Shown here: positions 1 through 64,000 of the stretch, piece after piece
Layout of the letters: each line of letters opens with the position of its first letter
How positions within the stretch are numbered: position 1 is the stretch's first letter
Assembly: GCF_028898845.1 (NCBI RefSeq)
Contig: NZ_CP118574.1
Span: 682,001 to 746,000, forward strand
From: Streptomyces sp. WZ-12
Lineage (GTDB): Bacteria; Actinomycetota; Actinomycetes; Streptomycetales; Streptomycetaceae
Direction of reading: 5' to 3'
Length of the DNA: 64,000 nt
The notes under the pieces: model-generated
The model's input: only the letters and a program-made list of their open reading frames with translations
What the model was told of the DNA's origin: nothing
The model's database searches: none
Translations under genes and position numbers: made by a program

Positions 1-617
1 TCGGGCGTCGCGCACCGTGCTTCGGTCACATGGGTCTCGATCCAGCCAGGGGCGATGGTGTTCACCGTGATCCCGCGCCCGCCGAGTTCCTTGGCAAGGG
101 TGAGCGTGAGGGTGTCCAAGCCGCCTTTGGAGACGCCGTAGGCGACGGATGATGGGTGCGCCGTACGCGTCACCGCCGACGAGACGTTGATGATGCGTCC
201 GCCGTCCCGCATCCGGCGCAGGCCATGCTGAATGATGAAGAACGGCGCCTTGATGTTGATCGCGACGGTCTGGTCGAACTCCTCCTCCGTAGCCTCGTGT
301 ATGCGGCCGGAGAACCTGGTTGCTGCGTTGTTCACGAGTATGTCGAGACCTGGCTCGGCACCGTGCGCGGCGAGTTCGGCGTCGAAGGCAGCCAAAAGAG
401 CCTGAGCATCACCGGGCACTCCCAGTTCCGCCTTGATGGCGAACGCCCGTCCGCCGGCCTCCTCGATGCTGGCGAGCGTTTCCTTCGCCGCGGCGTCGTT
501 GCGGTGGTAGTGGACGGCGACCAGCGCACCGTCGTGTGCGAGGCGCTGGGCGATGCCTCGGCCGATGCCTCGGCTGGCTCCCGTCACCAGCGCGGTCTTT
601 CCGTTGAGGTCACTCAT
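1..617 (-). CDS. SDR-family oxidoreductase (3' end outside window)
   Basis: The frame starts at an ATG at 617 and stays open to the window edge, so the C-terminus is missing. The translation begins MSDLNGKTALVTGASRGIGR, with the glycine-rich TGxxxGIG nucleotide motif of classical short-chain dehydrogenases. Further in are the NNA motif (DILVNNAA), the catalytic-type serine (INVSSAVTR) and YGVSKGG, the YxxxK active site. Family members are NAD(P)H-dependent cytosolic reductases of about 250 residues, so roughly 80 percent is present. It lies 131 bp downstream of the AfsA-like gene on the same strand. In several Streptomyces a reductase of this class (BarS1/ScbB type) follows the synthase and reduces the 6-keto group of the butyrolactone. 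That role is inferred from position; a general SDR is the alternative. Confidence 0.85.
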   Translation of the reverse strand, partial: MSDLNGKTALVTGASRGIGRGIAQRLAHDGALVAVHYHRNDAAAKETLASIEEAGGRAFAIKAELGVPGDAQALLAAFDAELAAHGAEPGLDILVNNAATRFSGRIHEATEEEFDQTVAINIKAPFFIIQHGLRRMRDGGRIINVSSAVTRTAHPSSVAYGVSKGGLDTLTLTLAKELGGRGITVNTIAPGWIETHVTEARCATP

Positions 618-748
618 AATGCGCGTCGACTTTCCAGTGCGTGCGGCGGGCGAACTGCCGCCGGTCGATCCGGTGCTGAGGAAGGATCACGGCGCGCAGG
701 CTCGAGCCATGTGTCCTGAAGGAGGAGGTGTGCGGTGATCGCGGGGTG

Positions 749-1702
749 TCAGCCGCGTCCATCTGGCGCTGTGAAGGTGGACACGAACACTGTCTCGCCA
801 TCTTGAACGCCGGTGACCTGCACCGTGGTGGTGCCGGGCAGCGGCACGCGGCGGGCCTCAAGGACGCAGGGGGTGCCATGCTCGGCGTAGCGGTGGAACT
901 CGGTGCCGAGGGTGTGCGGGACGAAGCGGTCGGGTGCAGTCAGGGCGTACGCGGCCTGCAGCGCAGCATCAACCAGCACCATGCCCGGGACGTGATCGCT
1001 CGTCGGCTTCACGACCGCGGCATGGCCGGGGGCTATGCGCAGTAGCCAACGGTTGGGTCCCCCTGCGGGCGAGAGCAGGACCTCGTGCTCGGTGTCGCTG
1101 CCCGTCAGCTGGGGTGGAATGGGGATGGGGAGAAGTCCGGGGGTGTGCCGGGCGGTCAGCCGCTCGCCACGGATCCGACGGTAGGCAGCGGGGGACGCGA
1201 CGGTGACGTGGGAGTGCCCGGTCGCGACAATCCCGCCCGGTGTATGCGCGGTCATGCCGAAGCGGCCGCTGGCCAACATGCCGGCCCGCATTCGGAGGTT
1301 GCCGCATACGACGTCGATCCTCAGCAGTGTCGGACCGGTGTCGGTGTCGAGCCGCTCGGGATGCATGGTGAAAGCGAGATCTTCGAGTATGAAGTGGTGG
1401 CCCACCGGGACGCCCAGTTCGGCATGCGAGAGCAGCAGCCCGGCCTGACGGATGGTCTCGGCGGTGAGGATGAGCGGGCGGGGGGTGAAGTACCCATGGT
1501 CGTGCGGCCACCGGGCGCTGACCGAGAAGTGGCGATCATCCACCCGTTGCCAGGAGGTGATCAAAATGTCGTCGACGCTGAGACGGTGCACGAATTCGCG
1601 CGCAACACGAGCGCCGGAGTGGGGCTCCTGGGCAGCTGGCCGGCACAACCGATGTGGGGACGTGGACGTAACCGCGCCTCTGACGTGCATCGTGTCGCTC
1701 AT
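749..1702 (-). CDS. AfsA/ScbA-family gamma-butyrolactone synthase
   Basis: The 317-residue protein has the usual length of AfsA/ScbA/BarX proteins and two hotdog-fold halves. The N-terminal half carries the FVHRLSVDDILITSW-like start and a glycine/histidine core near residues 100-110. The C-terminal half carries the DHVPGMVLVDAALQAA signature near residue 240. The family condenses a beta-ketoacyl thioester with dihydroxyacetone phosphate, the first committed step to gamma-butyrolactone signals. ATG at 1702 is preceded by a GGGGGCGG stretch; a second ATG four codons in is possible. A ScbR-type receptor gene lies head-to-head 489 bp away and an SDR gene follows, the standard arrangement of a quorum-signal locus. 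Expression is probably repressed by the receptor through the inverted repeats in the shared intergenic region. Confidence 0.9.
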   Translation of the reverse strand: MSDTMHVRGAVTSTSPHRLCRPAAQEPHSGARVAREFVHRLSVDDILITSWQRVDDRHFSVSARWPHDHGYFTPRPLILTAETIRQAGLLLSHAELGVPVGHHFILEDLAFTMHPERLDTDTGPTLLRIDVVCGNLRMRAGMLASGRFGMTAHTPGGIVATGHSHVTVASPAAYRRIRGERLTARHTPGLLPIPIPPQLTGSDTEHEVLLSPAGGPNRWLLRIAPGHAAVVKPTSDHVPGMVLVDAALQAAYALTAPDRFVPHTLGTEFHRYAEHGTPCVLEARRVPLPGTTTVQVTGVQDGETVFVSTFTAPDGRG

Positions 1703-1751
1703 GACCGCCCCCAGGCGTCTGTATCTGTAACGGAGTGAGTGTCTAGCGCCG

Positions 1752-1778
1752 ATAACTTACCTACCGTCCGGTTTTATA
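1752..1778. promoter_or_regulatory. ARE-like receptor site near the synthase promoter
   Basis: The stretch contains TTACCTACCG followed by CCGGTTTTAT, an imperfect inverted repeat with an AT-rich edge. It resembles autoregulatory elements (ARE) bound by ArpA/BarA/ScbR receptors, which typically contain ATACCAACCGGTT-like cores. It lies 50-76 bp upstream of the synthase start, where a repressor could block transcription. The identification rests on pattern resemblance and context. Confidence 0.5.
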
Positions 1779-2085
1779 TCCAATGCCGGGCTAGCCTGAG
1801 TTCGACAGTTGCCAGGCATGCTTCGATGTGGCGTTCACCTGGGGCGGCATGAGCGAGGAGCATGCCTAGAGGGCTCGCCGCGCCCTGCCTGGGGCGCGGA
1901 AATCGCGAGGCAAGCACAAGTGATGATCATCACATATCTGCATGAGAGGGTACATTCTGCCGTTGACGGCGATGCGAACAGGGTCCTCTGCGGCGGATGG
2001 AGGCGGCGAGCCGCGGGCGGGTGCGCGAGCAGGCATCAAGCCCCCGCGGACTAGCGACGCCAGCAGTGCGCGCTAGCGTTGACTA

Positions 2086-2104
2086 CCGGAATCAGTACTT
2101 CCGG
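2086..2104. promoter_or_regulatory. Perfect inverted repeat CCGGAA-N7-TTCCGG upstream of receptor gene
   Basis: CCGGAA and TTCCGG face each other across seven bases, 88 bp upstream of the receptor GTG start. The arms share the CCGG core of the ARE-like site on the synthase side. Receptors of this family usually repress their own gene, so this is a reasonable autoregulatory operator. The intergenic bases from about 1790 to 2080 hold no recognisable gene. Confidence 0.5.
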
Positions 2105-2191
2105 AAAGAGGAAATATGCTGATCAGGTGGTGACTTGACCATTGGTACGCGATTGCGGAACTTGACGATTTTGAGAGACAGGAGGCGTTCC

Positions 2192-2845
2192 GTGGCACAA
2201 CAGGACCGCGCGATCCGGACCCGGCGAGTGATCTTGGAAGCAGCGGCGGCGATCTTCGACGACCGGGGATACGACCGTGCCACCATCGCCGAAGTCCTTG
2301 AGCGCGCCGGCGTGACGAAGGGCGCCCTGTATTTCCACTTCGCCTCCAAGGAACAGCTCGCACTCGCGGTCCTGGACGAGCACGTGCTGGACATCATCGT
2401 GGAACCACAGCCGGTCAAACTGCAGGAGTTCGTCGACGCGGGACAGATACTGGCGCACCGGCTGCGTAGCGACCCCATCCAGCGGGGAGCAGCCCGACTG
2501 CTCGTCGAACAAGGATCCAAGCATCTTCATCGCAAGCAGTCGATGCTCACGTGGACCCAGTTCGTCGAGGCCCTGCTCAACGAGGCACGCGACCGCGGTG
2601 AAGTCCTGGAAAGCGTCGACGTACGCGCTACCGCGGAACTGTTCGTCGGCGCGTTCGCCGGGGTGCAGATCCTGTCGCACGCGCTGACCGACCGCGCCGA
2701 TCTCTGCCACCGACTGACCGTGTTCTTCGAACACACCCTCCCCAGCATCGCACCGCCCGCCATACTCGCCAGGCTCAAACTCGACCCGGAGCGCGGGGAA
2801 AAGCTGGACGCAGCACTCCAGGAAAAAACTCTGCTGCAGGTCTAA
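2192..2845 (+). CDS. ScbR/ArpA-type gamma-butyrolactone receptor (TetR family)
   Basis: The 217-residue protein starts at GTG 2192, chosen because GGAGG lies at 2181-2185 and because receptors of this group begin with a short MAxQxRAIRTR-type N-terminus. The helix-turn-helix spans about residues 10-55 (RRVILEAAAAIFDDRGYDRA; TIAEVLERAGVTKGALYFHF). The C-terminal ligand pocket includes LLVEQGSKH and TRTQF-like (LTWTQFVEAL) stretches typical of ArpA-like receptors rather than generic TetR proteins. The family binds ARE operators and is released by gamma-butyrolactone, linking cell density to antibiotic production. It is divergent from the AfsA-like gene. A pseudo-receptor that responds to antibiotics instead is the main alternative. 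Confidence 0.9.
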   Translation: MAQQDRAIRTRRVILEAAAAIFDDRGYDRATIAEVLERAGVTKGALYFHFASKEQLALAVLDEHVLDIIVEPQPVKLQEFVDAGQILAHRLRSDPIQRGAARLLVEQGSKHLHRKQSMLTWTQFVEALLNEARDRGEVLESVDVRATAELFVGAFAGVQILSHALTDRADLCHRLTVFFEHTLPSIAPPAILARLKLDPERGEKLDAALQEKTLLQV

Positions 2846-2866
2846 CTCGTGTATCGAATGTGCCGG

Positions 2867-2968
2867 TCACAGCCACACGTCGATGGCCGCGACCAGCACG
2901 GTCGGCTCGTAGCGGGCCGCGAACTTGTCGTACCGGATGAGTACGCCACGAGGCCCTATGGAGTCGAG
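2867..2968 (-). pseudogene. IS5-family transposase C-terminal remnant
   Basis: The minus frame ends IRYDKFAARYEPTVLVAAID plus VWL and a stop, close to the C-terminus of IS5-family transposases (TRYDK...AAI..WL). Nothing upstream in frame continues the catalytic domain, so only the tail remains. Confidence 0.6.
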
Positions 2969-3195
2969 TGAGGTGAGAGACCTCCACCGCCGGGTTGTCG
3001 CAGCAACCCGGTTGCAGCAGGAGGCAGTTCGCGTCGGGGAATGCCGAGGCTGGCGGTAAGTGCGATGAGGGCCCGCAGTCCCGCTCATTCGTGCAGTTCA
3101 GGTAAGTGGTGACGAGCCGCGCCGCCGAGCAGGAGCACCGTCCGCCTGGCCGTCGCAGAGCAACTCCACGCTCTCCATGGGGCCGCCCATGAACA

Positions 3196-3222
3196 GAACA
3201 CCCCCACTCGCGTGGGGAAGAC
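3196..3222 (-). repeat. Solitary type I-E-like CRISPR repeat, copy 1
   Basis: On the minus strand the 27 bases contain TTCCCCACGCG and GTGGGGGTGTT, the palindromic core of actinobacterial type I-E CRISPR repeats. It matches the second copy at 11717-11743 at 24 of 27 positions. No further copy follows at the expected 61-bp period on either side, and no cas gene is in the window. It sits between fragments of unrelated genes. Confidence 0.55.
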
Positions 3223-3463
3223 GTCCTCAACTGGGGCGTCACCGCCCAGCCGAACAGGCGCGCACAGGCCGCCCGCACCAGCAGCACCCGCCGCACTGCA
3301 CCTACCGCGCGCACCACGCCCACGCCACAGCCGCACCCGCGGCGATGGGCGAACAGCTCGCGGATCGCCGCCGACGTCGATGACGAACACGGCCTGCTTC
3401 TTCAGCTCGACCTGGCCGAGGACAGCACGGTCACGAGCTCGGCCAGATCTCCGGTGCAGACGA

Positions 3464-3613
3464 TCACTTCTTCGTCTTCGGCCGGTGGGTCGAAGCGGGG
3501 CGGTGCACTTCCTCGTCCACGGACAGCCGGATGTAGCCGTGGTCTGCCAGGGCCTTGGCGACGGTGGTCTTCCCGGAGCCGGTCAGGCCGACCAGAAGAA
3601 CGGCGAGGGGCAC
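3464..3613 (-). pseudogene. Truncated P-loop ATPase/kinase-like gene
   Basis: From GTG 3613 the frame reads VPLAVLLVGLTGSGKTTVAK and continues ALADHGYIRLSVDEEVHR before a stop after 49 residues. GLTGSGKTT is a Walker A motif, and the SVDEE stretch follows at the expected distance in small AAA/zeta-toxin-like kinases of about 160-190 residues. The rest of the domain is absent, so this is a broken gene. DNA further along the minus strand (3070-3460) keeps no convincing continuation. Confidence 0.6.
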
Positions 3614-3658
3614 GTGGTCATCCCTTCCGTGACGTATCCGCGAGCCTGGGCACTGTCT

Positions 3659-4159
3659 CTAATCCTGGCCGGTGTGCGCGTACGGCCGCCAGATGGTGAA
3701 GATGCTGCGGGCCTTGGCGAGCCAGCTGGAGGGCATCCGGTCCAGGCTGACCCGGCGGAAGGCGAACCGCGGATCGCTGGTGTTGATCACGCCGCGGTGC
3801 TGGCCTATGTGGGCGAGCAGGCGGCTGGCTCCGTCTCTGACGGCCGGGGTCTGTTCCTGCCAGGTGCCGGAGGCGAAGTGCCGGACCCGCCGTCGGAGGC
3901 CGTCCAGGATGCCCGAGCGCCACTTGAAGTGGTGAACCGCGCAGATGCGGTCGGCGTCCGGCCGGTGACTGGGTGCCCGGTGGTTGCCGGAGGCCACGGT
4001 GACATCGTGGCGGGCGAGGACGATCTTTCGGAGGGCGCCGTGCAGGAGCCGTTGGGTGAGGTGGCCACCGAGAGGATAGGCCAGGTCGAGTCCGTCTTCG
4101 GGGTCCCAACCGGCCAGATGTCCGCCCGCGGCCGCGCGGTCGAGCATTCGAAGTGCAGC
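3659..4159 (-). pseudogene. C-terminal fragment of an unrecognised conserved protein
   Basis: The minus frame carries well-formed protein sequence (GHLAGWDPEDGLDLAYPLGG; ICAVHHFKWRSGILDGLRRR; FASGTWQEQTPAVRD) ending near 3659, but no plausible N-terminus or start is attached. The HHFKWR and RFAFR segments recall the C-terminal part of some actinobacterial glycosyltransferase-like proteins, an impression rather than an identification. Its 5' side abuts a gene fragment on the opposite strand at about 4150, so a rearrangement joint lies there. Confidence 0.4.
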
Positions 4160-4380
4160 TCGCCTTCCCCGCCGACCTCGACCCGGCGGTGTGGGGCACC
4201 GAGACCTCCATGACCGCCGAAGCCACCCCGCTACGCACTCCACCTGTCCGCAGCGACGACGGCGGCCTACGGCAATTCGCGTGGATCACGACCCCACCCG
4301 CCCTGCACGCTCGGTACCGTCTGGAATGGCGGTTCCGGGCGCAGCCCGAACCCGACACGGGCCAAGGGGAGTTCAGGTGA
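4153..4380 (+). pseudogene. C-terminal fragment of an unknown gene upstream of the deformylase
   Basis: The frame reads AFPADLDPAVWGTETSMTAE and later ALHARYRLEWRFRAQPEPD, a composition typical of real Streptomyces protein, and ends in a TGA that overlaps the GTG start of the deformylase remnant (GTGA). That overlap implies an original translationally coupled pair. The N-terminal part is missing because the left side joins a minus-strand fragment near 4150. The family was not recognised. Confidence 0.4.
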
Positions 4381-4582
4381 TCGACGTGCGGCCCAGTCAG
4401 CAGATGCGAGACCTCGGGGTCGTCCAGCGCGGCGCCGGCATCCTCGCCGAAACGGCCCGCGCCTTCGACCTGCCAACCGAACGCGACGTTGCCGAACACG
4501 TCGTGGACGAGTTGTTCGCCGCAATGGAGCGAATCGGTCAAGTCCACCCTTTCGCCAAGGGGATGGGTATCGCCGCCCTACA
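4377..4582 (+). pseudogene. def: Peptide deformylase gene truncated by an IS element
   Basis: The frame from GTG 4377 reads VIDVRPSQQMRDLGVVQRGA and later ERIGQVHPFAKGMGIAA, matching the N-terminal third of actinobacterial peptide deformylases, which continue GIAAPQIG. Reading enters the left inverted repeat of the IS5-type element right after GIAA and stops within it. The metal-binding motifs EGCLS and HEFDH are absent. The continuation is not found beyond the right IS end, so the remainder was deleted, not merely interrupted. Peptide deformylases remove the N-formyl group from nascent proteins; extra copies often accompany resistance or biosynthetic loci. Confidence 0.7.
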
Positions 4583-4590
4583 GAGCTTCT

Positions 4591-5340
4591 TCAGCGGTGC
4601 TGCTCCAGAGTGAGGATGGCCTTGGTCATTGACGTGAGTCGGTTGGGGCTGCAGCGGGCTCGACGGAAGATGCGCCAGGACTTGAGTCGGGCGAAGGCTC
4701 GCTCAACAGGGCTGCGGAGACGGGAATGCGCTCGGTTGACGTTCTTCTGTTGCACTGTCAACTCGCGGCCGCTGTGCCGTTTGAACGGTGTGCATACGGT
4801 TCCGCCGGCTCCTACGTATGCCGTGTCCGCCAAGGTCGGGATCTTCAATCGCTGACACACTGTCATGATGTGGTGGGTCCGCGCCGCGGTGATGTCCACT
4901 GTTCGGCCGGGCAGTGCGGGCGAGTACCAGAGCACCTCGCCGGTTGGATCGGTGACGGCTTGGGTGTTCACTCCGTGACGTCTGGCCTTGCCGGAGTAGT
5001 CTGCTCGGCTATCTCCGACGCGGTCGCATTCGGCGATGGTGCCGTCCACCAGGACGTACTCGGGCTTGGCTTTGCGAAGCGCTCGGGTCAGGGACGGAGC
5101 CTTGGTGGCGAGGAGCTCCGTCACACTGTGTACGTAGGAGTGGGCGGTGGCTTCGCTGATCTGGAAGCCTGCGGCGATCTTGGCGAGAGTGGTGTGCTCG
5201 CGCAGGTAGACCAGCGCCACCAGGGCCCGTCCCGACGGACGAAGCTTGCAGTGGCGGTCACCCTCCTGGGTGACGATGAGCATGGTGACCCACTCCACGA
5301 GTGCGTGCAGTAGGTCCAGTACGCAAGGATAGGTAACCAA
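4591..5340 (-). CDS. IS5-family transposase (DDE superfamily)
   Basis: The 249-residue protein has an N-terminal helix-turn-helix (LVYLREHTTLAKIAAGFQIS; EATAHSYVHSV) and a DDE_Tnp_4-type catalytic core. Candidate acidic residues sit in YVLVDGTIAECDR, TLADTAYVGAGG and SPVERAFARLK. The start is a TTG at 5340, since no ATG or GTG with a better site precedes the helix-turn-helix. The length is that of the single-ORF subgroup. It appears intact and may be active. Confidence 0.85.
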   Translation of the reverse strand: MVTYPCVLDLLHALVEWVTMLIVTQEGDRHCKLRPSGRALVALVYLREHTTLAKIAAGFQISEATAHSYVHSVTELLATKAPSLTRALRKAKPEYVLVDGTIAECDRVGDSRADYSGKARRHGVNTQAVTDPTGEVLWYSPALPGRTVDITAARTHHIMTVCQRLKIPTLADTAYVGAGGTVCTPFKRHSGRELTVQQKNVNRAHSRLRSPVERAFARLKSWRIFRRARCSPNRLTSMTKAILTLEQHR

Positions 5341-5341
5341 C

Positions 5342-5401
5342 GAGGCCCTCTGACTGACGAGTTGAGACGTGAGACATCTCGCTCAACAGTCCGAGGGCCT
5401 C
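5342..5401. other. Long stem-loop inside the IS, upstream of the transposase start
   Basis: GAGGCCCTCTGACTG at 5342-5356 pairs with CAGTCCGAGGGCCTC at 5387-5401 with one mismatch, leaving a 30-base loop that itself holds TTGAG/CTCAA. It lies just upstream of the TTG start and could shield the transposase gene from outside transcription, a known feature of IS elements. Confidence 0.5.
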
Positions 5402-5455
5402 GCCTGTTACGGGTTTCGCTTCGTCACCCGATCAGTGGCCGGGCTGAAGAAGCTC

Positions 5456-6277
5456 AGTCAGAAAGACAACAGGACACAGAGGGGATGATCACCGCGTTTC
5501 CACAAGTCTGCGGTGTGACGCTTGCGGTGTCCGTGCCCATGCCCCGGCTTCGGGCGTTCACGAGATGCCGGACTGCGACTGGTGACCGCTTCCTCCCCAG
5601 CACCCCGAGAGCGGGGATCGGGCACCGGCACGACGAAGGCAGGCCGCTGTCCAGCCTCAACAACGCCCTCATCGCACAACGACCGGCCGCGCGACTGTCC
5701 GGCGACCGCACGGCGACCAGGAAGTCAGCGTGCGTCGTCATGCTGATGGGCAGGTCTCCATTGACCGTGGAAAGGCAAGGGTTCACCATGCTGAATGTTC
5801 GGAGGATCGGTACACCGCGTTGAAGACTCTCTGCCTCGGCATCCGCAGCATCGAGGGCCGACACGTCGACGGCCACGGAACCAAAGTCCCCGCCGGGCGC
5901 GTCCGCGGCAGCGGGACCCTCGGCTGGACCCGCACCATGAACCAGTTCAAGATCCGGTTAGGCGACCGGCTCCCACTCTCTGACCAACATCAACAGACGG
6001 TAACCCAAGGCAGGAACCGGGACCATCAGGCACAACACCGATCACACACAGGCGAGTTGACATCACCTCAACATCGTCCAGTGTTTCTCCGACCGCAACA
6101 ACCCTGATGCCTCCCACTCCCAGGCCCCGTCACGCACGTGGCCGACCGGCAGCTTCCCCTCCACGCGACACAACGGCGCCGGAGGGGCTGAGTTGTCGTT
6201 CAGGGGAAAGGTGCCCGCAGGCGGCCGGAAGGCCCGACGAACAACGAGCGATCCAGGTATGGAACTGAGGGGCGACT
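5456..6277. other. Eroded region without a supported gene
   Basis: About 820 bp between the IS and the FAD oxidoreductase hold only short frames in conflicting phases. One plus-strand stretch near 5820-5990 (LKTLCLGIRSIEGRHVDGHG) has protein-like composition but no start, no recognised family and an early end. It probably contains scrambled remains of older insertions. Confidence 0.4.
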
Positions 6278-7699
6278 GTGGGGCATGTCTCTGCGACAAC
6301 ATGCGACCGTCACGGACACGCCGTCGTCGTGGGCGGAGGAATCAGCGGTCTGATCGCCGCCCGGGTCCTGGCCGGCCACTTCGAGCGGGTGACCGTCCTG
6401 GAACAGGACACCGTCACGGCAGACACCGGCTACCGTACGGGCGTGCCACAGGCGCGCCATACACATGCGTTGCTGGCCCGGGGCGCTCACATCCTGGAAC
6501 AGCTCTTCCCTGGCCTTCGTGAAGAACTGGCCGCGCAGGGCGCGTCCGTCTTCGACCTGGGCGCATCGGCTCGTGTCCTGTTCCCCTCCGGCTGGGCCCC
6601 CCGGACGCACATCGGCGTTCTTGTCCAGAACGCCACCCGACCCGCGCTGGAGGGCTGTCTGCGGCGAAGAGTTCTGGCGCTCGAACCGGTGTCGATCCGA
6701 TCAGGATGGCGGGTTCAGGATCTTTGCTGGGATGCAACTCACCGCCGCGTCACGGGGGTTGTGGCCGCTTCGACGGGCGAGGTCCTGCAGCACCCGGCCG
6801 CCCTGGGGCCGCGACAGGCCGCGGGGGCCGGGCTCCAGCCGATCGCAGCGGACCTGGTCGTGCACGCCGCGGGCCGCAACTCCCGCCTGGCGGAGTGGCT
6901 GCATCAAGCCGGGTACCCCGCACCGGCCTCCCGTACCATCCGGTCCAGCACGACCTACGCGTCCCGGCTGTTCAAGGCCCCACCCGGCACCATGAACGGC
7001 TACCACATTCTGGGCGGGACCCCCCATGCCCCGGACGTGCGCCGAGCGGGCGGCGTGCAGGCCGTGGAAGGCGGGGCGGTCATTGTCACGCTGCTCGGTG
7101 CCGGGGGCGAGGTCCCACCCGGGGACGAACCGGGCTTCCTCGCCTACGCCCGCTCGCTGCCCCATCCTGACATCGCCGAAATCATCACCACCAGTACTCC
7201 TGTCGGACCCATCTACCGTGCCCTGCGGCTGGACAACCGCTGGGTCCTGTACCACCGCATGCCGTGCTGGCCGGAGCGCCTGCTGGTCCTCGGAGACGCG
7301 GTCTGCTCCTTCAATCCGGTGTACGGCCAGGGCATGACGATGGCGGCTCTCGAGGCCCAGCTGCTCGGCCGGATGCTGGGGCGGGCGGACTACGTCCGCG
7401 ACCTGAGCGGGATCGCTCCGCGGTTCCAGCGTCGTCTTGCCCGCGCCCTTGCCGTCCCCTGGGCCGTGGCAACCAGCACCGACCTCGGCTGGGCCCCGGG
7501 AAGGTCCTCGCCCACGGCCCGCCTCACCCGCTGGTACGGGGACCATCTCATCGCCCTCATTCCCCACAGCCCCCGCATCTACCAGAGCGTGTATCAGGTG
7601 GCGCAGATGGTCAGATCCCCCGTGGCGCTTCTGCACCCCGCCGTCCTGGGCAGCGTCACACGACGCGCTATCCAGCCTCATCACCGGCGCAAACCGTGA
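6278..7699 (+). CDS. FAD-dependent oxidoreductase/monooxygenase-like protein
   Basis: The 473-residue protein has an N-terminal Rossmann FAD motif (AVVVGGGISGLIAARVLAG, residues 15-33) followed by an acidic residue ending the second strand (VTVLEQD). A second FAD-contact motif, LLVLGDAVCSFNPVYGQGM, lies near residues 335-353. This is the GDA-hxxxP-xxGxG pattern of group A flavoprotein hydroxylases and halogenase-like oxidoreductases. The tryptophan motif of flavin halogenases (GWxWxIP) was not seen, so halogenation is unlikely. GTG 6278 is preceded by GAGGGG at 6267-6272. It is an isolated intact gene between eroded regions; the substrate is unknown. Confidence 0.75.
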   Translation: MGHVSATTCDRHGHAVVVGGGISGLIAARVLAGHFERVTVLEQDTVTADTGYRTGVPQARHTHALLARGAHILEQLFPGLREELAAQGASVFDLGASARVLFPSGWAPRTHIGVLVQNATRPALEGCLRRRVLALEPVSIRSGWRVQDLCWDATHRRVTGVVAASTGEVLQHPAALGPRQAAGAGLQPIAADLVVHAAGRNSRLAEWLHQAGYPAPASRTIRSSTTYASRLFKAPPGTMNGYHILGGTPHAPDVRRAGGVQAVEGGAVIVTLLGAGGEVPPGDEPGFLAYARSLPHPDIAEIITTSTPVGPIYRALRLDNRWVLYHRMPCWPERLLVLGDAVCSFNPVYGQGMTMAALEAQLLGRMLGRADYVRDLSGIAPRFQRRLARALAVPWAVATSTDLGWAPGRSSPTARLTRWYGDHLIALIPHSPRIYQSVYQVAQMVRSPVALLHPAVLGSVTRRAIQPHHRRKP

Positions 7700-7856
7700 G
7701 GACAGGGCCGGTGCTCAGTCGCCGGCGCGGGCAGGACCAAGCCGGCCGGGACGCGACGGCGCAGGTCGCGCCCAAGCAGCTGCGGGACACCATCGCGCTG
7801 ATCGCGTGGTTGGTGCCCAAGCGGTCGCGCCCCCAAGGGGGTGACGGCGGCGACGA

Positions 7857-8111
7857 CTAAAGGCCCGCCGGACCGATCCGGCTGAGGTTCTTCTCAGTGG
7901 ACGGTTCGTGAGTTGATGTCCGTTCGAAGTGATGCTTGGGGCAGCCGGTCCGCCCCTGGTAGAGGATCGCGTTCACGATCTCCCGCATGTCGTAGGCGCC
8001 CTGATGACCGCTGACCGAGCGATGCCGGTCCTTCCACGCGGCGATCACCGGCTCGATCAACGACCACTGCTCGGCCGATAAGTCGCTGGGATACGGCTTC
8101 CGTTCGCTCAC
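7857..8111 (-). pseudogene. IS5-family transposase N-terminal remnant
   Basis: From GTG 8111 the frame reads SERKPYPSDLSAEQWSLIEP and MREIVNAILYQGRTGC, the N-terminal domain (DUF4096-like) of a different IS5 subgroup. Homology ends at GRTGC, where intact proteins continue with WRLLPxDLPP-like sequence. The rest to the stop is unrelated. It is a 5' fragment from an element distinct from the intact IS at 4583. Confidence 0.7.
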
Positions 8112-8299
8112 CTCGCCAACCTCAGCAGACCCCACGGCGTGAACCCGCGGATTCCACCCCGCCCCGCCCCACACCATCAGGCGACCACAGAACGACTCAA
8201 AGTCTCGCGAACCGCCCACTTACAGACAGGCCACAACGCTGGCTGCTCCACCGGCTGTTCGGTGATCGGTACGTGGGCGGTCGGGGGTCCAGTGGCTGG

Positions 8300-8575
8300 T
8301 CACGTTGGTTTGGCGAGGTGATGAGTCCGTGTTCGGATCGTTGGGTCTGGGGCGAGGTTCGTCTTCGGTTTCGCGTGAGTGGTGCGCCGGCGGACGTAGG
8401 CTCCGATGGTGGCGTTCTGCCCGTCGTGGCTACGGTGGTCGGTGCCGCTCAGCGCGAAGTAGCGCAGGGCCGTGGACGCGGCCTCGATCCAGGTCAGCCA
8501 GGAGCCGTAGGGCGGCAGGAAGACCAACTCGATGCCGTTCGGGGGCAGGTGGGCTGCGGCAACCTCAAGGTTTCG
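8300..8575 (-). pseudogene. IS630-family transposase C-terminal remnant
   Basis: The minus frame contains LPPNGIELVFLPPYGSWLTW followed by IEAASTALRYFALSGTDHRS. These are the C-terminal DDE block of IS630 transposases (FLPxYxxxLNxIE), with the catalytic glutamate in WIEA. The N-terminal and central catalytic regions are missing. Confidence 0.7.
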
Positions 8576-8620
8576 CGAACGGAGGCCCCAGAGGGCTGTG
8601 GGACGTGCGAGGAGGTGACC

Positions 8621-9022
8621 TCAAGCGGGCAGTTCCGTGTCGATGACGAAGCTGATTTCGATGACCTGGCCGGGCAAGGTCAGTTCGGTGATGCCCACGA
8701 CCGTGCTGGCCGGGCGGTGGTCGCCGAAGTACCCCAGGTTGCCCTCCGCCGTCGCCGCGGCATTCTGCCGCAGGTTCACCATGTACAGGGTCTGTGAGAC
8801 GACCTGGTTCCGGGCGGCGCCGTAGTGTTCCAGGACCTTGTCCATGTTGGCGTGGGTCTGCTTGAGCTGGGCGGCGAAGTCGCCCGCGTGCAGGATCTCG
8901 CCTGCCGCATCGAACGAGAGCTGTCCGGAGACGTGAACCAGCTCGCCGGACTTGATCGCCTGTGAGTAGCCGAAGTCGCTTTCAGCCGGCACGTCGTAGC
9001 TGAAGACATCAATGGTGGCCAC
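8621..9022 (-). CDS. RidA-family (YjgF/YER057c/UK114) protein
   Basis: The 133-residue protein matches the length and fold of RidA, a trimeric cytosolic enzyme that hydrolyses reactive enamine/imine intermediates from PLP enzymes. Visible family features are VHVSGQLSFDAAGEI near residue 30, the central NMDKVLEHYGA helix and a GITELTLPGQVIEI strand near the end. The canonical substrate-binding arginine in the C-terminal region (R105-type) is not obvious, so it may belong to a RidA subgroup with another role. The GTG start at 9022 follows AAGGG. It is divergent from an HxlR regulator 101 bp away, a common pairing for locally controlled stress enzymes. Confidence 0.85.
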   Translation of the reverse strand: MATIDVFSYDVPAESDFGYSQAIKSGELVHVSGQLSFDAAGEILHAGDFAAQLKQTHANMDKVLEHYGAARNQVVSQTLYMVNLRQNAAATAEGNLGYFGDHRPASTVVGITELTLPGQVIEISFVIDTELPA

Positions 9023-9123
9023 GGTGTTCGCCCTTCCGGTCCGCTCTCTTGTAGTTACTCGGAAACGGTAGGAGAGTGACCGCCGACCTGGAAGAACGCA
9101 CTTTTCGGTGGCTGGGGAACCTG

Positions 9124-9507
9124 ATGGTGACCAAGCAACTGCTCAAAGGTCTGCCCGAGGACGCTGACCTGCGGCGCGCGGACTCCCTGGCGCGGGAGAT
9201 CTTCTCGGACGTCGCCGACAAGTGGGCGCTCCTGATCATCGAGGCGCTCGGCGAGCGCACCCTGCGCTTCAGCGAGCTGCGGAACGAGGTCGAGGGCATC
9301 AGCCACAAGATGCTCACCCAGAACCTGCGCATGCTGGAGCGCAATGGCCTGGTCGACTGCCAGGTGCACCCCACCGTGCCGCCGCGTGTCGAGTACACCC
9401 TCACCGCGCCGGGCCGGGACCTGCGCACCGCGGTCGACGCCATATGCGGCTGGACCCACCAGCACCTGGGTCACATCGAGAGTGCACACGGCCGTTTCGA
9501 CGCCTGA
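9124..9507 (+). CDS. HxlR-family winged-helix regulator
   Basis: The family core is clear: IFSDVADKWALLIIEALGER, RFSELRNEVEGISHKMLTQN, then RLLER-like LRMLERNGLVDC and PPRVEYTLTAPG. From ATG 9124 it has 127 residues, the usual HxlR size, with GGGGA five bases upstream. A GTG at 9076 would add 16 residues but has a badly spaced site. Members are small dimeric DNA-binding proteins, often redox- or aldehyde-responsive. It lies between divergent RidA and a broken cyclodeaminase gene and probably controls the RidA gene. Confidence 0.85.
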   Translation: MVTKQLLKGLPEDADLRRADSLAREIFSDVADKWALLIIEALGERTLRFSELRNEVEGISHKMLTQNLRMLERNGLVDCQVHPTVPPRVEYTLTAPGRDLRTAVDAICGWTHQHLGHIESAHGRFDA

Positions 9508-9558
9508 CGGGCACGCAGCGACACCCTCGCGCGTTGCGCGATTCCTTGACCGATCTCC

Positions 9559-10015
9559 CGCAACCCGCAGCACGCCGAGGACTTCACCCGGCGGGCCTTC
9601 GAGGAACTGGGGGTCGCCGCCCGCGTGGCGCCCCAGGTCCGAGGCGCGCTCAGCGGGCGTGAGGTGGTGATCGTTGCGACCAACAGCACCGAGCCGGTGC
9701 TGGATGCCGAGTGGATCGGCGCGGGCACACACGTGACGACGTTGGGCCCCAAGACGCTGGCTCATCACGAAGTACCCCGCGTGCTGGCGGATCAGGCGCA
9801 CCTTGTCCTCACGGATTCCCGTTCCCAGGCGGCCAGTTGCCCCGAGCCACACCTCGTTGATCCTGATCGGATGGTGGAGCTCGGCGCGCTCCTCGCCGGT
9901 ACGGCGCTCCCATCCGGACCAGCTCAAACCAGGCATCGCTCTTTTGCTCAGTTGGCCTCGCAAGGACGGAGGTTGCCGTCGCCTCGGCACTCTGCGACGC
10001 CATCCCTCAGCGAGG
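9559..10015 (+). pseudogene. Ornithine cyclodeaminase/mu-crystallin family remnant
   Basis: In one frame the DNA reads RNPQHAEDFTRRAFEELGVA, then VIVATNSTEPVLDAEWIGAG and THVTTLGPKT, the NAD-binding half of ornithine cyclodeaminase-type proteins. Near 9950 the homology moves to another frame (ARTEVAVASALCDA-like), showing a frameshift. The N-terminal half is absent and there is no start codon. Its closeness to RidA, which handles imines, suggests the two once belonged together. Confidence 0.65.
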
Positions 10016-10277
10016 GCCACACCCATTGACGATTGGGGCCACGGCCGTGACGTGCAAACGGCCGCCTCGGCGGCGCGGGCGACGTCCGGCCGACACTGAT
10101 ACTGCCCGTCGCCGAGGCGCGGTACGAACTGGGCGTGACGCGCAACTTCCCACTGCTACACCATCAGAGAACTTGGAGACGCCGAGATCCAAGCGGTCCC
10201 AGACCCTACTTGGGTTGATCGACAAGATGAGTACCCGTACCGATGTCCCCCGGCACCGTAATGATCAAGATGGTTCC

Positions 10278-10442
10278 GTGACCACACACGAACCCGATCC
10301 CCAGGCCCCTCAACACCCCGCCCGTGACCGCCAGTCAGCAGAGAAGGCGATGAAGACCATTCTGCTCGTCGCGGCCGTGGCGGGAGGCATCCTCTTTCTC
10401 TACATGGCCCTCATGATCGGCGCCTACGTCGCCTCCAGTTGA
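10278..10442 (+). CDS. Small predicted single-pass membrane protein
   Basis: From GTG 10278 the frame encodes 54 residues: a polar N-terminal half rich in Pro, Gln and Asp, then ILLVAAVAGGILFLYMALMI, one clear membrane span, and a short tail. An upstream ATG at 10227 is possible. No family was recognised, and whether it is expressed is uncertain because surrounding DNA is eroded. Confidence 0.4.
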   Translation: MTTHEPDPQAPQHPARDRQSAEKAMKTILLVAAVAGGILFLYMALMIGAYVASS

Positions 10443-10825
10443 CCCGGGGCCACCCGGTGGGCCCGGAACAGCCGCCCCTGCACACCCCGCGATCAGCCGG
10501 ACAGCTACGCGCGGGAACACCAACAAGGGCGAGCACACCGACACGCACCGGCCGGGCCCGCCAAACCCCTTCAGCAGCCCGGGCTTTCCGCGGAGTCCTG
10601 CCTCGCGCACGGGCAGACGGATCGGCGGAGCTCTCATCGTGGAGACAGTCATCGTCACCGCGTCGGCGTGCCCCACGTCCGATGGTGGCAAGCAGGACCC
10701 CGGGCCCGCCGACTGTTCGGAGCGGGCCGCCGGAGCTGGAAATCCGGGCACCTGGATCGCATGGCCGCATAGGTGGGGTAGGGGTCCTGGAGGAAGCCGG
10801 GGTCCTGCATCGGGTCAGTCATGTT
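10443..10825. other. Intergenic stretch with nothing recognised
   Basis: No frame here shows a convincing start, codon pattern or known motif on either strand. Confidence 0.4.
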
Positions 10826-11113
10826 TCAGGCTCCAAAGTGATGGTTGGGCCAGTGCGGATCCTCCCATCGTGCGGGACCGGTGACTCCGATCAGCCGTAT
10901 GCGGTGAAGCAGATCCTCCGGCACATCCGGGGCGTGGAGGCGCGTAGGGGCGTGACGGACCAGCCATGCTGCGAGTTCGGTGCGCAGCGTGTCTGCGTTC
11001 TCCCATGCGTCCCAGGGGAGTTGGTCTCGCAGCAGGTCGTACTCCCAGTGAGCGGCCGCCGCGGCGGGGTGTCGATCGGCGACCGGGTGGTCGAGGGCCT
11101 CACCAAGGCCACG
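10826..11113 (-). pseudogene. Coding-like segment in frame after the TGA of the next gene, no start codon
   Basis: Reading on after the stop of the 11114-11563 gene, the same frame gives GEALDHPVADRHPAAAAHWE, LLRDQLPWDAWENADTLRTE and GPARWEDPHWPNHHFGA before a TGA at 10826. Composition and third-position GC look like true protein. There is no ATG, GTG or TTG near its beginning in this frame. Either the upstream TGA is a nonsense mutation in a longer gene, or this is a separate gene that lost its start. No family was recognised. Confidence 0.4.
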
Positions 11114-11563
11114 TCAGCGCAGCCGTTCAGTCGCCTGTTCCAGGCCCTTCCTGATCAGCCGCCCGTACTCGTCATCGCCAAGCGCGCCGATCGTTTCCCG
11201 CGCGCGCTGGAGGTGTTCACGAGCCCGATCGAGATCGCCCAGCTTGCGATGACACTCACTCAAGTTCAGGTGCAGCGACGGGTATAGCCCTGCCACCGGA
11301 ACCGGCACCCCGGCTTGCGCGACTCGCGCATCGGTGACCAGGCCGGCGGCCGCCAGCGCTCGCTGGTCCCAGATCAGCTCCTCGTGCGCGTCGTCCTGCA
11401 CATCGGCCATCGCGTGCGCCAGCACGCAGCGCTGCAGAGGATCCCCCTGCTCGCCGCCGATCTCGTCCCAGATCTCTGCGAACTGGCGGCGAGCGGCCTC
11501 CCGCTCGCCGCTGTGGCTGAGCTGCACAGCCTGGCCAATCCGGGTGATCAGCGGATCCATCAT
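11114..11563 (-). CDS. Small tetratricopeptide-like protein
   Basis: From ATG 11563 (GGAAGGA upstream) the protein has 149 residues. Helical pairs typical of tetratricopeptide repeats are visible: SGEREAARRQFAEIWDEIGG, CVLAHAMADVQDDAHEELIW, and LHLNLSECHRKLGDLDRARE followed by HLQRARETIGALGDD. Similar short proteins occur in many Streptomyces with no defined role; a protein-interaction function is inferred from the fold. A longer upstream reading to 11884 is rejected because it runs through a CRISPR-type repeat and a different gene's fragment. Its stop is followed in frame by more coding-like sequence. Confidence 0.7.
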   Translation of the reverse strand: MMDPLITRIGQAVQLSHSGEREAARRQFAEIWDEIGGEQGDPLQRCVLAHAMADVQDDAHEELIWDQRALAAAGLVTDARVAQAGVPVPVAGLYPSLHLNLSECHRKLGDLDRAREHLQRARETIGALGDDEYGRLIRKGLEQATERLR

Positions 11564-11716
11564 CAATCGAGATTCCTTCCCTGCGTCATCTCGCGAGAGC
11601 GACCGTACCGCCGCGCCTGCGACCGAACTTCGGCGGCACCCACGCGAATAGCCTCCCGGCTGATCTCCCAACGGGACAGCACCGCCTGCTGCCCGGCGAG
11701 ACATCCGGCCAACTCG

Positions 11717-11743
11717 AAACACCCCCACGCGCGTGGGGAACAC
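11717..11743 (-). repeat. Solitary type I-E-like CRISPR repeat, copy 2
   Basis: On the minus strand the 27 bases contain TTCCCCACGCG and CGTGGGGGTGTT, 24 of 27 identical to the copy at 3196-3222. Translated by chance in one frame it gives VFPTRVGVF, a peptide well known as an artefact of CRISPR repeats. It lies at the point where a transporter gene fragment ends. No neighbouring repeats or cas genes were found. Confidence 0.6.
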
Positions 11744-11884
11744 CGAGGACCAGTTGCACGGCGCCGGACCGGCGCCCAGGCCGGCCTGTATCGCCGGCGC
11801 AGCCGCCTGGGCGACAGTGATGTTGAGCAGTTGCGCGAAGGTGGCGCTGAGCACCATCGGCAGCGCGAGGCGTCCGCCGCTCAC
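11738..11884 (-). pseudogene. MFS transporter N-terminal fragment
   Basis: From GTG 11884, whose GTGA overlaps the stop of the hydrolase gene, the frame gives LALPMVLSATFAQLLNITVA and APAIQAGLGAGP. These are the first transmembrane segment and following loop of DHA2-type drug exporters. After a one-base shift near 11765 the homology continues as AVQLVLGV and ends at the CRISPR-type repeat. The overlap indicates the exporter was originally translated together with the hydrolase. Confidence 0.6.
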
Positions 11885-12726
11885 GGCAGCAGAGCCGCGG
11901 CGAGCTCACGGGGTCGGGCGGCGAACGGGCTGTGGCTGCCCGGGAGGGTGCGCACGGTGAACGGGTTGCCGGGCATGGCCCGGTCGGCTTCCGCGATCAT
12001 CAGATCCTGCACGGCCGTCGGCAGCGCCCGATCGTCCGCGCAGCGCAGGAAGGTCCGCGGGACGCGCCCCCACCGTTGTGGAGTCACGATGACCGGGGTG
12101 GCGGGCATCGCCAGCGGCAGATCGGGGCTCAGTGCCGAGCGCCAGCGGTCGAAGCGGTCCGCGGGGGTGTCGTGGTAGTGGGTCTGCCGCAGTTCCTCGA
12201 CGTAGGCGGGGTCCTGTGAGAGCGGGTTGATCCGCACGGCGCCCAGTTCCCCGGGGTCGCCGAGGTTGAGGCTCTGGCCCCGTGCCGTGGCGTTCTCGGG
12301 TGAGCCGAGGTAGTCGAAGAACCGGGGCCGTCCGGCGGGCACGAAGGCGGAGACGTAGACGATCTCGTTGACGAGTTCGGGTGCGCGCTCGGTAGCCAGT
12401 GACGCGGGGCCGCCGCCCGCGCTGTGTGCGACGAGCACGACACGACGGTGGTGGCGGGCCTGGCGCAGCGTGTCCAGCACGGCCTCGGCGCTGTCGTCCA
12501 TCGTCACGGTGGCGAGCGCGGACTTCTCGGTCAACAGGCCCGGCTGGCCCGGCTGGAGGTATCCGGTGGGCAGTGGCGCGTCGAAGCCGTGCCCCGGCAG
12601 GTCGATGGCCATGCTCGCGGCACCGAGTGCGGCGAGTGCGCGCTGCGTCGCCGCCCACTGCCCGGAGCCGTGCCAGGCCCCGTGCACGAAGACGAAGACG
12701 GTGTCTGTGAGGGAAAAACCAGTCAT
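11881..12726 (-). CDS. Alpha/beta hydrolase
   Basis: The 281-residue protein starts at ATG 12726 (MTGFSLTDTVFVFVHGAWHG); longer frames upstream overlap the divergent LysR gene and are unlikely. HGAWHG is the oxyanion region, VAHSAGG carries the nucleophile serine, and the C-terminal LPGSHSPFAARP supplies the histidine. This pattern fits the EstC/salicylate-esterase-like group of single-domain hydrolases. It is divergent from a LysR regulator 92 bp away, the usual genetic arrangement for substrate-induced control. A now truncated exporter gene overlapped its end. The substrate is unknown. Confidence 0.8.
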   Translation of the reverse strand: MTGFSLTDTVFVFVHGAWHGSGQWAATQRALAALGAASMAIDLPGHGFDAPLPTGYLQPGQPGLLTEKSALATVTMDDSAEAVLDTLRQARHHRRVVLVAHSAGGGPASLATERAPELVNEIVYVSAFVPAGRPRFFDYLGSPENATARGQSLNLGDPGELGAVRINPLSQDPAYVEELRQTHYHDTPADRFDRWRSALSPDLPLAMPATPVIVTPQRWGRVPRTFLRCADDRALPTAVQDLMIAEADRAMPGNPFTVRTLPGSHSPFAARPRELAAALLP

Positions 12727-12818
12727 GACCGCATTCCATGCAACCCGGCCCCGATTATCCAGCGAAAGATCTGACAAGCTGGCCGACGATACATGTGAGA
12801 TATGGCTGGGAGGCTGAC

Positions 12819-13787
12819 ATGGAGGCGCGGCACCTGCGGTACGCACTGACCCTCGCCGAGCACGCACACTTCGGCCGGGCGGCCGGTGCGCTGGGCATCG
12901 CGCAGCCTCCGCTGTCCAAGCAGATCGCCGACCTGGAACGGGAGGTGGGCACCCGCTTGTTCGATCGCACTCGCCAGGGGGTGTTTCCGACGGCCGCGGG
13001 CACGGCCTTCCTCTCCCGGGCGCGCAGGGCGCTCGACGAGATCGCGGCGGCCGCGGTCGACGCGGCCAGGGCAGCACGCGGCGAGACGGGACGGCTGCGC
13101 CTGGGTTTCATCGCCTCGGCGCTGCTCGAACCCCTGCCGGACGTCCTCGGCCGGTTCGGCCGCGAACGTCCCGAAGTGCGGCTGGAACTGCACGAGATGG
13201 CGACCAGGCGCAGCACGGCCGCGCTCGTCGCCGGCGAACTGGACGTGGCGATCGGCCTCGGCCGGCCAGGGGGCGTCGGGGCCGAGCAGCTGGTATCGGT
13301 CCCGATCGGACACGACCACCTGGTCGCGGTCGTGAGCAGCACGCACCCGTACGCGGGTCAGTCGTCGGTGGACGTGGACCGGCTGCGGCGACAGCCGCTG
13401 ATCATTGCGCAGGAGGAGGACGAGCCCGCCGTCGTCACCGGGCTGCGGACCCTCCTGGGCAAGGACTCCCCGGCGCTCTCCGGCGCGACCGTCGCGAGGG
13501 ACATCCACACCATCATCGGCCTCGCCGCCTGCGGGGTGGGCGTCGGTCTGGGCCCCTCTCGCATGCTGACGGCCCCACGGCGGGGCACGTGGTTCTGCGA
13601 GGTGACCCCGCGCACGCCGCTGCCCGATCTGGTCCTGTCCTTCAGCGCCCGGGACCGTTCCCCGGCACTGAACGCCTTCCTCGACGTCATCCGCAAGAAC
13701 TGCCCCGAGGTCGGTGCCGCGCTCGACCACCGGCTCGGCCCACTCGGACCACAAGAAGAAGGCGGCCGCGACTCGGCCCCTACCTGA
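12819..13787 (+). CDS. LysR-family transcriptional regulator
   Basis: The 322-residue protein begins MEARHLRYALTLAEHAHFGR, then AAGALGIAQPPLSKQIADLE, the classic LysR winged helix-turn-helix. The remainder is a periplasmic-binding-protein-like effector domain (LRLGFIASALLEPLPDVLGR; ELDVAIGLGRPG). ATG 12819 has GGGAGG at 12808-12813. Such regulators usually activate the divergent gene on binding a small effector, here probably the alpha/beta hydrolase. Confidence 0.9.
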   Translation: MEARHLRYALTLAEHAHFGRAAGALGIAQPPLSKQIADLEREVGTRLFDRTRQGVFPTAAGTAFLSRARRALDEIAAAAVDAARAARGETGRLRLGFIASALLEPLPDVLGRFGRERPEVRLELHEMATRRSTAALVAGELDVAIGLGRPGGVGAEQLVSVPIGHDHLVAVVSSTHPYAGQSSVDVDRLRRQPLIIAQEEDEPAVVTGLRTLLGKDSPALSGATVARDIHTIIGLAACGVGVGLGPSRMLTAPRRGTWFCEVTPRTPLPDLVLSFSARDRSPALNAFLDVIRKNCPEVGAALDHRLGPLGPQEEGGRDSAPT

Positions 13788-13925
13788 CTTCGCCTCGCCG
13801 GACGAGTGGGAGAAGTTCACCCCGTTCCTGTGCTTCGGCACCGAGCTCCGCCGCACCGTTGGCACGACTCGTGCTGCCACGCGCGACGTTCCCCGCCACA
13901 GGGTGGGCATCCGGCCGGCCTGCTG
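13788..13925 (+). pseudogene. IS256/mutator-type transposase fragment
   Basis: In the frame ending at 13925 the DNA reads DEWEKFTPFLCFGTELRRTV GTT, resembling the WEKFTPFLxFxxEIRRVxYTTN block before the last catalytic glutamate of mutator-type transposases. The rest is missing or shifted. Confidence 0.45.
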
Positions 13926-14199
13926 ATCGGCCACCGCCGTTTCGGCTGGGCACCCCGCGCGGCAGCCGCGCGCTGGGGCCGCTCTGGCATGCGGTTCCGG
14001 TACTCCGTTGAACTCAACCGGCACCAAAGAAGACAGTCACCCTGCGTACGCGAACCACACGAAGTGATCCAGGAGCAAGGTCCGACCGTCGTCGAGAGCG
14101 CGGTCAGCGAGACCCATGCGCACGGCGCGATGGGACGCCGGCAACCTCTTCGTTGGGAGTATGTCCGGTCGGGCCAGGGCCTGTTGGGCGGTGCGGCGG

Positions 14200-14397
14200 T
14201 CACAGCCAGCCGTTGGCCTCCGCGAGGCGGGCCGCCTCGGCGCGGGTGCGGGCCCGGGTCTTGCCGATCGCCGACGACAGGTGGTTGCGTACGGTGCCCT
14301 GGGACAGCCGGAGCGCCCTGGCGATGTCGGCCACGGTGCCGCCCTCGGCGGCGGCGCGCGGCACGTCCGCCTCGCGGCCGGTCAGTGGGCTCACGTC
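14200..14397 (-). pseudogene. LuxR/NarL-type response regulator, C-terminal HTH fragment
   Basis: The minus frame reads SPLTGREADVPRAAAEGGTV then ADIARALRLSQGTVRNHLSS and AIGKTRARTRAEAARL. This is the LuxR DNA-binding helix-turn-helix of NarL-type regulators near its C-terminus. The receiver domain with the phosphorylated aspartate is not present upstream. The region from 14400 to 14920 holds no other supported gene. Confidence 0.6.
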
Positions 14398-14920
14398 GCC
14401 GGACGGTGCTTCCGCTTCCCGATGTACGGCGCGTTGGCGGCCAACATCCGGCCGTGCGCCTTCTGGGTACTGCCCCGCACAACACGCCGTCCCGTAAGCC
14501 GGTTGCCGGACCGTCAAGCAGTGCTCATGGCCGAGGACCAGTCAAGGCCGAAGCCGGGGGCGAGGCGAAGAGCTCGGAGTCGTCAGTGACGAGGCGAAGT
14601 GCCGGGCGGGCGGGGGTGGATCGCTGGCCGCTGCTCGCGGGGCAGGTCCGCGAGGGCCAGTTCCCAGCTCCTGGTCGTCGTCGGCGTCCTCGAACTCCGT
14701 CTGCTCCGGGGCCGCGGCGGTGGCCGGACGGAGGACGCAAACGGGTCGCGGACCTTGACGCCGAACTGCGGCCCGCATTACCGGCGTTGGTCTCGTCGGA
14801 CGGGCCCGTGATCCGATGCCGTCGTCGAAAGTCCTTTGCCGCCGCCCGAAGGCAACGCCTACGATCGATCATGCGCACGATCGGCACCACAGCGCGATCG
14901 GCACCGATGTCTGAGGAACG

Positions 14921-16330
14921 ATGAGTACGTCGCACGAATCCGTCTGCCGCCTGCTGAGTGGTGAACCGCTCCGGAAGTCGCTGGACACGGCGGATCCCCA
15001 GGCATGGATGGATTTTGATCTAGCGGTGCGGTCACTGCCGTATGTGCAACGGGAGGCACTGCGCTCACTGACCGGGCTGCGCGATCACGCTCGTGGGACG
15101 CTCAGCGAGTCGCAACTGGCCGTCGCCCTGTGCCATCCCGACGGCCGGGTCCGCGAGGCCGCTCTGGAGTGGGCTCCGGCCGTCCCGGCGCTTCTGCCCC
15201 TGGTGGTCATCCGGTCCACGGACTGGGTGGCCCCGGTGCGTGAGGAGGCACGAGAGCTGCTGGCGGATCTGCTACCCGGCGTGGCACGCCAGGCGGTGGT
15301 GCCGTTCACCGCTCTCGTGTTGCGCATGGCCCGTCGTCAGCACGGCGACTTCACGCAGGCGCTGTTGAAGCAGAGCTTCGTGGAAGGGCCACCCGAGGCC
15401 ATCACCGCGCTGCTCACCGGCGGCGACCGCGCCGCGCGTCGGTTCGGCCATCGCATCGCCGTCGAAAGGCAGTTGCTCTCCCCCCTCCAGTTGGCCCGGA
15501 TCGCCGCGTCCGATGACGATGTGGTCGTCCAGAACCTGTGTGCCGAGGCCGCGTTGGCGGCGGTGCGGGAGGGCGCACACGACGAGGTGCTGGAACCCCT
15601 GCTCGGATCGCGGCAGCCGCAGGTCCGCGCCGCAGGCGTGACCGCGCTGCGACGGACGGGGCGCTTCGCACAGGCAGAGCCCTTCCTTCCCGACCGCTCG
15701 GGCGTCGTACGGGCCTGCGCACGCTGGGTCTTGAGGCAGAACGGCATCGATCCGCTGCCGCTCTACCGCGCCCTGTGCGCGGATCCGACCGACGACAACC
15801 TCCCGCCCGGTGCGGCGTTGGGTTTGGCCGAGTGCGGCACCCGCGCGGACGCGGAGCTGTTGTGGCCGCTGATCGGCCACCCCGTCGCCGCGGTGCGTAC
15901 CCGTGCCGTCGCGGGCCTGCGGGTCCTGGGCCTGGCTGATGCGGCGCGGCTACGTCCGCTGGTCGACGACCCCGCGCCGGCCGTGGCCCGCGAGGTGACG
16001 GGCGCCCTGATTCCGGACGCCGACCGGCTGCCCGTGCATTGGCTGGAGTCGAGACTGGCCCCGGAGCGGCCCGCACACACCCGTAGCGCGGCTTTTCGAC
16101 TCCTGTGCGCCCAGGGCGGAGCGGTCGAACTACGGGCCGCACTACTGCTGTTGACCGACCCGAACGTGAAGCTGCGTTTCCGCGCTGAACAAGCTGTACG
16201 TCGTTGGACGCCGTCGCCGACCACCGTGCTCGGCGACCGGGAACTGGCCGCACTCATCGACCGCCATGCACCCGCGCTCGGCCACCAGGCAGCACTGCTC
16301 CTGCGCCGAGAACTGGGCATCCCCAGCTGA
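14921..16330 (+). CDS. HEAT-repeat protein
   Basis: The 469-residue protein consists of repeated helical pairs of about 30 residues, for example HPDGRVREAALEWAPAVPAL, SRQPQVRAAGVTALRRTGRF, HPVAAVRTRAVAGLRVLGLA and DPAPAVAREVTGALIPDA. The spacing of P, R, A and L fits HEAT/PBS-lyase-type repeats. There is no signal peptide or catalytic motif. Such solenoids usually mediate protein-protein contacts; no partner is encoded next to it, and the gene stands alone. The ATG at 14921 is the first in frame, at the end of an eroded stretch. Confidence 0.75.
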   Translation: MSTSHESVCRLLSGEPLRKSLDTADPQAWMDFDLAVRSLPYVQREALRSLTGLRDHARGTLSESQLAVALCHPDGRVREAALEWAPAVPALLPLVVIRSTDWVAPVREEARELLADLLPGVARQAVVPFTALVLRMARRQHGDFTQALLKQSFVEGPPEAITALLTGGDRAARRFGHRIAVERQLLSPLQLARIAASDDDVVVQNLCAEAALAAVREGAHDEVLEPLLGSRQPQVRAAGVTALRRTGRFAQAEPFLPDRSGVVRACARWVLRQNGIDPLPLYRALCADPTDDNLPPGAALGLAECGTRADAELLWPLIGHPVAAVRTRAVAGLRVLGLADAARLRPLVDDPAPAVAREVTGALIPDADRLPVHWLESRLAPERPAHTRSAAFRLLCAQGGAVELRAALLLLTDPNVKLRFRAEQAVRRWTPSPTTVLGDRELAALIDRHAPALGHQAALLLRRELGIPS

Positions 16331-16343
16331 CGCCACCACGACG

Positions 16344-16643
16344 TCACTGCGTCCCGGAGCAGGTGCCCTGGACGGTCACCCAGATGTTGTTGTCGGGGGT
16401 GGTGCCACTGGCCACCACCGTGGAGTAACAGCCGTGCGGGAGCTTGCTGTCCGCGTTCGCCCGGGCACCGCCCAGCGAGCTGCTGACCCCGGTGACGTAG
16501 ACGTAGTAGGTGGCCGAGTCCGCCGTCACCACTCCCCGGCCTGGCGCGGCGGTGGCGGCCGACGCCTGGGCGGCCAGCGCCACCCCGGCCAGCAGGGTCG
16601 CCGCGACCGCGGCGAGCGTGGTTCTCGCGAGCTTTCCGTTCAC
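16344..16643 (-). CDS. Small secreted protein
   Basis: From GTG 16643 (GGGAGGA upstream) the 99-residue protein has a typical Sec signal: NGKLARTTLAAVAATLLAG followed by VALAAQASA, with cleavage likely after ASA near residue 28. The mature part of about 70 residues has a cysteine pair (HGCYSTV and QGTCSGTQ) and YYVYVTGVSSSLGGARANAD. No family was recognised. It lies downstream of and convergent with the HEAT-repeat gene. Confidence 0.7.
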   Translation of the reverse strand: MNGKLARTTLAAVAATLLAGVALAAQASAATAAPGRGVVTADSATYYVYVTGVSSSLGGARANADSKLPHGCYSTVVASGTTPDNNIWVTVQGTCSGTQ

Positions 16644-16794
16644 GGAATCCTCCCGGTCAATACCCCTACGGCGCACGGTAGTTACGCCGCGCGCAGGGAA
16701 TCTCAAGGCCAATTTCACGCGACACAGCAGTCGTTGCGCCATGTGCAGCCACATGTCGTAACTGCCGTCCTAGAGCGGGTGGAAGCCCAGCCCG

Positions 16795-16824
16795 CCCCTG
16801 ACTGTACGTACGTACAGTCAGGGG
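16795..16824. promoter_or_regulatory. Perfect 30-bp palindrome, probable TetR operator
   Basis: The centre reads TGTACGTACGTACA, extended on both sides by GAC/GTC and then CCCCT/AGGGG, so all 30 bases are self-complementary. It is 49 bp upstream of the amidohydrolase ATG, in promoter position. TetR-family regulators bind such palindromes and the TetR gene at 19695 closes the same operon, so self-contained repression is likely. Confidence 0.65.
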
Positions 16825-16873
16825 TTAGGGTGCGGGCAAGGCGGCGGCAGACCCCAGAGAAAGGTTCCGCGAC

Positions 16874-17839
16874 ATGATGTCCGACCTGATCGATGTGCAC
16901 GCGCATTTCACCCCGCCCACCACTCCCGAAGAACGGGACGCGCGATGGCATGCCATGCGAGCGGAGCAGTTCCTTGCACCGGCTCCCCACCACTGGACGG
17001 TCGAGGCGACGCTGGACTACATGGACCGCGCCGGCGTCGCGATGCAGTTGCTGAGCAACGTCCCCAAGACCCTCGACGCCCTCCGCGCGTCCAACGACTA
17101 CGGCGCCTCCCTCGTGTCGCAACATCCCTCAAGGTTCGGCCTGCTCGCCGCTCTGCCCACCGACGACCCGGCCGCCGCGCTCACCGAAATCGAGCGCGCC
17201 GGCGGCGACTTGCGGGCGGACGGGTTCGCGGTGACGTGCGCGTACAACGGAATCTCCCTCGGCGACGTGAGCCTGGAGCCGGTGTGGGCCGAACTCGACC
17301 GCCGCGGCGCGACGGTGTTCGTCCACCCGGACGCTTACGCTCCCGCGTCCATGGGTCGCCCCAGCCCGCTGCTGGAGGTCGCCTTCGAGACCGCCCGCAC
17401 CCTCGTCGACATGCTGTACGCAGGCGTCTTCCGCAGATTCCCGAACATGCGGGTGATCGTCGCGCACTGCGGCGGCGCGCTTCCCGCCCTGGCGGGGCGC
17501 CTGCATCTGCTGGGCACGCAAGCCTGGGTACCAAACCCCGCCGAACTCGACCAGGGCGAGATCCGGGACCAACTCGCCCGGCTGTACCTGGACACCGCCG
17601 CCACCGGCACCGCGCACACCCTCGCACCGGCCCTGGCCATGACCACCCCCGACCACCTCGTCTACGGCTCGGACAGCGGCGTGCCGTGCAGCACGGAGAC
17701 GACGCTGGAAGCCAACCGGCATGCCCTGGCGGACTTCACCGGACTGCCCCGCGAACAACTCGAAGCCATCGGCCACAACGCCCTGTGTCTGTTTCCGAAG
17801 GCTGCGGCCCGGCTCGGTCGGCAGGTCGCGGCAGCCTGA
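16874..17839 (+). CDS. Amidohydrolase (ACMSD-like metal-dependent hydrolase/decarboxylase)
   Basis: The 321-residue protein has metal-binding motifs in the order expected for the amidohydrolase_2 superfamily: HAHF near residues 9-12, FVHPDAY near 155, VAHCGG near 197 and YGSDSG near 261. The family includes aminocarboxymuconate-semialdehyde decarboxylase and related aromatic-acid decarboxylases acting in the cytosol. A GAAAGG sequence precedes the ATG. The carboxylesterase gene follows after 52 bp and a TetR gene after that, suggesting a small ester-catabolism operon. The substrate cannot be named. Confidence 0.85.
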   Translation: MMSDLIDVHAHFTPPTTPEERDARWHAMRAEQFLAPAPHHWTVEATLDYMDRAGVAMQLLSNVPKTLDALRASNDYGASLVSQHPSRFGLLAALPTDDPAAALTEIERAGGDLRADGFAVTCAYNGISLGDVSLEPVWAELDRRGATVFVHPDAYAPASMGRPSPLLEVAFETARTLVDMLYAGVFRRFPNMRVIVAHCGGALPALAGRLHLLGTQAWVPNPAELDQGEIRDQLARLYLDTAATGTAHTLAPALAMTTPDHLVYGSDSGVPCSTETTLEANRHALADFTGLPREQLEAIGHNALCLFPKAAARLGRQVAAA

Positions 17840-17891
17840 CGGCGCGTGCGTCAAGGGAGGCTCGATCCGCACCCAAGAGGGGGAAGAAACC

Positions 17892-19574
17892 ATGCACATG
17901 ACGGATGCTCAGGGGATCGTGCGGGTGGCGACCGGACTGCTCCACGGAACCCCGGAGGAGGGCGTCGTCGTCTACCGCGGCGTGCCCTTCGCCCAACCGC
18001 CGGTCGGACCGCTGCGGTTCCGCTCACCACTGCCGCCGGAGCGGTGGTCGGGCCTCAGGGACGCGAGCCGCCCGGGCCCGGCCTCGTACCAGTTCAACTC
18101 CGCCAACCAGGGCGACGTCGAGCGCATCGTCCGGGACATCGACCCCGGCGTGCCCGGCATCATGGCCTGGCCCGGCTACACGAACGCGACCTACCGCCAC
18201 AACCACGCGGCGGAGGACTGCCTCTACCTCGACATCTGGGTACCGGAGTCGGCGCCACGCGGCGGCCTGCCCGTCTACGTCTACTACCACGGCGGCGCGA
18301 ACGCGGTCAGCTCCGGTTCGTTCGCGCTGGAGCGGGGCGCGAACCTGGCCCGCGAGGCCAACATGATCGTGATCCGGCCGAACTACCGTATGGGCGCCCT
18401 CGGTTGGGTCCACTTCGGACTGCTGGGCGGTGACCTGCCGGAGGCGGTGAACCTCGGCGTGCAGGACCAGTTGGCAGCGCTGAAGTGGGTGCACGAGAAC
18501 GTCGCGGCGTTCGGCGGCGACCCGGAGAACATCACGATCGGCGGGGAGTCCGCCGGAGCCACCGCGGTCTCGCACCTGCTGACCAACCCGAGCGCGCACC
18601 CCTACTTCCGGCGCGCGGTGTTGCAGTCGTTGTCCCCGTTCAACCTCTGGTGCACGCAGCAGCGGCCGGAGGCCGTCACCGTCGCGCGGATGTACCTGGA
18701 CCTCCTCGGCCTCGACGACCCGGCGCGACTCCAGGACATCGACCCGAACCGGCTGTTGGCCGTGCAGAGCGTGCTGACCCGCTACTTCCCCCCGGACCGC
18801 CATCTCGCCTGGCGCCCGCTGGGTGCGGTCGTCGACGGGAGCTGGGTCCCGCAGGCCCCGGCGCTGCACTTGTCGGAGAACACCGTCGCCAAGCCCGGCC
18901 TCGAAGTGGCCATCGGATTCGCCAAGGACGAGTGGCAGTTCTTCCGCGGACACTCGGAGACGGTCAGCCGCGGGTCCCGGCGGGACGTGCTGGGCGTCCT
19001 GGAACAGGTCTTCGGTGCGGACGGTGCCGAGGAGGTCTACCGGCGATTCCACGAACTCCAACCGGACCATGCGCCCGGCCTGTTGCTGTCGGACGTCATG
19101 TCCTTCGAGTTCTTCAAGCTGTCGTCGCTGGCGATCGCGCGGAACCTCGGCGCGCAGCGGATTCCCGTGCACCTCTTCCAGTTCTCCTACGACCTGCCCG
19201 GGCTCGACGGCCGGCTCCGCGCCGTGCACACCGGGGACATCCCGTTCCTGTTCCGCAACCACTCCGAACGCGACCTCGCCTGGTGGCCGGCGTTCGACGG
19301 GGCGGACCGGGCGGAGGTACGAGAGGTCAGCGCGCGGATGGGCGAGCTGTACGCGTCCTTCATCCGCAGCGGCCGTCCGGGAGCCGGCTGGCCGCGCTTC
19401 GACGCGGCGGACGGGAACGTCCTGTGGTTCGGCCGATCCGTCGAGCCGTGGCCCGGCCTGCTGAAGCGGGAGTGGGACATCTTCCAGGAACGCGGCTTCG
19501 GCACCGTGCGGTCGGTGGAGAACGCACTCGTCGACAACGTACGGGCCGCGCTGGCGAACAGGTCGACCGCCTAG
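17892..19574 (+). CDS. Type-B carboxylesterase
   Basis: From ATG 17892 (GAGGGGGAAG upstream) the protein has 560 residues, normal for the carboxylesterase/cholinesterase family. Motifs: GVPFAQPPVGPLRF near residue 33, EDCLYLDIW near 110, YYHGGANAVSSGS as oxyanion hole, and GGESAGA with nucleophile Ser220. A late H (RAVHTGDIPFLF) supplies the catalytic histidine in the family's usual context. No signal peptide is seen, so it is probably cytosolic. It sits between the amidohydrolase and a TetR regulator. Hydrolysis of an ester followed by amidohydrolase action on the acid is a reasonable two-step reading, but it is inference. Confidence 0.9.
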   Translation: MHMTDAQGIVRVATGLLHGTPEEGVVVYRGVPFAQPPVGPLRFRSPLPPERWSGLRDASRPGPASYQFNSANQGDVERIVRDIDPGVPGIMAWPGYTNATYRHNHAAEDCLYLDIWVPESAPRGGLPVYVYYHGGANAVSSGSFALERGANLAREANMIVIRPNYRMGALGWVHFGLLGGDLPEAVNLGVQDQLAALKWVHENVAAFGGDPENITIGGESAGATAVSHLLTNPSAHPYFRRAVLQSLSPFNLWCTQQRPEAVTVARMYLDLLGLDDPARLQDIDPNRLLAVQSVLTRYFPPDRHLAWRPLGAVVDGSWVPQAPALHLSENTVAKPGLEVAIGFAKDEWQFFRGHSETVSRGSRRDVLGVLEQVFGADGAEEVYRRFHELQPDHAPGLLLSDVMSFEFFKLSSLAIARNLGAQRIPVHLFQFSYDLPGLDGRLRAVHTGDIPFLFRNHSERDLAWWPAFDGADRAEVREVSARMGELYASFIRSGRPGAGWPRFDAADGNVLWFGRSVEPWPGLLKREWDIFQERGFGTVRSVENALVDNVRAALANRSTA

Positions 19575-19694
19575 CCGGCGGACGGAGCATCCGCTCCCCG
19601 TATCGCACGGGAGTCATGAGCGGCTCGGACGGCGTCACGCGGCGCCGCCGGTGCCATACTCAAGCCGAAGCACGCAGAAATGAGGGATGGCCAG

Positions 19695-20321
19695 GTGGGC
19701 AACGCGACGGCCGGTCGGAGCGAGACGAGCGGCGGCCGACGGCGGGCGATCATACGGGCCGCCGAACGCCTCTTCGCCCAGGAGGGCTACCACGGCGCGA
19801 CGATGCGCCAGATCGCCGAAGAGGCCGGCGTCCAACTGTCCCTCGTCGTCTACCACTTCACCTCGAAGCTCGGACTGTACTCGGCGATCTTCGAGGAGCG
19901 CCGGTACGTCAACGACGAGCGGTTGGCTCGTCTGAAGGCGATCCCCGACCTGCGCGCGGACAACGCCGTCGAGCAGATCGTCAGCGCCTTCACCGATCCG
20001 GTGCTCGCGCTGCACGACGACCCGGACGGCATCTGGTTCGCCCGTCTCGTACTGCGCGAGGCCGCCGACCCGTCCAGCCAGGAACGCCCGGTCATCCGGG
20101 ACCAGTTCGACCCGCTGGCCCGCGAGTTCGTCGAGGCGCTCAAGGTCGCGCTGCCGGACAAGCCCGCCGGGTTCCACCACTGGGCGTACCTGTACTCGGT
20201 GGGAGCCCTCACCCAGAGCGCGTTCGACACCCGCGTGCGCAACCTCGCCAACGAGCCCGGCTACGAACAGAAGCACGCTCTCCTACGCTCCTACCTCACC
20301 GCCGCCCTGCGGTACGCCTGA
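19695..20321 (+). CDS. TetR-family regulator
   Basis: The helix-turn-helix reads RRAIIRAAERLFAQEGYHGA then TMRQIAEEAGVQLSLVVYHF; the C-terminal part resembles the TetR_C domain of CerR-like regulators (HHWAYLYSVGALTQSAFDT). GTG 19695 is preferred (208 residues) because GAGGG lies eight bases upstream; ATG 19680 would add five residues without a ribosome site. It is the last gene of the amidohydrolase-carboxylesterase cluster and the best candidate to bind the 30-bp palindrome upstream. Confidence 0.85.
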   Translation: MGNATAGRSETSGGRRRAIIRAAERLFAQEGYHGATMRQIAEEAGVQLSLVVYHFTSKLGLYSAIFEERRYVNDERLARLKAIPDLRADNAVEQIVSAFTDPVLALHDDPDGIWFARLVLREAADPSSQERPVIRDQFDPLAREFVEALKVALPDKPAGFHHWAYLYSVGALTQSAFDTRVRNLANEPGYEQKHALLRSYLTAALRYA

Positions 20322-20611
20322 TCCGGCCCGGCCGACCGGGTTCCCGTCGGCGCGGTGAGGGCGGCGCGCACGGGTTCCAGACTCAGAACGGTCCCGGCGA
20401 CCCGATCCGGTGGGGGTGTCGGGTGGGCCAGCCGGTCTCGGAGTCCTAGCTCAGACACCAGCCGCAAAGTGGCGGGTGATCGCGCGCTCGCCGCTGTGGC
20501 GACCTGTTCGTCGGGGTTGCGAGCATGTGCATAGCGGTGGCGGGTGTCCGCGAGGAGGGACGATCTCTGCCGCCCTCCGCCACGCCCCGCGCAAGGGCTG
20601 CTCGTCGGCGC

Positions 20612-21289
20612 TCAGGAGGCGAGGATGCCGATGCCGTCGCCGAGCAGTTTGAGGCCGAGGACGAAGAAGAGGACGGCCATGACGGCGGCGTTGTGCTGTG
20701 CGGCCCAGGTTCGCCAGTTGCCGAGGAGGCGTTGGGCCCGTTGTCCCGTGAAGAGGTAGACGGCCAGGGGTGCCAGGACGCCGAGGGAGGCGATGAGCAC
20801 GAAGAGGGCGAGTGTCGCGGCCTGTTGGGGCACGGGGAGTCCGGTCGAGCTGATCGATGCGCCGGCGGCGAGGGTGAGGGGGGCGTTCTTGGCGTTGGCC
20901 GCCGACAGTGCCACGCCGAGTCCGAGGATCTTGGGCGGGGTGAAGCGGTCGATCGCGGCCAGCCATTTCGGGAGTTGTGCCTGGGAGGGGTCGGTGGGGC
21001 GGTGGCGCCATTGTCGGGCGCCGAGGAGGGTCAGTAGCAGGCCGAGGGCGAGTTTGAGGGCTCCTACCCAGGTGGTGGGCTGCTTGTGGCTGGAGGCGCC
21101 GCCGGAGCCGCCCACGGCCAGCATGATCGCTCCCAGTACCGCCAGTCCCAGGAGCCAGCCGAGGGCGAAGAGAACGCCGTTGAGACGTCCACGGGGGGTG
21201 GCCAGGATGAGGATGATCGCCACGATGGGCAGCGGGCTGACCGCGACGCCGGCGGCCAGGCCGAGTACGTCGCCCACGGCGTGTCCCAC
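20612..21289 (-). CDS. GAP-family (LysE-like) membrane protein
   Basis: From GTG 21289, with GGAGGG six bases upstream, the protein has 225 residues and about six membrane spans (AVSPLPIVAIILILATPRG; VLFALGWLLGLAVLGAIML; LALGLLLTLLGARQW; ATLALFVLIASLGVLAPLAV; AVMAVLFFVLGLKLLGDGIG). The pattern fits the GAP (Sap, glycolipid-addressing) family related to LysE exporters. A cytoplasmic loop with RQWRHRP separates the halves. The exported molecule is unknown. It is divergent from the catalase/DyP cassette with 316 bp between them; that gap holds no recognised gene. Confidence 0.75.
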   Translation of the reverse strand: MGHAVGDVLGLAAGVAVSPLPIVAIILILATPRGRLNGVLFALGWLLGLAVLGAIMLAVGGSGGASSHKQPTTWVGALKLALGLLLTLLGARQWRHRPTDPSQAQLPKWLAAIDRFTPPKILGLGVALSAANAKNAPLTLAAGASISSTGLPVPQQAATLALFVLIASLGVLAPLAVYLFTGQRAQRLLGNWRTWAAQHNAAVMAVLFFVLGLKLLGDGIGILAS

Positions 21290-21605
21290 GATGCCCTCCT
21301 GGCAGATGGGTACGGGCGGCCGAAGCCGGAGCTGTGGCCGCCGACTTCGGCAGATCATGCACGGCTCAGCAGGCTGCTCAGCGCGTAGTCCTTGTCCATC
21401 GTCGGTGGCGGGCAAGGGACAAGGCGCGTCGCCGGATGTCGAACGGGTGAGGAGCCGGCGCGGGTCTCGGCATCGTGGGCGCTTCGGCGCGCGGTCGGGA
21501 AGCGGGCGCGCCTACGGTGGACGTGAGGGGAGACGGTTCTGTTGGCCGTTCCCGGACTGAGGTCGGCGAGGGGTCGTCTGCCACCGGTGACGGGTGCGGA
21601 AGAAG

Positions 21606-22760
21606 ATGATCGAGATGTCGCCGCGGTTCATCCCTTACACGCCGGACGTAGAGGCCGAGGAGCCGGGATTCGACGCGAATCTCCAGACGATCATCGCGCG
21701 CATGGAGCACTACATCACCGGCTCGGTGGCCGCGGAAGGCACCGGTCAGGCCGTGCGGGACGCGCACGCCAAGGGGTACGGGCTGGTCCGGGGCGAGGTG
21801 CAGATCCTGGATGGGCTGCCCGAGGAGTACGCCCAGGGCATCTATGCCGCACCCGGCCGGCACGACGCGCTCCTGCGGTTCTCCAACGGTTCTCCGCACG
21901 CCGGGGCGGATGCGCGCCTGGGGCGCGCGACTGGGCTGGGGCTGAAGATGTTCGACGTCGAAGGGCCAACCTTGCTGGACGACGAACCCGATACCGGAAC
22001 GTTCGACTACAACACGATCAATGCCCCGGTGTTCTTCTGCAACACCCTGCGGCACTACCTGTTCATCCAGGAGCTGTTCCTCAACGCGAACGCCTACATG
22101 GCCGAGGGCGTGCGTGGCCGGCACCGCTTCTACCGCGACTACGTGACGGGGAAGGGCACGCTAGACGAGGACGACTGGGCCTGGGAGGAGTTCTTGACCT
22201 TCCTGCGGGTGTCGCAGCGCCCGTTGGTGAACCTGCTGCTGTCGACCTACACCACGATGGGCGCGGTGCGGCACGGCGACTACATCGCCAAGGTGCGCAT
22301 CGCCCCGGATCCGGCGTGCGCGGCGATCGTGGCGGAGCGGCGCATGGACGTCACGTCCGCGGCGGAGGTCTTCCGCCCGGCTCTGGCGGCCGAGCTCAGC
22401 AAGCGGCCGTACACCTTCGACATCCAGGTCCAGCTCTGCGTCGATCTGGAGCGCATGCCGGTGGAGGACCTGACCGTCGAATGGCCCGAGGAACTGTCCC
22501 CGTACGTCACCGTGGCCAAGCTCCGCCTGCCCCAGCAGGACATCTCCGGTGAGGAGAACCTCCGGCGGATGGACGCCCTGTCGTTCACGCCGTGGCGGGT
22601 GACGGCCGCGCACCGGCCGCTGGGCCGCATGATGCGCGCCCGCAAGGAGGTCTACCGCCGTTCCTCCCTCCTTCGTCACCGCCTCAACCAGCAGGAACGG
22701 CGCGAACCGCGCACCGCGGACGAGGCGTTGCCGCTGAAGGCACCGCTCATCCATCACTGA
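21606..22760 (+). CDS. Catalase-family haem protein (non-canonical)
   Basis: About 384 residues. It belongs to the shortened catalase-related group, with MEHYITGSVAAEGTGQAVRD, HDALLRFSNGSPHAGADARL and, near the end, DALSFTPWRVTAAHRPLGRM. The distal-histidine block of true catalases is replaced by the LLRFSNG type, and the length is about 100 residues below monofunctional catalases, so classic catalase activity is doubtful. Other members act on organic peroxides. Three starts compete (GTG 21594, ATG 21606, ATG 21615); GGAAG at 21598 does not decide. A DyP peroxidase gene follows after 58 bp, so peroxide-dependent chemistry of the cassette is likely. Confidence 0.8.
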   Translation: MIEMSPRFIPYTPDVEAEEPGFDANLQTIIARMEHYITGSVAAEGTGQAVRDAHAKGYGLVRGEVQILDGLPEEYAQGIYAAPGRHDALLRFSNGSPHAGADARLGRATGLGLKMFDVEGPTLLDDEPDTGTFDYNTINAPVFFCNTLRHYLFIQELFLNANAYMAEGVRGRHRFYRDYVTGKGTLDEDDWAWEEFLTFLRVSQRPLVNLLLSTYTTMGAVRHGDYIAKVRIAPDPACAAIVAERRMDVTSAAEVFRPALAAELSKRPYTFDIQVQLCVDLERMPVEDLTVEWPEELSPYVTVAKLRLPQQDISGEENLRRMDALSFTPWRVTAAHRPLGRMMRARKEVYRRSSLLRHRLNQQERREPRTADEALPLKAPLIHH

Positions 22761-22783
22761 CTGCGGACAGCCGCACACAGTCA
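22758..22783 (+). other. Stem-loop between catalase-family and DyP genes
   Basis: TGACT and AGTCA enclose GCGG-ACAG-CCGC, and the hairpin begins at the catalase-family stop codon. It has no U-tract. It could modulate readthrough or transcript stability inside the operon. Confidence 0.4.
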
Positions 22784-22818
22784 GGGCCCGTCCCCCGAAA
22801 CCACGGAGAGATCACGCG

Positions 22819-24204
22819 ATGGCAGACAGCACCACACGCCGAGCGCAGGAACTGGAGTTGGACGACATCCAGGGGACCCTGCTGCGGCAACGCCCCTCCC
22901 CGTACACCGGCGCCTACTTCCTGCTCCGCGTCGACGAGGCCACCGACGGCCGCCTGTTTCTCAAGCGTCTGGTGCCGCATCTGGCCTCGGCGGCCCGCTG
23001 GTGGGACCCGCCGAGCCGGGCCTGGCTGAGCGTGGCGGTCAGCCACGCCGGCTTGCGGGCGCTGGGGGTGCCACAGGCGTCCCTGGACAGCTTCCCTGAC
23101 GCCTTTCGCGAGGGCATGGCGGCTCGCGCCGACCGGCTCGGGGACACCGGCGAGAGCGCCCCCGCACACTGGGACGCGCCGCTGGGCAGCCCCGACGTGC
23201 ATCTGGCCGTGTCCGCCTTCGCCCCGGATGACGCGGCACTGGAGTCGCTGCTGCAGACGGGCCGCGACGCCCTGCGCGACCTGTCGGGAGTGCGGCTGAT
23301 CTACCGCCTGGAGGCGTCTCAGCTGCCGACCAAACGCACCCATCTGGGCTTCGTCGACGGCATCGGCGAACCGGACATCGAGGGCGCCGGCGTGGCCAGC
23401 GTCCTTCAGGCGGGCCAGGACCCCTACGGCTACCTGCCTGGTTTCGGTCCGACCATCAAGGCCGGCGAATTCCTCCTCGGTTACGAGAACCAGCTCGGCC
23501 GGCTCGCCCCCATGCCCCAACCTGAGACGCTGGCCCGCAACGGCACCTACGTGGCCTTCCGCAAACTCCACCTCAAGGTCGCCGACTTCCGCCGCTACCT
23601 CAGGGACAACGCCTCCTCCCCCGACGAGGAAGAGCTGCTGGCCGCCAAGATGGTCGGCCGGTGGCGCAGCGGCGCACCCTTGGTCCTCGCCCCCGAGCAC
23701 GACGACCCAGACCTCGCCGCCGACCCCACCCGCGCAAACGATTTCGCCTATGCCCAGGACGACCCCGCCGGCCTGCGGTGCCCCATGGGCGCCCACATCC
23801 GCCGCATGAACCCCCGCGACGCCCTCTCCGACACCCTGGTGGACGTCCGCCTCCACCGTGCGCTGCGCCGCGGCACCACCTACGGGCCCCTGCTCCCCGA
23901 AGGAGAGCTGGAGGACGACGGCGTCGAGCGCGGCATCGTCTTCATCTTCATGGGCGCCGATTTGGTCCGGCAGTTCGAGTTCCTCACGGCCCAGTGGGCA
24001 AACGACGGAGACTTCGTCGGCCTGGGCACCGAGAAGGACCCCCTCATCGGCGACAACGACGGCACCGGCACCTTCACCATCCCCCGGCACCCCGTCCGCC
24101 GCCGCCTCCAGCAACTGCCCCGCTTCGCCCTCACCAAAGGAGGCGAATACCTCTTCATGCCCGGCATCCGCGCCCTGAACTGGCTAGCAGAACTTGAGAC
24201 TTGA
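22819..24204 (+). CDS. DyP-type peroxidase
   Basis: The 461-residue protein shows the DyP hallmark GXXDG as GFVDG (Asp180, in FVDGIGEPD) and the proximal haem ligand in GAHIRRMNPRD (His326). It also has VRQFEFLTAQW and FTIPRHPVRRR further on. Its length and insertions match the larger bacterial/fungal-like DyP classes rather than the small encapsulated type. There is no Tat or Sec signal, so it is probably cytosolic, and no encapsulin gene is nearby. DyP enzymes use hydrogen peroxide to oxidise dyes, phenols and sometimes other substrates. GGAGAG precedes ATG 22819. It is the middle gene of a three-gene set. Confidence 0.92.
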   Translation: MADSTTRRAQELELDDIQGTLLRQRPSPYTGAYFLLRVDEATDGRLFLKRLVPHLASAARWWDPPSRAWLSVAVSHAGLRALGVPQASLDSFPDAFREGMAARADRLGDTGESAPAHWDAPLGSPDVHLAVSAFAPDDAALESLLQTGRDALRDLSGVRLIYRLEASQLPTKRTHLGFVDGIGEPDIEGAGVASVLQAGQDPYGYLPGFGPTIKAGEFLLGYENQLGRLAPMPQPETLARNGTYVAFRKLHLKVADFRRYLRDNASSPDEEELLAAKMVGRWRSGAPLVLAPEHDDPDLAADPTRANDFAYAQDDPAGLRCPMGAHIRRMNPRDALSDTLVDVRLHRALRRGTTYGPLLPEGELEDDGVERGIVFIFMGADLVRQFEFLTAQWANDGDFVGLGTEKDPLIGDNDGTGTFTIPRHPVRRRLQQLPRFALTKGGEYLFMPGIRALNWLAELET

Positions 24205-24281
24205 GCAGCCGGCCGGCTACCGCAGGCGAGGTTCCCGGGCTCGGCACCTGCGCAGCACCACCCTGAGAAGGACCGTCTGAC

Positions 24282-24761
24282 ATGACCACCCACGCTGAGA
24301 AGCGGACCCGCCCCGGGCTCCGGCACGGCAGGACCAACGAGTTCACTCTCTTCTTCACCGTAAAGCCCGGCCACGGGCAACAGATCCGCGAGATCTTCCA
24401 GCAGCCGGGATTCGAGGACCGCCGCAAGGAGATGAGCGCCCGCATCGGCACGCTCCACGACGCCCGTTGGGTCCTCTTCGACGACGACACACGGCTGATG
24501 TTCGCCACGAACTTCGACGGTGACTGGGACGCCTACATCGACGACTTCGCCAAGTACATCCCCGATGTCTTCGACGCCATCCTGCAGCACACCGAGGACT
24601 ACCCCGGCATCTCGGACCCCCACATCAAAGACCTCATCGTGGCCCACCAGGCCACCGCATGCTCGTACTTCCGCACCATTCCCGAAGCCACCGTCAAAGA
24701 CCTCCAAAAGGCAGTGGCCGTCAACGAGGCATTCCAGAAACTACTCGACGCCGCGAGCTGA
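24282..24761 (+). CDS. Small conserved partner of the DyP peroxidase
   Basis: The 159-residue protein begins with a basic tail and then NEFTLFFTVKPGHGQQIREI, ARIGTLHDARWVLFDDDTRL and MFATNFDGDWDAYIDDFAKY. The alternation of strand-like and helix-like segments and the GHG-RE pattern suggest a dimeric ferredoxin-like (alpha+beta barrel) fold. DyP itself has that fold, which raises the possibility of direct pairing. Proteins of this kind occur beside DyP-type peroxidase genes in actinobacteria, as far as recalled. Its function is unknown. It follows the DyP gene by 77 bp and has a GAAGGAC site. Confidence 0.65.
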   Translation: MTTHAEKRTRPGLRHGRTNEFTLFFTVKPGHGQQIREIFQQPGFEDRRKEMSARIGTLHDARWVLFDDDTRLMFATNFDGDWDAYIDDFAKYIPDVFDAILQHTEDYPGISDPHIKDLIVAHQATACSYFRTIPEATVKDLQKAVAVNEAFQKLLDAAS

Positions 24762-24980
24762 CCCGCCGGGCAGAGATCAACCTGGAGGGGTTCGCCCTGC
24801 CAGCACCTTCTGGAGACGTTGCGCACCGCTCTCGACGGCCTGCGGGAATCCGCATCCCCTGCGCCGGCGAGACCGCCGTTGGTCACGGAGAGGGCGTTGG
24901 GCCCCGATCCGTGCGGCGGCCGCGCCGACCGACGTCGCTCGCTTTCAGACCGGGCCGGCTCTGGACGCCGTTGAGGTGGT

Positions 24981-25685
24981 CTACTCGGCGAGACGACGCA
25001 GCCAGTCGCGCAGCAGCGCCCTCTCGGTATCACGCAAGGGGGACGCGGCGCCGGCTTCGACGGTGAGCGCGGCATCGAGTGCGAGCGCTCGGGACGCCAG
25101 GTCCACGCCGGTGGCGACGGGTGGGTCGGTGGTGAGGGACCCGATGATGGTGTCGCGCAGTCGTGTCGAGGTCGACAGTTCCCGCCGCGGCGCCTCTTCG
25201 CCGATCAGCGCCAGGGTGGCGCCGGTCGTTGCGGCGTGGACCACGCGGGTTGCCTCATCCACCGGCACCCGAAGGCGCCCGTCGACGGCGGCCCGGTCCA
25301 GCAGGCTCACCAGCAGGGCGTGCGCCTCGTCGGCGGCCGGGGGCTTGCGGCCGGGGCGGGCCGTTCCGTACATGAGCACGTAGAACTCGGGGTGCCGCAG
25401 GCCGAAGTCGACGTGCAGGTCCCAGCCCTTGTGGAGATCGGCCACCGGGTCCTCGGATCGGGACAGTGCCTCGTGCTTCTCGGCCAGGTACAGCTCGAAT
25501 CCGTAGGCGGCCAGCTCGGCGAGCAGGCCGTCCTTGTCCCCGAACATCCGGTACAGCGTCGGCGCTGTGATCCCTGCCGCGGTGGCGACGGCCCGCGTGG
25601 AAACCGCCTCGCTGCCCCCCTCCTCCAGCAGCTCGGCTGCGACCTGAAGAACCCGGTACCTGGCGGCGTGCCTTCCCTCATCCAT
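24981..25685 (-). CDS. TetR-family regulator
   Basis: From ATG 25685 the protein has 234 residues. The helix-turn-helix reads RYRVLQVAAELLEEGGSEAV then STRAVATAAGITAPTLYRMF. The C-terminal domain has DLHVDFGLRHPEFYVLMYGT, as in TetR_C proteins that control redox enzymes. A longer frame upstream would run through two palindromes and is unlikely. It is divergent from a flavodoxin-aldehyde dehydrogenase pair, which it probably represses. The 219 bp downstream (24762-24980) hold nothing recognisable. Confidence 0.88.
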   Translation of the reverse strand: MDEGRHAARYRVLQVAAELLEEGGSEAVSTRAVATAAGITAPTLYRMFGDKDGLLAELAAYGFELYLAEKHEALSRSEDPVADLHKGWDLHVDFGLRHPEFYVLMYGTARPGRKPPAADEAHALLVSLLDRAAVDGRLRVPVDEATRVVHAATTGATLALIGEEAPRRELSTSTRLRDTIIGSLTTDPPVATGVDLASRALALDAALTVEAGAASPLRDTERALLRDWLRRLAE

Positions 25686-25693
25686 GGAACAAC

Positions 25694-25728
25694 GATACGC
25701 CATATTGCGTATCACTGAATTATCAGTG
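25694..25728. promoter_or_regulatory. Two adjacent palindromes, likely TetR operators
   Basis: GATACGC-N6-GCGTATC occupies 25694-25713 and CACTGA-ATTA-TCAGTG occupies 25713-25728. The first starts 9 bp upstream of the TetR ATG. The region is unusually AT-rich for this DNA, consistent with divergent promoters. Confidence 0.6.
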
Positions 25729-25963
25729 CTACGCTCTGCACCGGATCGCTGATTAAAAGCGCTCATCGATCAAGGGGCTACACAGGCCCGCACCAACACA
25801 GGGGGTCATGGACCTCTCGTTCCGGCCGCGTACCGCATTCCGCCACGCGTGCCGTACGAGCCCGTCCCGCAACCCTTCCGCCGCACGGGCGGACTGTCAG
25901 TCCACCTCGTCGGCACTCAACGACGCTGCGCCAGCACCCGCCGGCGCCATGAGGGGAACCACC

Positions 25964-26548
25964 ATGTCCGACATCTCGATCGCCATCGCCTCCTACTCCG
26001 GCTACGGCCACACGGCACAGCTCGCCGCGGCCGTGGCCGACGGCGCGCACTCCGTCTCCGGGACGCAGGTCCACCGCGTGGACGTCGCCTCCCTCGGCGA
26101 CGCGGACTGGGAGGTACTGGACGCCGCCGACGCCATCGTCTTCGGCTCCCCCACCTACATGGGCACCGCCTCCGGAACCTTCCACGCCTTCGCCGAAGCC
26201 ACCAGCAAGCGCTGGGCGACCCGCGCCTGGAGCGACAAGCTCGCCGCCGGGTTCACCAACTCCGGCTCCATGAGCGGGGACAAGATGCACACCCTGCAGT
26301 ACTTCGCGCTCCTGGCCGCCCAGCACGGGATGCTCTGGGTGAGCCTGGGCCTGCTGCCGGGCTGGAACACCACGACCTCCCACCCCGAGGACGACAACCG
26401 GCTCGGCTTCTACCTCGGCGCCGGCGCACAGAGCTTCAACGACACCGCCGCCGTGCACGACGCCGACCTGAGCACCGCGCGCCACCTCGGCCGCCGCGTG
26501 GCCGAGCAGACCCGCATCCACCGCGCCGGCCTGGCCGCCCAGCGGTAA
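25964..26548 (+). CDS. Flavodoxin/NAD(P)H:quinone reductase-like protein
   Basis: From ATG 25964 (GAGGGGA six bases upstream) the protein has 194 residues. The flavin phosphate loop is YSGYGHTAQLA near residue 11; FGSPTYMGTASGTF near residue 66 matches the WrbA/flavodoxin_2-like fold. The size fits WrbA-type quinone reductases, which are FMN-dependent cytosolic proteins. It is divergent from the TetR gene and 73 bp ahead of the aldehyde dehydrogenase gene, with a strong hairpin between. Detoxification of quinones or reactive carbonyls is inferred from this company. Confidence 0.85.
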   Translation: MSDISIAIASYSGYGHTAQLAAAVADGAHSVSGTQVHRVDVASLGDADWEVLDAADAIVFGSPTYMGTASGTFHAFAEATSKRWATRAWSDKLAAGFTNSGSMSGDKMHTLQYFALLAAQHGMLWVSLGLLPGWNTTTSHPEDDNRLGFYLGAGAQSFNDTAAVHDADLSTARHLGRRVAEQTRIHRAGLAAQR

Positions 26549-26573
26549 CCCGGACGCCAACACACCATCAACT

Positions 26574-26608
26574 CCGCTTGCCCCGCCCGCCGTTGGCGGG
26601 GCAAGCGG
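26574..26608 (+). terminator. Perfect 14-bp stem hairpin between flavodoxin and aldehyde dehydrogenase genes
   Basis: CCGCTTGCCCCGCC at 26574-26587 pairs fully with GGCGGGGCAAGCGG at 26595-26608 around a 7-base loop. There is no U-tract, as is common for Streptomyces terminators. It ends 13 bp before the aldehyde dehydrogenase ATG, so it may lower transcription of that gene or protect the 3' end of the flavodoxin message. Confidence 0.55.
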
Positions 26609-26621
26609 GACAGGAGGGAAC

Positions 26622-28103
26622 ATGACCCCCATCACCGAGACCCCCATACAACGGCTGCTGATCGGCGGTGCCTGGCAGCAGGCGACGGACGGCCGGGTCT
26701 ACGCGGCACACGATCCGTTCACCGGTGACGTGGCCTCCCGCGCCGCCGCCGGTTGCGCCGCGGACGTCGTGCGCGCAGCCGAAGCGGCCGAGCAGGCATG
26801 CGGTGCCTGGGCGGCACTGGCTCCGGGCGAGCGCCGACGCATCCTGTGGACGGCGGCCGACAAGGTACAGGAGCGGGAGGCGGAGCTGACCGCGGCGATC
26901 ACCGCCGAGATGGGCGGCCCCGCCGCCTGGGGTGCGTACAACGTCAAGGTGCTCACCGAGAAGATCCGCTACGCGGCGAGCGCCGCCCACGAGGGTCTGA
27001 CCGGCCAGGTCATCCCCTCCGAGATGACGGGGCGGACCTCGCTCGCGATCCGTCGCCCCGTCGGCGTGGTCGCCTGCGTCATCCCCTGGAACGCCCCGGC
27101 GCTTCTGGTCGGCAACTCGGTCCCGGCGGCGCTGATCACCGGCAACACCGTGGTGATGAAGGCGTCGGAGCAGACCCCGCGCACCCACGGTCTGGTCGCC
27201 GAGTGCTTCACCGCGGCCGGGCTGCCCGACGGGGTGTTCAACCTGGTCACCAACGCGCCCGAGGACGCCCCTGAGGTGGTGGACGCGCTCATCGCCCACC
27301 CGGCCGTGCGGCGCGTCCACTTCACCGGCTCCACCCGGGTGGGCCGCATCATCGGCGAGAAGGCCGCCGGGCACATGAAGCAGGCGATCCTCGAACTCGG
27401 CGGCAAGGCACCGGTCATCGTCCTCGCCGACGCCGACCTCGACCAGGCGGTCAGCGCGGCGGCCTTCGGCGCGTTCGCCAACTCAGGGCAGGGCTGCCTG
27501 TCCACCGAACGCGTCGTCGTCGACCGCACAGTCGCTGACGAGTTCTGCCGGCGCCTGGCCGCGCTCGCCGACACCATCGCCTACGGCGACCCCCGCGACC
27601 CGCAGACCGTGCTCGGTCCCGTCGTCGGCCCGGCCGCCGTCGCCCGCCTGGCGGGCCTGGTCCAAGACGCCATCGAGGCGGGCGCGCGCCTACTGGCGGG
27701 CGGCAGCCCCGACGGCCCGTGCTTCGCCCCGACCGTGCTGGCCGACGTCACGCCCGACATGCGCGCCTACCGCGAGGAGTCCTTCGGCCCCATCGTCACC
27801 GTTGTCGCCGTCGACGGCCACGAAGAGGCCCTGCGCGTGGCCAACGACAATGACTACGGCCTCACTTCGGCGATCTTCACCCGCGACATCCCCCTCGCCC
27901 TGAACCTGGCCCGGCGCATCAACGCCGGCATGTGCCACATCAACGGCGCCTCCCTCGACGACGAACCGCAGATCCCCTTCGGCGGCGTGAAGAACAGCGG
28001 CTACGGCAAGTCGGGCGGACGGTCCGGACTGGAGGAGTTCACCGAACTCCAGTGGATCACCATCGAAGGCCCACAAGCCCCGCGCTACCCCATCACCGAA
28101 TGA
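26622..28103 (+). CDS. Aldehyde dehydrogenase family protein
   Basis: The 493-residue protein has the full family layout: PWNAPALL near 154, GNTVVMKASEQTP near 176 (NAD phosphate contact lysine), FTGSTRVG near 233, general base Glu258 in LELGGK and nucleophile Cys292 in SGQGCLS. The C-terminal PFGGVKNSGYGKSGG is also present. It oxidises an aldehyde to the acid with NAD(P). The site is AGGAGG just upstream. It likely shares regulation with the flavodoxin gene under the divergent TetR protein. Vanillin/benzaldehyde-type dehydrogenases have a similar layout, but the substrate is not shown by the sequence. Confidence 0.93.
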   Translation: MTPITETPIQRLLIGGAWQQATDGRVYAAHDPFTGDVASRAAAGCAADVVRAAEAAEQACGAWAALAPGERRRILWTAADKVQEREAELTAAITAEMGGPAAWGAYNVKVLTEKIRYAASAAHEGLTGQVIPSEMTGRTSLAIRRPVGVVACVIPWNAPALLVGNSVPAALITGNTVVMKASEQTPRTHGLVAECFTAAGLPDGVFNLVTNAPEDAPEVVDALIAHPAVRRVHFTGSTRVGRIIGEKAAGHMKQAILELGGKAPVIVLADADLDQAVSAAAFGAFANSGQGCLSTERVVVDRTVADEFCRRLAALADTIAYGDPRDPQTVLGPVVGPAAVARLAGLVQDAIEAGARLLAGGSPDGPCFAPTVLADVTPDMRAYREESFGPIVTVVAVDGHEEALRVANDNDYGLTSAIFTRDIPLALNLARRINAGMCHINGASLDDEPQIPFGGVKNSGYGKSGGRSGLEEFTELQWITIEGPQAPRYPITE

Positions 28104-28256
28104 GCGCGCCCCTCCCGGCGCGACAGTCCCCAACGGCACCCGCCCCTGATCCGGTGCGCTCGCAACGCCGACATCACCACCTTCGTCGCCGAGCCCAGAC
28201 CCGGGCCTGATCACCGAGCCGGCGGGACAACAGGCCAGCCAGAAGGCCGAGTTGGG

Positions 28257-28553
28257 ATGGTCGCTGCGGCCCATGACCCGCAAGGCCGCCTCCGCCGATC
28301 CGCCGGCGAGTCCGAACGAGGTGCGGCAGTGGCCTTCTCCGAGTACGCGACAACCAGTGACGGGACCGGGCAACTGGCCGGGATCGCCGACTACTTCACC
28401 AAGATCGAGCAGGGTTGGCACGCTCCCCCGACCCGCACCGGCGCGGATGCCCTTGCCACCGTGAAGATCGCCATCGCCGAAGCCGAACGGCGAGATCCGC
28501 CCGGTGAGGTTCATGGCGTCTTGAACGGCCCCTCAACCAGGCGAATCGGCCTT
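28257..28553 (+). pseudogene. Protein-like fragment of unclear origin
   Basis: The plus frame contains QLAGIADYFTKIEQGWHAPP and ADALATVKIAIAEAERRDPP, protein-like and resembling the last helix region of Gfo/Idh/MocA-type oxidoreductases (ATVxIALAAxxS). There is no N-terminal Rossmann part. The whole gap 28104-28554 otherwise holds nothing recognisable. Confidence 0.3.
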
Positions 28554-28554
28554 G

Positions 28555-29187
28555 TCAGTGCGGCTCGGCGACTCCGCCAGGGTCGCCGTGGTGCCGGTCG
28601 GCCAGAGCGGTGATTCCCGCCGTGGCCGCGGTGGCGAGGTCGGTGACCATCGCGTCGTCGACGGGCAGATTGAGGATGTACAGAGCGGACGCCAGGGAGC
28701 CGAGCAGCACCAAGTGGGCCATCGCGGGATCGACCGCCCCGGCCAACTCTCCACGGGCCACGGCCTTTTCGATGATTTCGGCGAAGATGGCCTGTTCGGC
28801 AGCGAGGAAGGTGTCCTGGAACCGCGCGTCCAGTCCGGGATTGACGGCGATCTCGCCGATCAGGGCCGGTGCGAGCTGTCGGGCCGCCGGGGTGGCCATG
28901 CGGAGGTGGAACGCGCGGACCAGCGCCAGCAGGTCCCCGTGCAACGAGCCGGTGCCGGCCAGCGGCGGCAACTGCTGCTCGTACATGGTGGCAGCGAATG
29001 CCATCTCGGCCTTGGACGCGTAGCGGCGGTAGATCGCCGCCTTGCCCACCCCGGCGCGCGCCGCGACCTGATCGACGGTCAGTGCCGGGTAACCGACCTC
29101 GTCGATCAACTCGCGCGTGGCCTGGAGGATCTTGTCATCCACGCGGCCATCTCTGGGGCGTCCACCCCGTTGCCTTCTCGCCGTCAT
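28555..29187 (-). CDS. TetR-family regulator
   Basis: From ATG 29187 the 210-residue protein begins TARRQRGGRPRDGRVDDKIL, then LTVDQVAARAGVGKAAIYRR as recognition helices. The C-terminal domain (TetR_C_16/AcrR-like; LHGDLLALVRAFHLRMATPA) has the helical ligand pocket. It is divergent from a small membrane protein gene 137 bp away and probably controls it. Confidence 0.87.
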   Translation of the reverse strand: MTARRQRGGRPRDGRVDDKILQATRELIDEVGYPALTVDQVAARAGVGKAAIYRRYASKAEMAFAATMYEQQLPPLAGTGSLHGDLLALVRAFHLRMATPAARQLAPALIGEIAVNPGLDARFQDTFLAAEQAIFAEIIEKAVARGELAGAVDPAMAHLVLLGSLASALYILNLPVDDAMVTDLATAATAGITALADRHHGDPGGVAEPH

Positions 29188-29324
29188 GCCTGCACTATAC
29201 GGAACCAGGGTTTCGGAACTGCGGTATCGGAACCGCGACTTCAGAGGTCCCCGGACCCTGCTACGCAGCGGCAACCGCGGTGAAGTCGCACCACGCGGCT
29301 TCGCGACAAGAACGGAGAACTCGG

Positions 29325-29735
29325 ATGATCAAGTGGGCTGGCTGGATCGTCACGTTATTCGGAACCGCACACACGCTCCTTGCCCTGACGGTGGAAAGGG
29401 CCGCGCGCCATGCCGGGACATGGTTCAGCGGCGGGCTGTGGAGCGAGGACCTTGCCAACATGAGCCCGGCGGGCAGCGCGTACTGGCTGAGCCTGGAAAG
29501 CTTCGGCCCACCGCTCGTCCTGGTCGGCCTGACGGTGCTGTGGCTGGACCGCCGCGACATCACCCCGCCGGCGTTCATCGCCTGGGCGTTGGGGGCCTGG
29601 ACCGTCGTCGACGCCGTAGTCCTCCCGTTCACGCCCTGGCCGCTCATCGCGCTTGCGTGCGCCCTACTGCTGATCGGAGCCCGCCGTGCCCACCGCGACA
29701 ACCCCGTACCCAAGGCCGGGCTTCCACGAGCGTGA
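29325..29735 (+). CDS. Small four-helix membrane protein (DUF6463-like)
   Basis: The 136-residue protein starts at ATG 29325 with GGAG seven bases upstream. Four membrane spans are visible: AGWIVTLFGTAHTLLALTV, FGPPLVLVGLTVLWL, FIAWALGAWTVVDAVVLPF and WPLIALACALLLIGA. The layout and the GTAHTLLAL start resemble DUF6463-type proteins, whose function is unknown. Regulation by the divergent TetR protein is likely. The following 276 bp hold nothing recognisable. Confidence 0.7.
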   Translation: MIKWAGWIVTLFGTAHTLLALTVERAARHAGTWFSGGLWSEDLANMSPAGSAYWLSLESFGPPLVLVGLTVLWLDRRDITPPAFIAWALGAWTVVDAVVLPFTPWPLIALACALLLIGARRAHRDNPVPKAGLPRA

Positions 29736-30011
29736 AAACAAGTCACGCCAGTGACAGGCGACATGCGGGTATGAGGCTCCCCAACAGCAAGCACACCGAA
29801 CCGACAACGCCGGGACCGCATCATGCCCTCGCGCCGACAGGCACGGCACGGGCTGGGCCGTGAGCGCGTCGACGACTACACGTAGCCACGATCTGCGGTC
29901 GGCGGGTCCAGCACGCTGGCGCCGGCCGCCGGGAGTGCCTCAGGCCCGATCGGCCATCAGCCCGCCAGCACGGCGGCGAAGCCAGCCGACGGTCGAACGC
30001 GGGCTCGGGCG

Positions 30012-30596
30012 TCAGGACTCCCGCAGCCAGGTCAGGGCGGACTGCTTGATCTCCCGCTCCAGTTCGCTGCCCTTGGTGGCGAAGACGCGGCGTACCGGGA
30101 AGCCGCTCTCCTGGAGGAGGTAGGCCAGCGCCGCGTACTCGCGCGGGTACGCGGCGACGGCTTCGCGGTCGATCTCCACGACGCCTGCGGGGAAGGTGAA
30201 GGAGGCGAAGTCGTAGACGCTCTTGCGGTCGAGGATGCGCCACACCCCGTCCCGGCGCTCCAGTTGGTCGATGAACCGGTTGTGGCTCTGGCAGCCCAGG
30301 CCGATCCGGATGTTCTCGCCGACGATGAGCGCGTTGGTCTCGCTGACCGCGCGCGTCCCGTCCGCGGAGAAGGTCACCACCGGAGCGGTGATCAGGTGCT
30401 TGGACCGCAGGTCGGAGGCGCCCATCTTGGCGGAGGCGTCGACGAATTCGTGGGCCGGGCCCTCGAACCAGGTGATCTCGATCCGCGCCTCCGGATGGAA
30501 CAGGTCCCGGAGCCGGTCCCATTCGCCGAGGTCGCGATGGATCCAGCCGGTCATGAGGTCGGCGATGTCCTGACGGTCCTGAAGCATTGCTGTCAT
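30012..30596 (-). CDS. NTF2/SnoaL-like protein
   Basis: From ATG 30596, with GGAGG upstream, about 194 residues. The first part reads MLQDRQDIADLMTGWIHRDL and GEWDRLRDLFHPEARIEITW, the start of SnoaL-like polyketide cyclase/dehydratase folds. DRKSVYDFASFTFPAG appears further on. The fold is a cone-shaped pocket used by isomerases, cyclases and scytalone dehydratase-like enzymes. It lies downstream of the AraC gene on the same strand, with a second NTF2-like gene in the divergent operon. Enzyme activity cannot be stated. Confidence 0.7.
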   Translation of the reverse strand: MTAMLQDRQDIADLMTGWIHRDLGEWDRLRDLFHPEARIEITWFEGPAHEFVDASAKMGASDLRSKHLITAPVVTFSADGTRAVSETNALIVGENIRIGLGCQSHNRFIDQLERRDGVWRILDRKSVYDFASFTFPAGVVEIDREAVAAYPREYAALAYLLQESGFPVRRVFATKGSELEREIKQSALTWLRES

Positions 30597-30718
30597 GGCA
30601 CCAGCCTCCACCCCCGCGATCGATCGGTCCAATAGGCGGGACCCGGGGGCTCGTTCTCGCCGGCGGGCCGAGGCCGGCGGCGTCTCGGCCTCAACCGAAC
30701 GGAGCGGCGCGGTGAGAG

Positions 30719-30757
30719 CGTTGCCGATGCTGCATTGCCTATGCGGCGTTGCCGATG
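30719..30757. repeat. Short direct repeats GCGTTGCCGATG
   Basis: GCGTTGCCGATG occurs twice, with GCATTGCCTATGC between the copies, just after the AraC stop codon. It may be a protein-binding site or chance. Confidence 0.3.
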
Positions 30758-30759
30758 GG

Positions 30760-31716
30760 TCACTTCTCGCTGTGCGCGGCGCGATAGTCGCCGGGGCTGA
30801 GGCCGTAGGCGGACTTGAAGACGCGGCTGAAGTGGGCCGGGTCGAGAAAGCCCCAGCGGGCTGCGGTCGAGGCCACGGTGCGGCCGGCCGCGAACGAGCC
30901 GGTGAGGTCCCGGCGGCAGCCTTCCAGGCGGCGCTGTCTGATCCAGGCGGTGATGGTGGTCTGCTCCTCGGCGAAGAGCTTTTGCGCGTGGCGCAGGGAG
31001 ATGTGGTGTGCCTTGGCTATCCGCTCCGGCGACAGGTCGGGGTCGCCGAGGTTCTGGTCGATATAGGCGCGGATGCGCAGGAGCGTGCGGCGACGCGTGG
31101 CATGTGCGTCGTCGCGGCTCGGGCGGGTGCACCGCTCGGCGAGCATGGTGGCGAGCAGGTCGCCGGTGGTCTGGGCGAGGCTTTCCGCGCTGTCCATGTA
31201 GTCGCGGAGGTTCTTGGCCAGTCGGGTCAGGAACGGGGAGACCAGGGCGCCGACGCCTTCGGCCGCGGAGAAGCAAGTCGCCGTCACCTCGTCGGTCTGA
31301 CCACTGTCCAGGTGTGCCAGGCGGTGCGGGAGCATGAACTCCAGCATGGAGAAGCTCTCGCGGCACAGGAGCGTGTAGGGGCGCGCGGTGTCGTAGCAGG
31401 CGATGTCGCCGGGGTGTAGCTCGGCTTCCCGACCGTCCTGTTGGATCAGCGCACTGCCGCCCTGGATCACGCCGACGAGCAGGAACTCGGCGTCGGAGCG
31501 GGCGATCAGTCGGGGCGTGCGGTCCACCCGGCTCGGATCGGCCACCACCTCGGCGATCTGGACGGCGCCGAGGCGGTCAGCCTGGATCCGGCCGTGGAAC
31601 GGCTCGTCGGTCAACGGCTTGACGTGGACCGGCACGAAGCTGTCGCAGACCACGTCCTGCCAGAACGCGCGCCGGTCGGCGATCGCGTGGTCTTGGGTCC
31701 GCAGCACCACCGGCAT
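30760..31716 (-). CDS. AraC-family transcriptional regulator
   Basis: From ATG 31716 (MPVVLRTQDHAIADRRAFWQ) the protein has 318 residues. The N-terminal sensor domain of the AraC_binding_2 type runs to about residue 200, with EAELHPGDIACYDTARPYTL. The C-terminal double helix-turn-helix follows (LSPERIAKAHHISLRHAQKL; then WGFLDPAHFSRVFKSAYGLS P). An upstream in-frame start at 31797 is less likely because it crowds the divergent promoter. It is divergent from the hydrolase-NTF2 pair, its probable target. Confidence 0.88.
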   Translation of the reverse strand: MPVVLRTQDHAIADRRAFWQDVVCDSFVPVHVKPLTDEPFHGRIQADRLGAVQIAEVVADPSRVDRTPRLIARSDAEFLLVGVIQGGSALIQQDGREAELHPGDIACYDTARPYTLLCRESFSMLEFMLPHRLAHLDSGQTDEVTATCFSAAEGVGALVSPFLTRLAKNLRDYMDSAESLAQTTGDLLATMLAERCTRPSRDDAHATRRRTLLRIRAYIDQNLGDPDLSPERIAKAHHISLRHAQKLFAEEQTTITAWIRQRRLEGCRRDLTGSFAAGRTVASTAARWGFLDPAHFSRVFKSAYGLSPGDYRAAHSEK

Positions 31717-31834
31717 GGCTCGTTCTCCCGCTTCCGTGCGCGTACCGACAACGGGGTGTGCGCGTGACGGCAATCCGACCGCCTGCTCCCCCGGCATCGT
31801 GAGAGCACCAAGTTAACCCGATGGGAGAACGCGC

Positions 31835-32617
31835 ATGCCCTACGCAGCCGTGAATGGTCAGCAGCTCTACTTCGAAGACAGCGGCGGCGACGGCCCGGTG
31901 GTCGTCTTCAGCCACGGCAACCTGATGGACCGGCGGATGTGGGCGCCGCAAGTCGAGGCGCTGCGCGGCGAGTTCCGGTGTGTGGTGTGGGACGAGCGGC
32001 TGCACGGCCTGTCCAAGGACGACGGCGAGCTGTACACGTACTGGGAATCCGCCGACGATCTGCTCGGTCTGCTCGACCACCTCGGGGTCTCGCGGGCGAC
32101 GCTGGTCGGGCACTCGCAGGGCGGGTTCCTGTCGCTGCGTGCGGCGCTGCTGGCGCCCGAGCGGGTCAGGGCCCTGGTTCTGGTGGACACCGCGGCCGTG
32201 GCCTGGCCGCCGGAGGCGCTGGCGCAGATGAGCGGGGTCAGCGAGGGTTTCCGGGCCGGCGGCCCCGACGCGGTGGCCCTGGTGCTGCTCGACCTGCTAC
32301 TCGGCAGGCCCGGCATCCACGAGGAGTGGCTGCGCGCGTGGCGCGAGCAGCCCCGCGCGCGGCTGGCGGACGCGGTTGCCGTGCTCATGAACGTGGACGA
32401 CATCTCGGGGCGCCTCGGCGAGATCACCGCGCCGGCGCTGATCGTGCACGGCGAACGTGACCAGCCGGTCCCCCTTGCGCTCGGGCAGATGCTCCGCGAC
32501 CAACTGCCCCGGGCCCGGGGCATGATCGTGGTTCCCGGCGCCGGCCATACCCCGAACCTCACGCACCCCGAAGCGGCCAACGGCCCGCTCACCACTTTCC
32601 TGCGGCACCACGCCTGA
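31835..32617 (+). CDS. Alpha/beta hydrolase (haloperoxidase/esterase-like)
   Basis: The 260-residue protein has VVFSHGNLMDRRMWAPQ as oxyanion region, GHSQGG with the nucleophile serine, a DQPVP acid region and the C-terminal GAGHTPNLTHP with the histidine. This is the triad of alpha/beta-hydrolases in the non-haem haloperoxidase/hydrolase group. GGGAGA precedes the ATG. An NTF2-like gene follows 18 bp later, so the two are co-transcribed, and the divergent AraC gene suggests inducible expression. Confidence 0.88.
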   Translation: MPYAAVNGQQLYFEDSGGDGPVVVFSHGNLMDRRMWAPQVEALRGEFRCVVWDERLHGLSKDDGELYTYWESADDLLGLLDHLGVSRATLVGHSQGGFLSLRAALLAPERVRALVLVDTAAVAWPPEALAQMSGVSEGFRAGGPDAVALVLLDLLLGRPGIHEEWLRAWREQPRARLADAVAVLMNVDDISGRLGEITAPALIVHGERDQPVPLALGQMLRDQLPRARGMIVVPGAGHTPNLTHPEAANGPLTTFLRHHA

Positions 32618-32635
32618 GCAGAGAGGAACTCCGAC

Positions 32636-33016
32636 ATGACTGCGCCCACCGACCCGACCGCGCTCCCCTCCGCCTTCCAGGACGCGCTGAACGCCCGCGA
32701 CGTCGATCGGGTCCTCGCGCTCTACTCGCAAAACGCGACGATGCGCACCGTCACCGGCAAGGTGATCAGCGGCTACGCCGCGCTGCGCGAGGAGGTCGAG
32801 CAGACCATCGCCGCCGCCCCGCACATCAGCAACACCACCCGCCACATCATCGCCACCGACGACACCGCCCTGGTGATCGTCGACTGGGCGATGGAGCTGA
32901 ATGCGCCGGACGGCGAGCGCGTCAGGGCGTCGGGCACCACAGCCAACGTGGCGAGCCGCGGACTCGACGGCACCTGGCGGTTCGCCGTGCTCAACCCGAC
33001 CGGCACCGCCTCGTGA
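32636..33016 (+). CDS. NTF2-like protein (DUF4440/SnoaL-type)
   Basis: The 126-residue protein contains AFQDALNARDVDRVLALYSQ, SGYAALREEVEQTIAAAPHI and HIIATDDTALVIVDWAMELN, the helix-then-sheet order of single-domain NTF2 folds. GAGAGG lies before the ATG. It is translated right after the hydrolase gene. Members often act as small-molecule isomerases or binding proteins; here the role is unknown. Confidence 0.75.
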   Translation: MTAPTDPTALPSAFQDALNARDVDRVLALYSQNATMRTVTGKVISGYAALREEVEQTIAAAPHISNTTRHIIATDDTALVIVDWAMELNAPDGERVRASGTTANVASRGLDGTWRFAVLNPTGTAS

Positions 33017-33036
33017 ACGGGTCCGCACGAGCGGGG

Positions 33037-33348
33037 TCAAGTCGACCGTCGTACAAGGGACTTCGCCGTGTGCTGAGACGTAACAGTTCCGCGGAGACGG
33101 CGAACCCTCCCCAACGACATCGTCCAGCTCGCACCGAGTTCAGTGCGAAGGCGTCCGAGCGCTTGGTGTACCGCCTCGTTGAAGTTGCGGCAATCCACTT
33201 CACGGCACGGCCCCGGGTCCGGTGGGTAGTCCCAGTTCAACGACGTGTCGTAGCGAACTATCAGCCTGCTCAGGCAGTCGCGGAGGTCGTGATTGATCGG
33301 TAGCCGGCCCGGATCGACCGAATACCCCCACACCTCTCGTCCTGTCAA
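33037..33348 (-). CDS. Hypothetical protein
   Basis: The 103-residue frame contains PINHDLRDCLSRLIVRYDTS, NWDYPPDPGPCREVDCRNFN and AVHQALGRLRTELGA. It has protein-like composition that looks genuine in its first two thirds. The last 30 residues are rich in arginine and serine and may be out of true frame. No family was recognised and it may be a remnant. Confidence 0.4.
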   Translation of the reverse strand: MTGREVWGYSVDPGRLPINHDLRDCLSRLIVRYDTSLNWDYPPDPGPCREVDCRNFNEAVHQALGRLRTELGASWTMSLGRVRRLRGTVTSQHTAKSLVRRST

Positions 33349-33545
33349 CGACGAGCAGCTACACGCAGATCGAGTCGAAGAAGGCCGTGAACGCGCGCGG
33401 CATGAAGTCGCCGGACCGCACCGAGGCCGTGCTGCTCGCCCTGTACGGGCCGGAATCTCCAGGCAAACCGCGCCGCCGTGGCCTCCTCAACTGGCCGTGT
33501 TACAGGTGCTCGAAGAAGCGGGTCCACCACGTCGCTCGGCCCTGA
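33345..33545 (+). pseudogene. Possible phage terminase large-subunit C-terminal remnant
   Basis: A plus frame reads YTQIESKKAVNARGMKSPDR then TEAVLLALYGPES. It resembles the end of phage terminase large subunits, where xIESKxxxxxRGxxSPDxADAxxLAL precedes the C-terminus. It has no start, overlaps the end of a real minus-strand gene, and is weak evidence of an old prophage. Confidence 0.35.
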
Positions 33546-34033
33546 TGCGGGCCATAGCTGATGCAGCAGAACCCTTCGCCGGCGAGCCACGTCGTGCCGT
33601 CGTAGGGCTGGTGCAGCAGTCGTGGGGGAACCACCGTGTAGCCGAGATCGCGTAGGGCAGCCTCGATCCGGCTACGGTCCGCTGTGCTCAGTGCACCCTC
33701 CCGGACGGCATGGTCCAGGTCATCGTGGCTATCGGGCCACGGAGCGGTCACCACCGCCAGGTTGCCGAAGTTGCTCAGCCGCACACTGAGGAGCACGCCC
33801 GCCTCGGTCGCCCCCACTGGCAGGGCGGCTCGGAAGCAGTAACTGGCGTCCTGGACCTGGTCGTCGAGTTCACAAGCACAGCCGAAGTCTTTGGACAGCC
33901 GCTCTTTGAGCCGGAGCGCTTGCGACTTCGCCAACGGATAGTTGAACCCGTCGGGAAACTCCAGGTGGTCGGGGCCAGGCAACTGGTCCAGAGCGTGGAG
34001 CAGTGCCAGGACCTGCGCGTCGTTGTCCATCAC
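33500..34033 (-). CDS. Hypothetical protein
   Basis: The 177-residue protein starts at ATG 34033 or 34030. Its sequence (QVLALLHALDQLPGPDHLEF; AKSQALRLKERLSKDFGCAC; VLLSVRLSNFGNLAVVTAPW; GYTVVPPRLLHQPYDGTTW) has the mixture of acidic helices and strands seen in small immunity-like or SUKH-type proteins. No family can be assigned. It has no signal peptide. Its neighbours are remnants, so context gives no hint. Confidence 0.6.
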   Translation of the reverse strand: MMDNDAQVLALLHALDQLPGPDHLEFPDGFNYPLAKSQALRLKERLSKDFGCACELDDQVQDASYCFRAALPVGATEAGVLLSVRLSNFGNLAVVTAPWPDSHDDLDHAVREGALSTADRSRIEAALRDLGYTVVPPRLLHQPYDGTTWLAGEGFCCISYGPHQGRATWWTRFFEHL

Positions 34034-34112
34034 GCCTAGCCTACTGTCCTGTCGCAGTGCCTCTGGCAGAGAGCAAGCTGCTGACCTGCCGGGGTGCCAT
34101 GTCGTTTGTGAA

Positions 34113-34153
34113 CGGTGTCCTTCGGTATTCCGAACGGGGTCCTTCGGTATTCC
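34113..34153. repeat. Two tandem 19-bp copies of CGGNGTCCTTCGGTATTCC
   Basis: CGGTGTCCTTCGGTATTCC and CGGGGTCCTTCGGTATTCC differ at one base and start 22 bp apart, in a non-coding stretch. The function is unknown. Confidence 0.5.
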
Positions 34154-34229
34154 CGAGCGACATGGCTTCCGCGGGAGTCCGCTGGGGTTCGGAAGATCGG
34201 CTCAGCCGTCCCGCTCATCGGCAGAGGTG

Positions 34230-34390
34230 TCCGTGCCGCCCGGAAATGGCGCGGTGGTCGGCGGTGGTGCTTCCTCGGGCAGCAGGCCCCAACCGCTCGC
34301 CCTCGTCGACCACGCCCTCGATGGCCAGCGGAGACAGGCCAAAACACCGTCCGCACAAGCTCGTTGGCATCCAGCGGACCGATGTCAACG
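34230..34390 (-). pseudogene. ISL3-family transposase N-terminal remnant
   Basis: The minus strand gives DANELVRTVF in one frame and SPLAIEGVVDEGERL in another, together close to LVRTVFSGLSPLVIEGVVDE at the start of ISL3 transposases. The frame change and the missing rest show decay. Confidence 0.4.
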
Positions 34391-34502
34391 ACCCTCACGA
34401 CTCTCCGTCGCCACCGAAAGTGAGAGAGGGCCGTTGATTAGGTAACACTCCCCCACGGGCAAGGGGATTGGCACCGGAGGAGCGGGAAGTCCTGTCCCTG
34501 CG

Positions 34503-35525
34503 TCAGGGATGACAGTGTTCCGGCTCGGCCTTGTGGCCGATGACCAGATGCTTGTCGCTGTGAGACCTGTGTGTCTCACAGTGCCTGAATCCTGCCGCCG
34601 TGAGGAGTGCGATGTATTCGTCTGCCGTGCGGTGACGCCCTTGAGTCTCCAGATGCATGGTCAGGTTCATTGCCGAGGTTGCGAGGGGGCCCTGCCTGGA
34701 TTCGTCGAAGAGCCGGTCCATGACGAGCACCCGCCCGTGGTCGCGGCACGCCCGGTGTGCCTTGCTCAGGAGTTGGACACAAGCGTCATCGGGCCAGTCC
34801 GAGAGGATGTACCCGAAGGCGATGCAGTCGCCTTCGGGCAGTTCGTCGGTGAAGAAGTCGCCTGGGAGGAAGGTGAGTCGGTCACCTAGCCCATGGGCGG
34901 CGCGGGTCTCCTTGAGATGCGGTTCGACTTCAGGAAGGTCGAACACGGTTGCCCGGAGCCTGGGCGAGTGCTGGAGCGCGGCGACTGCGAACGGCCCGTT
35001 GGCGCCCCCCACGTCGATCAAGTGGGCGGTGGTGGCCAGTCCGGCGAGGGCAGCGAGTTCTTTGGACGGGGCAAAGCTGAGGTCCCACATGGCCTTCAGG
35101 AAACGGCCAGTGGCGTGGTCATCTCGGTACAGGGAGGTGAACGGCCGGGGGTCGGATCCGTCCACCGTGCGCTTGCCGTGCTGGAGGTAGGAGTCCAGGA
35201 GGGCCATCCTGCCCGCTGTTTCTTGGACGAGGTGGGCAATGAACCCTCCGATGTAGCGGTCGCTGTCCGGATCAACGAAGGGCCGGATGTCGTCCGGAAG
35301 GCTGTACTGGCCCCCGGGGGTGCGTTGGATGATCTCGAATGCGGTCAGGACCAGCAGCATCCGTTCCGTGGTTTCCGGGTCGATGCGGAGGTCCTTCGCG
35401 ATGTCGTCTGCTACTGCAGGTCCGTTCGCTACCAGGTGGGTGAAAACCTGGTAGCGGTCGGCCAAGTACAGGACCGGCGTTGAGATTGCGCCGAACATGA
35501 CCTTCTCCAAGTTGCCTGGCAACAT
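34503..35525 (-). CDS. SAM-dependent O-methyltransferase-like protein 2 (last gene of the operon)
   Basis: The 340-residue protein is of the acetylserotonin/caffeate O-methyltransferase type (Methyltransf_2). It has an N-terminal winged-helix dimerisation region (LYLADRYQVFTHLVANGPAV), the SAM glycine loop LIDVGGANGPFAVAAL near residue 170, and the acidic and proline-rich core FDLPEVEPHL. The catalytic-base region has ILSDWPDD where family members usually have LHDWxD, so the histidine is replaced by Ser. That may alter or abolish base catalysis, or shift it to another nucleophile. GGGAGG precedes the start. It follows the alpha/beta hydrolase by 70 bp, and its stop codon overlaps a TCCCTG/CAGGGA hairpin. 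The substrate is probably phenolic, by family analogy. Confidence 0.85.
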   Translation of the reverse strand: MLPGNLEKVMFGAISTPVLYLADRYQVFTHLVANGPAVADDIAKDLRIDPETTERMLLVLTAFEIIQRTPGGQYSLPDDIRPFVDPDSDRYIGGFIAHLVQETAGRMALLDSYLQHGKRTVDGSDPRPFTSLYRDDHATGRFLKAMWDLSFAPSKELAALAGLATTAHLIDVGGANGPFAVAALQHSPRLRATVFDLPEVEPHLKETRAAHGLGDRLTFLPGDFFTDELPEGDCIAFGYILSDWPDDACVQLLSKAHRACRDHGRVLVMDRLFDESRQGPLATSAMNLTMHLETQGRHRTADEYIALLTAAGFRHCETHRSHSDKHLVIGHKAEPEHCHP

Positions 35526-35595
35526 GGCGGTCCTCCCTGTCGTTGTGATGTGTCTGGCCTGCCGCAGTCCGTGTCGCCGATGGCCTGGACACGTG

Positions 35596-36348
35596 TCAGC
35601 CCCCGTTCAGGGCTGCTGCCTGCTCTACGAGCGCGGCGAGGTCCTGTGGATGGGTGACGTGCGCGATGTGACCAGCACCGTCGATGGACGCGTGGTGGCC
35701 GGCGGGGATCAGGTTCGCAAGATGACGCGCGGTCTGTCGGTGATGTGTCAGCGACCGGCTTCCCGACGCCGTGATCACAGGTGTCGTTACCGTCGTCGGG
35801 TCGAAGGTGGGGATGTTGAGCGTGGGGTCGGTCATCTCCTGGATCAGGGCTGTGCCGGCCGCTTCCAGTTCCTCGTCCGTCTGTCCTGAGGTGGGGCGGC
35901 CGACGACGGCCTCTTGGAGGGCTCGGGCTGCGGCGGCTGGGCCCTGAGCTGATGCGTCTTCGACCAGTTGCTCCCACGGGGCGGTGTCGGGCCACCAGGG
36001 CAGCCAGCAGACGGGCGGCTCGAAGAGCACAACCGCCCTTGCGAATCGGGGTTGTTGGGCTGCTGCGGTGAGTGCCACGAGTGCGCCGTAGCTGTGTCCT
36101 GCCACGACGGGCCTCGGCAGTCTGGAGGCCGCGGAGATGAGATCGGTGACATGGTCGGCCAGTTTGGTTTGCGGGTCTGCGAGGGCGCGGGAGGTGCCCC
36201 ATCCGCGCCGGTCGTACCCGGCGACGGTCCATCGGGGCAGGTGCGCTGCGACTCGCTGGAAGGTCGCGCTGTGGTCCATCGTCCCGTGGACGAACAGAGC
36301 CGTCTCGGGTCGTGTTCCTTTTCTCGTGCGGAGTACTGGACGGATCAT
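35596..36348 (-). CDS. Alpha/beta hydrolase, candidate releasing thioesterase
   Basis: The 250-residue protein has HGTMDHSATFQ as oxyanion loop, RRGWG, the nucleophile in VAGHSYGALVAL and a C-terminal GAGHIAHVTHP for the histidine. Its ATG overlaps the TGA of the P450-NRPS gene (ATGA), so the two proteins are made together in matched amounts. In nikkomycin biosynthesis a separate thioesterase frees beta-hydroxyhistidine from its carrier; this hydrolase could do the same here. The sequence alone does not distinguish a thioesterase from an esterase. Confidence 0.85.
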   Translation of the reverse strand: MIRPVLRTRKGTRPETALFVHGTMDHSATFQRVAAHLPRWTVAGYDRRGWGTSRALADPQTKLADHVTDLISAASRLPRPVVAGHSYGALVALTAAAQQPRFARAVVLFEPPVCWLPWWPDTAPWEQLVEDASAQGPAAAARALQEAVVGRPTSGQTDEELEAAGTALIQEMTDPTLNIPTFDPTTVTTPVITASGSRSLTHHRQTARHLANLIPAGHHASIDGAGHIAHVTHPQDLAALVEQAAALNGG

Positions 36349-39300
36349 TTCGGTGCCCCGGCGTTGAGGAGAAGGGTGGTGATCTGCTCCGGTGTGGGGG
36401 CGGTGATCAGAGCGGCAGTGTCCACGGGTGCGCCTGCCAGTGATTCCAGACGGGCGAGGAAGGCTGCCATGGTGATGGAGTCGCCACCTGCGGTGAAGAA
36501 GTCGGAGTCTGCTTGGACTTGGCGTAACGGGACGTTGAGGACCTGGGCGAAGTTCTGGGCGACCTCCCAGGTGATGCGGGAGAGAGACCTTTCATGGTCG
36601 TCGGGTAGGAGTGCGGGCCCAGCGGGGCGAGAGGACTGGACAGTGAGCTCGCTGGGGGGCTCGTGTCGGTGGTCGGCTTTGCCGTTCACGGTGCGCGGGA
36701 GCTCGGTGACGGCGGTGAACACGGAGGGCAGCATGGCGCTGTGCAGGCGGGAGGCCAGGTAAGTGCGGATTGCCGTCTCGTCGAGTTGGGCACCGACGGG
36801 GACGGCCAGCGCTTCGATGCGGCCGTCTTGCTCGTATACGGCGCACGCGGTGACGCCGGGGGCGGACTCCAGGACACGCTCGACCTCGTCGAGTTCGACG
36901 CGTTGACCGCGGATCTTGACTTGGCGGTCGCGACGGCCGACGTATTCGAGTGTGCCGTCCGGGCGCTGACGGCAGATGTCACCGGTGCGGTAGAGCAGGC
37001 TTGCCGGATCGGTTGTGGTGTGGGGGTTGCGGATGAAGCGCTCTTCCATGAGGTCCGGTTGGTTCAGGTACCTTCCGACACCGATACCTCCGAGCCAGAG
37101 TTCCCCCTTCTGCCCAGGCGGGACGTCGCGTAGGTGGTGGTCCAGGAGATAGGCGCGTTTGTTGGCTACCGGTCGGCCGATGGGCGGGGGGTCCTCGCTC
37201 GGGGAGCATTCATGCCAGGTTGCCAGGACGGCGGTCTCGGCTGGACCGTAAAGGTTGAGAAGGCGTCGCCCCGGTGCGGCCCACCGGCGGGCCCATGCTG
37301 CCGGCAGCCGCTCGCCCGCGGCAGCGGCGATGCGCAGTTCGGGCAGGGGCTGGTCCGGAAGGGTCATCCAGACGGACGGGGTGAGGATTGCGGTGGTGAC
37401 CCGCTGCGATGCGAGCAGCCGGACCAGTGGGGGGCCGACGGTGAGCTGGTGGGACGGCGCGACAACCAAGGCGGCGCCTGACAGGAGGGCAAGGGTGAGG
37501 TCGGCGATACAGCCGTCGAAGTTCGGTGACAGGAACTGCAGGACCCGGTCGCGGGGTTCGAGGTCGAAGATCTGGCGCTGCGCCAGGTGGAGATTGACCG
37601 TGGCCTCGTGGCTGATCGCGATGGCCTTCGGGGCACCGGTACTGCCGCTGGTGAAGACGACGTAGGCGGTATCGCCGGGCGAGACTCCGGTGAGCGGGGC
37701 GTCCGGGCGGAAGCCTTGCGCACCTACGCCGACCACCCGGACGGGGAACGCTGAGGAAGGGAGACTGCCGTCGGTCACAACAAGGCGCGCCTCGGCCTCG
37801 ACGAGCATGGTCCGCAGGCGCTCACGGGGGCAAGAGATGTCCGCGAGCAGGAACGCGGCGCCAGTCTTTGCGACCGCCAGCACAGTGAGGACGAACTCCA
37901 CGGAGCGTTCCATGACGATGCCGACCAACGTGCCCGGCTGGGCCCCTTGGTGTCGCAGCCGATGGGCCAGGGCGTTGGCCCAGTGGTCGAGTTCGCGGTA
38001 GCTGATCAGGTCATCCGGCCCCTGTACCGCTGGTGCATCGGGTGTCAGTAGGGCTTGCCGTTCGAACACCTCGTGCCAGCAGGCTGCCGCTGTGGTGGTG
38101 GTCGGAGGCAGACCGAGGCCGTTGCCGCCGGTGCTGTCGTGGGTTTCGGCCGCTGGTATGTCGACGGTGGCTTCCGGTGTGGCTCCGGCATCGACTCGGA
38201 CGCGTGCGCGTTCAAGGCAGCGAGTGTTCCCATGCAGGCCCCAGGAGAACGCTTGCGGCTCCGATTCCGGTGCGTAGGAGGGGTATTTGGCCAGAAAGCC
38301 TTCAACTGCGAATCCGGCGAGGCGTTCGGCATAGCCTGCGCCGGGGCAGGCGTGGCGTCCGCTGCCGAAGCCGAGGTGCTTGGGGCCGTGCCGGGTCAGG
38401 TCCAGGGCACGGGGCGCGCTGAAGGTCCGGGGGTCGAGGTTGGCAGCGGCCAGGTGGACCAGGACACTCTCGCCTCCTGTGATCAGCGTTCCCTGGATTC
38501 TCACGTCGGTCGTGGCCTTGCGCGCGACGTACTGGCTTGACCCGTTGATCCGCATGAACTCTGCGACGGCTGGCGGGATGAGCTCGGGCAACTCGCGCAG
38601 CCGCTTCTCCAGGATCGGGTCGTCATGCAGGGCCAGCAGAGCCGAGGTGACAAGGTGGGTCAGGGTCTGGTAGCCGCCGCCCACAAGGACGATGCAGTTC
38701 GCCGCAACAGCGAACAGTTCTTTGCCAGTTGGCGAGCGGTCGGCCAGCAGGGCGGTCAGTGAGCTGATCACGTCGTCGCCGGGCGCGTGCAGTCGGCTTC
38801 TCGCTTCGTTCTGCAGCACTGAGAGGGCATCGGTCAGGACCGCGTCCACCTCGCGGTCCGGGGCAGCCGGTAGCGCAGACAGGCTGCCCAGCAGCCGCTC
38901 GTAGGCTTCGGCCCACCGGGTGAGTTCTGCTTCCCTTCCCGGCATGCCCAGTAACTGGGCCACCAGCGCACTGGGGAGCTTCGCTGCGAAGTCCGCCACC
39001 AGATCGAGGACACCCGTGCGAGGCAGCTCCTCAAGGGCGCGGGCGGCGATGTGCCGCAGGTCGTTCTCGCGGCTCCTCACGCGAGTGCCGGTGAACTGTT
39101 CGGCCAAGGCTGACCGGATGGCCTTGTGCTGTGGCGGATCCATGAAGAGCATCTGCTCGTGCACCATGGTGCTCAGGCTGGCGGAGGCGTGCAGGCCCAG
39201 CTCCTGAAACGCATCCTGGTCGTGCTCGCGCACGGAGGAGAATGTCCGGTGGTCGCGCAGGATCTCAACCGCCTCGGCGTAGCCGGAGCACACCCACATG

Positions 39301-39446
39301 CCCCCGACCTCGTCGAAAAACAGCGGACCGAGCTCGGCAATGGCGTCGATGTAGACGGACGGATCGGCGATGACTTCGGGAGTTCTGAGCAGGTGAACTC
39401 CATGCCTGGCACGGTCGTATCCGGCAGGGCGCTCACGCAGGCGCAT
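36345..39446 (-). CDS. Cytochrome P450 / NRPS adenylation / carrier fusion protein
   Basis: One 1033-residue frame holds three domains. P450, about 1-415: ExxR as EFMR (296-299) and the haem loop FGSGRHACPG (360-369) with ligand Cys367. Its I-helix reads GGGYQTLTH (256-264), with Gln260 where most P450s have Glu or Asp. Adenylation, about 455-930: VVFTSGSTGAPKA (596-608), NLYGPAET (731-738), YRTGD (819-823) and Lys923 in VNGKADH. Carrier: FFTAGGDS with Ser990 for phosphopantetheine. No condensation or thioesterase domain is present. The ten specificity positions read D644 G645 A648 S691 A708 A710 L732 V740 L741 K923, unassigned. Codon 974 is TTA. By analogy with NovH/NovI and NikP1/NikQ, cis-oxidation of a tethered amino acid is inferred. 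GAGAGGA precedes ATG 39446. Confidence 0.92.
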   Translation of the reverse strand: MRLRERPAGYDRARHGVHLLRTPEVIADPSVYIDAIAELGPLFFDEVGGMWVCSGYAEAVEILRDHRTFSSVREHDQDAFQELGLHASASLSTMVHEQMLFMDPPQHKAIRSALAEQFTGTRVRSRENDLRHIAARALEELPRTGVLDLVADFAAKLPSALVAQLLGMPGREAELTRWAEAYERLLGSLSALPAAPDREVDAVLTDALSVLQNEARSRLHAPGDDVISSLTALLADRSPTGKELFAVAANCIVLVGGGYQTLTHLVTSALLALHDDPILEKRLRELPELIPPAVAEFMRINGSSQYVARKATTDVRIQGTLITGGESVLVHLAAANLDPRTFSAPRALDLTRHGPKHLGFGSGRHACPGAGYAERLAGFAVEGFLAKYPSYAPESEPQAFSWGLHGNTRCLERARVRVDAGATPEATVDIPAAETHDSTGGNGLGLPPTTTTAAACWHEVFERQALLTPDAPAVQGPDDLISYRELDHWANALAHRLRHQGAQPGTLVGIVMERSVEFVLTVLAVAKTGAAFLLADISCPRERLRTMLVEAEARLVVTDGSLPSSAFPVRVVGVGAQGFRPDAPLTGVSPGDTAYVVFTSGSTGAPKAIAISHEATVNLHLAQRQIFDLEPRDRVLQFLSPNFDGCIADLTLALLSGAALVVAPSHQLTVGPPLVRLLASQRVTTAILTPSVWMTLPDQPLPELRIAAAAGERLPAAWARRWAAPGRRLLNLYGPAETAVLATWHECSPSEDPPPIGRPVANKRAYLLDHHLRDVPPGQKGELWLGGIGVGRYLNQPDLMEERFIRNPHTTTDPASLLYRTGDICRQRPDGTLEYVGRRDRQVKIRGQRVELDEVERVLESAPGVTACAVYEQDGRIEALAVPVGAQLDETAIRTYLASRLHSAMLPSVFTAVTELPRTVNGKADHRHEPPSELTVQSSRPAGPALLPDDHERSLSRITWEVAQNFAQVLNVPLRQVQADSDFFTAGGDSITMAAFLARLESLAGAPVDTAALITAPTPEQITTLLLNAGAPK

Positions 39447-39523
39447 GGGATCCTCTCAGGTGAGTTGGTTCGTGGCTTGGGGACGCTGCCGCTTCGGGAA
39501 ACACTTCGGGCACGCAGGCGTGG

Positions 39524-40567
39524 TCAGCTGACGTGGCCGACGACCACGCCGTTGGCGCCCGCGGCCTTGAGGGGCAGGACCTCCACGCGGGCGAAGCCTG
39601 CCTCCAGCAGCCAGTTGTGGTATTCCGCAGCCGAGTAGTTCTTGCCGCCCTCGGTCTCCACCAGCATGTTCATCCCCATCAAGGCCGCAGCCGGTGGGCC
39701 GGTACGCTCGTCGTTGAGCAGGAGCTCGCAGATCAGCACGGCGCCGTCTGGGGGGAGAGCGGTCCGGCACTTGCGCAGCAGCGCCCGGCCGTTCTCTTCA
39801 TCCCAGTCGTGAAGAATCATGCTCAGGATGATGGTGTCGTAGCCGCGGGGCAGTTCGGGGTCACGGATGAAGTCGCCGGCGACCGTATCGACGGTTTCGT
39901 TCATTTTGGCGTCGGTGATCTTCTGGCGCGCCAGGTCACACACGTGTGGCAATTCGAAGACCGTCGCGCTCAAGTTGCCGAAGTGACGGCACAGTTCGAT
40001 GGGGAAGGCGCCGGCGCCGCCACCCACGTCCAACAGTCGAGTGTGCCGGGTGAAGTCATAGGCCGTGGCGAGCGCACGCGCCGTGAAGGTGGAGATGGAA
40101 TACATGCAGTCCCAGAACAGCTGCAGCGTCTCTGAGTCTTCGGTGTCAAAGAGCGACTCCTGCGTGCCCGGGGTCCAGGTGAGGGGACGGTTTGTCCGGA
40201 GAGCCTGGACGATGGACTGCCAGGCCGGGTACTCCCGGCGATCCAGGTAGCGGACGAACCCGCCGAAGTAGTAAGGCCGCCCCTCGACCAGGTACTCCTC
40301 CGAGAGTTCCGAATTCCGGTACCGGGAACCGGACTTGTTCAGCAGGCCCAACGATGCGCAGCCGGCCAGGAGCAGGTCGGCAGGGCGGTCAGCTATCCCC
40401 AGCTCGCCCGACACCTCTTCCATGGTCATCTCGCGCCCTCCGGCCAGCAGATTGAACAGGCCGACATCAATGGCGCCCGCATAGGTTTTGAAGCTCCAGA
40501 ATCCCGTGGCGAGCTGCATGAGAGGGGTGGGCAGCAGTGGTGTGGCGTCTTTGTGCGGTTGCTTCAT
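39524..40567 (-). CDS. SAM-dependent O-methyltransferase-like protein 1
   Basis: From ATG 40567 (AGGAG upstream) the protein has 347 residues. The dimerisation helix region (ATGFWSFKTYAGAIDVGLFN) is followed by the SAM motif LLDVGGGAGAFPIELC near residue 180 and FELPHVCDLA. SMILHDWDEENG contains the conserved histidine of the catalytic base in this family. So, unlike the second methyltransferase of the operon, it has the full active-site set. Acetylserotonin/caffeate-type enzymes methylate phenolic hydroxyls; homologues also include C- and N-methylating variants. The gene lies 76 bp after the lyase gene and 77 bp before the P450-NRPS gene. Confidence 0.88.
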   Translation of the reverse strand: MKQPHKDATPLLPTPLMQLATGFWSFKTYAGAIDVGLFNLLAGGREMTMEEVSGELGIADRPADLLLAGCASLGLLNKSGSRYRNSELSEEYLVEGRPYYFGGFVRYLDRREYPAWQSIVQALRTNRPLTWTPGTQESLFDTEDSETLQLFWDCMYSISTFTARALATAYDFTRHTRLLDVGGGAGAFPIELCRHFGNLSATVFELPHVCDLARQKITDAKMNETVDTVAGDFIRDPELPRGYDTIILSMILHDWDEENGRALLRKCRTALPPDGAVLICELLLNDERTGPPAAALMGMNMLVETEGGKNYSAAEYHNWLLEAGFARVEVLPLKAAGANGVVVGHVS

Positions 40568-40643
40568 GGCAAGCTCCTGGTGAGACGTGGAGGGGCGAGT
40601 TTCCTCACTCGTCCCTGATCGGTTCTGCGGGGTACTTCGCGAC

Positions 40644-42083
40644 TTAGCCGAAGAGCGGTTCGCTCGATAGCGGCCGGAACCGGGATTGGAAGAAGCGCAG
40701 CGTTTCAGGTTCGTAGGCGAACTCCACGCCCGAACGCAGCTCCGCTCGCTGCCTGTACAGCCGGATGACGCTGTCGGCCACCACATCCATGTGGCTCTGC
40801 GTGTAGGCGCGACGCGGGATGGTGAGCCGGACCAGTTCGAGGCGCGGATACCGGTTCTCGCCCGTCACCGGGTCGCGCCCGGCCGACACCGCTCCCCGCT
40901 CAGTGGACCTGATCCCGGCATCGAGGTAGAGCGCACACGTCAACGTCTGTGCGGGAAACTGCTCGTGGGGAACGCCCGGCAGGAAAGCGGATGCGTCGAG
41001 GAACACGGCGTGCCCGCCCACCGGGCGTACGATCGGCACGCCCGCCGCAGCGATCCGGTCCGCTAGGTAGGCCACCTGCTGGACGCGGGTGCGGATGCTG
41101 TCCTCCTGTACGGACTCCTCAATGCCTTGCGCCGTCGCTTCCAGGTCACGGCCGGCCATCCCGCCGTAGGTGTGCAGTCCCTCGTAGACAACGACCAGGT
41201 TGCGGGCCTGCTCCGCGAGTGCGGGATCGCGCACAGCAAGCCAGCCGCCGATATTGGCGAAGCTGTCTTTCTTCGCCGACATCGTGGCGCCGTCGGTCAG
41301 CGCGCACATCTCCCGCAGGATGTCGGCCACCGAGCGCCCGCTCCAGCCCGGCTCACGCTGCTTGATGAACCAGGCGTTCTCCACTGCCCTCGCCGCGTCG
41401 AGCATGACCGGAATCCGGTAGCGACGGGTGAGTTCACGGACCTCCGAAAGGTTGGCCATACTGATGGGCTGGCCTCCGGCCATGTTCACCGTCGCGGCCA
41501 AGGAAACGTACGGGACCTGCTCGGCCCCCACCTTGTCGATGAGCCGCTCCAGTTTGGCGAGATCGACATTCCCCTTGAACGGCAAGTCCGCGCCCGGGTC
41601 GTGGGCCTCGTCGATGATGATGTCGTGGAAGGTCCCGCCGTTGAGCTCCTGGTGCTGGCGCGTGGTGGTGAAGTACATGTTTCCCGGAATGTGATGACCC
41701 GGTCGAATAAGGCAGCGCGAAAGCAAGTTCTCCGCTGCCCGCCCCTGGTGGGCAGGTATCACGTGCTCATAGCCGTAGTAGTCACGCACCGCCGCCTCGA
41801 AGCGGTAATAGCTCCGCGAGCCCGCATATGACTCGTCACCAAGCATCACGGCAGCCCACTGCCGGTCCGACATCGCACTGGTCCCCGAGTCGGTGTAAAG
41901 GTCGATGTACACCAACTCCGCCGGTAGCAGGCCCACGTTGTAGCCGGCTGCCGAGAGAGCTGCCCTGCGCTCCTCGACACTTGTGAGTCGAATGAACTCG
42001 ATGCTCTTCACCCGCCAGGGCTCCGCCGGATGCCGGGCCCCTGCCGTGGCACCCGTGGACTCTGCGTTACCTGACTCGCTCAT
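40644..42083 (-). CDS. Tyrosine phenol-lyase-type PLP enzyme
   Basis: The 479-residue protein aligns along its length with tyrosine phenol-lyase (beta-eliminating lyase family): IDLYTDSGTSAMSDRQWAAV, HQGRAAENLL, GNMYFTTTRQHQ, SLAATVNMAGGQPISMAN. The PLP lysine lies in MSAKKDSF (probably Lys272). GIRSTERG holds Arg396, matching the arginine of SMERG in tyrosine phenol-lyase, which is Ile in tryptophanases (AVEIG). VRLTIPRR (Arg419) binds the substrate carboxylate. A 25-residue N-terminal extension precedes the core. Known enzymes reversibly split tyrosine into phenol, pyruvate and ammonia, and can build tyrosine analogues from phenols. As first gene of the operon it could supply or cleave an aromatic amino acid; the direction is open. 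Confidence 0.88.
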   Translation of the reverse strand: MSESGNAESTGATAGARHPAEPWRVKSIEFIRLTSVEERRAALSAAGYNVGLLPAELVYIDLYTDSGTSAMSDRQWAAVMLGDESYAGSRSYYRFEAAVRDYYGYEHVIPAHQGRAAENLLSRCLIRPGHHIPGNMYFTTTRQHQELNGGTFHDIIIDEAHDPGADLPFKGNVDLAKLERLIDKVGAEQVPYVSLAATVNMAGGQPISMANLSEVRELTRRYRIPVMLDAARAVENAWFIKQREPGWSGRSVADILREMCALTDGATMSAKKDSFANIGGWLAVRDPALAEQARNLVVVYEGLHTYGGMAGRDLEATAQGIEESVQEDSIRTRVQQVAYLADRIAAAGVPIVRPVGGHAVFLDASAFLPGVPHEQFPAQTLTCALYLDAGIRSTERGAVSAGRDPVTGENRYPRLELVRLTIPRRAYTQSHMDVVADSVIRLYRQRAELRSGVEFAYEPETLRFFQSRFRPLSSEPLFG

Positions 42084-42241
42084 GAGAGCTGTCCCTTCAC
42101 TAGCCGAATACCTTTCTCGTCGCTGGTGACCAGCTCCGCCACCCCTAAATTCGCGCCCAAGTGCCCACCGGCTGCCGTGACCTTCTCGCCGAGGAAAGCG
42201 CAGATACTCCCGGCAAGGGCGGCCAACCCCTTCGACCCCAG

Positions 42242-42254
42242 GGAACAGAGTTCC
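42242..42254. promoter_or_regulatory. Inverted repeat GGAAC-AGA-GTTCC upstream of the lyase operon
   Basis: A perfect 5-bp inverted repeat with a 3-base spacer lies 159 bp upstream of the lyase start, in the promoter interval. It is short and could be chance. No pathway-specific regulator is next to it. Confidence 0.3.
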
Positions 42255-42618
42255 TTCAGGGGGGTATGCCGGGCGGTGCGGAAAAGGCGGTGCTGGTCAT
42301 AACAGGCACGTCCTGACAGCAGTTCACACTTCCGAGACGGTTACGGATGGAGGCACATGCCATATGCAGCCGATCCGGACCGGGTTAGCCTCCACTGCAC
42401 ACCTCGGCCGCGGCCAGAGGAACCCCTCGCCAAGATCAGCATGTTGAACGTGTTGAATTGCTTGCGAGCATGCGAAATCCGGCCGCGTTGCCGTATTACG
42501 AGCCGAAAGGACTGACCCGAGTCACCCACCGCCGGCCCGCAGCGCCCTCTACTCTCCCCGTAACCGCTTCCCACTATTGGCCCGAATTGATAGGTGTTCT
42601 GGGTCGTTGACCCTTGTG

Positions 42619-42850
42619 TGAGTGAACTGGTGGGGGATACACGACAGTTGTTGCCGTCGACGCAGGAGGCCCTGCGGATGCGGGCGCTCGTCGCGTTGGT
42701 CACGTTGGTCGCGGGGCGGGATCGCAAGGAGGTCGCGGCGGTGTTCCAGGTGTCGCTCAAGGCGGTGGACACGTAGTGGGCGAAGTGGCTTGCGGGTGTC
42801 GTGAGGCGTTGATCCACCCGTCGAACTTCTGGCGTTGCGTCCGGATCAGC
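42619..42850 (+). pseudogene. IS630-family transposase N-terminal remnant with stop codon
   Basis: The frame contains QEALRMRALVALVTLVAGRD and EVAAVFQVSLKAVDT, then an in-frame TAG, then WAKWLAGVVRR. This is the N-terminal helix-turn-helix of IS630 proteins, where intact copies read VSLKAVDxWWAKW. It marks the right boundary of the lyase operon. The rest of 42084-43019 holds no supported gene. Confidence 0.5.
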
Positions 42851-42988
42851 GGGCGGACCCTGAGCCAACCCGCGGTGTCGTTCTCTCCCGACGGTGTTCC
42901 GGCGTAGGTGTCCGAACACAGCGGCCGCCCTTGGGAGTCGAGAGTGACAGAGGGGACAGGCGGGGCGCGCTCCAAAAGAGACGATGTT

Positions 42989-43005
42989 CAAACGTCTGAT
43001 GTTTG
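42989..43005. promoter_or_regulatory. Inverted repeat CAAAC-N7-GTTTG upstream of the GntR gene
   Basis: The repeat ends 14 bp before the GntR start codon, overlapping where a promoter or ribosome site would be. FadR-type proteins usually autoregulate by binding such short palindromes. Confidence 0.45.
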
Positions 43006-43019
43006 TCTAGGATGCTTCC

Positions 43020-43730
43020 ATGAAACGCATCAGCGCACCGCGGCGGACGGCCAGCCTGTCCGCCCAGCTCGTGGAGAACCTCCGCTCGCACATCGAGACA
43101 GGGGGTTGGCCGGTCGGGACGCGGATTCCGCCGGAGCAGGTCCTCATCGAGGAGCTCGGGGTCGGACGCAGCACGCTGCGGGAGGCGATCGGTGCGCTGG
43201 TGCACCTCGGTCTGCTGGAGCCCAGAGCCGGTGACGGCACCTACGTCCGCTCCTCCAGCGAGCTCCAGTCGGTCATGGTGCGGCGGGCAGGCTCCGCGAA
43301 GCGGGACGACGTGCTGGAGCTGCGGACCGTTCTGGAGGAGTACGCCTCGGGCGCCGCGGCCCTTCGGCGCAGCGAGGAGCAGGTGCGGCAGCTGCGGGAG
43401 TTGCTGACCGACGCCGAAGCAGCCGTCGCCGGCGAGGACGCGTCCGCGGCCACCGGCGTCGACGCGCTCTTCCACCGGTCCGTCGTCCGGGCGAGCGGGA
43501 ACGACCTGCTGATCGAGGTGTACGACTACCTCGGCACGGCGCTCACCTCGCACCTGGGGGGCCTGCCCTGGGACGCCGCCCACGCCGAGGAGCACGCCGG
43601 CCTGCACCGGCGGCTCGTCGAGGCGATCGAGGCCCGGGACGCGGGCGGCGCCCGCGACGCCGCGGCGGCGATCGTCCGGCTCACCCACGACCACGAAACC
43701 GCCGACGCACGCGCGGCGGAGGACCAGTGA
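43020..43730 (+). CDS. GntR-family regulator, FadR subfamily
   Basis: The 236-residue protein has an N-terminal winged helix (LVENLRSHIETGGWPVGTRI; EQVLIEELGVGRSTLREAIG) and a C-terminal all-helical FCD domain (LELRTVLEEYASGAAALRRS) with the metal-type residues D and H (VDALFHRSVVRASGN; EHAGLHRRLVEAI). FadR-type proteins sense carboxylic acids. Its position upstream of the carboxylic acid reductase on the same strand suggests it reads the acid substrate or product of that enzyme. Confidence 0.9.
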   Translation: MKRISAPRRTASLSAQLVENLRSHIETGGWPVGTRIPPEQVLIEELGVGRSTLREAIGALVHLGLLEPRAGDGTYVRSSSELQSVMVRRAGSAKRDDVLELRTVLEEYASGAAALRRSEEQVRQLRELLTDAEAAVAGEDASAATGVDALFHRSVVRASGNDLLIEVYDYLGTALTSHLGGLPWDAAHAEEHAGLHRRLVEAIEARDAGGARDAAAAIVRLTHDHETADARAAEDQ

Positions 43731-43888
43731 GCCCGCAGCCGACCCCGGTGTCCCGCCGGTGCTCCGCCGCCGGGTCGCCGGCCGCCGACGGCGCCCGGCC
43801 CGCCGGGTCCGCCGGACTCGTCATCGCCGCGGCGCTCGCCCGCCACGGCGCGGGCCGGGATCGCCGCCTACGTCAGCCCTCCCACTGA
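43727..43888 (+). CDS. Short ORF overlapping the GntR stop, reality uncertain
   Basis: GTG 43727 overlaps the GntR stop (GTGA) and opens a 53-residue frame with a stretch like AGSAGLVIAAALARHGAG. It could be the remains of a transporter or oxidoreductase start, or just a high-GC open frame. No family is recognised. Confidence 0.2.
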   Translation: MSPQPTPVSRRCSAAGSPAADGARPAGSAGLVIAAALARHGAGRDRRLRQPSH

Positions 43889-43983
43889 TCCGATCGCCCC
43901 CGCCCGAACGCCAACGCCGCCTGCCTGAACGGGCTTTCACCGCCGCAAAGGATCAACCCACCAACAACGTAAGGAGATCACTC

Positions 43984-46900
43984 GTGTCTCGCTCCCCCCT
44001 CCCCATCGACGAGCTCGACGCACGTACCGACCGACGAAGCGCCCGCCTGTACGCGACCGACGCCCAGTTCCGTGACACTGCGCCCCTGGACGCCGTCACC
44101 GAGGCGATCGGGCGCCCCGGATTACCGCTCGCCGATCTGTTGGCCACCGTGATGGAGGCGTACGCGGACCGCCCCGCCCTGGGCGAGCGTGCCACGGAGC
44201 CGGTCACCGACCCTGAGACGGGCCGCACCACGCTGCGCCTTCTGCAACGGTTCGACACGCTCACCTACGGCGAACTCTGGGAGCGGGTGGGCGCGGTGGC
44301 CTCCGAATGGCGGCACCACCCCGAACATGCGGTGGGCCCCGGCGACTTCGTCGCCGTCCTCGGTCCCACGAGCGCCGAATACACCGTGGCGGATCTGGCC
44401 TGTGTCCGCTCCGGCGTGGTGTCCGTTCCCCTGCAGTCGGGGGCTTCGGCGGCACACCTTGCCCCCATCGTCGAGCAGACCGGACCGCGCCTGCTCGTGG
44501 TGGACGTCGATCACCTGGACGTCGCGATCGAGGTTGCGGCGAACGCCCCCTCGCTGGGCAGGATCGTCGTCATCGGCCACCGGCCCGAGGCCACCGCCCA
44601 CCAGGAGGAGTTGGAGTCCGCGCGTGCCCAACTCGCGGCGCAGGGCCGGGGAGTGGCCCTGGACACGCTGGCGTCGGTCGTCGACCGGGGAAGGGCGCTG
44701 CCGCCGCTCCCCCGGGTTCCCGACGGGTCGGCGGCCGACGCGCTCAGTGCGCTGATCTACACCTCGGGAAGTACCGGCACCCCCAAGGGGGCCATCTACA
44801 CCGAGCGTCTGGTCAGACAGTTCTGGGTCGACTTCGTGCCCGGCCAGGTGGTGCGGCCCTCCATCGTGCTCAACTACCTGCCGTTGAGTCACATGATGGG
44901 CAGGGGCGTGCTGTTCGGGACGCTCGCCAAGGGGGGCCTCGCCTGTTTCGCGGCGTCCAGCGACCTGTCGACGCTCTTCGAGGACCTCTCCCTGGTCCGT
45001 CCCACCGAGTTCGTCATGGTTCCCCGCATCTCCGACATGCTCTTCCAGCACTACCGGGCGGAGTTGTCCCGCCGGACCGGGACGGGCGGCGATGCGGCCG
45101 AGTTGGCGGAGCAGGTGAGGGAGGAGCTGCGGGAGAAGGTCATGGGCGGCCGCCTCCTGTCGGCCGTCAGCGCCTCGGCTCCGCCGAGCGCCGAGACGAC
45201 GGCGTTCATCGAGGACTGCTTCCACGTCAGGCTGCTCGACGGCTACGGGTCGACGGAAGGCGGGATCGTCTCCCTCGACGGCCGGGTGCTGCGCCCGCCG
45301 GTGACCGACCACAAGCTGGCCGACGTACCCGAGTTGGGATACTTCGGAACCGACTCGCCGTACCCGAGAGGCGAACTGCTGATCAGGTCCGACCGGCTCG
45401 TGCCCGGGTACTTCCGGCGTCCGAACGCCACCTCCGAGGTCTTCGACGAGGACGGCTTCTACCGCACGGGCGACATCATGGCCCGCGTCGGCCCCGACGA
45501 ACTGAGGTACGTCGACCGCCGCTCCAACGTCCTCAAGCTGTCACAGGGCGAATTCGTCGCCGTCTCCCGCCTGGAGGCGCTCTTCACCGGCAGTCCGGTC
45601 ATCCGGCAGATCTTCCTGTACGGCAGCAGCGCCCGCGCCTACCTGCTCGCGGTCGTCGTGCCGACGCAGGACGCCCTCGACCGCGTCGACGGGGATGCCC
45701 GGCGTCTCAGGCCGATCCTGCGGGAGTCCCTGCGGAAGCTCGCCGCCGAGGCGGGGCTGAACTCCTACGAGATTCCGCGGGAACTCCTCGTCGAGACCGA
45801 GCCGTTCACTCAGGAGAACGGGCTGCTCTCCGGGGTGCGCAAGCCGTTGCGGCCGGCCCTGACGAAGCGCTACGGCGAGCGTCTCGAAGCGCTGTACACC
45901 GAGTTGACCGACCGTGCGGCCGAAGAACTTCGGACGCTGCGTCAGTTCGGCGGCGACCAGCCGGTACCGGCGACCGTGCTGCGGGCCGCGCAGGCGCTTC
46001 TCGGGCAGGAAGCGGGCGTCGTGGAGCCTGGCGCACGCTTCCTCGAACTCGGCGGCGACAGCCTCACGGCACTGTCGTTCTCCCAGCTGCTGAAGGGGAT
46101 TTTCCACGTCGACATCCCCGTCGACGTGATCACCAACCCGGTCAACTCGCTGCAACAGGTGGCCGATCACATCGAGCGGGCGCTCGCGTCGGAACACCGC
46201 CGTCCCACCGCCGACAGCGTCCACGGCCCGGACGCGACGCGACTCGACGCGGCCGAGCTGCGGCTGGACGCGTTCCTCGACGCGCGGACCATCGAGCAGG
46301 CCGAAAGGCCGGCCGGTCCGCTGCCCGAGGCCCGGACCATCCTGCTGACCGGCGCCAACGGCTACCTGGGCCGCTTCCTGTGCCTGGAGTGGTTGGAGCG
46401 CGCGGCGGAGCGCGGCGGCACACTGGTGTGCGTGGTCCGCGGCTCCTCCGCCGAGTCAGCCCGGGCACGGCTCGACGCGGCCTTCGACAGCGGCGACCCC
46501 GAACTCACGGAGCGCTACCGCACGTCCGCCGCCCAGCATCTCCAGGTGGTCGCCGGCGACATCGGGGAACCCCGCCTCGGGCTCGACGAGGAGACCTGGC
46601 AACGGCTGGCCGACACCGTGGACCTGATCGTCCACCCGGCGGCACTGGTCAACCATGTCCTGCCCTACGGCCAGTTGTTCGGCCCCAACGTGCTGGGCAC
46701 GGCCGAACTGATCAGGCTCGCGGCCACCTCCCGGATCAAGCAGTTCACCTACCTGTCGACGGTCGCCGTCGTCTTCGGGAACGCGGCAGCGGCCGACGAG
46801 TCGGCGGACATCCGCACCGCCTGCGGGGCACGCGACCTCGACGGTGATTACGCCGACGGTTACGCGGCCAGCAAATGGGCCGGCGAGGTGCTGCTGCGCG

Positions 46901-47514
46901 AGGCGCACGACACGTTCGGTCTGCCGGTCACCGTCTTCCGCTCGAACATGATCCTCGCCCACCCGCGCTACCGCGGTCAGTTCAACCTCCCGGACGTCTT
47001 CACCCGCCTCGTGCTGAGCCTGCTGACGACGGGCATCGCACCGGGCAGCTTCTACGCCCGGGGCACCGGCAACGGCCGCGGACACTTCGACGCACTCCCG
47101 GTGGACTTCACCGCGCGGGCCATCACCGCGCTCGGTGACGACGCACGAGAGGGCTACCGGACCTACAACGTGGTCAACCCGCACGACGACGGCATCTCAC
47201 TCGACACGTTCGTCGACTGGCTGATGACAGCCGGACATCCCCTGACGCGCGTCCAGGACCACGCCGAGTGGATCGACCGCTTCGAGACCGCCCTGCGCGG
47301 CCTCCCCGACCGGCAGAAGCACCATTCGCTGCTCCCGCTGCTGCACGCCTTCGCCGAGCCGGAACAGCCACTCGCCGGATCCGCCCTACCGGCGGACCGG
47401 TTCCGCGCGGCGGTACGGGCCGCAGCCCTCGACGACGAGAACGACATCCCCCGTCTGTCACCGGACCTGATCACCAAGTACGTGGCCGATCTCCGGGCGC
47501 ACCGCCTGATATGA
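43984..47514 (+). CDS. car: Carboxylic acid reductase (A-carrier-reductase)
   Basis: From GTG 43984, with AAGGAG upstream, the protein has 1176 residues, the usual CAR size. Domains in order: adenylation with LIYTSGSTGTPKGAIY (about 257-272) and GYGSTEGG; carrier with LGGDSLTAL, phosphopantetheine serine Ser693; C-terminal short-chain reductase with LTGANGYLGR (788-797) and the YxxxK pair Tyr960/Lys964. CARs reduce aromatic or aliphatic acids to aldehydes with ATP and NADPH in the cytosol, and need a phosphopantetheinyl transferase, which is not in this window. Codon 47 is TTA, so translation probably needs the bldA tRNA. It lies beside the lyase/P450-NRPS operon, in the opposite direction; a shared pathway is possible but unproven. 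Confidence 0.93.
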   Translation: MSRSPLPIDELDARTDRRSARLYATDAQFRDTAPLDAVTEAIGRPGLPLADLLATVMEAYADRPALGERATEPVTDPETGRTTLRLLQRFDTLTYGELWERVGAVASEWRHHPEHAVGPGDFVAVLGPTSAEYTVADLACVRSGVVSVPLQSGASAAHLAPIVEQTGPRLLVVDVDHLDVAIEVAANAPSLGRIVVIGHRPEATAHQEELESARAQLAAQGRGVALDTLASVVDRGRALPPLPRVPDGSAADALSALIYTSGSTGTPKGAIYTERLVRQFWVDFVPGQVVRPSIVLNYLPLSHMMGRGVLFGTLAKGGLACFAASSDLSTLFEDLSLVRPTEFVMVPRISDMLFQHYRAELSRRTGTGGDAAELAEQVREELREKVMGGRLLSAVSASAPPSAETTAFIEDCFHVRLLDGYGSTEGGIVSLDGRVLRPPVTDHKLADVPELGYFGTDSPYPRGELLIRSDRLVPGYFRRPNATSEVFDEDGFYRTGDIMARVGPDELRYVDRRSNVLKLSQGEFVAVSRLEALFTGSPVIRQIFLYGSSARAYLLAVVVPTQDALDRVDGDARRLRPILRESLRKLAAEAGLNSYEIPRELLVETEPFTQENGLLSGVRKPLRPALTKRYGERLEALYTELTDRAAEELRTLRQFGGDQPVPATVLRAAQALLGQEAGVVEPGARFLELGGDSLTALSFSQLLKGIFHVDIPVDVITNPVNSLQQVADHIERALASEHRRPTADSVHGPDATRLDAAELRLDAFLDARTIEQAERPAGPLPEARTILLTGANGYLGRFLCLEWLERAAERGGTLVCVVRGSSAESARARLDAAFDSGDPELTERYRTSAAQHLQVVAGDIGEPRLGLDEETWQRLADTVDLIVHPAALVNHVLPYGQLFGPNVLGTAELIRLAATSRIKQFTYLSTVAVVFGNAAAADESADIRTACGARDLDGDYADGYAASKWAGEVLLREAHDTFGLPVTVFRSNMILAHPRYRGQFNLPDVFTRLVLSLLTTGIAPGSFYARGTGNGRGHFDALPVDFTARAITALGDDAREGYRTYNVVNPHDDGISLDTFVDWLMTAGHPLTRVQDHAEWIDRFETALRGLPDRQKHHSLLPLLHAFAEPEQPLAGSALPADRFRAAVRAAALDDENDIPRLSPDLITKYVADLRAHRLI

Positions 47515-47640
47515 CACAACCCGTGACCGCCGCGGGGCCCACCACCACCGGCTCCGCGACGGCCGGGAGAGTCGGTCAGACCACCCGGAAGACCCGTCGA
47601 AGGCGACCGACAGGGCGGGCGCGTTCTCGACGGGACGGGA

Positions 47641-49185
47641 TTACGTCTTCTGCTCCGTCGACGCCGGGCAGGTCAGGTCCTTGGGCGGGAGTTTGCCGGT
47701 GGTGAGGTAGGCCGTGGCGTTCTTCTTCGCGCAGGTGCTGGTGCCGTCGATGCCGTAGACACCGTGTCCCTCGCTTCCGGCGGCCGTGACCATCCGGGAG
47801 CCGTGCAGGGCCCGGTGCATGGCCTGGCCGGAGGGCAGGGGTGTCTGCGGGTCCCATGCGTTCTGCAGGATCAGCAGGCTGACGCCGTTGTTCACCCTCG
47901 TTTCGGGCTCGCTGCCGGCCGTCCAGAAGGCACACGGCATGATGGTGGAGGCGACGTCGCCGTACAGCGGATACCGGGCTCCGTCGCGGATCGCGTCGCG
48001 GCGGTACTGCCCCGGGTCACGCGGCCACGCAAGGGCGTTGGTACACATGACCGCCCACATGCCCGCGGCTTCGTTGTCCGAGGGAACACCACGGACGGAG
48101 GCCGGCGGCACGGCGTCCCGGCGCCGTCCCGGCGTGCCGGACGCGGCCGATCTTCCGCCCTCGGCCGCCTTCTTCAGCTCGGCGATCCTTTCGGCGGCTT
48201 TCCGGACGTGGAAGAACGTGGGGCGTTCCTCGACACGGAGGGCGTCGCCGGTGAGGAGCCTGCCGTCGGAGTCGGTGAGGGGCTTGCGGTTGGCCCGGGC
48301 GACCAGGTCCCAGAAGGTCCTGCGGACCTCGGCCGGGGTGTTGCCCAGGCGGTACGCCGTGTGCCGCTGAGCGGTCCACTCGCTCCACCGCGTGAAGGCG
48401 GCCTCGGCCCCCTCCGCCATCGCCTGGAAGGTGCCGCGCCCGAAACGCGTGGGGTCGGCCGCGCTGTCCAGCACGAACCGGTCGGTTCGCCGGGGGAACA
48501 TCTGCGTGTAGACGGCGCCGAGATAGGTGCCGTAGGAGTAACCCAGGTAGGAGATCTTCCTCTCGCCGAGCGCGGCCCGGATGACGTCCATGTCGCGGGC
48601 GGTGTTGCGGGTGGTGAAGTGCGGCAGCGCGTCACCGTTTCGGGCCCGGCACTTGTCGGCGACCGTGCGCGCCCACGTCACGTCCTTCGCGAACGTCCCG
48701 GCCTTGTAAGGGTGTTCAAAGTTCTGCTCGTCCTCGGTCAGGCCGCAGCTCAGGGGAGAGCTCTGCCCGATGCCCCTCGGGTCGAACCCGATGAGGTCGT
48801 ACCGGCTCTTCACGTCCCCGGGGAGGCGGAGCTCCGGGGCGACGGGCAGGTCCAGGCCCGGCCCGCCAGGGCCGCCCGGGTTGAGCAGCAGAACGCCACG
48901 GCGTTGCTTCGTGCTGCTCGCCTTCAGCCGGGATATCGCGAGGTCGAGCTTCTTGCCGTCGAGGTCGCTGTAGTCCAGCGGCACTTTGACTGTCGCGCAC
49001 TGAAAAGTTGCTGGGTTCGCCGTATTGCACCGCTGCCACCGGAGTTTCTGCTGCGTGTATTGCCGCAGAGGGTCCTTGGCGACAGGAGCATCGGATGCGG
49101 CGGAGGAAATCGCGGGCGTCAGCGTCAGGAGAGATGCCGCCGCGAGCCCGACCGCGAAATGGGGTGCTGTTTTTCTGTTGCGCAC
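47641..49185 (-). CDS. Secreted S33-family peptidase (tripeptidyl aminopeptidase-like)
   Basis: The 514-residue protein starts at GTG 49185 with a Sec signal (TAPHFAVGLAAASLLTLTPA ISSAAS). It has GVLLLNPGGPGGPGLDLP, the oxyanion region of Streptomyces tripeptidyl aminopeptidases, then YLGYSYGTYLGAVY with nucleophile Ser, and late SEGHGVYG with the histidine. Cysteines CNTAN/CATVK and CGLTE fit the secreted disulfide-bonded group. It removes tripeptides from protein N-termini outside the cell, by family. A DUF4190-like gene precedes it on the same strand with 36 bp between, so they may be co-transcribed. Confidence 0.9.
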   Translation of the reverse strand: MRNRKTAPHFAVGLAAASLLTLTPAISSAASDAPVAKDPLRQYTQQKLRWQRCNTANPATFQCATVKVPLDYSDLDGKKLDLAISRLKASSTKQRRGVLLLNPGGPGGPGLDLPVAPELRLPGDVKSRYDLIGFDPRGIGQSSPLSCGLTEDEQNFEHPYKAGTFAKDVTWARTVADKCRARNGDALPHFTTRNTARDMDVIRAALGERKISYLGYSYGTYLGAVYTQMFPRRTDRFVLDSAADPTRFGRGTFQAMAEGAEAAFTRWSEWTAQRHTAYRLGNTPAEVRRTFWDLVARANRKPLTDSDGRLLTGDALRVEERPTFFHVRKAAERIAELKKAAEGGRSAASGTPGRRRDAVPPASVRGVPSDNEAAGMWAVMCTNALAWPRDPGQYRRDAIRDGARYPLYGDVASTIMPCAFWTAGSEPETRVNNGVSLLILQNAWDPQTPLPSGQAMHRALHGSRMVTAAGSEGHGVYGIDGTSTCAKKNATAYLTTGKLPPKDLTCPASTEQKT

Positions 49186-49221
49186 GATGAAGTGTTCGTC
49201 CTTACGGGGAGGGGCAGTTGG

Positions 49222-49626
49222 TCACTTTCCGGAGAGGTGCCGGTGAACGCACTGCGTGTACTGCTGGAGGCTGTCGGGCCGGTAGCACTCCTGCGTCTTG
49301 TTCGCGTACCAGATGAAGAAGACGGCGGCCAGGCCGGACATCACGAGCGCGAGCGATGACGCCACCACGGCGGTGACGGCCTTGCCCCGGCCGGCGCCGG
49401 TTCGCCTGGCCGTCATCAGGGCGGCGATGCCCAGGATCAGGCCGATCACCCCGAGCGGGCCGCCGATGACGACCACCGACGTGAGCAGGCCGGTGCTGCC
49501 CACAACCACGGCTGCCACGGCCAGGCCGTTCTTGGCGGTCGGTGCCGGCGCCGACACCGGCCCGTTCCGCGCGGTCCCAACCGGTGCCGCAGGATGCGAT
49601 GTCATCCCCGTTGCTTGCGTGTTCAT
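49222..49626 (-). CDS. DUF4190-like membrane protein
   Basis: From ATG 49626 (AAGGA upstream) the protein has 134 residues: a proline/alanine-rich cytoplasmic start, then NGLAVAAVVVGSTGLLTSVV and GVIGLILGIAALMTARRTGA, the DUF4190 pattern of two membrane segments around a small loop. A third segment (VVASSLALVMSGLAAVFFIW) is followed by a short tail with a cysteine pair (ECYRPDS and QCVHRH). The role is unknown. It runs into the S33 peptidase gene. Confidence 0.75.
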   Translation of the reverse strand: MNTQATGMTSHPAAPVGTARNGPVSAPAPTAKNGLAVAAVVVGSTGLLTSVVVIGGPLGVIGLILGIAALMTARRTGAGRGKAVTAVVASSLALVMSGLAAVFFIWYANKTQECYRPDSLQQYTQCVHRHLSGK

Positions 49627-49764
49627 CCGCCGTCCTTCCCTCAATTGGGCAGGCCACGATCATGGTTTGCAGAGCCTTGGGTGCACATCGCGGTAAGGCG
49701 GGAGATCGCGCTCCCTCGATCGGGGGAGGCCGCCGGTGAATCGTCCGGTGATAATGGCCCGATC

Positions 49765-51069
49765 ATGATCAGGGGAATAATTCGGCCGCTGCTGCGCGGC
49801 TCCACGTATTCGGGTGCGCTGTTCGCCTTGTGCGGCGCGGTGGCGAGCCTTCCACTGCTGCTGTGCGCGGCGCTGCCGGTACTGGCATGGCCGTCCGGTC
49901 CCTACGGGGTGCGGGTCGTTCTGACCCTGCTCGGATGGACGGTGCTGATCGGTGCGGTCGGACTGGTCCGCGCCACGCGGCGGATGCTGATCGCGTCCGC
50001 GCGACGCCTGCTGGGGGTGCCGCTGCCGGACCCGGCGTCCGGTCGCCCTCGGCGTGCGAACGCAACGGACACCGCACCGACTTCTGACTCCTGGCCCCCC
50101 AATGCGCCGTCCACAGTGGACCGTTGGCGCACTCCGGTCTGGCTGCTGCTGCACATGGCGCTGGGGTGGACGGGGGCGCTGATCGGCGGTCTGCTGCTCC
50201 TCGCGGCCCTGACCATCCCGCTCGGCGCCGAGGCGGCGGTGAGTCTGTCCGGCTGGACGGTGCGGGTGGCGGACGGCTGGTCTCGCTGGGCGGTGGCGCT
50301 CGGCTGTGCGCTGCTTGCGGCGGTGCTGTGCGCACTGATGACGAAGGCCCTGCGGTGGCTTGCGCCCAGACTGCTCGGTCCGTCACCGGCGGAGCGGCTC
50401 GCGCTGGCGGCCGAGCGGGAGCGACAGCTGGCCGAACGCAACCGGCTCGCCCACGAGTTGCACGACTCGATCGGGCACACCCTGACGGCGGCCACGATCC
50501 AGGCGGCGGTGGCCGGCGAGGTGCTGACCGCCGACCCGGCGGCGGCACGGGCCGCTCTGCGCGGCATCGAGGAGTCGGCCCGGACCGCCCTTGAGGACCT
50601 GGACTACGTCCTTGGCGTGCTGCGCGAGGAGAAGGCGCAGGCGGCGCCGACGCGGACCCTGGCCGACCTGCCCGAGTTGCTCGACCGATTGCGGCGCGCG
50701 GGCTCGGTGGTGGAGCCGGAGTTCTCGGGCGAGTGGGGGCGGGTGCACGGGACGCTCTCCCGGGCGGCGTACCGGATCGTGCAGGAGGGACTGACGAACG
50801 CGTTGCGGCACGGGGCGGGCGGCCCGATCCAGGTCCGCGTGGCGGCCGCACCCGACGGCCTGGAGCTCAGCGTGGTCAACCGGACCGGCGCCGGGTCCGG
50901 GGCGGGTGCGGACAACGGTGTCGGCCCGGCTGCCTTCCCGACGTCCGGGCACGGCCTGCCCGGACTCGCCGAGCGCGTGCGGCTGTTGCACGGCGAGATC
51001 GAGGCCGGGCCGGACGGGCCGGAGCACTGGCGGCTCGCGGTCCGGCTGCCAGTACGCTTGTCGCCATGA
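49765..51069 (+). CDS. Two-component sensor histidine kinase (NarL/DesK type)
   Basis: From ATG 49765 the protein has 434 residues. Several membrane spans occupy the first 220 residues (YSGALFALCGAVASLPLLLC; WTGALIGGLLLLAALTIPLG; WAVALGCALLAAVLCALM). The HisKA_3 motif RLAHELHDSIGHTLTAAT has the phosphorylated histidine at His233. The HATPase part includes RIVQEGLTNALRHGAGG (N box) and GHGLPGLAERVRLLHGEIEA (G box). A longer start upstream lacks a ribosome site. The response regulator gene overlaps its stop (ATGA). The signal is unknown. Confidence 0.92.
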   Translation: MIRGIIRPLLRGSTYSGALFALCGAVASLPLLLCAALPVLAWPSGPYGVRVVLTLLGWTVLIGAVGLVRATRRMLIASARRLLGVPLPDPASGRPRRANATDTAPTSDSWPPNAPSTVDRWRTPVWLLLHMALGWTGALIGGLLLLAALTIPLGAEAAVSLSGWTVRVADGWSRWAVALGCALLAAVLCALMTKALRWLAPRLLGPSPAERLALAAERERQLAERNRLAHELHDSIGHTLTAATIQAAVAGEVLTADPAAARAALRGIEESARTALEDLDYVLGVLREEKAQAAPTRTLADLPELLDRLRRAGSVVEPEFSGEWGRVHGTLSRAAYRIVQEGLTNALRHGAGGPIQVRVAAAPDGLELSVVNRTGAGSGAGADNGVGPAAFPTSGHGLPGLAERVRLLHGEIEAGPDGPEHWRLAVRLPVRLSP

Positions 51070-51839
51070 TCGGCCCAGACGTGAGCGCAACGGTCACGAC
51101 CAGCCCCGACGCGGCCGCGGCCGTCACGACCGGCGCCACCGCCAGCACCCCCGGCACCCCCGGCACCCCCGGCACCCCCGGCACCCCGGTCACGCTCCTG
51201 ATCGCGGATGACGACGAGGTGACCCGCAGCGGTCTGCACATGCTCCTCGCGGCCCGGCCGGGGATCACGGTGGTCGGGGAGGCCGCCGACGGCGTCGAAG
51301 CGGTCGAGCAGGCACGGCGGTTGCGACCGGACGTGGTCCTGATGGATGTGCGGATGCCGCGCCTCAACGGCATCGAGGCCACCCGGCAGCTCCTCGCCGG
51401 ATCGACCACCCCGCCGAAGGTCGTGGTGATCACCACCTTCGAGAACGACGGCTACGTCACCGCCGCGCTCAGCGCCGGGGCCAGCGGCTTCGTACTCAAG
51501 CGACTCCCGGTCCCCAAGATCGCGGAGGCGGTGCGCGTGGTCGCGGCGGGCGAGGCCATCCTCTTCCCGGCGGCCCTGCGCCAGATGGTCACCGCCCGCC
51601 CGCTCGGCTCCGCCGAGGCGCTGCCGCGGGCGGCGCTCACAGGGCGGGAGGAGGAGGTGCTGCGCCTCATGGCCACCGGCCTGTCCAACCCGGAGATCGC
51701 GGAGTCCTTCAGGGTGAGCCTGGAAACGGTCAAGACACACGTCGGGAACGTGCTGACCAAGCTCGGCGCGCAGAACCGGACCCACGCGGTAGTGATCGCG
51801 TACGAATCCGGCCTGGTGGTACCGGGGTTCACCGGCTGA
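51066..51839 (+). CDS. NarL/LuxR-type response regulator
   Basis: The 257-residue protein has a receiver domain starting LLIADDDEVTRSGLHMLLAA, the phosphorylated Asp94 in VVLMDVRMPRL, conserved Thr and Lys (VVITTFENDG; FVLKRLP), and a C-terminal LuxR helix-turn-helix (LTGREEEVLRLMATGLSNPE). The stretch before the receiver domain is unusually long, about 40 residues, and includes STPGTPGTPGTPGTP encoded by a 9-bp tandem repeat. It is translated with the histidine kinase (ATGA overlap). Confidence 0.92.
   Translation: MIGPDVSATVTTSPDAAAAVTTGATASTPGTPGTPGTPGTPVTLLIADDDEVTRSGLHMLLAARPGITVVGEAADGVEAVEQARRLRPDVVLMDVRMPRLNGIEATRQLLAGSTTPPKVVVITTFENDGYVTAALSAGASGFVLKRLPVPKIAEAVRVVAAGEAILFPAALRQMVTARPLGSAEALPRAALTGREEEVLRLMATGLSNPEIAESFRVSLETVKTHVGNVLTKLGAQNRTHAVVIAYESGLVVPGFTG
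51146..51189 (+). repeat. 9-bp tandem repeat (CACCCCCGG)n inside the response-regulator gene
   Basis: About 4.5 copies encode Pro-Gly-Thr units. The repeat length is a multiple of three, so copy-number change would keep the frame. Confidence 0.8.
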
Positions 51840-52247
51840 CGCAACCTCCCCATCGGCGATACTGATCTCGACGCATCAGGGCGACGTTGCTGTGCCGAGT
51901 GGGAGTTCGTTCGGCCTGGTGGTGCCTGGGCTGCCCGGCTGACGCGGCCTGCGCTTGGTCTTGCCTGGGAAGCAGCGACGGGCAGTTGCCGAAGATCACG
52001 GCAGGTCCCATGGCAAGTCCCTTGGGAATCCGTGCGCATGGCGGCCGATCCCCCTTCACATGACGGGCCTCGGCCCCAAACCCCAACTCCACGCACACCC
52101 TTGCACCACCACGCGATAAACCCGGCGGAACGCCCCAACAGGGCCCCCTTTCAAGGTCTGCACCCGATACCGAAGGGCGAGCAGTACATCCGACCGCGGC
52201 GAGGGACTGCGCGGCGGGGCAGCCAGGCGGCTGGAGCCGACGGCCGA

Positions 52248-52284
52248 GCCGGCTGACTGGCCGGCTGGCCGGCTGACTGACTGG
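52248..52284. repeat. Simple repeats of GGCTGACT/GGCCGGCT type
   Basis: Short imperfect tandem units of CTGGCCGG and CTGACTGG end just before the erythromycin-esterase-like stop codon. The remaining intergenic stretch 51840-52247 holds no recognised gene. Confidence 0.5.
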
Positions 52285-52294
52285 CTTCTGGGTG

Positions 52295-53641
52295 CTACAG
52301 CTTCCTCGCCTCTCGGACGGCGTGGAGGTGGATCAGGACGTCGTAGGCTTTGCCGACGGCGATCTCGGGTGTCTTGTCGTTCGGGAACTGCGTGCCGACG
52401 TTGTACGTCGGGCGCGAGGTGTCCAGCCAGTTGCGGGCCTCAGCTGGGGCCTTGCGCAGGTCGGCGTAGTAGTCGGGGTACCGCACCTGGTCGAGTGTGT
52501 ACTCGTTCGTGCCGGGGCCGGCCGGGTCGACCGTGAACTTCTTCCAATCGCCTCCGAGCGGCTGGTCCTTGGAGAGGAAGGAGCCCCGGTCGAAGGTGCT
52601 GCCGATGGCGAGGTAGTCCGCACCCAGGGTGTCGTGGAGGAACGAACCCTGGGTCTTCGGGTAGGTCGTGGGATCTGACGCCACGTAGCCGACGTGGTCG
52701 TCGTGGGCCGACAGCAGGACCTTGCCGCCGGTGTACCGCTCCCACCATGCCGTGTTCTCGGCCATCAGCTGGTCACGGTAGCGCTGCATGGCGGTCAACG
52801 ATTCCTGGTCGTTGGGATTGAGGGTCAGGAAGGTGTAGGTCTGGGCGATGTTGCGGGCGTTCTGTACGGCGAACTCCGCGTCCTTGCCACCCGCCGACCC
52901 CTGTTGCTCCACCAGCTCCAGCGCTTGTCGCGCCTTGGCCGCGTTCCGCTGGCGTTCCGCGAGCGGCCGGTTCAGGTAAGTGATGGCGTCGTCGAGCGAG
53001 CCCAGGCCGCTGAAGAGCTCGGTCAGACGCGGCAGCGACTCCGGGTGGGTCCGTCGGACGTAGTCGGTGACCGTGTCGAGGACGCGGGCGTCGAGCCTGG
53101 GTGCGCTGACGTCGTCGCCAGTGAAGTGGACCGGCTGGTACGGATGTTGGAGGTTGTAGTGGCGCATCCAGTGGACGAGGGCCACGAACTCCTCGCGGTC
53201 CCAGGGGGAGTCGGCCATCGCCTCGTGCACGACCTGCCGCGCGTCGCGGTTACCGTCGCCGTGCTGGAGGTAGTCGTCGATCCGCAGACCCGCCGACCAG
53301 CTCATCTCCAGAGTGAAGGTGGTGAATCCCTTCTGTTCGACGAGGTAGCGGAAGAGCCGGTCCTTCAGGGCGAAGAACTCGTGCGAGCCGTGGGTGGCCT
53401 CGCCCACGCCGACCACCTTGGCGTCGCCGACCATCGCCCCGAGTGAGCGCAGGTCGGCCGTGCCGGTGCCCGGATCCGTCGATCGCAGCGGATGGGCGAT
53501 CCGGTCCAGCGCGCGGACCGGGGACGGCGCTTCGGCCGATGTGGTCACCACCGGCGCTGCCGCGTACGCGGCTCCTGCGGGGGCCAGCGTCGCGGCCAGG
53601 GCGAGAGCCCCAGCCACCAGCAGCTTCCGATTTTCAATCAT
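52295..53641 (-). CDS. Secreted erythromycin-esterase-like protein
   Basis: From ATG 53641 (AGGAG nine bases upstream) the protein has 448 residues with a Sec signal (RKLLVAGALALAATLAPAGA AYA). The body matches the erythromycin-esterase (Ere)/TiaB-like domain: VGVGEATHGSHEFFALKDRL near residue 100, SWSAGLRIDDYLQHG, HWMRHYNLQHP and later SAHDDHVGYVASD with a histidine pair. EreA/EreB open macrolide lactones; many Streptomyces members have no proven macrolide activity. Secretion is unusual for resistance enzymes and suggests extracellular action. The 381 bp upstream (53642-54022) hold nothing recognisable. Confidence 0.85.
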   Translation of the reverse strand: MIENRKLLVAGALALAATLAPAGAAYAAAPVVTTSAEAPSPVRALDRIAHPLRSTDPGTGTADLRSLGAMVGDAKVVGVGEATHGSHEFFALKDRLFRYLVEQKGFTTFTLEMSWSAGLRIDDYLQHGDGNRDARQVVHEAMADSPWDREEFVALVHWMRHYNLQHPYQPVHFTGDDVSAPRLDARVLDTVTDYVRRTHPESLPRLTELFSGLGSLDDAITYLNRPLAERQRNAAKARQALELVEQQGSAGGKDAEFAVQNARNIAQTYTFLTLNPNDQESLTAMQRYRDQLMAENTAWWERYTGGKVLLSAHDDHVGYVASDPTTYPKTQGSFLHDTLGADYLAIGSTFDRGSFLSKDQPLGGDWKKFTVDPAGPGTNEYTLDQVRYPDYYADLRKAPAEARNWLDTSRPTYNVGTQFPNDKTPEIAVGKAYDVLIHLHAVREARKL

Positions 53642-54022
53642 GTGATCTCTCCTCAACTCACGTGATGTCCAGCGCGGTTGAGAAGATGATCACGCCCAAG
53701 GCGGCTTGGGCGCTCTGGGGCCGACCTGACACTTCCCATGGGGATAACCCCACTGCCGAGCTTCGGGGTCCGGCACTCCGGACCCGAGCAAGCAGACGGG
53801 GCAGCGCCAACGCTGTGGGAACTCGTGAACATCCCGAAGCTGAGAGATCGGCAGCCGCTGTTCACAGTTGGCCGCTCTCGTCCAATCGAGGCGACTACTC
53901 AGCGAAGCCAGTCGTTTGGCCTTCAGTCTCGGTGAACCTGGTCGTGCGGGTGATCGCACTGGGGGTGCTGGGTGGCGGTACCGGAAGGAGTGGATCAGGA
54001 GGGGCTGTCCTTGGCGGGGGCC

Positions 54023-54403
54023 TCAGTCGCTATGGGCAACCGGCTCGGGATCGGCGTCGAGCGCATCAAGCACGGCGTCGCCGTTGGCCCTTGCCCACTC
54101 GGTCAGCATGTGGATCGGTTCGATCAGCGTCGCCCCGAGCGGGGTGAGTTCGTACTCGACGCGGGGCGGCACCTCGGCGTAGGCGTGGCGGCTGATGAGT
54201 CCGTGCGCCTGGAGCCGCCGAAGCGTCTGGGTGAGCATCTTGCGGGAGATGCCGCCGATCAGCTCGATCAACTCGCCATGGCGCACCGGGCCCTTGCTGA
54301 GGCCGTAGAGCACGACCACCGTCCACTTGTCGGCGATCAGCTCGACCGCCAGACGCGCCGGACAGTCGGAGAGGAAGAGATCACCGGGAACGAAACCGCT
54401 CAT
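54023..54403 (-). CDS. HxlR-family regulator
   Basis: The 126-residue protein has the HxlR layout: CPARLAVELIADKWTVVVLY, RHGELIELIGGISRKMLTQT, LRRLQAHGLI and PPRVEYELTPLGATL. The first cysteine (CPA) occupies the position of the redox-sensing cysteine in YodB/HypR-like members, so it may respond to quinones or aldehydes. It is divergent from an NADPH:quinone reductase gene 86 bp away, its probable target. Confidence 0.9.
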   Translation of the reverse strand: MSGFVPGDLFLSDCPARLAVELIADKWTVVVLYGLSKGPVRHGELIELIGGISRKMLTQTLRRLQAHGLISRHAYAEVPPRVEYELTPLGATLIEPIHMLTEWARANGDAVLDALDADPEPVAHSD

Positions 54404-54489
54404 GGCGCCAAAGTTACCTGCGCCTATGGCACTTGCTGGTTCCTATCAGGTTCATAGCCTGGGTTTTCCCCTTCCTCAGCAGGAGAGTC

Positions 54490-55419
54490 ATGCGAGTCAT
54501 CACCCAGCACACGCTCGGCGGTCCCGAGGTGCTCACCATCGTGGACGCGCCCGAACCCCAGCCCCTTCCGACCGAGGTTCTCGTCCGCGTCAAGGCGATC
54601 GGGCTGAACCCGCTGGAGGCGCGCCTGCGCGCCGGCGAGTTCCCGCTGGTCGGTCGGCCGCCGTTCGTCCTCGGCTGGGACATCAGCGGCGTGGTCGAAC
54701 AGGGGCCGCAGACATGGCGGTTCAGGCCCGGCGACGAGGTGTTCGGGATGCCGCTGTTCCCGCGGGCGGCGCACGCGTACGCCGAGGTCGTGTCGGCGCC
54801 GGCGCTGCACCTGGCACGCAAGCCGGCCTCGCTCTCGCACGTCGAGGCGTCGGCGCTGCCGATTGTCGGGCTGACGGCGTGGCAGGGCCTCGTCGACCTC
54901 GGCGGCGTGACCGAGGGCGACCGCGTCCTGGTCCACGGCGGTGGTGGCGGGGTCGGCCACGTCGCGATCCAGATCGCGAAGGCGCTCGGCGCGCACGTGA
55001 TCGCGACCGCCAGCGGGCGCAAGCGGAGGTTCGTCGAGGGGTTCGGTGCCGACGAGGTGATCGACTACACGGCGGTCGACTTCACCGAGACGGTCCGCGA
55101 CATCGACGTCGTGCTCGACACGCTCGGCGGCGACACCGCCGAGCGCTCCCTCGAAGTGCTCCGCCCAGGCGGTCACTTGGTGACGGCGGTCGCCATGCAG
55201 GATGCGGAGCTCGCCGCCACCTACGAGTCGGCCGGCAAGCGTTTCAGTGGCATCGCGGTCGATCCCGATCCGGTCGCCCTGCGAGGTCTCGTCGCACTCG
55301 TCGAACAGGGCAAGCTCCGGGTCCACGTGCAGGAGACGTTCCCGTTCGAGCAGGTCGCCGACGCGCACCGGCTGCTCGACCGCGGTCACCTCCAGGGCAA
55401 GCTCGTCCTCACCGTCTGA
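54490..55419 (+). CDS. NADP-dependent quinone oxidoreductase (MDR superfamily, zinc-free)
   Basis: From ATG 54490 (AGGAG upstream) the protein has 309 residues. Features are the N-terminal GroES-like domain (VLVRVKAIGLNPLEARLRAG; VLGWDISGVVEQ), the Rossmann motif VLVHGGGGGVGHVAIQIAKA, and FPFEQVADAHRLLDRGHLQG near the end. The zinc-binding cysteines of alcohol dehydrogenases are absent, so it belongs to the quinone reductase branch. The divergent HxlR gene suggests induction by quinones or electrophiles. Confidence 0.9.
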   Translation: MRVITQHTLGGPEVLTIVDAPEPQPLPTEVLVRVKAIGLNPLEARLRAGEFPLVGRPPFVLGWDISGVVEQGPQTWRFRPGDEVFGMPLFPRAAHAYAEVVSAPALHLARKPASLSHVEASALPIVGLTAWQGLVDLGGVTEGDRVLVHGGGGGVGHVAIQIAKALGAHVIATASGRKRRFVEGFGADEVIDYTAVDFTETVRDIDVVLDTLGGDTAERSLEVLRPGGHLVTAVAMQDAELAATYESAGKRFSGIAVDPDPVALRGLVALVEQGKLRVHVQETFPFEQVADAHRLLDRGHLQGKLVLTV

Positions 55420-55579
55420 TCCCGTCGTGGGGCCTCACGCGAGCGGGAGGCCCCACCGAGACGTCCCCTTACGCCCCCACGAGCCGGCTCCCGCCTTTCG
55501 CCTCAACGAACCGAGCCGGTGCACCGCAGGAAGCGGCGTGGAGCGGGCGACCGCCGCCCCGGATGAAGCCGGACGGCGC

Positions 55580-55760
55580 TCGGGATCCGCTTCGTACGCC
55601 GCCTCCCGCGCACCGCCGAGGACACGGCAACGCTCGGTACCGTCCTGGTTACGCTGCTCGAACGGCTATCCCTTGGCCTGTCCCCGGAAGGCGTGGGCGA
55701 CGCCTGGTTCACCTCGCTCGGCATCATGACCAATCCCGCTGCTTCGCTTGGCACTAACTA
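55580..55760 (+). pseudogene. Possible C-terminal gene remnant
   Basis: A plus frame ending TAA at 55758 reads RRLPRTAEDTATLGTVLVTL then RLSLGLSPEGVGDAWFTSL, protein-like but without a start or known family. It could be the end of a lost regulator gene. Confidence 0.25.
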
Positions 55761-55776
55761 ACCGTGTGGTCGTTAG
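55754..55776. terminator. Hairpin between convergent regions
   Basis: CTAAC and GTTAG flank ACC-GTGT-GGT, an imperfect hairpin at the end of the transglycosylase gene. Confidence 0.35.
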
Positions 55777-56513
55777 CTGCCCGGAGGGCTGGGCGACGCG
55801 CTGATCTGCTTGGTATAGGTCTGGGTGTACTTCGGGATCAACCCTTCGATCCGGTTGACGTAGTTCTGCGTCTCGGGGATCCGCGGGATGCCCCGGGCCT
55901 TGAGCACCGCGCCGGGGCCCGCGTTGTACGCGGCGAGCGCGAGCTTGGTGGGGTCGCCGGGGACGTCCTTGACCACCCTGAACAGGTGGCACATGTAGGC
56001 GCCCTGGGTCGGGATGGCGTCGGTCGGGTTCCACACGTCGGCCTTGCCGTCGCCGGTGTGGTCCTTGCCCCACTCCGCCCAGGTCGACGGGTGGAACTGC
56101 GCGATGCCCTGGGCTTGGCCGGAGTCCGCCTGCGGGTTCCAGCGGCTCTCCGTGTCGAGTTGTGCGGCCAGCATCGGGACGCTCAGCTCCGGGCAGGTCT
56201 TGGCGGCCGACTCAACGGTCGCCAGGTACTGCTGGGGAATGGTGGGCAGTGCCGGCGGCCTGGTCAGCCACCAGACGACGCCGAGGACGGCGGCGACTAT
56301 GAGCGTGACTCCGAGGACCAGGCTCCCCAGACACCCTCGGCGCCTGGAGCGCCTGGTTCCTCCCCCTGTCGGAGAAGCGCGGTATGTCGTGGCGGGCGAC
56401 GAACCTCCCCAGGAGGGACGGGCAGGCTGCTGCCCCGATCGCCACGCCCGGCCGCTGTCCGTCGCTCCGGCTTGTTGTTCTTGCACGTTGCCCAGTCCGT
56501 CCGGTCGATTCAT
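55773..56513 (-). CDS. Membrane-anchored lytic transglycosylase (SLT domain)
   Basis: About 246 residues from ATG 56513. A proline- and glycine-rich cytoplasmic part is followed by one membrane span (LGSLVLGVTLIVAAVLGVVW, residues 62-81), then a lysozyme-like domain with AAQLDTESRWNPQADSGQAQ (catalytic Glu122), GIAQFHPSTWAEW and AAYNAGPGAVLKA. The domain cleaves peptidoglycan outside the membrane with formation of anhydromuramic acid. The start is uncertain because longer frames exist. Confidence 0.85.
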   Translation of the reverse strand: MNRPDGLGNVQEQQAGATDSGRAWRSGQQPARPSWGGSSPATTYRASPTGGGTRRSRRRGCLGSLVLGVTLIVAAVLGVVWWLTRPPALPTIPQQYLATVESAAKTCPELSVPMLAAQLDTESRWNPQADSGQAQGIAQFHPSTWAEWGKDHTGDGKADVWNPTDAIPTQGAYMCHLFRVVKDVPGDPTKLALAAYNAGPGAVLKARGIPRIPETQNYVNRIEGLIPKYTQTYTKQISASPSPPGS

Positions 56514-56740
56514 CCGGTGCCCCGCCGATTGGGACGCATTGAGCTCCAGGGTAGTTGCAAGATCACGCAATCAAACGAGCCGCTATGGGGATCGTCACAC
56601 GAGGAACCGGCGGCCGACCGCCGCGATACAGCCGCCAGCGCACCAGCCCGTCGGCTCGACGTTGCACCGCTCCCCGTCGAAACGGCGCCCTGAGGGGCAG
56701 CGCCGGGGAGCGGTTCCGTCAACACCACCAGGGAAGGCCC

Positions 56741-57177
56741 ATGACCATACAACGTGTGACCGCGACCCTCCTCACCGCGATCTTCACGGTGGGCCCGTTC
56801 ACCGCACCCGCCCAGGCCCGGACCCAGACCCATCCCACCGCGCTGCGTGCCCACGCCCAGCTCGCCGCAGGCCAGAAAGAAGGGGGCAGTGGCTCGAATG
56901 CCACCCCCACAGCTTCAGGGACTGGTGCCCGCTGCTGGGCCGCGAATGGCACGCGAAGTTCTGGCAGTACTGCGACAGCGTCTTCGGCAAGGTCGGCGAC
57001 CGCCCGGATCCGGGCGCGGGTGGCCTCGGCAACCCGATCCGAGCAGTCGCGCATAGGCCGGCACCCAGCACCGATCGCGCCCGAGGATCCACTGACCGGC
57101 CCGCCGAACCGGGCTGCGGCCGTCCACGTCACGGACAGGCGTTGTCCGTGCGGGCCCTCCTCGCTCCTCGACGGTGA
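56741..57177 (+). pseudogene. Small secreted protein gene, apparently frameshifted
   Basis: From ATG 56741 the frame starts with a Sec signal (TIQRVTATLLTAIFTVGPFT APAQA). After about residue 50 the coding pattern moves to another frame, reading ECHPHSFRDWCPLLGREWHA then KFWQYCDSVFGKVGDRPD with three cysteines. Continuous reading in the first frame becomes a poorly structured Ser/Arg/Pro tail. A single frameshift, natural or from sequencing, is the simplest explanation. Confidence 0.4.
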
Positions 57178-57474
57178 GGACTTCGTGCCGGCCGCGTCGA
57201 CGTGGCCGTCGTGGCCGGTCAGGTCGGAGGCCGATCGGCCTGATTGTCGAGCCGGGGCAGCGAACGGTGCTTGCCCCGGGTCGCGCCCCGGGTCGCGCGT
57301 TCGTGCTTCACCAGCCGCCCCAGGCGGCGCAGTTCGGCGTGGTGGAGCGGGGCGGCACCGGCCCGCCACCGTTGATGGGGGCCGTGGGTGACCCTGAGAG
57401 GTTCGGAGTGGCGGGCGCCGTGGGTAGTGTCTCGCGGACCGGCGCAGCAGGCGGCGGGTCGGGAGATGCATTCC

Positions 57475-58293
57475 ATGGGCGAGTACGTCGAAGCCAACGG
57501 AACCACGATCTGGACCGAGAGTCGCGGCGAAGGGCCCGCGGTGTTGCTGATCGCGGGGTTGGGCGATCCCGCAGAGGCGTGGCAGGCGCAGCTCGACGGG
57601 CTGTCGGACCGGTATCGGGTCATCGCCTTCGACAACAGAGGAGCGGGGCGGACACCGCTGCCGGACGGGCCCATGTCCGTGGCCACGATGGCCGACGACG
57701 CTGCGGAGCTGCTCCGAGGGTTCCGGGTCGACAGCGCACATGTCGCCGGGTTCTCGGGCGGTAGCGCGATTGCGCAGGAGCTGGCGCTACGTCACCCGGC
57801 AGCCGTCCGCAGCCTCGTTCTCATGGGGACCTGGGCACGGGCGGACGCCTACTTCACCGCCATGACCCGCTCCTGGCACTGGCTGGTGACGGAGGCACCC
57901 GACGAACGCGCCATGCTGGAGGCGTTCTTCTTGTGGATCTACTCGCCGCGTGCCCACGCCGACGGCACGGTGCAGCGCCTCATCGAGGAGTCGCTCGCCT
58001 TCCCGTACCCGCAGTCCGCGGCGGCCTTCCGCCGTCAACTGGAATCGTTCCAGCAGCATGACGCGCTGGATCGGCTGCCCGGCATCACCGCACCGACCCT
58101 CGTACTGGCCGGCGAACAGGACATCGCCACACCGCCACGGCTCGGGAGGCTCGTGGCCGGTGCCATCCCGGGCTCCTGCTTCGAAGTGCTGGCGGGGGAA
58201 GCCCACCAACCGCTCCAGGAGTCCTCGGACGGGTTCAACGCGCGGGTCCACGCCTTCTGGCACGAGGTCGACAGTGGGACCCCACCGCCGTGA
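57475..58293 (+). CDS. Alpha/beta hydrolase
   Basis: From ATG 57475 (GGGAG nine bases upstream) the protein has 272 residues. Features: LLIAGLGDPAEAW, DNRGAGRTPLP, the nucleophile in VAGFSGGSAIAQELA, and EAHQPLQES with the histidine. The FSGGS form instead of GxSxGG is a variant found in several hydrolases of this family. It lies 102 bp ahead of the phospholipase C gene. The substrate is unknown. Confidence 0.85.
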   Translation: MGEYVEANGTTIWTESRGEGPAVLLIAGLGDPAEAWQAQLDGLSDRYRVIAFDNRGAGRTPLPDGPMSVATMADDAAELLRGFRVDSAHVAGFSGGSAIAQELALRHPAAVRSLVLMGTWARADAYFTAMTRSWHWLVTEAPDERAMLEAFFLWIYSPRAHADGTVQRLIEESLAFPYPQSAAAFRRQLESFQQHDALDRLPGITAPTLVLAGEQDIATPPRLGRLVAGAIPGSCFEVLAGEAHQPLQESSDGFNARVHAFWHEVDSGTPPP

Positions 58294-58394
58294 TCGTGAT
58301 CGCGCCCGGCGGTTCGAGGGGGCGACTGCCTCGCCGATCCGTACAAGACCGACAACGCGGAGCTGCGCTGTCTTCCTTCGAAAGGAGTGAGGCC

Positions 58395-59900
58395 ATGCCC
58401 GAAGACCCGGCCCACGGCGTTACCCGGCGCGGCATCCTGAAAAGCTCGGCTTCGGCGATGACCGGGGCGGCAGCGGTGTCAGCACTGCCCGTGTCGATGC
58501 GCAGGGCGCTCACGGAGCCCGAACGTGCCCTGCACTCGCTGGACCAGGTCGAGCACGTGATCTTCCTGATGCAGGAGAACCGGTCGTTCGACCACTACTT
58601 CGGCACGCTCCAGGGTGTCCGGGGCTTCGAGGACCCGGACGCCGTCACCCTGCCCACGGGGCGCTCGGTGTTCCACCAGCCGGACCCGCAGCACCCCGAC
58701 GGCTATCTCCTGCCGTTCCACCACGACACCAGAACCACCAGCGCCGCGAGGGCCCACAGCACCAGCCACACCTGGCAGTCCCAGCACCTGTCCTGGAACC
58801 ACGGCCGGATGGACAACTGGGTGCCCACGCACCGCGCCGCGGACGGCCCGGCCAACGGCCCCTTCACCATGGGCTATTACACGCGCGATGACCTGCCGTT
58901 CCACTACGCGCTGGCCGACGCCTTCACAGTCTGCGACAACTACTTCTGCTCCGTGCTCGGCCCGACGCACCCCAACCGCGTCATGGCGATCAGCGGCACC
59001 ATCGACCCGGACGGCAAGCACGGCGGCCCGGTGGTGGACAACCACTCCACCGGATTCCGATGGACCACCTACCCCGAGCGACTACAGGCCGCCGGAATCA
59101 GCTGGCGCTACTACACCGCCAACCCGCAGGACACCGACCTCGGCTGGTTCACGGCGTTCCAGCACGCCCGGCCGGGGGATCCCCTGTACGAGAACGCCAT
59201 GGTGCCCCGCTCGCCGTCCCAGGTGGCCGACATCATCCGCAACGACGAGCTGCCGTCGGTCACTTGGCTGGACTCGCAGTACCTTCCCTCGGTCTACGGC
59301 CTGCCGGAGGCATCCGAAGAGCCCCCCAACTTGCCCGCGGCTGGCGCCACGTACATGTACACCATCCTCGACGCACTGGGCTCACGCCCGGACGTGTGGG
59401 CCAAGACCGTCTTGATCATCACTTACGACGAGAACGACGGCCGCTTCGACCACGTGCCACCACCAACCGCCCCTGAGCGGACCCCCGGAGAGTGGGTCAC
59501 CGTCTCCCCGCTTCCGGATAACACGTCGGGCATCGCCGGCCCCATCGGACTCGGCTTCCGCGTCCCGGCCCTGGTGATCTCGCCGTGGAGCCGCGGCGGT
59601 TGGGTGTGCAGCGAGGTCTTCGACCACACATCCATGCTGAAATTCCTGGAACGGCGGTTCGGCGTGCACGAACCCAACATCAGCACCTGGCGCCGCGAAA
59701 CCGTAGGAGACATGACGTCGGCATTGCGCCTCGGCCACCCCGATCCGTCCTTCCCTGAACTGCCCGATCCAGCGCCGCTCCTCACACTCGAACAGCAGGA
59801 AGTAGCCACCCTTCCGCCACCGACCGTGCCGATCATCCAAACCGTGCCGCACCAGGAACCCGGCCCCCGACCCCACAGCCCCGAACAGACAGGCCAGTAA
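58395..59900 (+). CDS. Tat-exported phospholipase C/phosphoesterase
   Basis: From ATG 58395 (AAAGGAG upstream) the protein has 501 residues. A twin-arginine signal (GVTRRGILKSSASAMTGAAA) is followed by the phosphoesterase family core: FLMQENRSFDHYFGTLQGVR, GPTHPNRVMAISGT, ITYDENDGRFDHVPPP and FDHTSMLKFLERRF. Metal ligands and the catalytic threonine/serine of the alkaline-phosphatase-like fold lie in these blocks. The family hydrolyses phosphatidylcholine and related phospholipids outside the cell and is often phosphate-regulated. Confidence 0.92.
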   Translation: MPEDPAHGVTRRGILKSSASAMTGAAAVSALPVSMRRALTEPERALHSLDQVEHVIFLMQENRSFDHYFGTLQGVRGFEDPDAVTLPTGRSVFHQPDPQHPDGYLLPFHHDTRTTSAARAHSTSHTWQSQHLSWNHGRMDNWVPTHRAADGPANGPFTMGYYTRDDLPFHYALADAFTVCDNYFCSVLGPTHPNRVMAISGTIDPDGKHGGPVVDNHSTGFRWTTYPERLQAAGISWRYYTANPQDTDLGWFTAFQHARPGDPLYENAMVPRSPSQVADIIRNDELPSVTWLDSQYLPSVYGLPEASEEPPNLPAAGATYMYTILDALGSRPDVWAKTVLIITYDENDGRFDHVPPPTAPERTPGEWVTVSPLPDNTSGIAGPIGLGFRVPALVISPWSRGGWVCSEVFDHTSMLKFLERRFGVHEPNISTWRRETVGDMTSALRLGHPDPSFPELPDPAPLLTLEQQEVATLPPPTVPIIQTVPHQEPGPRPHSPEQTGQ

Positions 59901-59949
59901 CGAAGGCAGGCCCGCGAGCAGTTACGGGCCCCAGTTGACGAACTCGTCG

Positions 59950-60038
59950 CCGGCGGGACGCCGAAGCCACCGCGCGCCAGGGCACAGAGGTTGGTGCAGG
60001 CCCAGCGGGCTCTGTCGCGCAAGCAGAGGACGGTGTGA
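59950..60038 (+). pseudogene. TnpB-like (IS200/IS605) remnant
   Basis: A frame reads RARAQRLVQAQRALSRKQRT and stops. This matches the RxxxAQRALSRKQKGS region of TnpB proteins; nothing else of the gene remains. Confidence 0.45.
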
Positions 60039-60122
60039 CGACCAGAGCGGTTCGCTGACGGCCCCAACACTTCAGAGTGTGCGACTATTCGCGCGCCCAG
60101 AGGCGATCGTGGAGCTGTCCGA

Positions 60123-60701
60123 TCAGCCCAGCGATGCGCTCGCTGCGCGCAGTTCGTCCAGGGCTGCCAGGACGTATCCGGCGAGTTCGTCCTCGCCGTC
60201 GCGGTCGCCCTCGGACCATTCGGCGAACCCGCGCTTGAAGGCGAGGATGCCCAGCTCGCTCGCGAGGGCCGCGGTGGGGTCGGGTAGGCCGCGGGCGACC
60301 AGGGCGGCCGTCATCGCGGCGGCGAGGCTGACGATCTTGAGGGCGTCGCGCTCTTGCAGCTCGGCGCTGGCGGCGACGGCGGCCTTCAGGCGCGGGGCGA
60401 GCTCGCGGTTCATGGGTCCCATCGCGCTCGACGCGCGCTCAAGGCCGGCGGCGACCGCCTCCAGCGGGGTGGCGCGGTCGGGGGCCTCGGCGATCCCCTC
60501 GGTCAGCAGCCGGCTCAGCGTCTCCTGTCCGGCCACCAACAGCTCGCGCTTGTCGGGGAAGTGCCGGAAGAAGGTGCTCTTGGTGACGCCGGCACGCTCG
60601 GCGATCTGCGTGACCGTCGTGGCGTCGTACCCCTGCTCGGTGAACAGGTCGCATGCGGCCACGACGAGGCGTTCGCGTGCGCCTGGTTCCCACCTACCCA
60701 T
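60123..60701 (-). CDS. TetR-family regulator
   Basis: From ATG 60701 the protein has 192 residues; ATG 60713 would add four. The helix-turn-helix reads RERLVVAACDLFTEQGYDAT then TVTQIAERAGVTKSTFFRHF. The C-terminal half is a TetR_C domain with no specific assignment. Neither start has a good ribosome site, so the message may be leaderless. The 58-bp palindrome begins three bases beyond ATG 60713, so it autoregulates and controls the divergent SDR gene. Confidence 0.88.
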   Translation of the reverse strand: MGRWEPGARERLVVAACDLFTEQGYDATTVTQIAERAGVTKSTFFRHFPDKRELLVAGQETLSRLLTEGIAEAPDRATPLEAVAAGLERASSAMGPMNRELAPRLKAAVAASAELQERDALKIVSLAAAMTAALVARGLPDPTAALASELGILAFKRGFAEWSEGDRDGEDELAGYVLAALDELRAASASLG

Positions 60702-60715
60702 GGGAGCCAGCATAC

Positions 60716-60773
60716 GTGATGGGACTCTTGTCCCGTCACCTGGTACCGTGTGACGGGACAAGAGTCCCATCAC
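60716..60773. promoter_or_regulatory. 58-bp near-perfect palindrome with two nested operators
   Basis: Two 24-base arms, 60716-60739 and 60750-60773, are perfect reverse complements. Each arm itself contains GGGAC-N4-GTCCC, and the 10-base centre holds GGTACC. The site occupies almost the whole intergenic region, so a TetR dimer pair could silence both divergent genes. Confidence 0.8.
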
Positions 60774-60789
60774 TTGGGAGAGGATCTCC

Positions 60790-61671
60790 ATGCGTGTCTT
60801 CGTCACCGGTGCCACCGGTCTGATCGGGTCCACCGTCGTCGCCGAACTGCTCGGCAACGGCCACACCGTCCTCGCACTCGCCCGCTCCGACGCGTCCGCG
60901 CTCGCCGCAGAGGCGGCCGGCGCCGAGCCGCTCCGGGGAGCCCTCGCCGATCTGGACGCCCTCCGGGCCGGCGTCGCTCAGGCCGACGGGGTCGTCCACC
61001 TGGCGTTCGGCAATGACTTCAGCAGCCCCGAGGCCCTCGCGAAGAACATCGCCGAGGAGAGCGCCGCCCTCGCGACCCTCGGCGAGGAACTCGTCGGCAG
61101 CGACCGCCCGTTCGTGACCGTCTCGGGTACGCCCCAGGCCCCGGGGCGCGCCTCCACCGAGGCCGACCCGGTGCCGACCGACGGACCGGTCGGCGGTCGC
61201 GGCCGCGCAGTCACAGCGGTCCTGGACCTCGCCGCGCGCGGTGTCCGAAGCACGGCCGTACGCCTGCCGCGCACGGTCCACAACCGGGGCCTGGGCGGGT
61301 TCGCCGGCCTGCTGACCGACATCGCGCGCCGAACCGGCGTGTCCGGCTACCCGGGCGACGGCACACAGCGCTGGCCGGCCGTCCACGCGCTCGACGCCGC
61401 GGTCCTCTTCCGGCTCGCCCTGGAACAGGCGGAAGCCGGCAGCGTCTGGCACGCCGTGGCCGACGAGGGAGACCGGGTGCGGGACATCGCCGCGGTCATC
61501 GGCCGACGGCTGGGCCTGCCGGTCGAGTCGGTACCGCCACAGACCTACGGCCCTCTCGGCCCGATCTTCGCGACCGACCAGCCCTCGTCCAGCACCCACA
61601 CCCAGCAGACCCTCGGCTGGAAACCGAAGCACCCCGGCCTCCTGGAGGACCTGGAGAACATCCAGCCCTGA
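60790..61671 (+). CDS. NAD(P)-dependent epimerase/reductase-like SDR
   Basis: The 293-residue protein begins MRVFVTGATGLIGSTVVAEL, the glycine-rich loop of extended SDRs. It continues with HLAFGNDFSSPEAL, RWPAVHALDAAVLFRLALEQ and SSSTHTQQTLGWKPKHPGLL. The YxxxK pair is not in the usual place (VGGRGRAVTAV stands where it would be expected), so it belongs to the atypical NAD-binding group and its activity is unclear. GGGAGAGG precedes the ATG. It is controlled from the 58-bp palindrome. Confidence 0.85.
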   Translation: MRVFVTGATGLIGSTVVAELLGNGHTVLALARSDASALAAEAAGAEPLRGALADLDALRAGVAQADGVVHLAFGNDFSSPEALAKNIAEESAALATLGEELVGSDRPFVTVSGTPQAPGRASTEADPVPTDGPVGGRGRAVTAVLDLAARGVRSTAVRLPRTVHNRGLGGFAGLLTDIARRTGVSGYPGDGTQRWPAVHALDAAVLFRLALEQAEAGSVWHAVADEGDRVRDIAAVIGRRLGLPVESVPPQTYGPLGPIFATDQPSSSTHTQQTLGWKPKHPGLLEDLENIQP

Positions 61672-61691
61672 CCGGCGACTTGGAGGCTCGC

Positions 61692-61880
61692 TCACAATGC
61701 CCGCACCCGGGACGCCGTGCCGCCCGCGGCACAGGAATGACCGGGGCATCGGGCAGCCCTGCGCAGCCATTCCAGCCGCGCGGACAGCGCGCTCCCGATC
61801 GGCTCGCACACGACCTCGTGGGCGAGTTCGTCGTACGGCGTCGACTCGGCGTTCGCGATGAGCCGTTGCGCCGGGGCGCG
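61692..61880 (-). pseudogene. Short conserved-looking fragment
   Basis: A minus frame reads LIANAESTPYDELAHEVVCE and PIGSALSARLEWLRRAARC, with real-protein character but no start codon. It may be part of a truncated regulatory or hypothetical gene. The convergent DNA around it holds nothing else. Confidence 0.3.
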
Positions 61881-61910
61881 GCCGGAAGGCGCGCCCCGGC
61901 GGCACATACC

Positions 61911-62486
61911 ATGACCAGTATGCGCATATCCTCCGTCGCCGCCGTCCTCCTTGGTGTTGCCGTGATCAGTGGGTGCAACTCCTCGCCAGGTCACAGCGCA
62001 CACAGCGGCGGAGTGCCCTCGGCGGCAAACCCGTCGACTGACGTGTCCAGCCCTCCCGCCTCAACTACCGAGTGGGGCAAGGGAGATTACGAAAAGGCCA
62101 TGAAGCGTCTGGCCCGCGCCGTCCACGACCAGGATGCCGAACTCGTCGATGACGGCTACCCGTACCTCACGGAGGGCCTCCACCGGACCTTCCGCACCCC
62201 TGGCAACCGGCCCTACCGCCTCGACATCAGCTGTGACGCACCCGGAGCGGGCGAAGAACTCACCCTTCGTCTCCAGCGCGGCGATGCGGCACAGGATTGG
62301 GCGGTGACCTGCAACGACCGGGAGGCGGACCGCTTCAACATCCCTGCTACGAGCCGCCCGTTCACTGCCGCCATCCCTACCCTCGACAGCAAGACCACCG
62401 GCATCATCCACTGGCGGCTGAACACCATCAGCAAGGAGCAGATCGAGGACTGCGCCGACGACATCAAGGGCTGCGACAACGAGTAG
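61911..62486 (+). CDS. Putative lipoprotein
   Basis: From ATG 61911 (MTSMRISSVAAVLLGVAVIS GC) the 191-residue protein has a lipobox with the lipidated cysteine in VISGC. A serine/proline-rich linker and a folded part follow (WGKGDYEKAMKRLARAVHDQ; FTAAIPTLDSKTTGIIHWRL) with cysteines at SCDAP, TCNDR, DCADD and GCDNE. ATG 61920 is also possible. It is exported and anchored to the membrane; the function is unknown. Confidence 0.7.
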   Translation: MTSMRISSVAAVLLGVAVISGCNSSPGHSAHSGGVPSAANPSTDVSSPPASTTEWGKGDYEKAMKRLARAVHDQDAELVDDGYPYLTEGLHRTFRTPGNRPYRLDISCDAPGAGEELTLRLQRGDAAQDWAVTCNDREADRFNIPATSRPFTAAIPTLDSKTTGIIHWRLNTISKEQIEDCADDIKGCDNE

Positions 62487-62626
62487 TGATGTGTCGGGTG
62501 GTGCCGTACGTCTGCCGAGGCGAGCGTCACGTGCCGGCGTCGGCGTGGGTCGAGTTCCACCGCAACGTCCGACGCATGCCGAGTCGGCGGCGTCACCAGT
62601 CTGCCGGCGGCTTGGTACCGGTACCC

Positions 62627-62647
62627 GCTACCGGCTACCGGCTACCG
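62627..62647. repeat. Triple 7-bp tandem repeat GCTACCG
   Basis: Three perfect copies overlap the end of the serine hydrolase gene, in which they fall at the stop codon. Confidence 0.6.
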
Positions 62648-63507
62648 GCCAGGTCCCGGTGGATGACGCGGGCGGCGGCCTCCACGGTGGCCACCCCGTA
62701 GCCCATGGTGTCGCTGCCGCTGGAGAGGACGGCCATCGCGTAGTCGTTGCCGCTGTCGGTGAACGAGCCGACGCTGTGCACCCGCCAGCCCCGACCCGTA
62801 CGCGGTAGCCAACCGTTCTTGACGTGGACGGTCGCCGAGGCGGGCGCCCCCGCCGGTACGCCCCACCGTTGGTCGGAGGCGACGTGCCGCATGAGGTCAA
62901 GCGCGTACTCCCGGGACTTGGGGCTGAGCACCGTGCCGTCCGTCGTCAGCAGCCGCATCAGGGTGAGTTGGTCGGCGGCGGTGATCTGGGTGAGGCCCCA
63001 GGAACCGTGGGTGCCGGGCACGGTGTCCGGCATGCCCGCCAGGTTCAGGAAGTGCTGCATCCCGGCCGGGCCGACCTGGTGCCACAGGGCATTGGTCGAG
63101 GCGTTGTCCGATTTGGTGATCATGGCGGTGGTCAGCTTGACCTCGTTCGGCGTCAGCGCACGATGTGCCTCCTCGGCCTGCCTGAGCAGCGCTCCGAGGA
63201 CGGTGACCTTGACCACGCTCGCGGAGTCGAAGGGGGTGCCGGCCCGGAACTCGCAACTCGTCCCGGAGCCGCGGTCGTAGAGGGCGAGCGCCGAAGAGCC
63301 CCGGCGCCCCTTGAGCGCGTCGGCGATGTCGTGGGACAGGGTGGGGGCCAGACCCTCCTGCTTCGAGGTGCAGACCACCTCGGCGTGGCCCACCAGGGCG
63401 CTGCCGGTGGTCTTCGAGGTGGGGCTCGCCGCGCTTAGAGCCGTGACCGCCACGCCGGTGGCCATCAGTGCGGCCAGCCCGCGGAGTGCGATGGGTGATC
63501 TGTACAT
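62635..63507 (-). CDS. Secreted serine hydrolase, class A beta-lactamase-like
   Basis: From ATG 63507 the protein has 290 residues. A signal peptide (ALRGLAALMATGVAVTALSA) is followed by the SxxK motif in DSASVVKV (Ser97, Lys100), SDN at 133-135, and VKNGW in place of KTG. The omega-loop glutamate of true class A enzymes (ExxLN) is not evident, so deacylation and resistance are doubtful. It resembles the beta-lactamase-related hydrolases of Streptomyces. The 443 bp upstream (63508-63950) hold no recognised gene. Confidence 0.8.
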   Translation of the reverse strand: MYRSPIALRGLAALMATGVAVTALSAASPTSKTTGSALVGHAEVVCTSKQEGLAPTLSHDIADALKGRRGSSALALYDRGSGTSCEFRAGTPFDSASVVKVTVLGALLRQAEEAHRALTPNEVKLTTAMITKSDNASTNALWHQVGPAGMQHFLNLAGMPDTVPGTHGSWGLTQITAADQLTLMRLLTTDGTVLSPKSREYALDLMRHVASDQRWGVPAGAPASATVHVKNGWLPRTGRGWRVHSVGSFTDSGNDYAMAVLSSGSDTMGYGVATVEAAARVIHRDLAGSR

Positions 63508-63950
63508 GAAGGCGGTGTGTCCTGTCGCGGTGTGCGTTCTCCGGCCCGGCTCCCGAGAGGGAATCGCCCGGCATTTCACCGGTACGGCTATCAAGCGACG
63601 CCCCGCACTCGGAAGCGGACACTCCGAAAGAATGCGATCCCATTGCCCGATGCGAGAAGAGAGATTGCACGCGATATTCGCTCAACAGAAAATAGGGATA
63701 GATCGGGCTACGGCCGCGGGGCAGGCAGGCGCGAACTAGCTTAATCCCGCGGCCAGTTGACCGCTCGGCCGTCATGAACGAGCTCCGCCGGTAGCGCTCC
63801 GCTGTTGGCCGAAACGCCCATTCGCACAAACGTCATAAACTAACCCAATGTCCAAAAATGCCCCACCGCTGGCCGTGCGATGCCTCCTACGCCCGTTGGC
63901 CCCGTGGTTGCATGACGCGTCATTCGTCTTCCGGCATTCAGGGGGTGCAC

Positions 63951-64000
63951 GTGAAACGCCGACTCGCCGCCGTGGTGGCCACCACGGTCGCAGCGCTCGG
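63951..64000 (+). CDS. Start of a secreted-protein gene (cut by window edge)
   Basis: GTG 63951, with AGGGGG ahead of it, opens a frame KRRLAAVVATTVAAL that looks like a Sec signal peptide. The rest lies outside. Confidence 0.5.
   Translation, partial: MKRRLAAVVATTVAAL

Follow-up and report, generated by a model that had tools for sequence, protein, structure and literature searches.

The window analyzed here, a stretch of 64,000 nucleotides from Streptomyces sp. WZ-12, carries on its minus strand (34503 to 42083) five genes that probably encode a self-contained pathway leading from tyrosine via L-DOPA, 3-methoxytyrosine and guaiacol to veratrole. The conversion of guaiacol to veratrole is the least certain step. 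The reactions and product identities, as well as the order of carrier release and methylation by the second O-methyltransferase (OMT2), are deduced from what was observed, i.e., gene content, conservation, residues and neighbors.

Organization of the Gene Set

All five reading frames are open at the coordinates given by the initial annotation, and Pfam analysis agrees with the protein classes named there. These are a tyrosine phenol-lyase (TPL)-type PLP enzyme (Beta_elim_lyase, PF01212; 40644..42083), two O-methyltransferase-like proteins, both Methyltransf_2 with a Dimerisation domain (OMT1, adjoining TPL, at 39524..40567 and OMT2 at 34503..35525), a 1033-residue P450-A-PCP protein (p450, AMP-binding, AMP-binding_C and PP-binding; 36345..39446) and an alpha/beta hydrolase (Abhydrolase; 35596..36348) with a GHSYG nucleophile motif and kinship to the hydrolases of bosamycin-type clusters. 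The fusion and hydrolase genes share the previously described ATGA overlap, located at 36345-36348, while the remaining intergenic gaps measure 76, 77 and 70 nt. The ribosome sites reported earlier are likewise reflected in purine-rich stretches seen by eye ahead of OMT1, the fusion and OMT2. For OMT1 the most likely start is 40567 (MKQPHKD...) rather than 40786, since its relatives align from there or from a few residues later; the longer version from 40786 overlaps the TPL gene. Promoter and terminator scans gave no excess over shuffled sequence.

The Tyrosine Phenol-Lyase and Its Pocket

The TPL aligns near full length to the C. freundii enzyme (2ez1) and shares its catalytic residues, retaining Y71, R100, T124, N185, D214, R217, K257, R381, R404 and F448 (C. 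freundii numbering). T124, R381 and F448 rule out a tryptophanase; in all 18 weaker Streptomyces loci examined (L014-L031, 43-48% identity) position 124 is occupied by D or E. The score against TIGR02618 (696.5 bits) lies below the equivalog cut-off of 720.7, while the PRK13238 subfamily cut-off is passed, and the protein is thus described as a TPL-clade enzyme and not as an equivalog. Judging from its residues, it should work like a TPL.

The pocket differs from the classical one in that F36 and M379 are replaced by G36 and T379. Among the 120 listed of 8000 TPL-family matches, F36G and M379T were found together in seven of seven TPL clusters of at least 82% identity, and they recur at loci L001-L003 (partly the same sequences) and L037. 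Such a pocket would suit the release of a ring-substituted phenol, which speaks against the modified amino acid or aldehyde that the initial annotation had envisaged as the end product. According to the accessible part of a study of C. freundii TPL altered at the same position 379 (M379A and M379V), the M379A enzyme shows a more than 100-fold lower kcat/KM for tyrosine, is poor on DOPA and accepts 3-methoxytyrosine with a kcat/KM below that for 3-fluorotyrosine; its synthetic yield was highest with guaiacol, and in an LDH assay bulky 3-substituted tyrosines were inactive with the wild-type enzyme (PMC9262865). Those mutants were engineered, whereas F36G and M379T in the window are natural. As a point against the analogy, the window has Thr at residue 379 where the engineered enzymes have Ala or Val, and the accessible part of that study makes no mention of F36 (PMC9262865).

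The P450-A-PCP Fusion, the Hydrolase and the Methyltransferases

As read originally, the fusion holds its three domains in one frame: a P450 domain (residues 1-410; 38217..39446) with the heme-Cys motif GFGSGRHACPG, an adenylation domain recognized by profile match (residues 455-927; 36666..38084) with the code DGAIAALVLK, and a peptidyl carrier domain (residues 962-1025; 36372..36563) with GGDS. The P450 cysteine motif, the A-domain lysine and the PCP serine are all intact, and in a protein search with 120 of 181 matches listed, the best 74 clusters all had the three Pfam domains in a single protein. The fusion is therefore a genuine single gene, and an assembly artefact joining two genes is ruled out. 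In the NovH/NovI system, by contrast, the P450 and A-T proteins are separate. The fusion is 52% identical to P0036 of S. aurantiacus, which is probably DbmF, as judged by the species label and the neighbors of close relatives and not by accession. The A-domain codes (DGSIAALVWK in P0036) are equal at 8 of 10 positions, placed according to GrsA numbering. Compared alone with the PDB, the P450 domain gave no clear functional relative among the 60 of 402 matches listed, and the ring position proposed for its hydroxylation is deduced from a known relative with which it shares about 52% identity.

As a point against the proposed pathway, OMT2 is without the usual catalytic His, carrying SDW in place of HDW, and its relatives that accompany a fusion and a hydrolase (the three together are hereafter the trio) likewise have SDW or SNW. 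OMT1 keeps HDW, the motif typical of O-methyltransferases, and its PDB relatives include SibL, RedM and hydroxyindole O-methyltransferase. Proteins resembling OMT1 with 58-66% identity occur widely, especially in Micromonospora, so that a fixed link between OMT1 and TPL need not exist; a second OMT1 relative (46%) is located elsewhere in one genome carrying the cassette. In four natural fusions (P0039, P0051, P0052 and P0055), a hydrolase relative of 49-51% identity forms the C-terminus of the P450-A-PCP protein.

In the proposed pathway, the fusion would activate L-tyrosine, keep it carrier-bound and hydroxylate the ring beside the phenol hydroxyl, the hydrolase would release L-DOPA from the carrier, and OMT2 would methylate the new 3-hydroxyl of DOPA to give 3-methoxytyrosine. 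The open-pocket TPL would cut the latter into guaiacol, pyruvate and ammonia, and OMT1 would convert guaiacol to veratrole. TPL chemistry requires a free 4-hydroxyl, which must therefore stay free until the TPL step. Plants form guaiacol and veratrole via salicylate and catechol. The plant route shares the proposed end product, formed by O-methylation, whereas the route proposed for the window would start from tyrosine and obtain its phenol from a C-C lyase.

Recurrence and Relation to Known Clusters

A cluster comparison recovered the complete set in identical order at four further loci (L001, L002, L003 and L037), and the association is thus beyond chance. Eight of the ten pairs among the five loci have no common flanking DNA; the window and L001 have 202 bp in common immediately before the TPL gene, and a single 506-bp stretch is shared by L002 and L037, in flanks that outside the window are mostly <10 kb. 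The pathway probably moves horizontally. A GntR gene and a carboxylic acid reductase gene beside the set were rejected as pathway members, because tblastn found neither in the flanks of L001-L003 and L037, where four other window neighbors were equally without a match. Among plasmid records, the P450-A-PCP protein had no match and the TPL matches were all <60% identical.

The initial annotation regarded the combination as unfamiliar, and this stands in part: the literature matches listed, with most subscription papers outside scope, include no cluster naming all five genes, whereas fusion, hydrolase and OMT together are already known from bosamycin-type clusters, and the fusion architecture alone is not new. 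In the accessible part of the bosamycin/depsibosamycin report, bsmF-bsmG-bsmH and dbmF-dbmG-dbmH encode P450-A-PCP, hydrolase and OMT in the same order as in the window and are assigned to 5-methoxytyrosine (= 3-methoxytyrosine), the depsibosamycin cluster having been expressed in S. lividans (PMC8303602). In bosamycin-type clusters the product feeds an NRPS with MbtH; none was seen in the five-gene loci, where TPL and a second O-methyltransferase are found instead and are, by sequence, the additions over the known module. Three trio-only loci (L038-L040) carry a fusion, a hydrolase and an OMT2-type gene with 49-51%, 50-52% and 56-57% identity to those of the window, and in each of them an MbtH motif directly precedes the fusion; further A domains are located upstream in L038 and L040, and the L039 contig ends there. 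That the bosamycin-type module makes methoxytyrosine argues for ring hydroxylation of tyrosine and not for beta-hydroxylation. The earlier scheme of loading of an aromatic amino acid, oxidation in cis, methylation and release is by homology probably correct for tyrosine, with the hydrolase acting in release, except for beta-hydroxylation, since the closest module, as far as the report is accessible, places the oxygen on the ring (PMC8303602).

Among the literature matches listed for veratrole in Streptomyces or for a TPL-guaiacol cluster, no matching pathway was found. Three candidates were set aside on the accessible parts of the papers: veratrole is a synthesis reagent in PMC3869313, the product in PMC10953824 is a methoxyphenol-oxime and not guaiacol, and the TPL-like domain proposed to form phenol in PMC12669078 belongs to a different protein, a Streptomyces PKS. 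PMC6390333 likewise contributed nothing to the question. The accessible parts of volatile studies list anisole, 4-methoxystyrene and 2-pentylfuran for S. albulus NJZJSA2 and four other dominant volatiles for a different S. albulus strain, and do not name veratrole for either, which counts against the proposed end product.

Neighbors of Other Tyrosine Phenol-Lyases

In the TPL tree, 65 open-pocket sequences, some present as both protein and locus, form one clade with support of 1.0. Loci L070 and L086 retain a TPL (S36/A379) and an OMT1 relative, and the trio is replaced by a heme-dependent tyrosine hydroxylase homologue and a Methyltransf_3 (COMT-type) gene. The L070 homologue matches the heme-dependent L-tyrosine hydroxylase 7kqr (E 2.5e-28) and has its relative in L086; it stands where the step from tyrosine to DOPA is expected, is absent from the window and differs in protein family from the P450-A-PCP route. 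At L087, a V36/V379 TPL occurs with a flavin halogenase, an A-PCP protein and a thioesterase. The presence of unrelated tyrosine 3-modifying genes beside TPLs of the same clade supports the proposed pathway.

At fourteen loci with F36/M379 TPLs, the tblastn queries were the trio, OMT1, the halogenase and the hydroxylase with its Methyltransf_3 companion, the L087 thioesterase not being among them, and no partner was found except one P450 match in L097 (31.7% identity, about 8 kb from TPL). Pfam analysis of 20 of the 42 neighboring ORFs, from 11 of the 14 loci, gave no methyltransferase, P450, A domain or halogenase; two of the 20 had no Pfam family, and the longest ORF was among the 22 left out. 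Some flanks are short in total (L090, 3.8 kb; L093, 7.8 kb; L089, 9.0 kb), and the neighbors of L098 are unreliable because ORF prediction chose the wrong strand where TPL lies. Ring-modifying partners occur at 8/8 open-pocket against 0/14 classical loci (Fisher p 3e-6, descriptive only), a contrast which counts the L097 P450 as no partner, is partly circular in that the queries were drawn from open-pocket loci, and is not phylogenetically independent, the open pockets being one clade. It is conceivable, with chances slightly short of even, that the actinobacterial open-pocket clade provides a general phenol-release step that can be combined with any of several exchangeable modules modifying tyrosine at position 3 (P450-A-PCP, a heme tyrosine hydroxylase with COMT, or carrier-bound halogenation) and would yield ortho-substituted volatile phenols and anisoles (e.g., guaiacol, veratrole and 2-halophenols) directly from tyrosine.

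Alternative Explanations

The same enzymes might act in another order, with DOPA released, TPL forming catechol and both methyltransferases producing guaiacol and veratrole. The gene content would be identical, and wild-type TPL, which is used for L-DOPA synthesis, handles DOPA. We consider this order unlikely, as the behavior of M379A TPL toward DOPA and 3-methoxytyrosine, in the accessible part of the study, points the other way (PMC9262865). In addition, OMT2 relatives accompany the fusion and hydrolase at L038-L040 and L043 without an adjacent TPL, and three of these four genomes have no TPL match (E<=1e-30), G280 having only a distant one (43%) elsewhere; the substrate of OMT2 is thus probably upstream of TPL. 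Methyltransf_2 also takes in ring C-methyltransferases, and SibL, one of the PDB relatives of OMT1, is a C-methyltransferase. If OMT1 or OMT2 acted in this way, the product would be a methylated guaiacol or cresol instead of veratrole; in view of the HDW motif of OMT1 and of the O-methyl product of the known trio, as given in the accessible part of the report, this is about as improbable as the catechol order (PMC8303602).

A little less probable still is that the trio makes 3-methoxytyrosine for a peptide assembled elsewhere in the genome, TPL being a salvage or synthetic-direction enzyme. The trio does feed an NRPS in bosamycin-type clusters, and many other A domains exist in the host genome. 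However, no MbtH motif was found in the window, L001-L003 or L037, nor any further NRPS-type A domain in the examined flanks of the five loci, the sole match being a weak one inside the carboxylic acid reductase neighboring the set in the window. Moreover, the amino acid would be broken down by any TPL expressed alongside the trio, and TPL, with its specialized pocket, is present at 5/5 loci. The initial suggestion was beta-hydroxylation on the carrier, as with NovI/NikQ, with a modified amino acid or an aldehyde as the outcome, and P450s acting on A-PCP-bound aromatic amino acids are indeed established for this reaction. It appears very unlikely here, as the closest characterized relatives give a ring-oxygenated tyrosine, according to the accessible part of the report (PMC8303602), and other open-pocket TPLs have as neighbor either a halogenase or a homologue of a ring 3-hydroxylase.

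Implications

If the proposed pathway is true, it would show at the level of genes how bacteria can turn tyrosine into guaiacol and veratrole, and TPL could be biosynthetic rather than degradative. Evolution would have widened the TPL pocket at the position picked by enzyme engineers, and the open-pocket TPLs would be natural candidates for the enzymatic synthesis of 3-substituted tyrosines. The halogenase locus L087 may be one possible origin of the halophenol and haloanisole volatiles of actinomycetes.

Organization and Distribution of the Cassette

The row of five minus-strand genes with an ATGA overlap described in the initial annotation is present as open reading frames occupying 34503-42083. 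In order of transcription they encode a tyrosine phenol-lyase (TPL) relative (40644-42083), an O-methyltransferase (OMT1; 39524-40567), a P450-A-PCP fusion (36345-39446), an alpha/beta hydrolase starting at the overlap (35596-36348) and a second O-methyltransferase (OMT2; 34503-35525), with intergenic gaps of 76, 77, -4 and 70 nt. Their third-position GC is 0.75-0.82, against 0.88-0.95 in the adjoining genes at 30012-33016 and 43020-49644, but 0.81 in gene 33500-34033. The genome (9.55 Mb) comprises two contigs, the main one carrying the window at a distance of about 0.7 Mb from an end; this position and the GC contrast are consistent with horizontal gain of the cassette. Divergent from it, on the plus strand (43020-47514), the gene of an FCD-type GntR regulator precedes that of a complete carboxylic acid reductase (1736.7 bits to NF041592); neither was found beside the cassette in the four other loci.

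The comparison across actinobacterial genomes proposed in that annotation revealed the five genes, in identical order, at four other loci, with per-gene identities of 93-97% (L001), 70-86% (L002), 72-87% (L003) and 84-92% (L037). The cassette is a discrete unit; flanking DNA is shared in only two of the ten pairs of cassette loci (202 bp upstream of TPL between the window and L001, and a single 506-bp stretch between L002 and L037). It is also rare. At E<=1e-130, relatives of the fusion occurred in 5 of 295 Streptomyces genomes (two full cassettes, three with only the trio of fusion, hydrolase and OMT2), 2 of 394 genomes of the class (both full) and 2 of 250 genomes of one family (one full, one trio-only), the window's genome and genome G621 entering more than one of these counts. 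Protein lists suggest further candidate carriers: Streptomyces sp. NPDC057654 is listed for all three of the cassette genes searched, and S. axinellae, S. kanamyceticus and S. lunalinharesii each for two, with the entries of a given species coming from contigs of equal length.

Predicted Route from Tyrosine

The initial annotation did not recognize the gene combination from any characterized pathway. The P450-A-PCP fusion itself is already known: one study describes the P450-A-PCP protein DbmF, the alpha/beta hydrolase DbmG and the O-methyltransferase DbmH as counterparts of bsmF-G-H, with S. lividans as expression host for the dbm cluster (PMC8303602). The chemistry of this trio is thus established, being the module assigned to 5-methoxytyrosine (equivalent to 3-methoxytyrosine) in the bosamycin and depsibosamycin clusters. 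The five-gene pathway as a whole was not found described in the literature searched. P0036 of S. aurantiacus shares 52% identity with the window fusion and is probably DbmF, since its identity to the fusions at the bosamycin-type loci L038-L040 is 79-84%; at these loci the fusion is immediately preceded by an MbtH motif and followed by hydrolase and OMT2-type genes. The adenylation-domain codes of P0036 and the window fusion differ at 2 of 10 positions. Four natural fusions (P0039, P0051, P0052, P0055) carry an extra C-terminal hydrolase domain, 49-51% identical to the window hydrolase, which ties the latter to the fusion and suggests that it catalyzes release. OMT1 keeps the HDW motif, which reads SDW or SNW in OMT2 and the OMT2 relatives of the trio. 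We consider it very likely that the trio makes 3-methoxytyrosine.

Aligned with C. freundii TPL (2ez1), the window TPL retains the catalytic residues and carries G36 and T379, as do L001-L003 and L037. Both residues occur in all seven protein clusters at >=82% identity among the matches listed, which the L001-L003 sequences partly repeat. Among the best 120 of 8000 family matches, 62 have F36 and M379, 58 have neither and none is mixed. According to PMC9262865, residue 379 touches the substrate; M379A cuts tyrosine kcat/KM by a factor of over 100, performs poorly with DOPA and accepts 3-methoxytyrosine, guaiacol being its top synthetic yield, while the wild type was inactive on bulky 3-substituted tyrosines in an LDH assay. 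The mutants of that paper do not include Thr at 379, and F36 is not mentioned in it. Given these preferences, OMT2 would methylate before TPL acts, and TPL would probably yield guaiacol.

OMT1 relatives stand beside TPL in loci with the trio or a tyrosine hydroxylase homologue, while tblastn found none in the halogenase locus L087; the OMT1 substrate is thus most likely the phenol freed by TPL. In the simplest reading OMT1 would convert guaiacol to veratrole. This is the weakest step, because OMT1-like proteins are common in other actinobacteria, and the case for veratrole as product is evenly balanced. Anisole, which would be the TPL and methyltransferase product of unmodified tyrosine, is attributed to S. 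albulus in PMC4598592, which cites Wu et al. (2015). According to PMC9570658, S. albulus NJZJSA2 gives 4-methoxystyrene and 2-pentylfuran, and another S. albulus strain four different dominant volatiles.

Open-Pocket TPLs and Their Neighborhoods

Around the F36/M379 TPLs of 14 loci, tblastn with the tested partners gave no match except one P450 about 8 kb away (L097). From 11 such loci 42 neighboring ORFs were listed, and the 20 of them that were scanned included no methyltransferase, P450, adenylation enzyme or halogenase. At L093 (3126-5933) the TPL is in tandem with a tryptophanase-like paralogue (D124, V381, H448). TPL-like stretches of 31-33% identity (G103:C2:229648-230712, G175:C78:275837-276862, G161:C5:26427-27461) sit inside open frames of 7,500-8,100 aa and are probably PKS-embedded domains (cf. 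PDB 9cen, 'Polyketide Synthase Protein').

Open-pocket TPLs, lacking F36/M379, also occur with other partners. In L070 (6395-12012) and L086 (6752-10471), a heme tyrosine hydroxylase homologue and a Methyltransf_3 gene, not the trio, precede a TPL with S36/A379 and a relative of OMT1 (48% identical in L070, 51% in L086). The L070 hydroxylase homologue matches heme-dependent L-tyrosine hydroxylase 7kqr (E 2.5e-28), that of L086 is 41% identical to the L070 protein over 186 residues, and the PDB relatives of Methyltransf_3 include catechol and caffeoyl-CoA O-methyltransferases. The trio and this unrelated gene pair may therefore lead to the same predicted intermediate. A NUDIX gene, by eye resembling IPP isomerase, follows the L070 set. 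A further candidate set comes from S. zhihengii, for which P0129, a TPL with S36/A379, and the OMT1-like P0296 are both listed from 618214-base contigs, the latter labelled plasmid. At L087 (9422-14906 of G883:C20), a thioesterase, A-PCP and flavin-dependent halogenase precede on one strand a TPL with V36/V379 and P at 124, which looks like a predicted pathway from tyrosine in which 3-halotyrosine is cut to 2-halophenol.

An open-pocket clade with swappable upstream modules was not found described in the literature searched. In our tree, the 65 open-pocket sequences, which include some repeats, group in a single clade (support 1.0), and classical TPLs fall outside. Within this sample, the single clade suggests just one change of the pocket, and its differing neighbors (eight loci read, three kinds of neighborhood) suggest an exchange of upstream modules.
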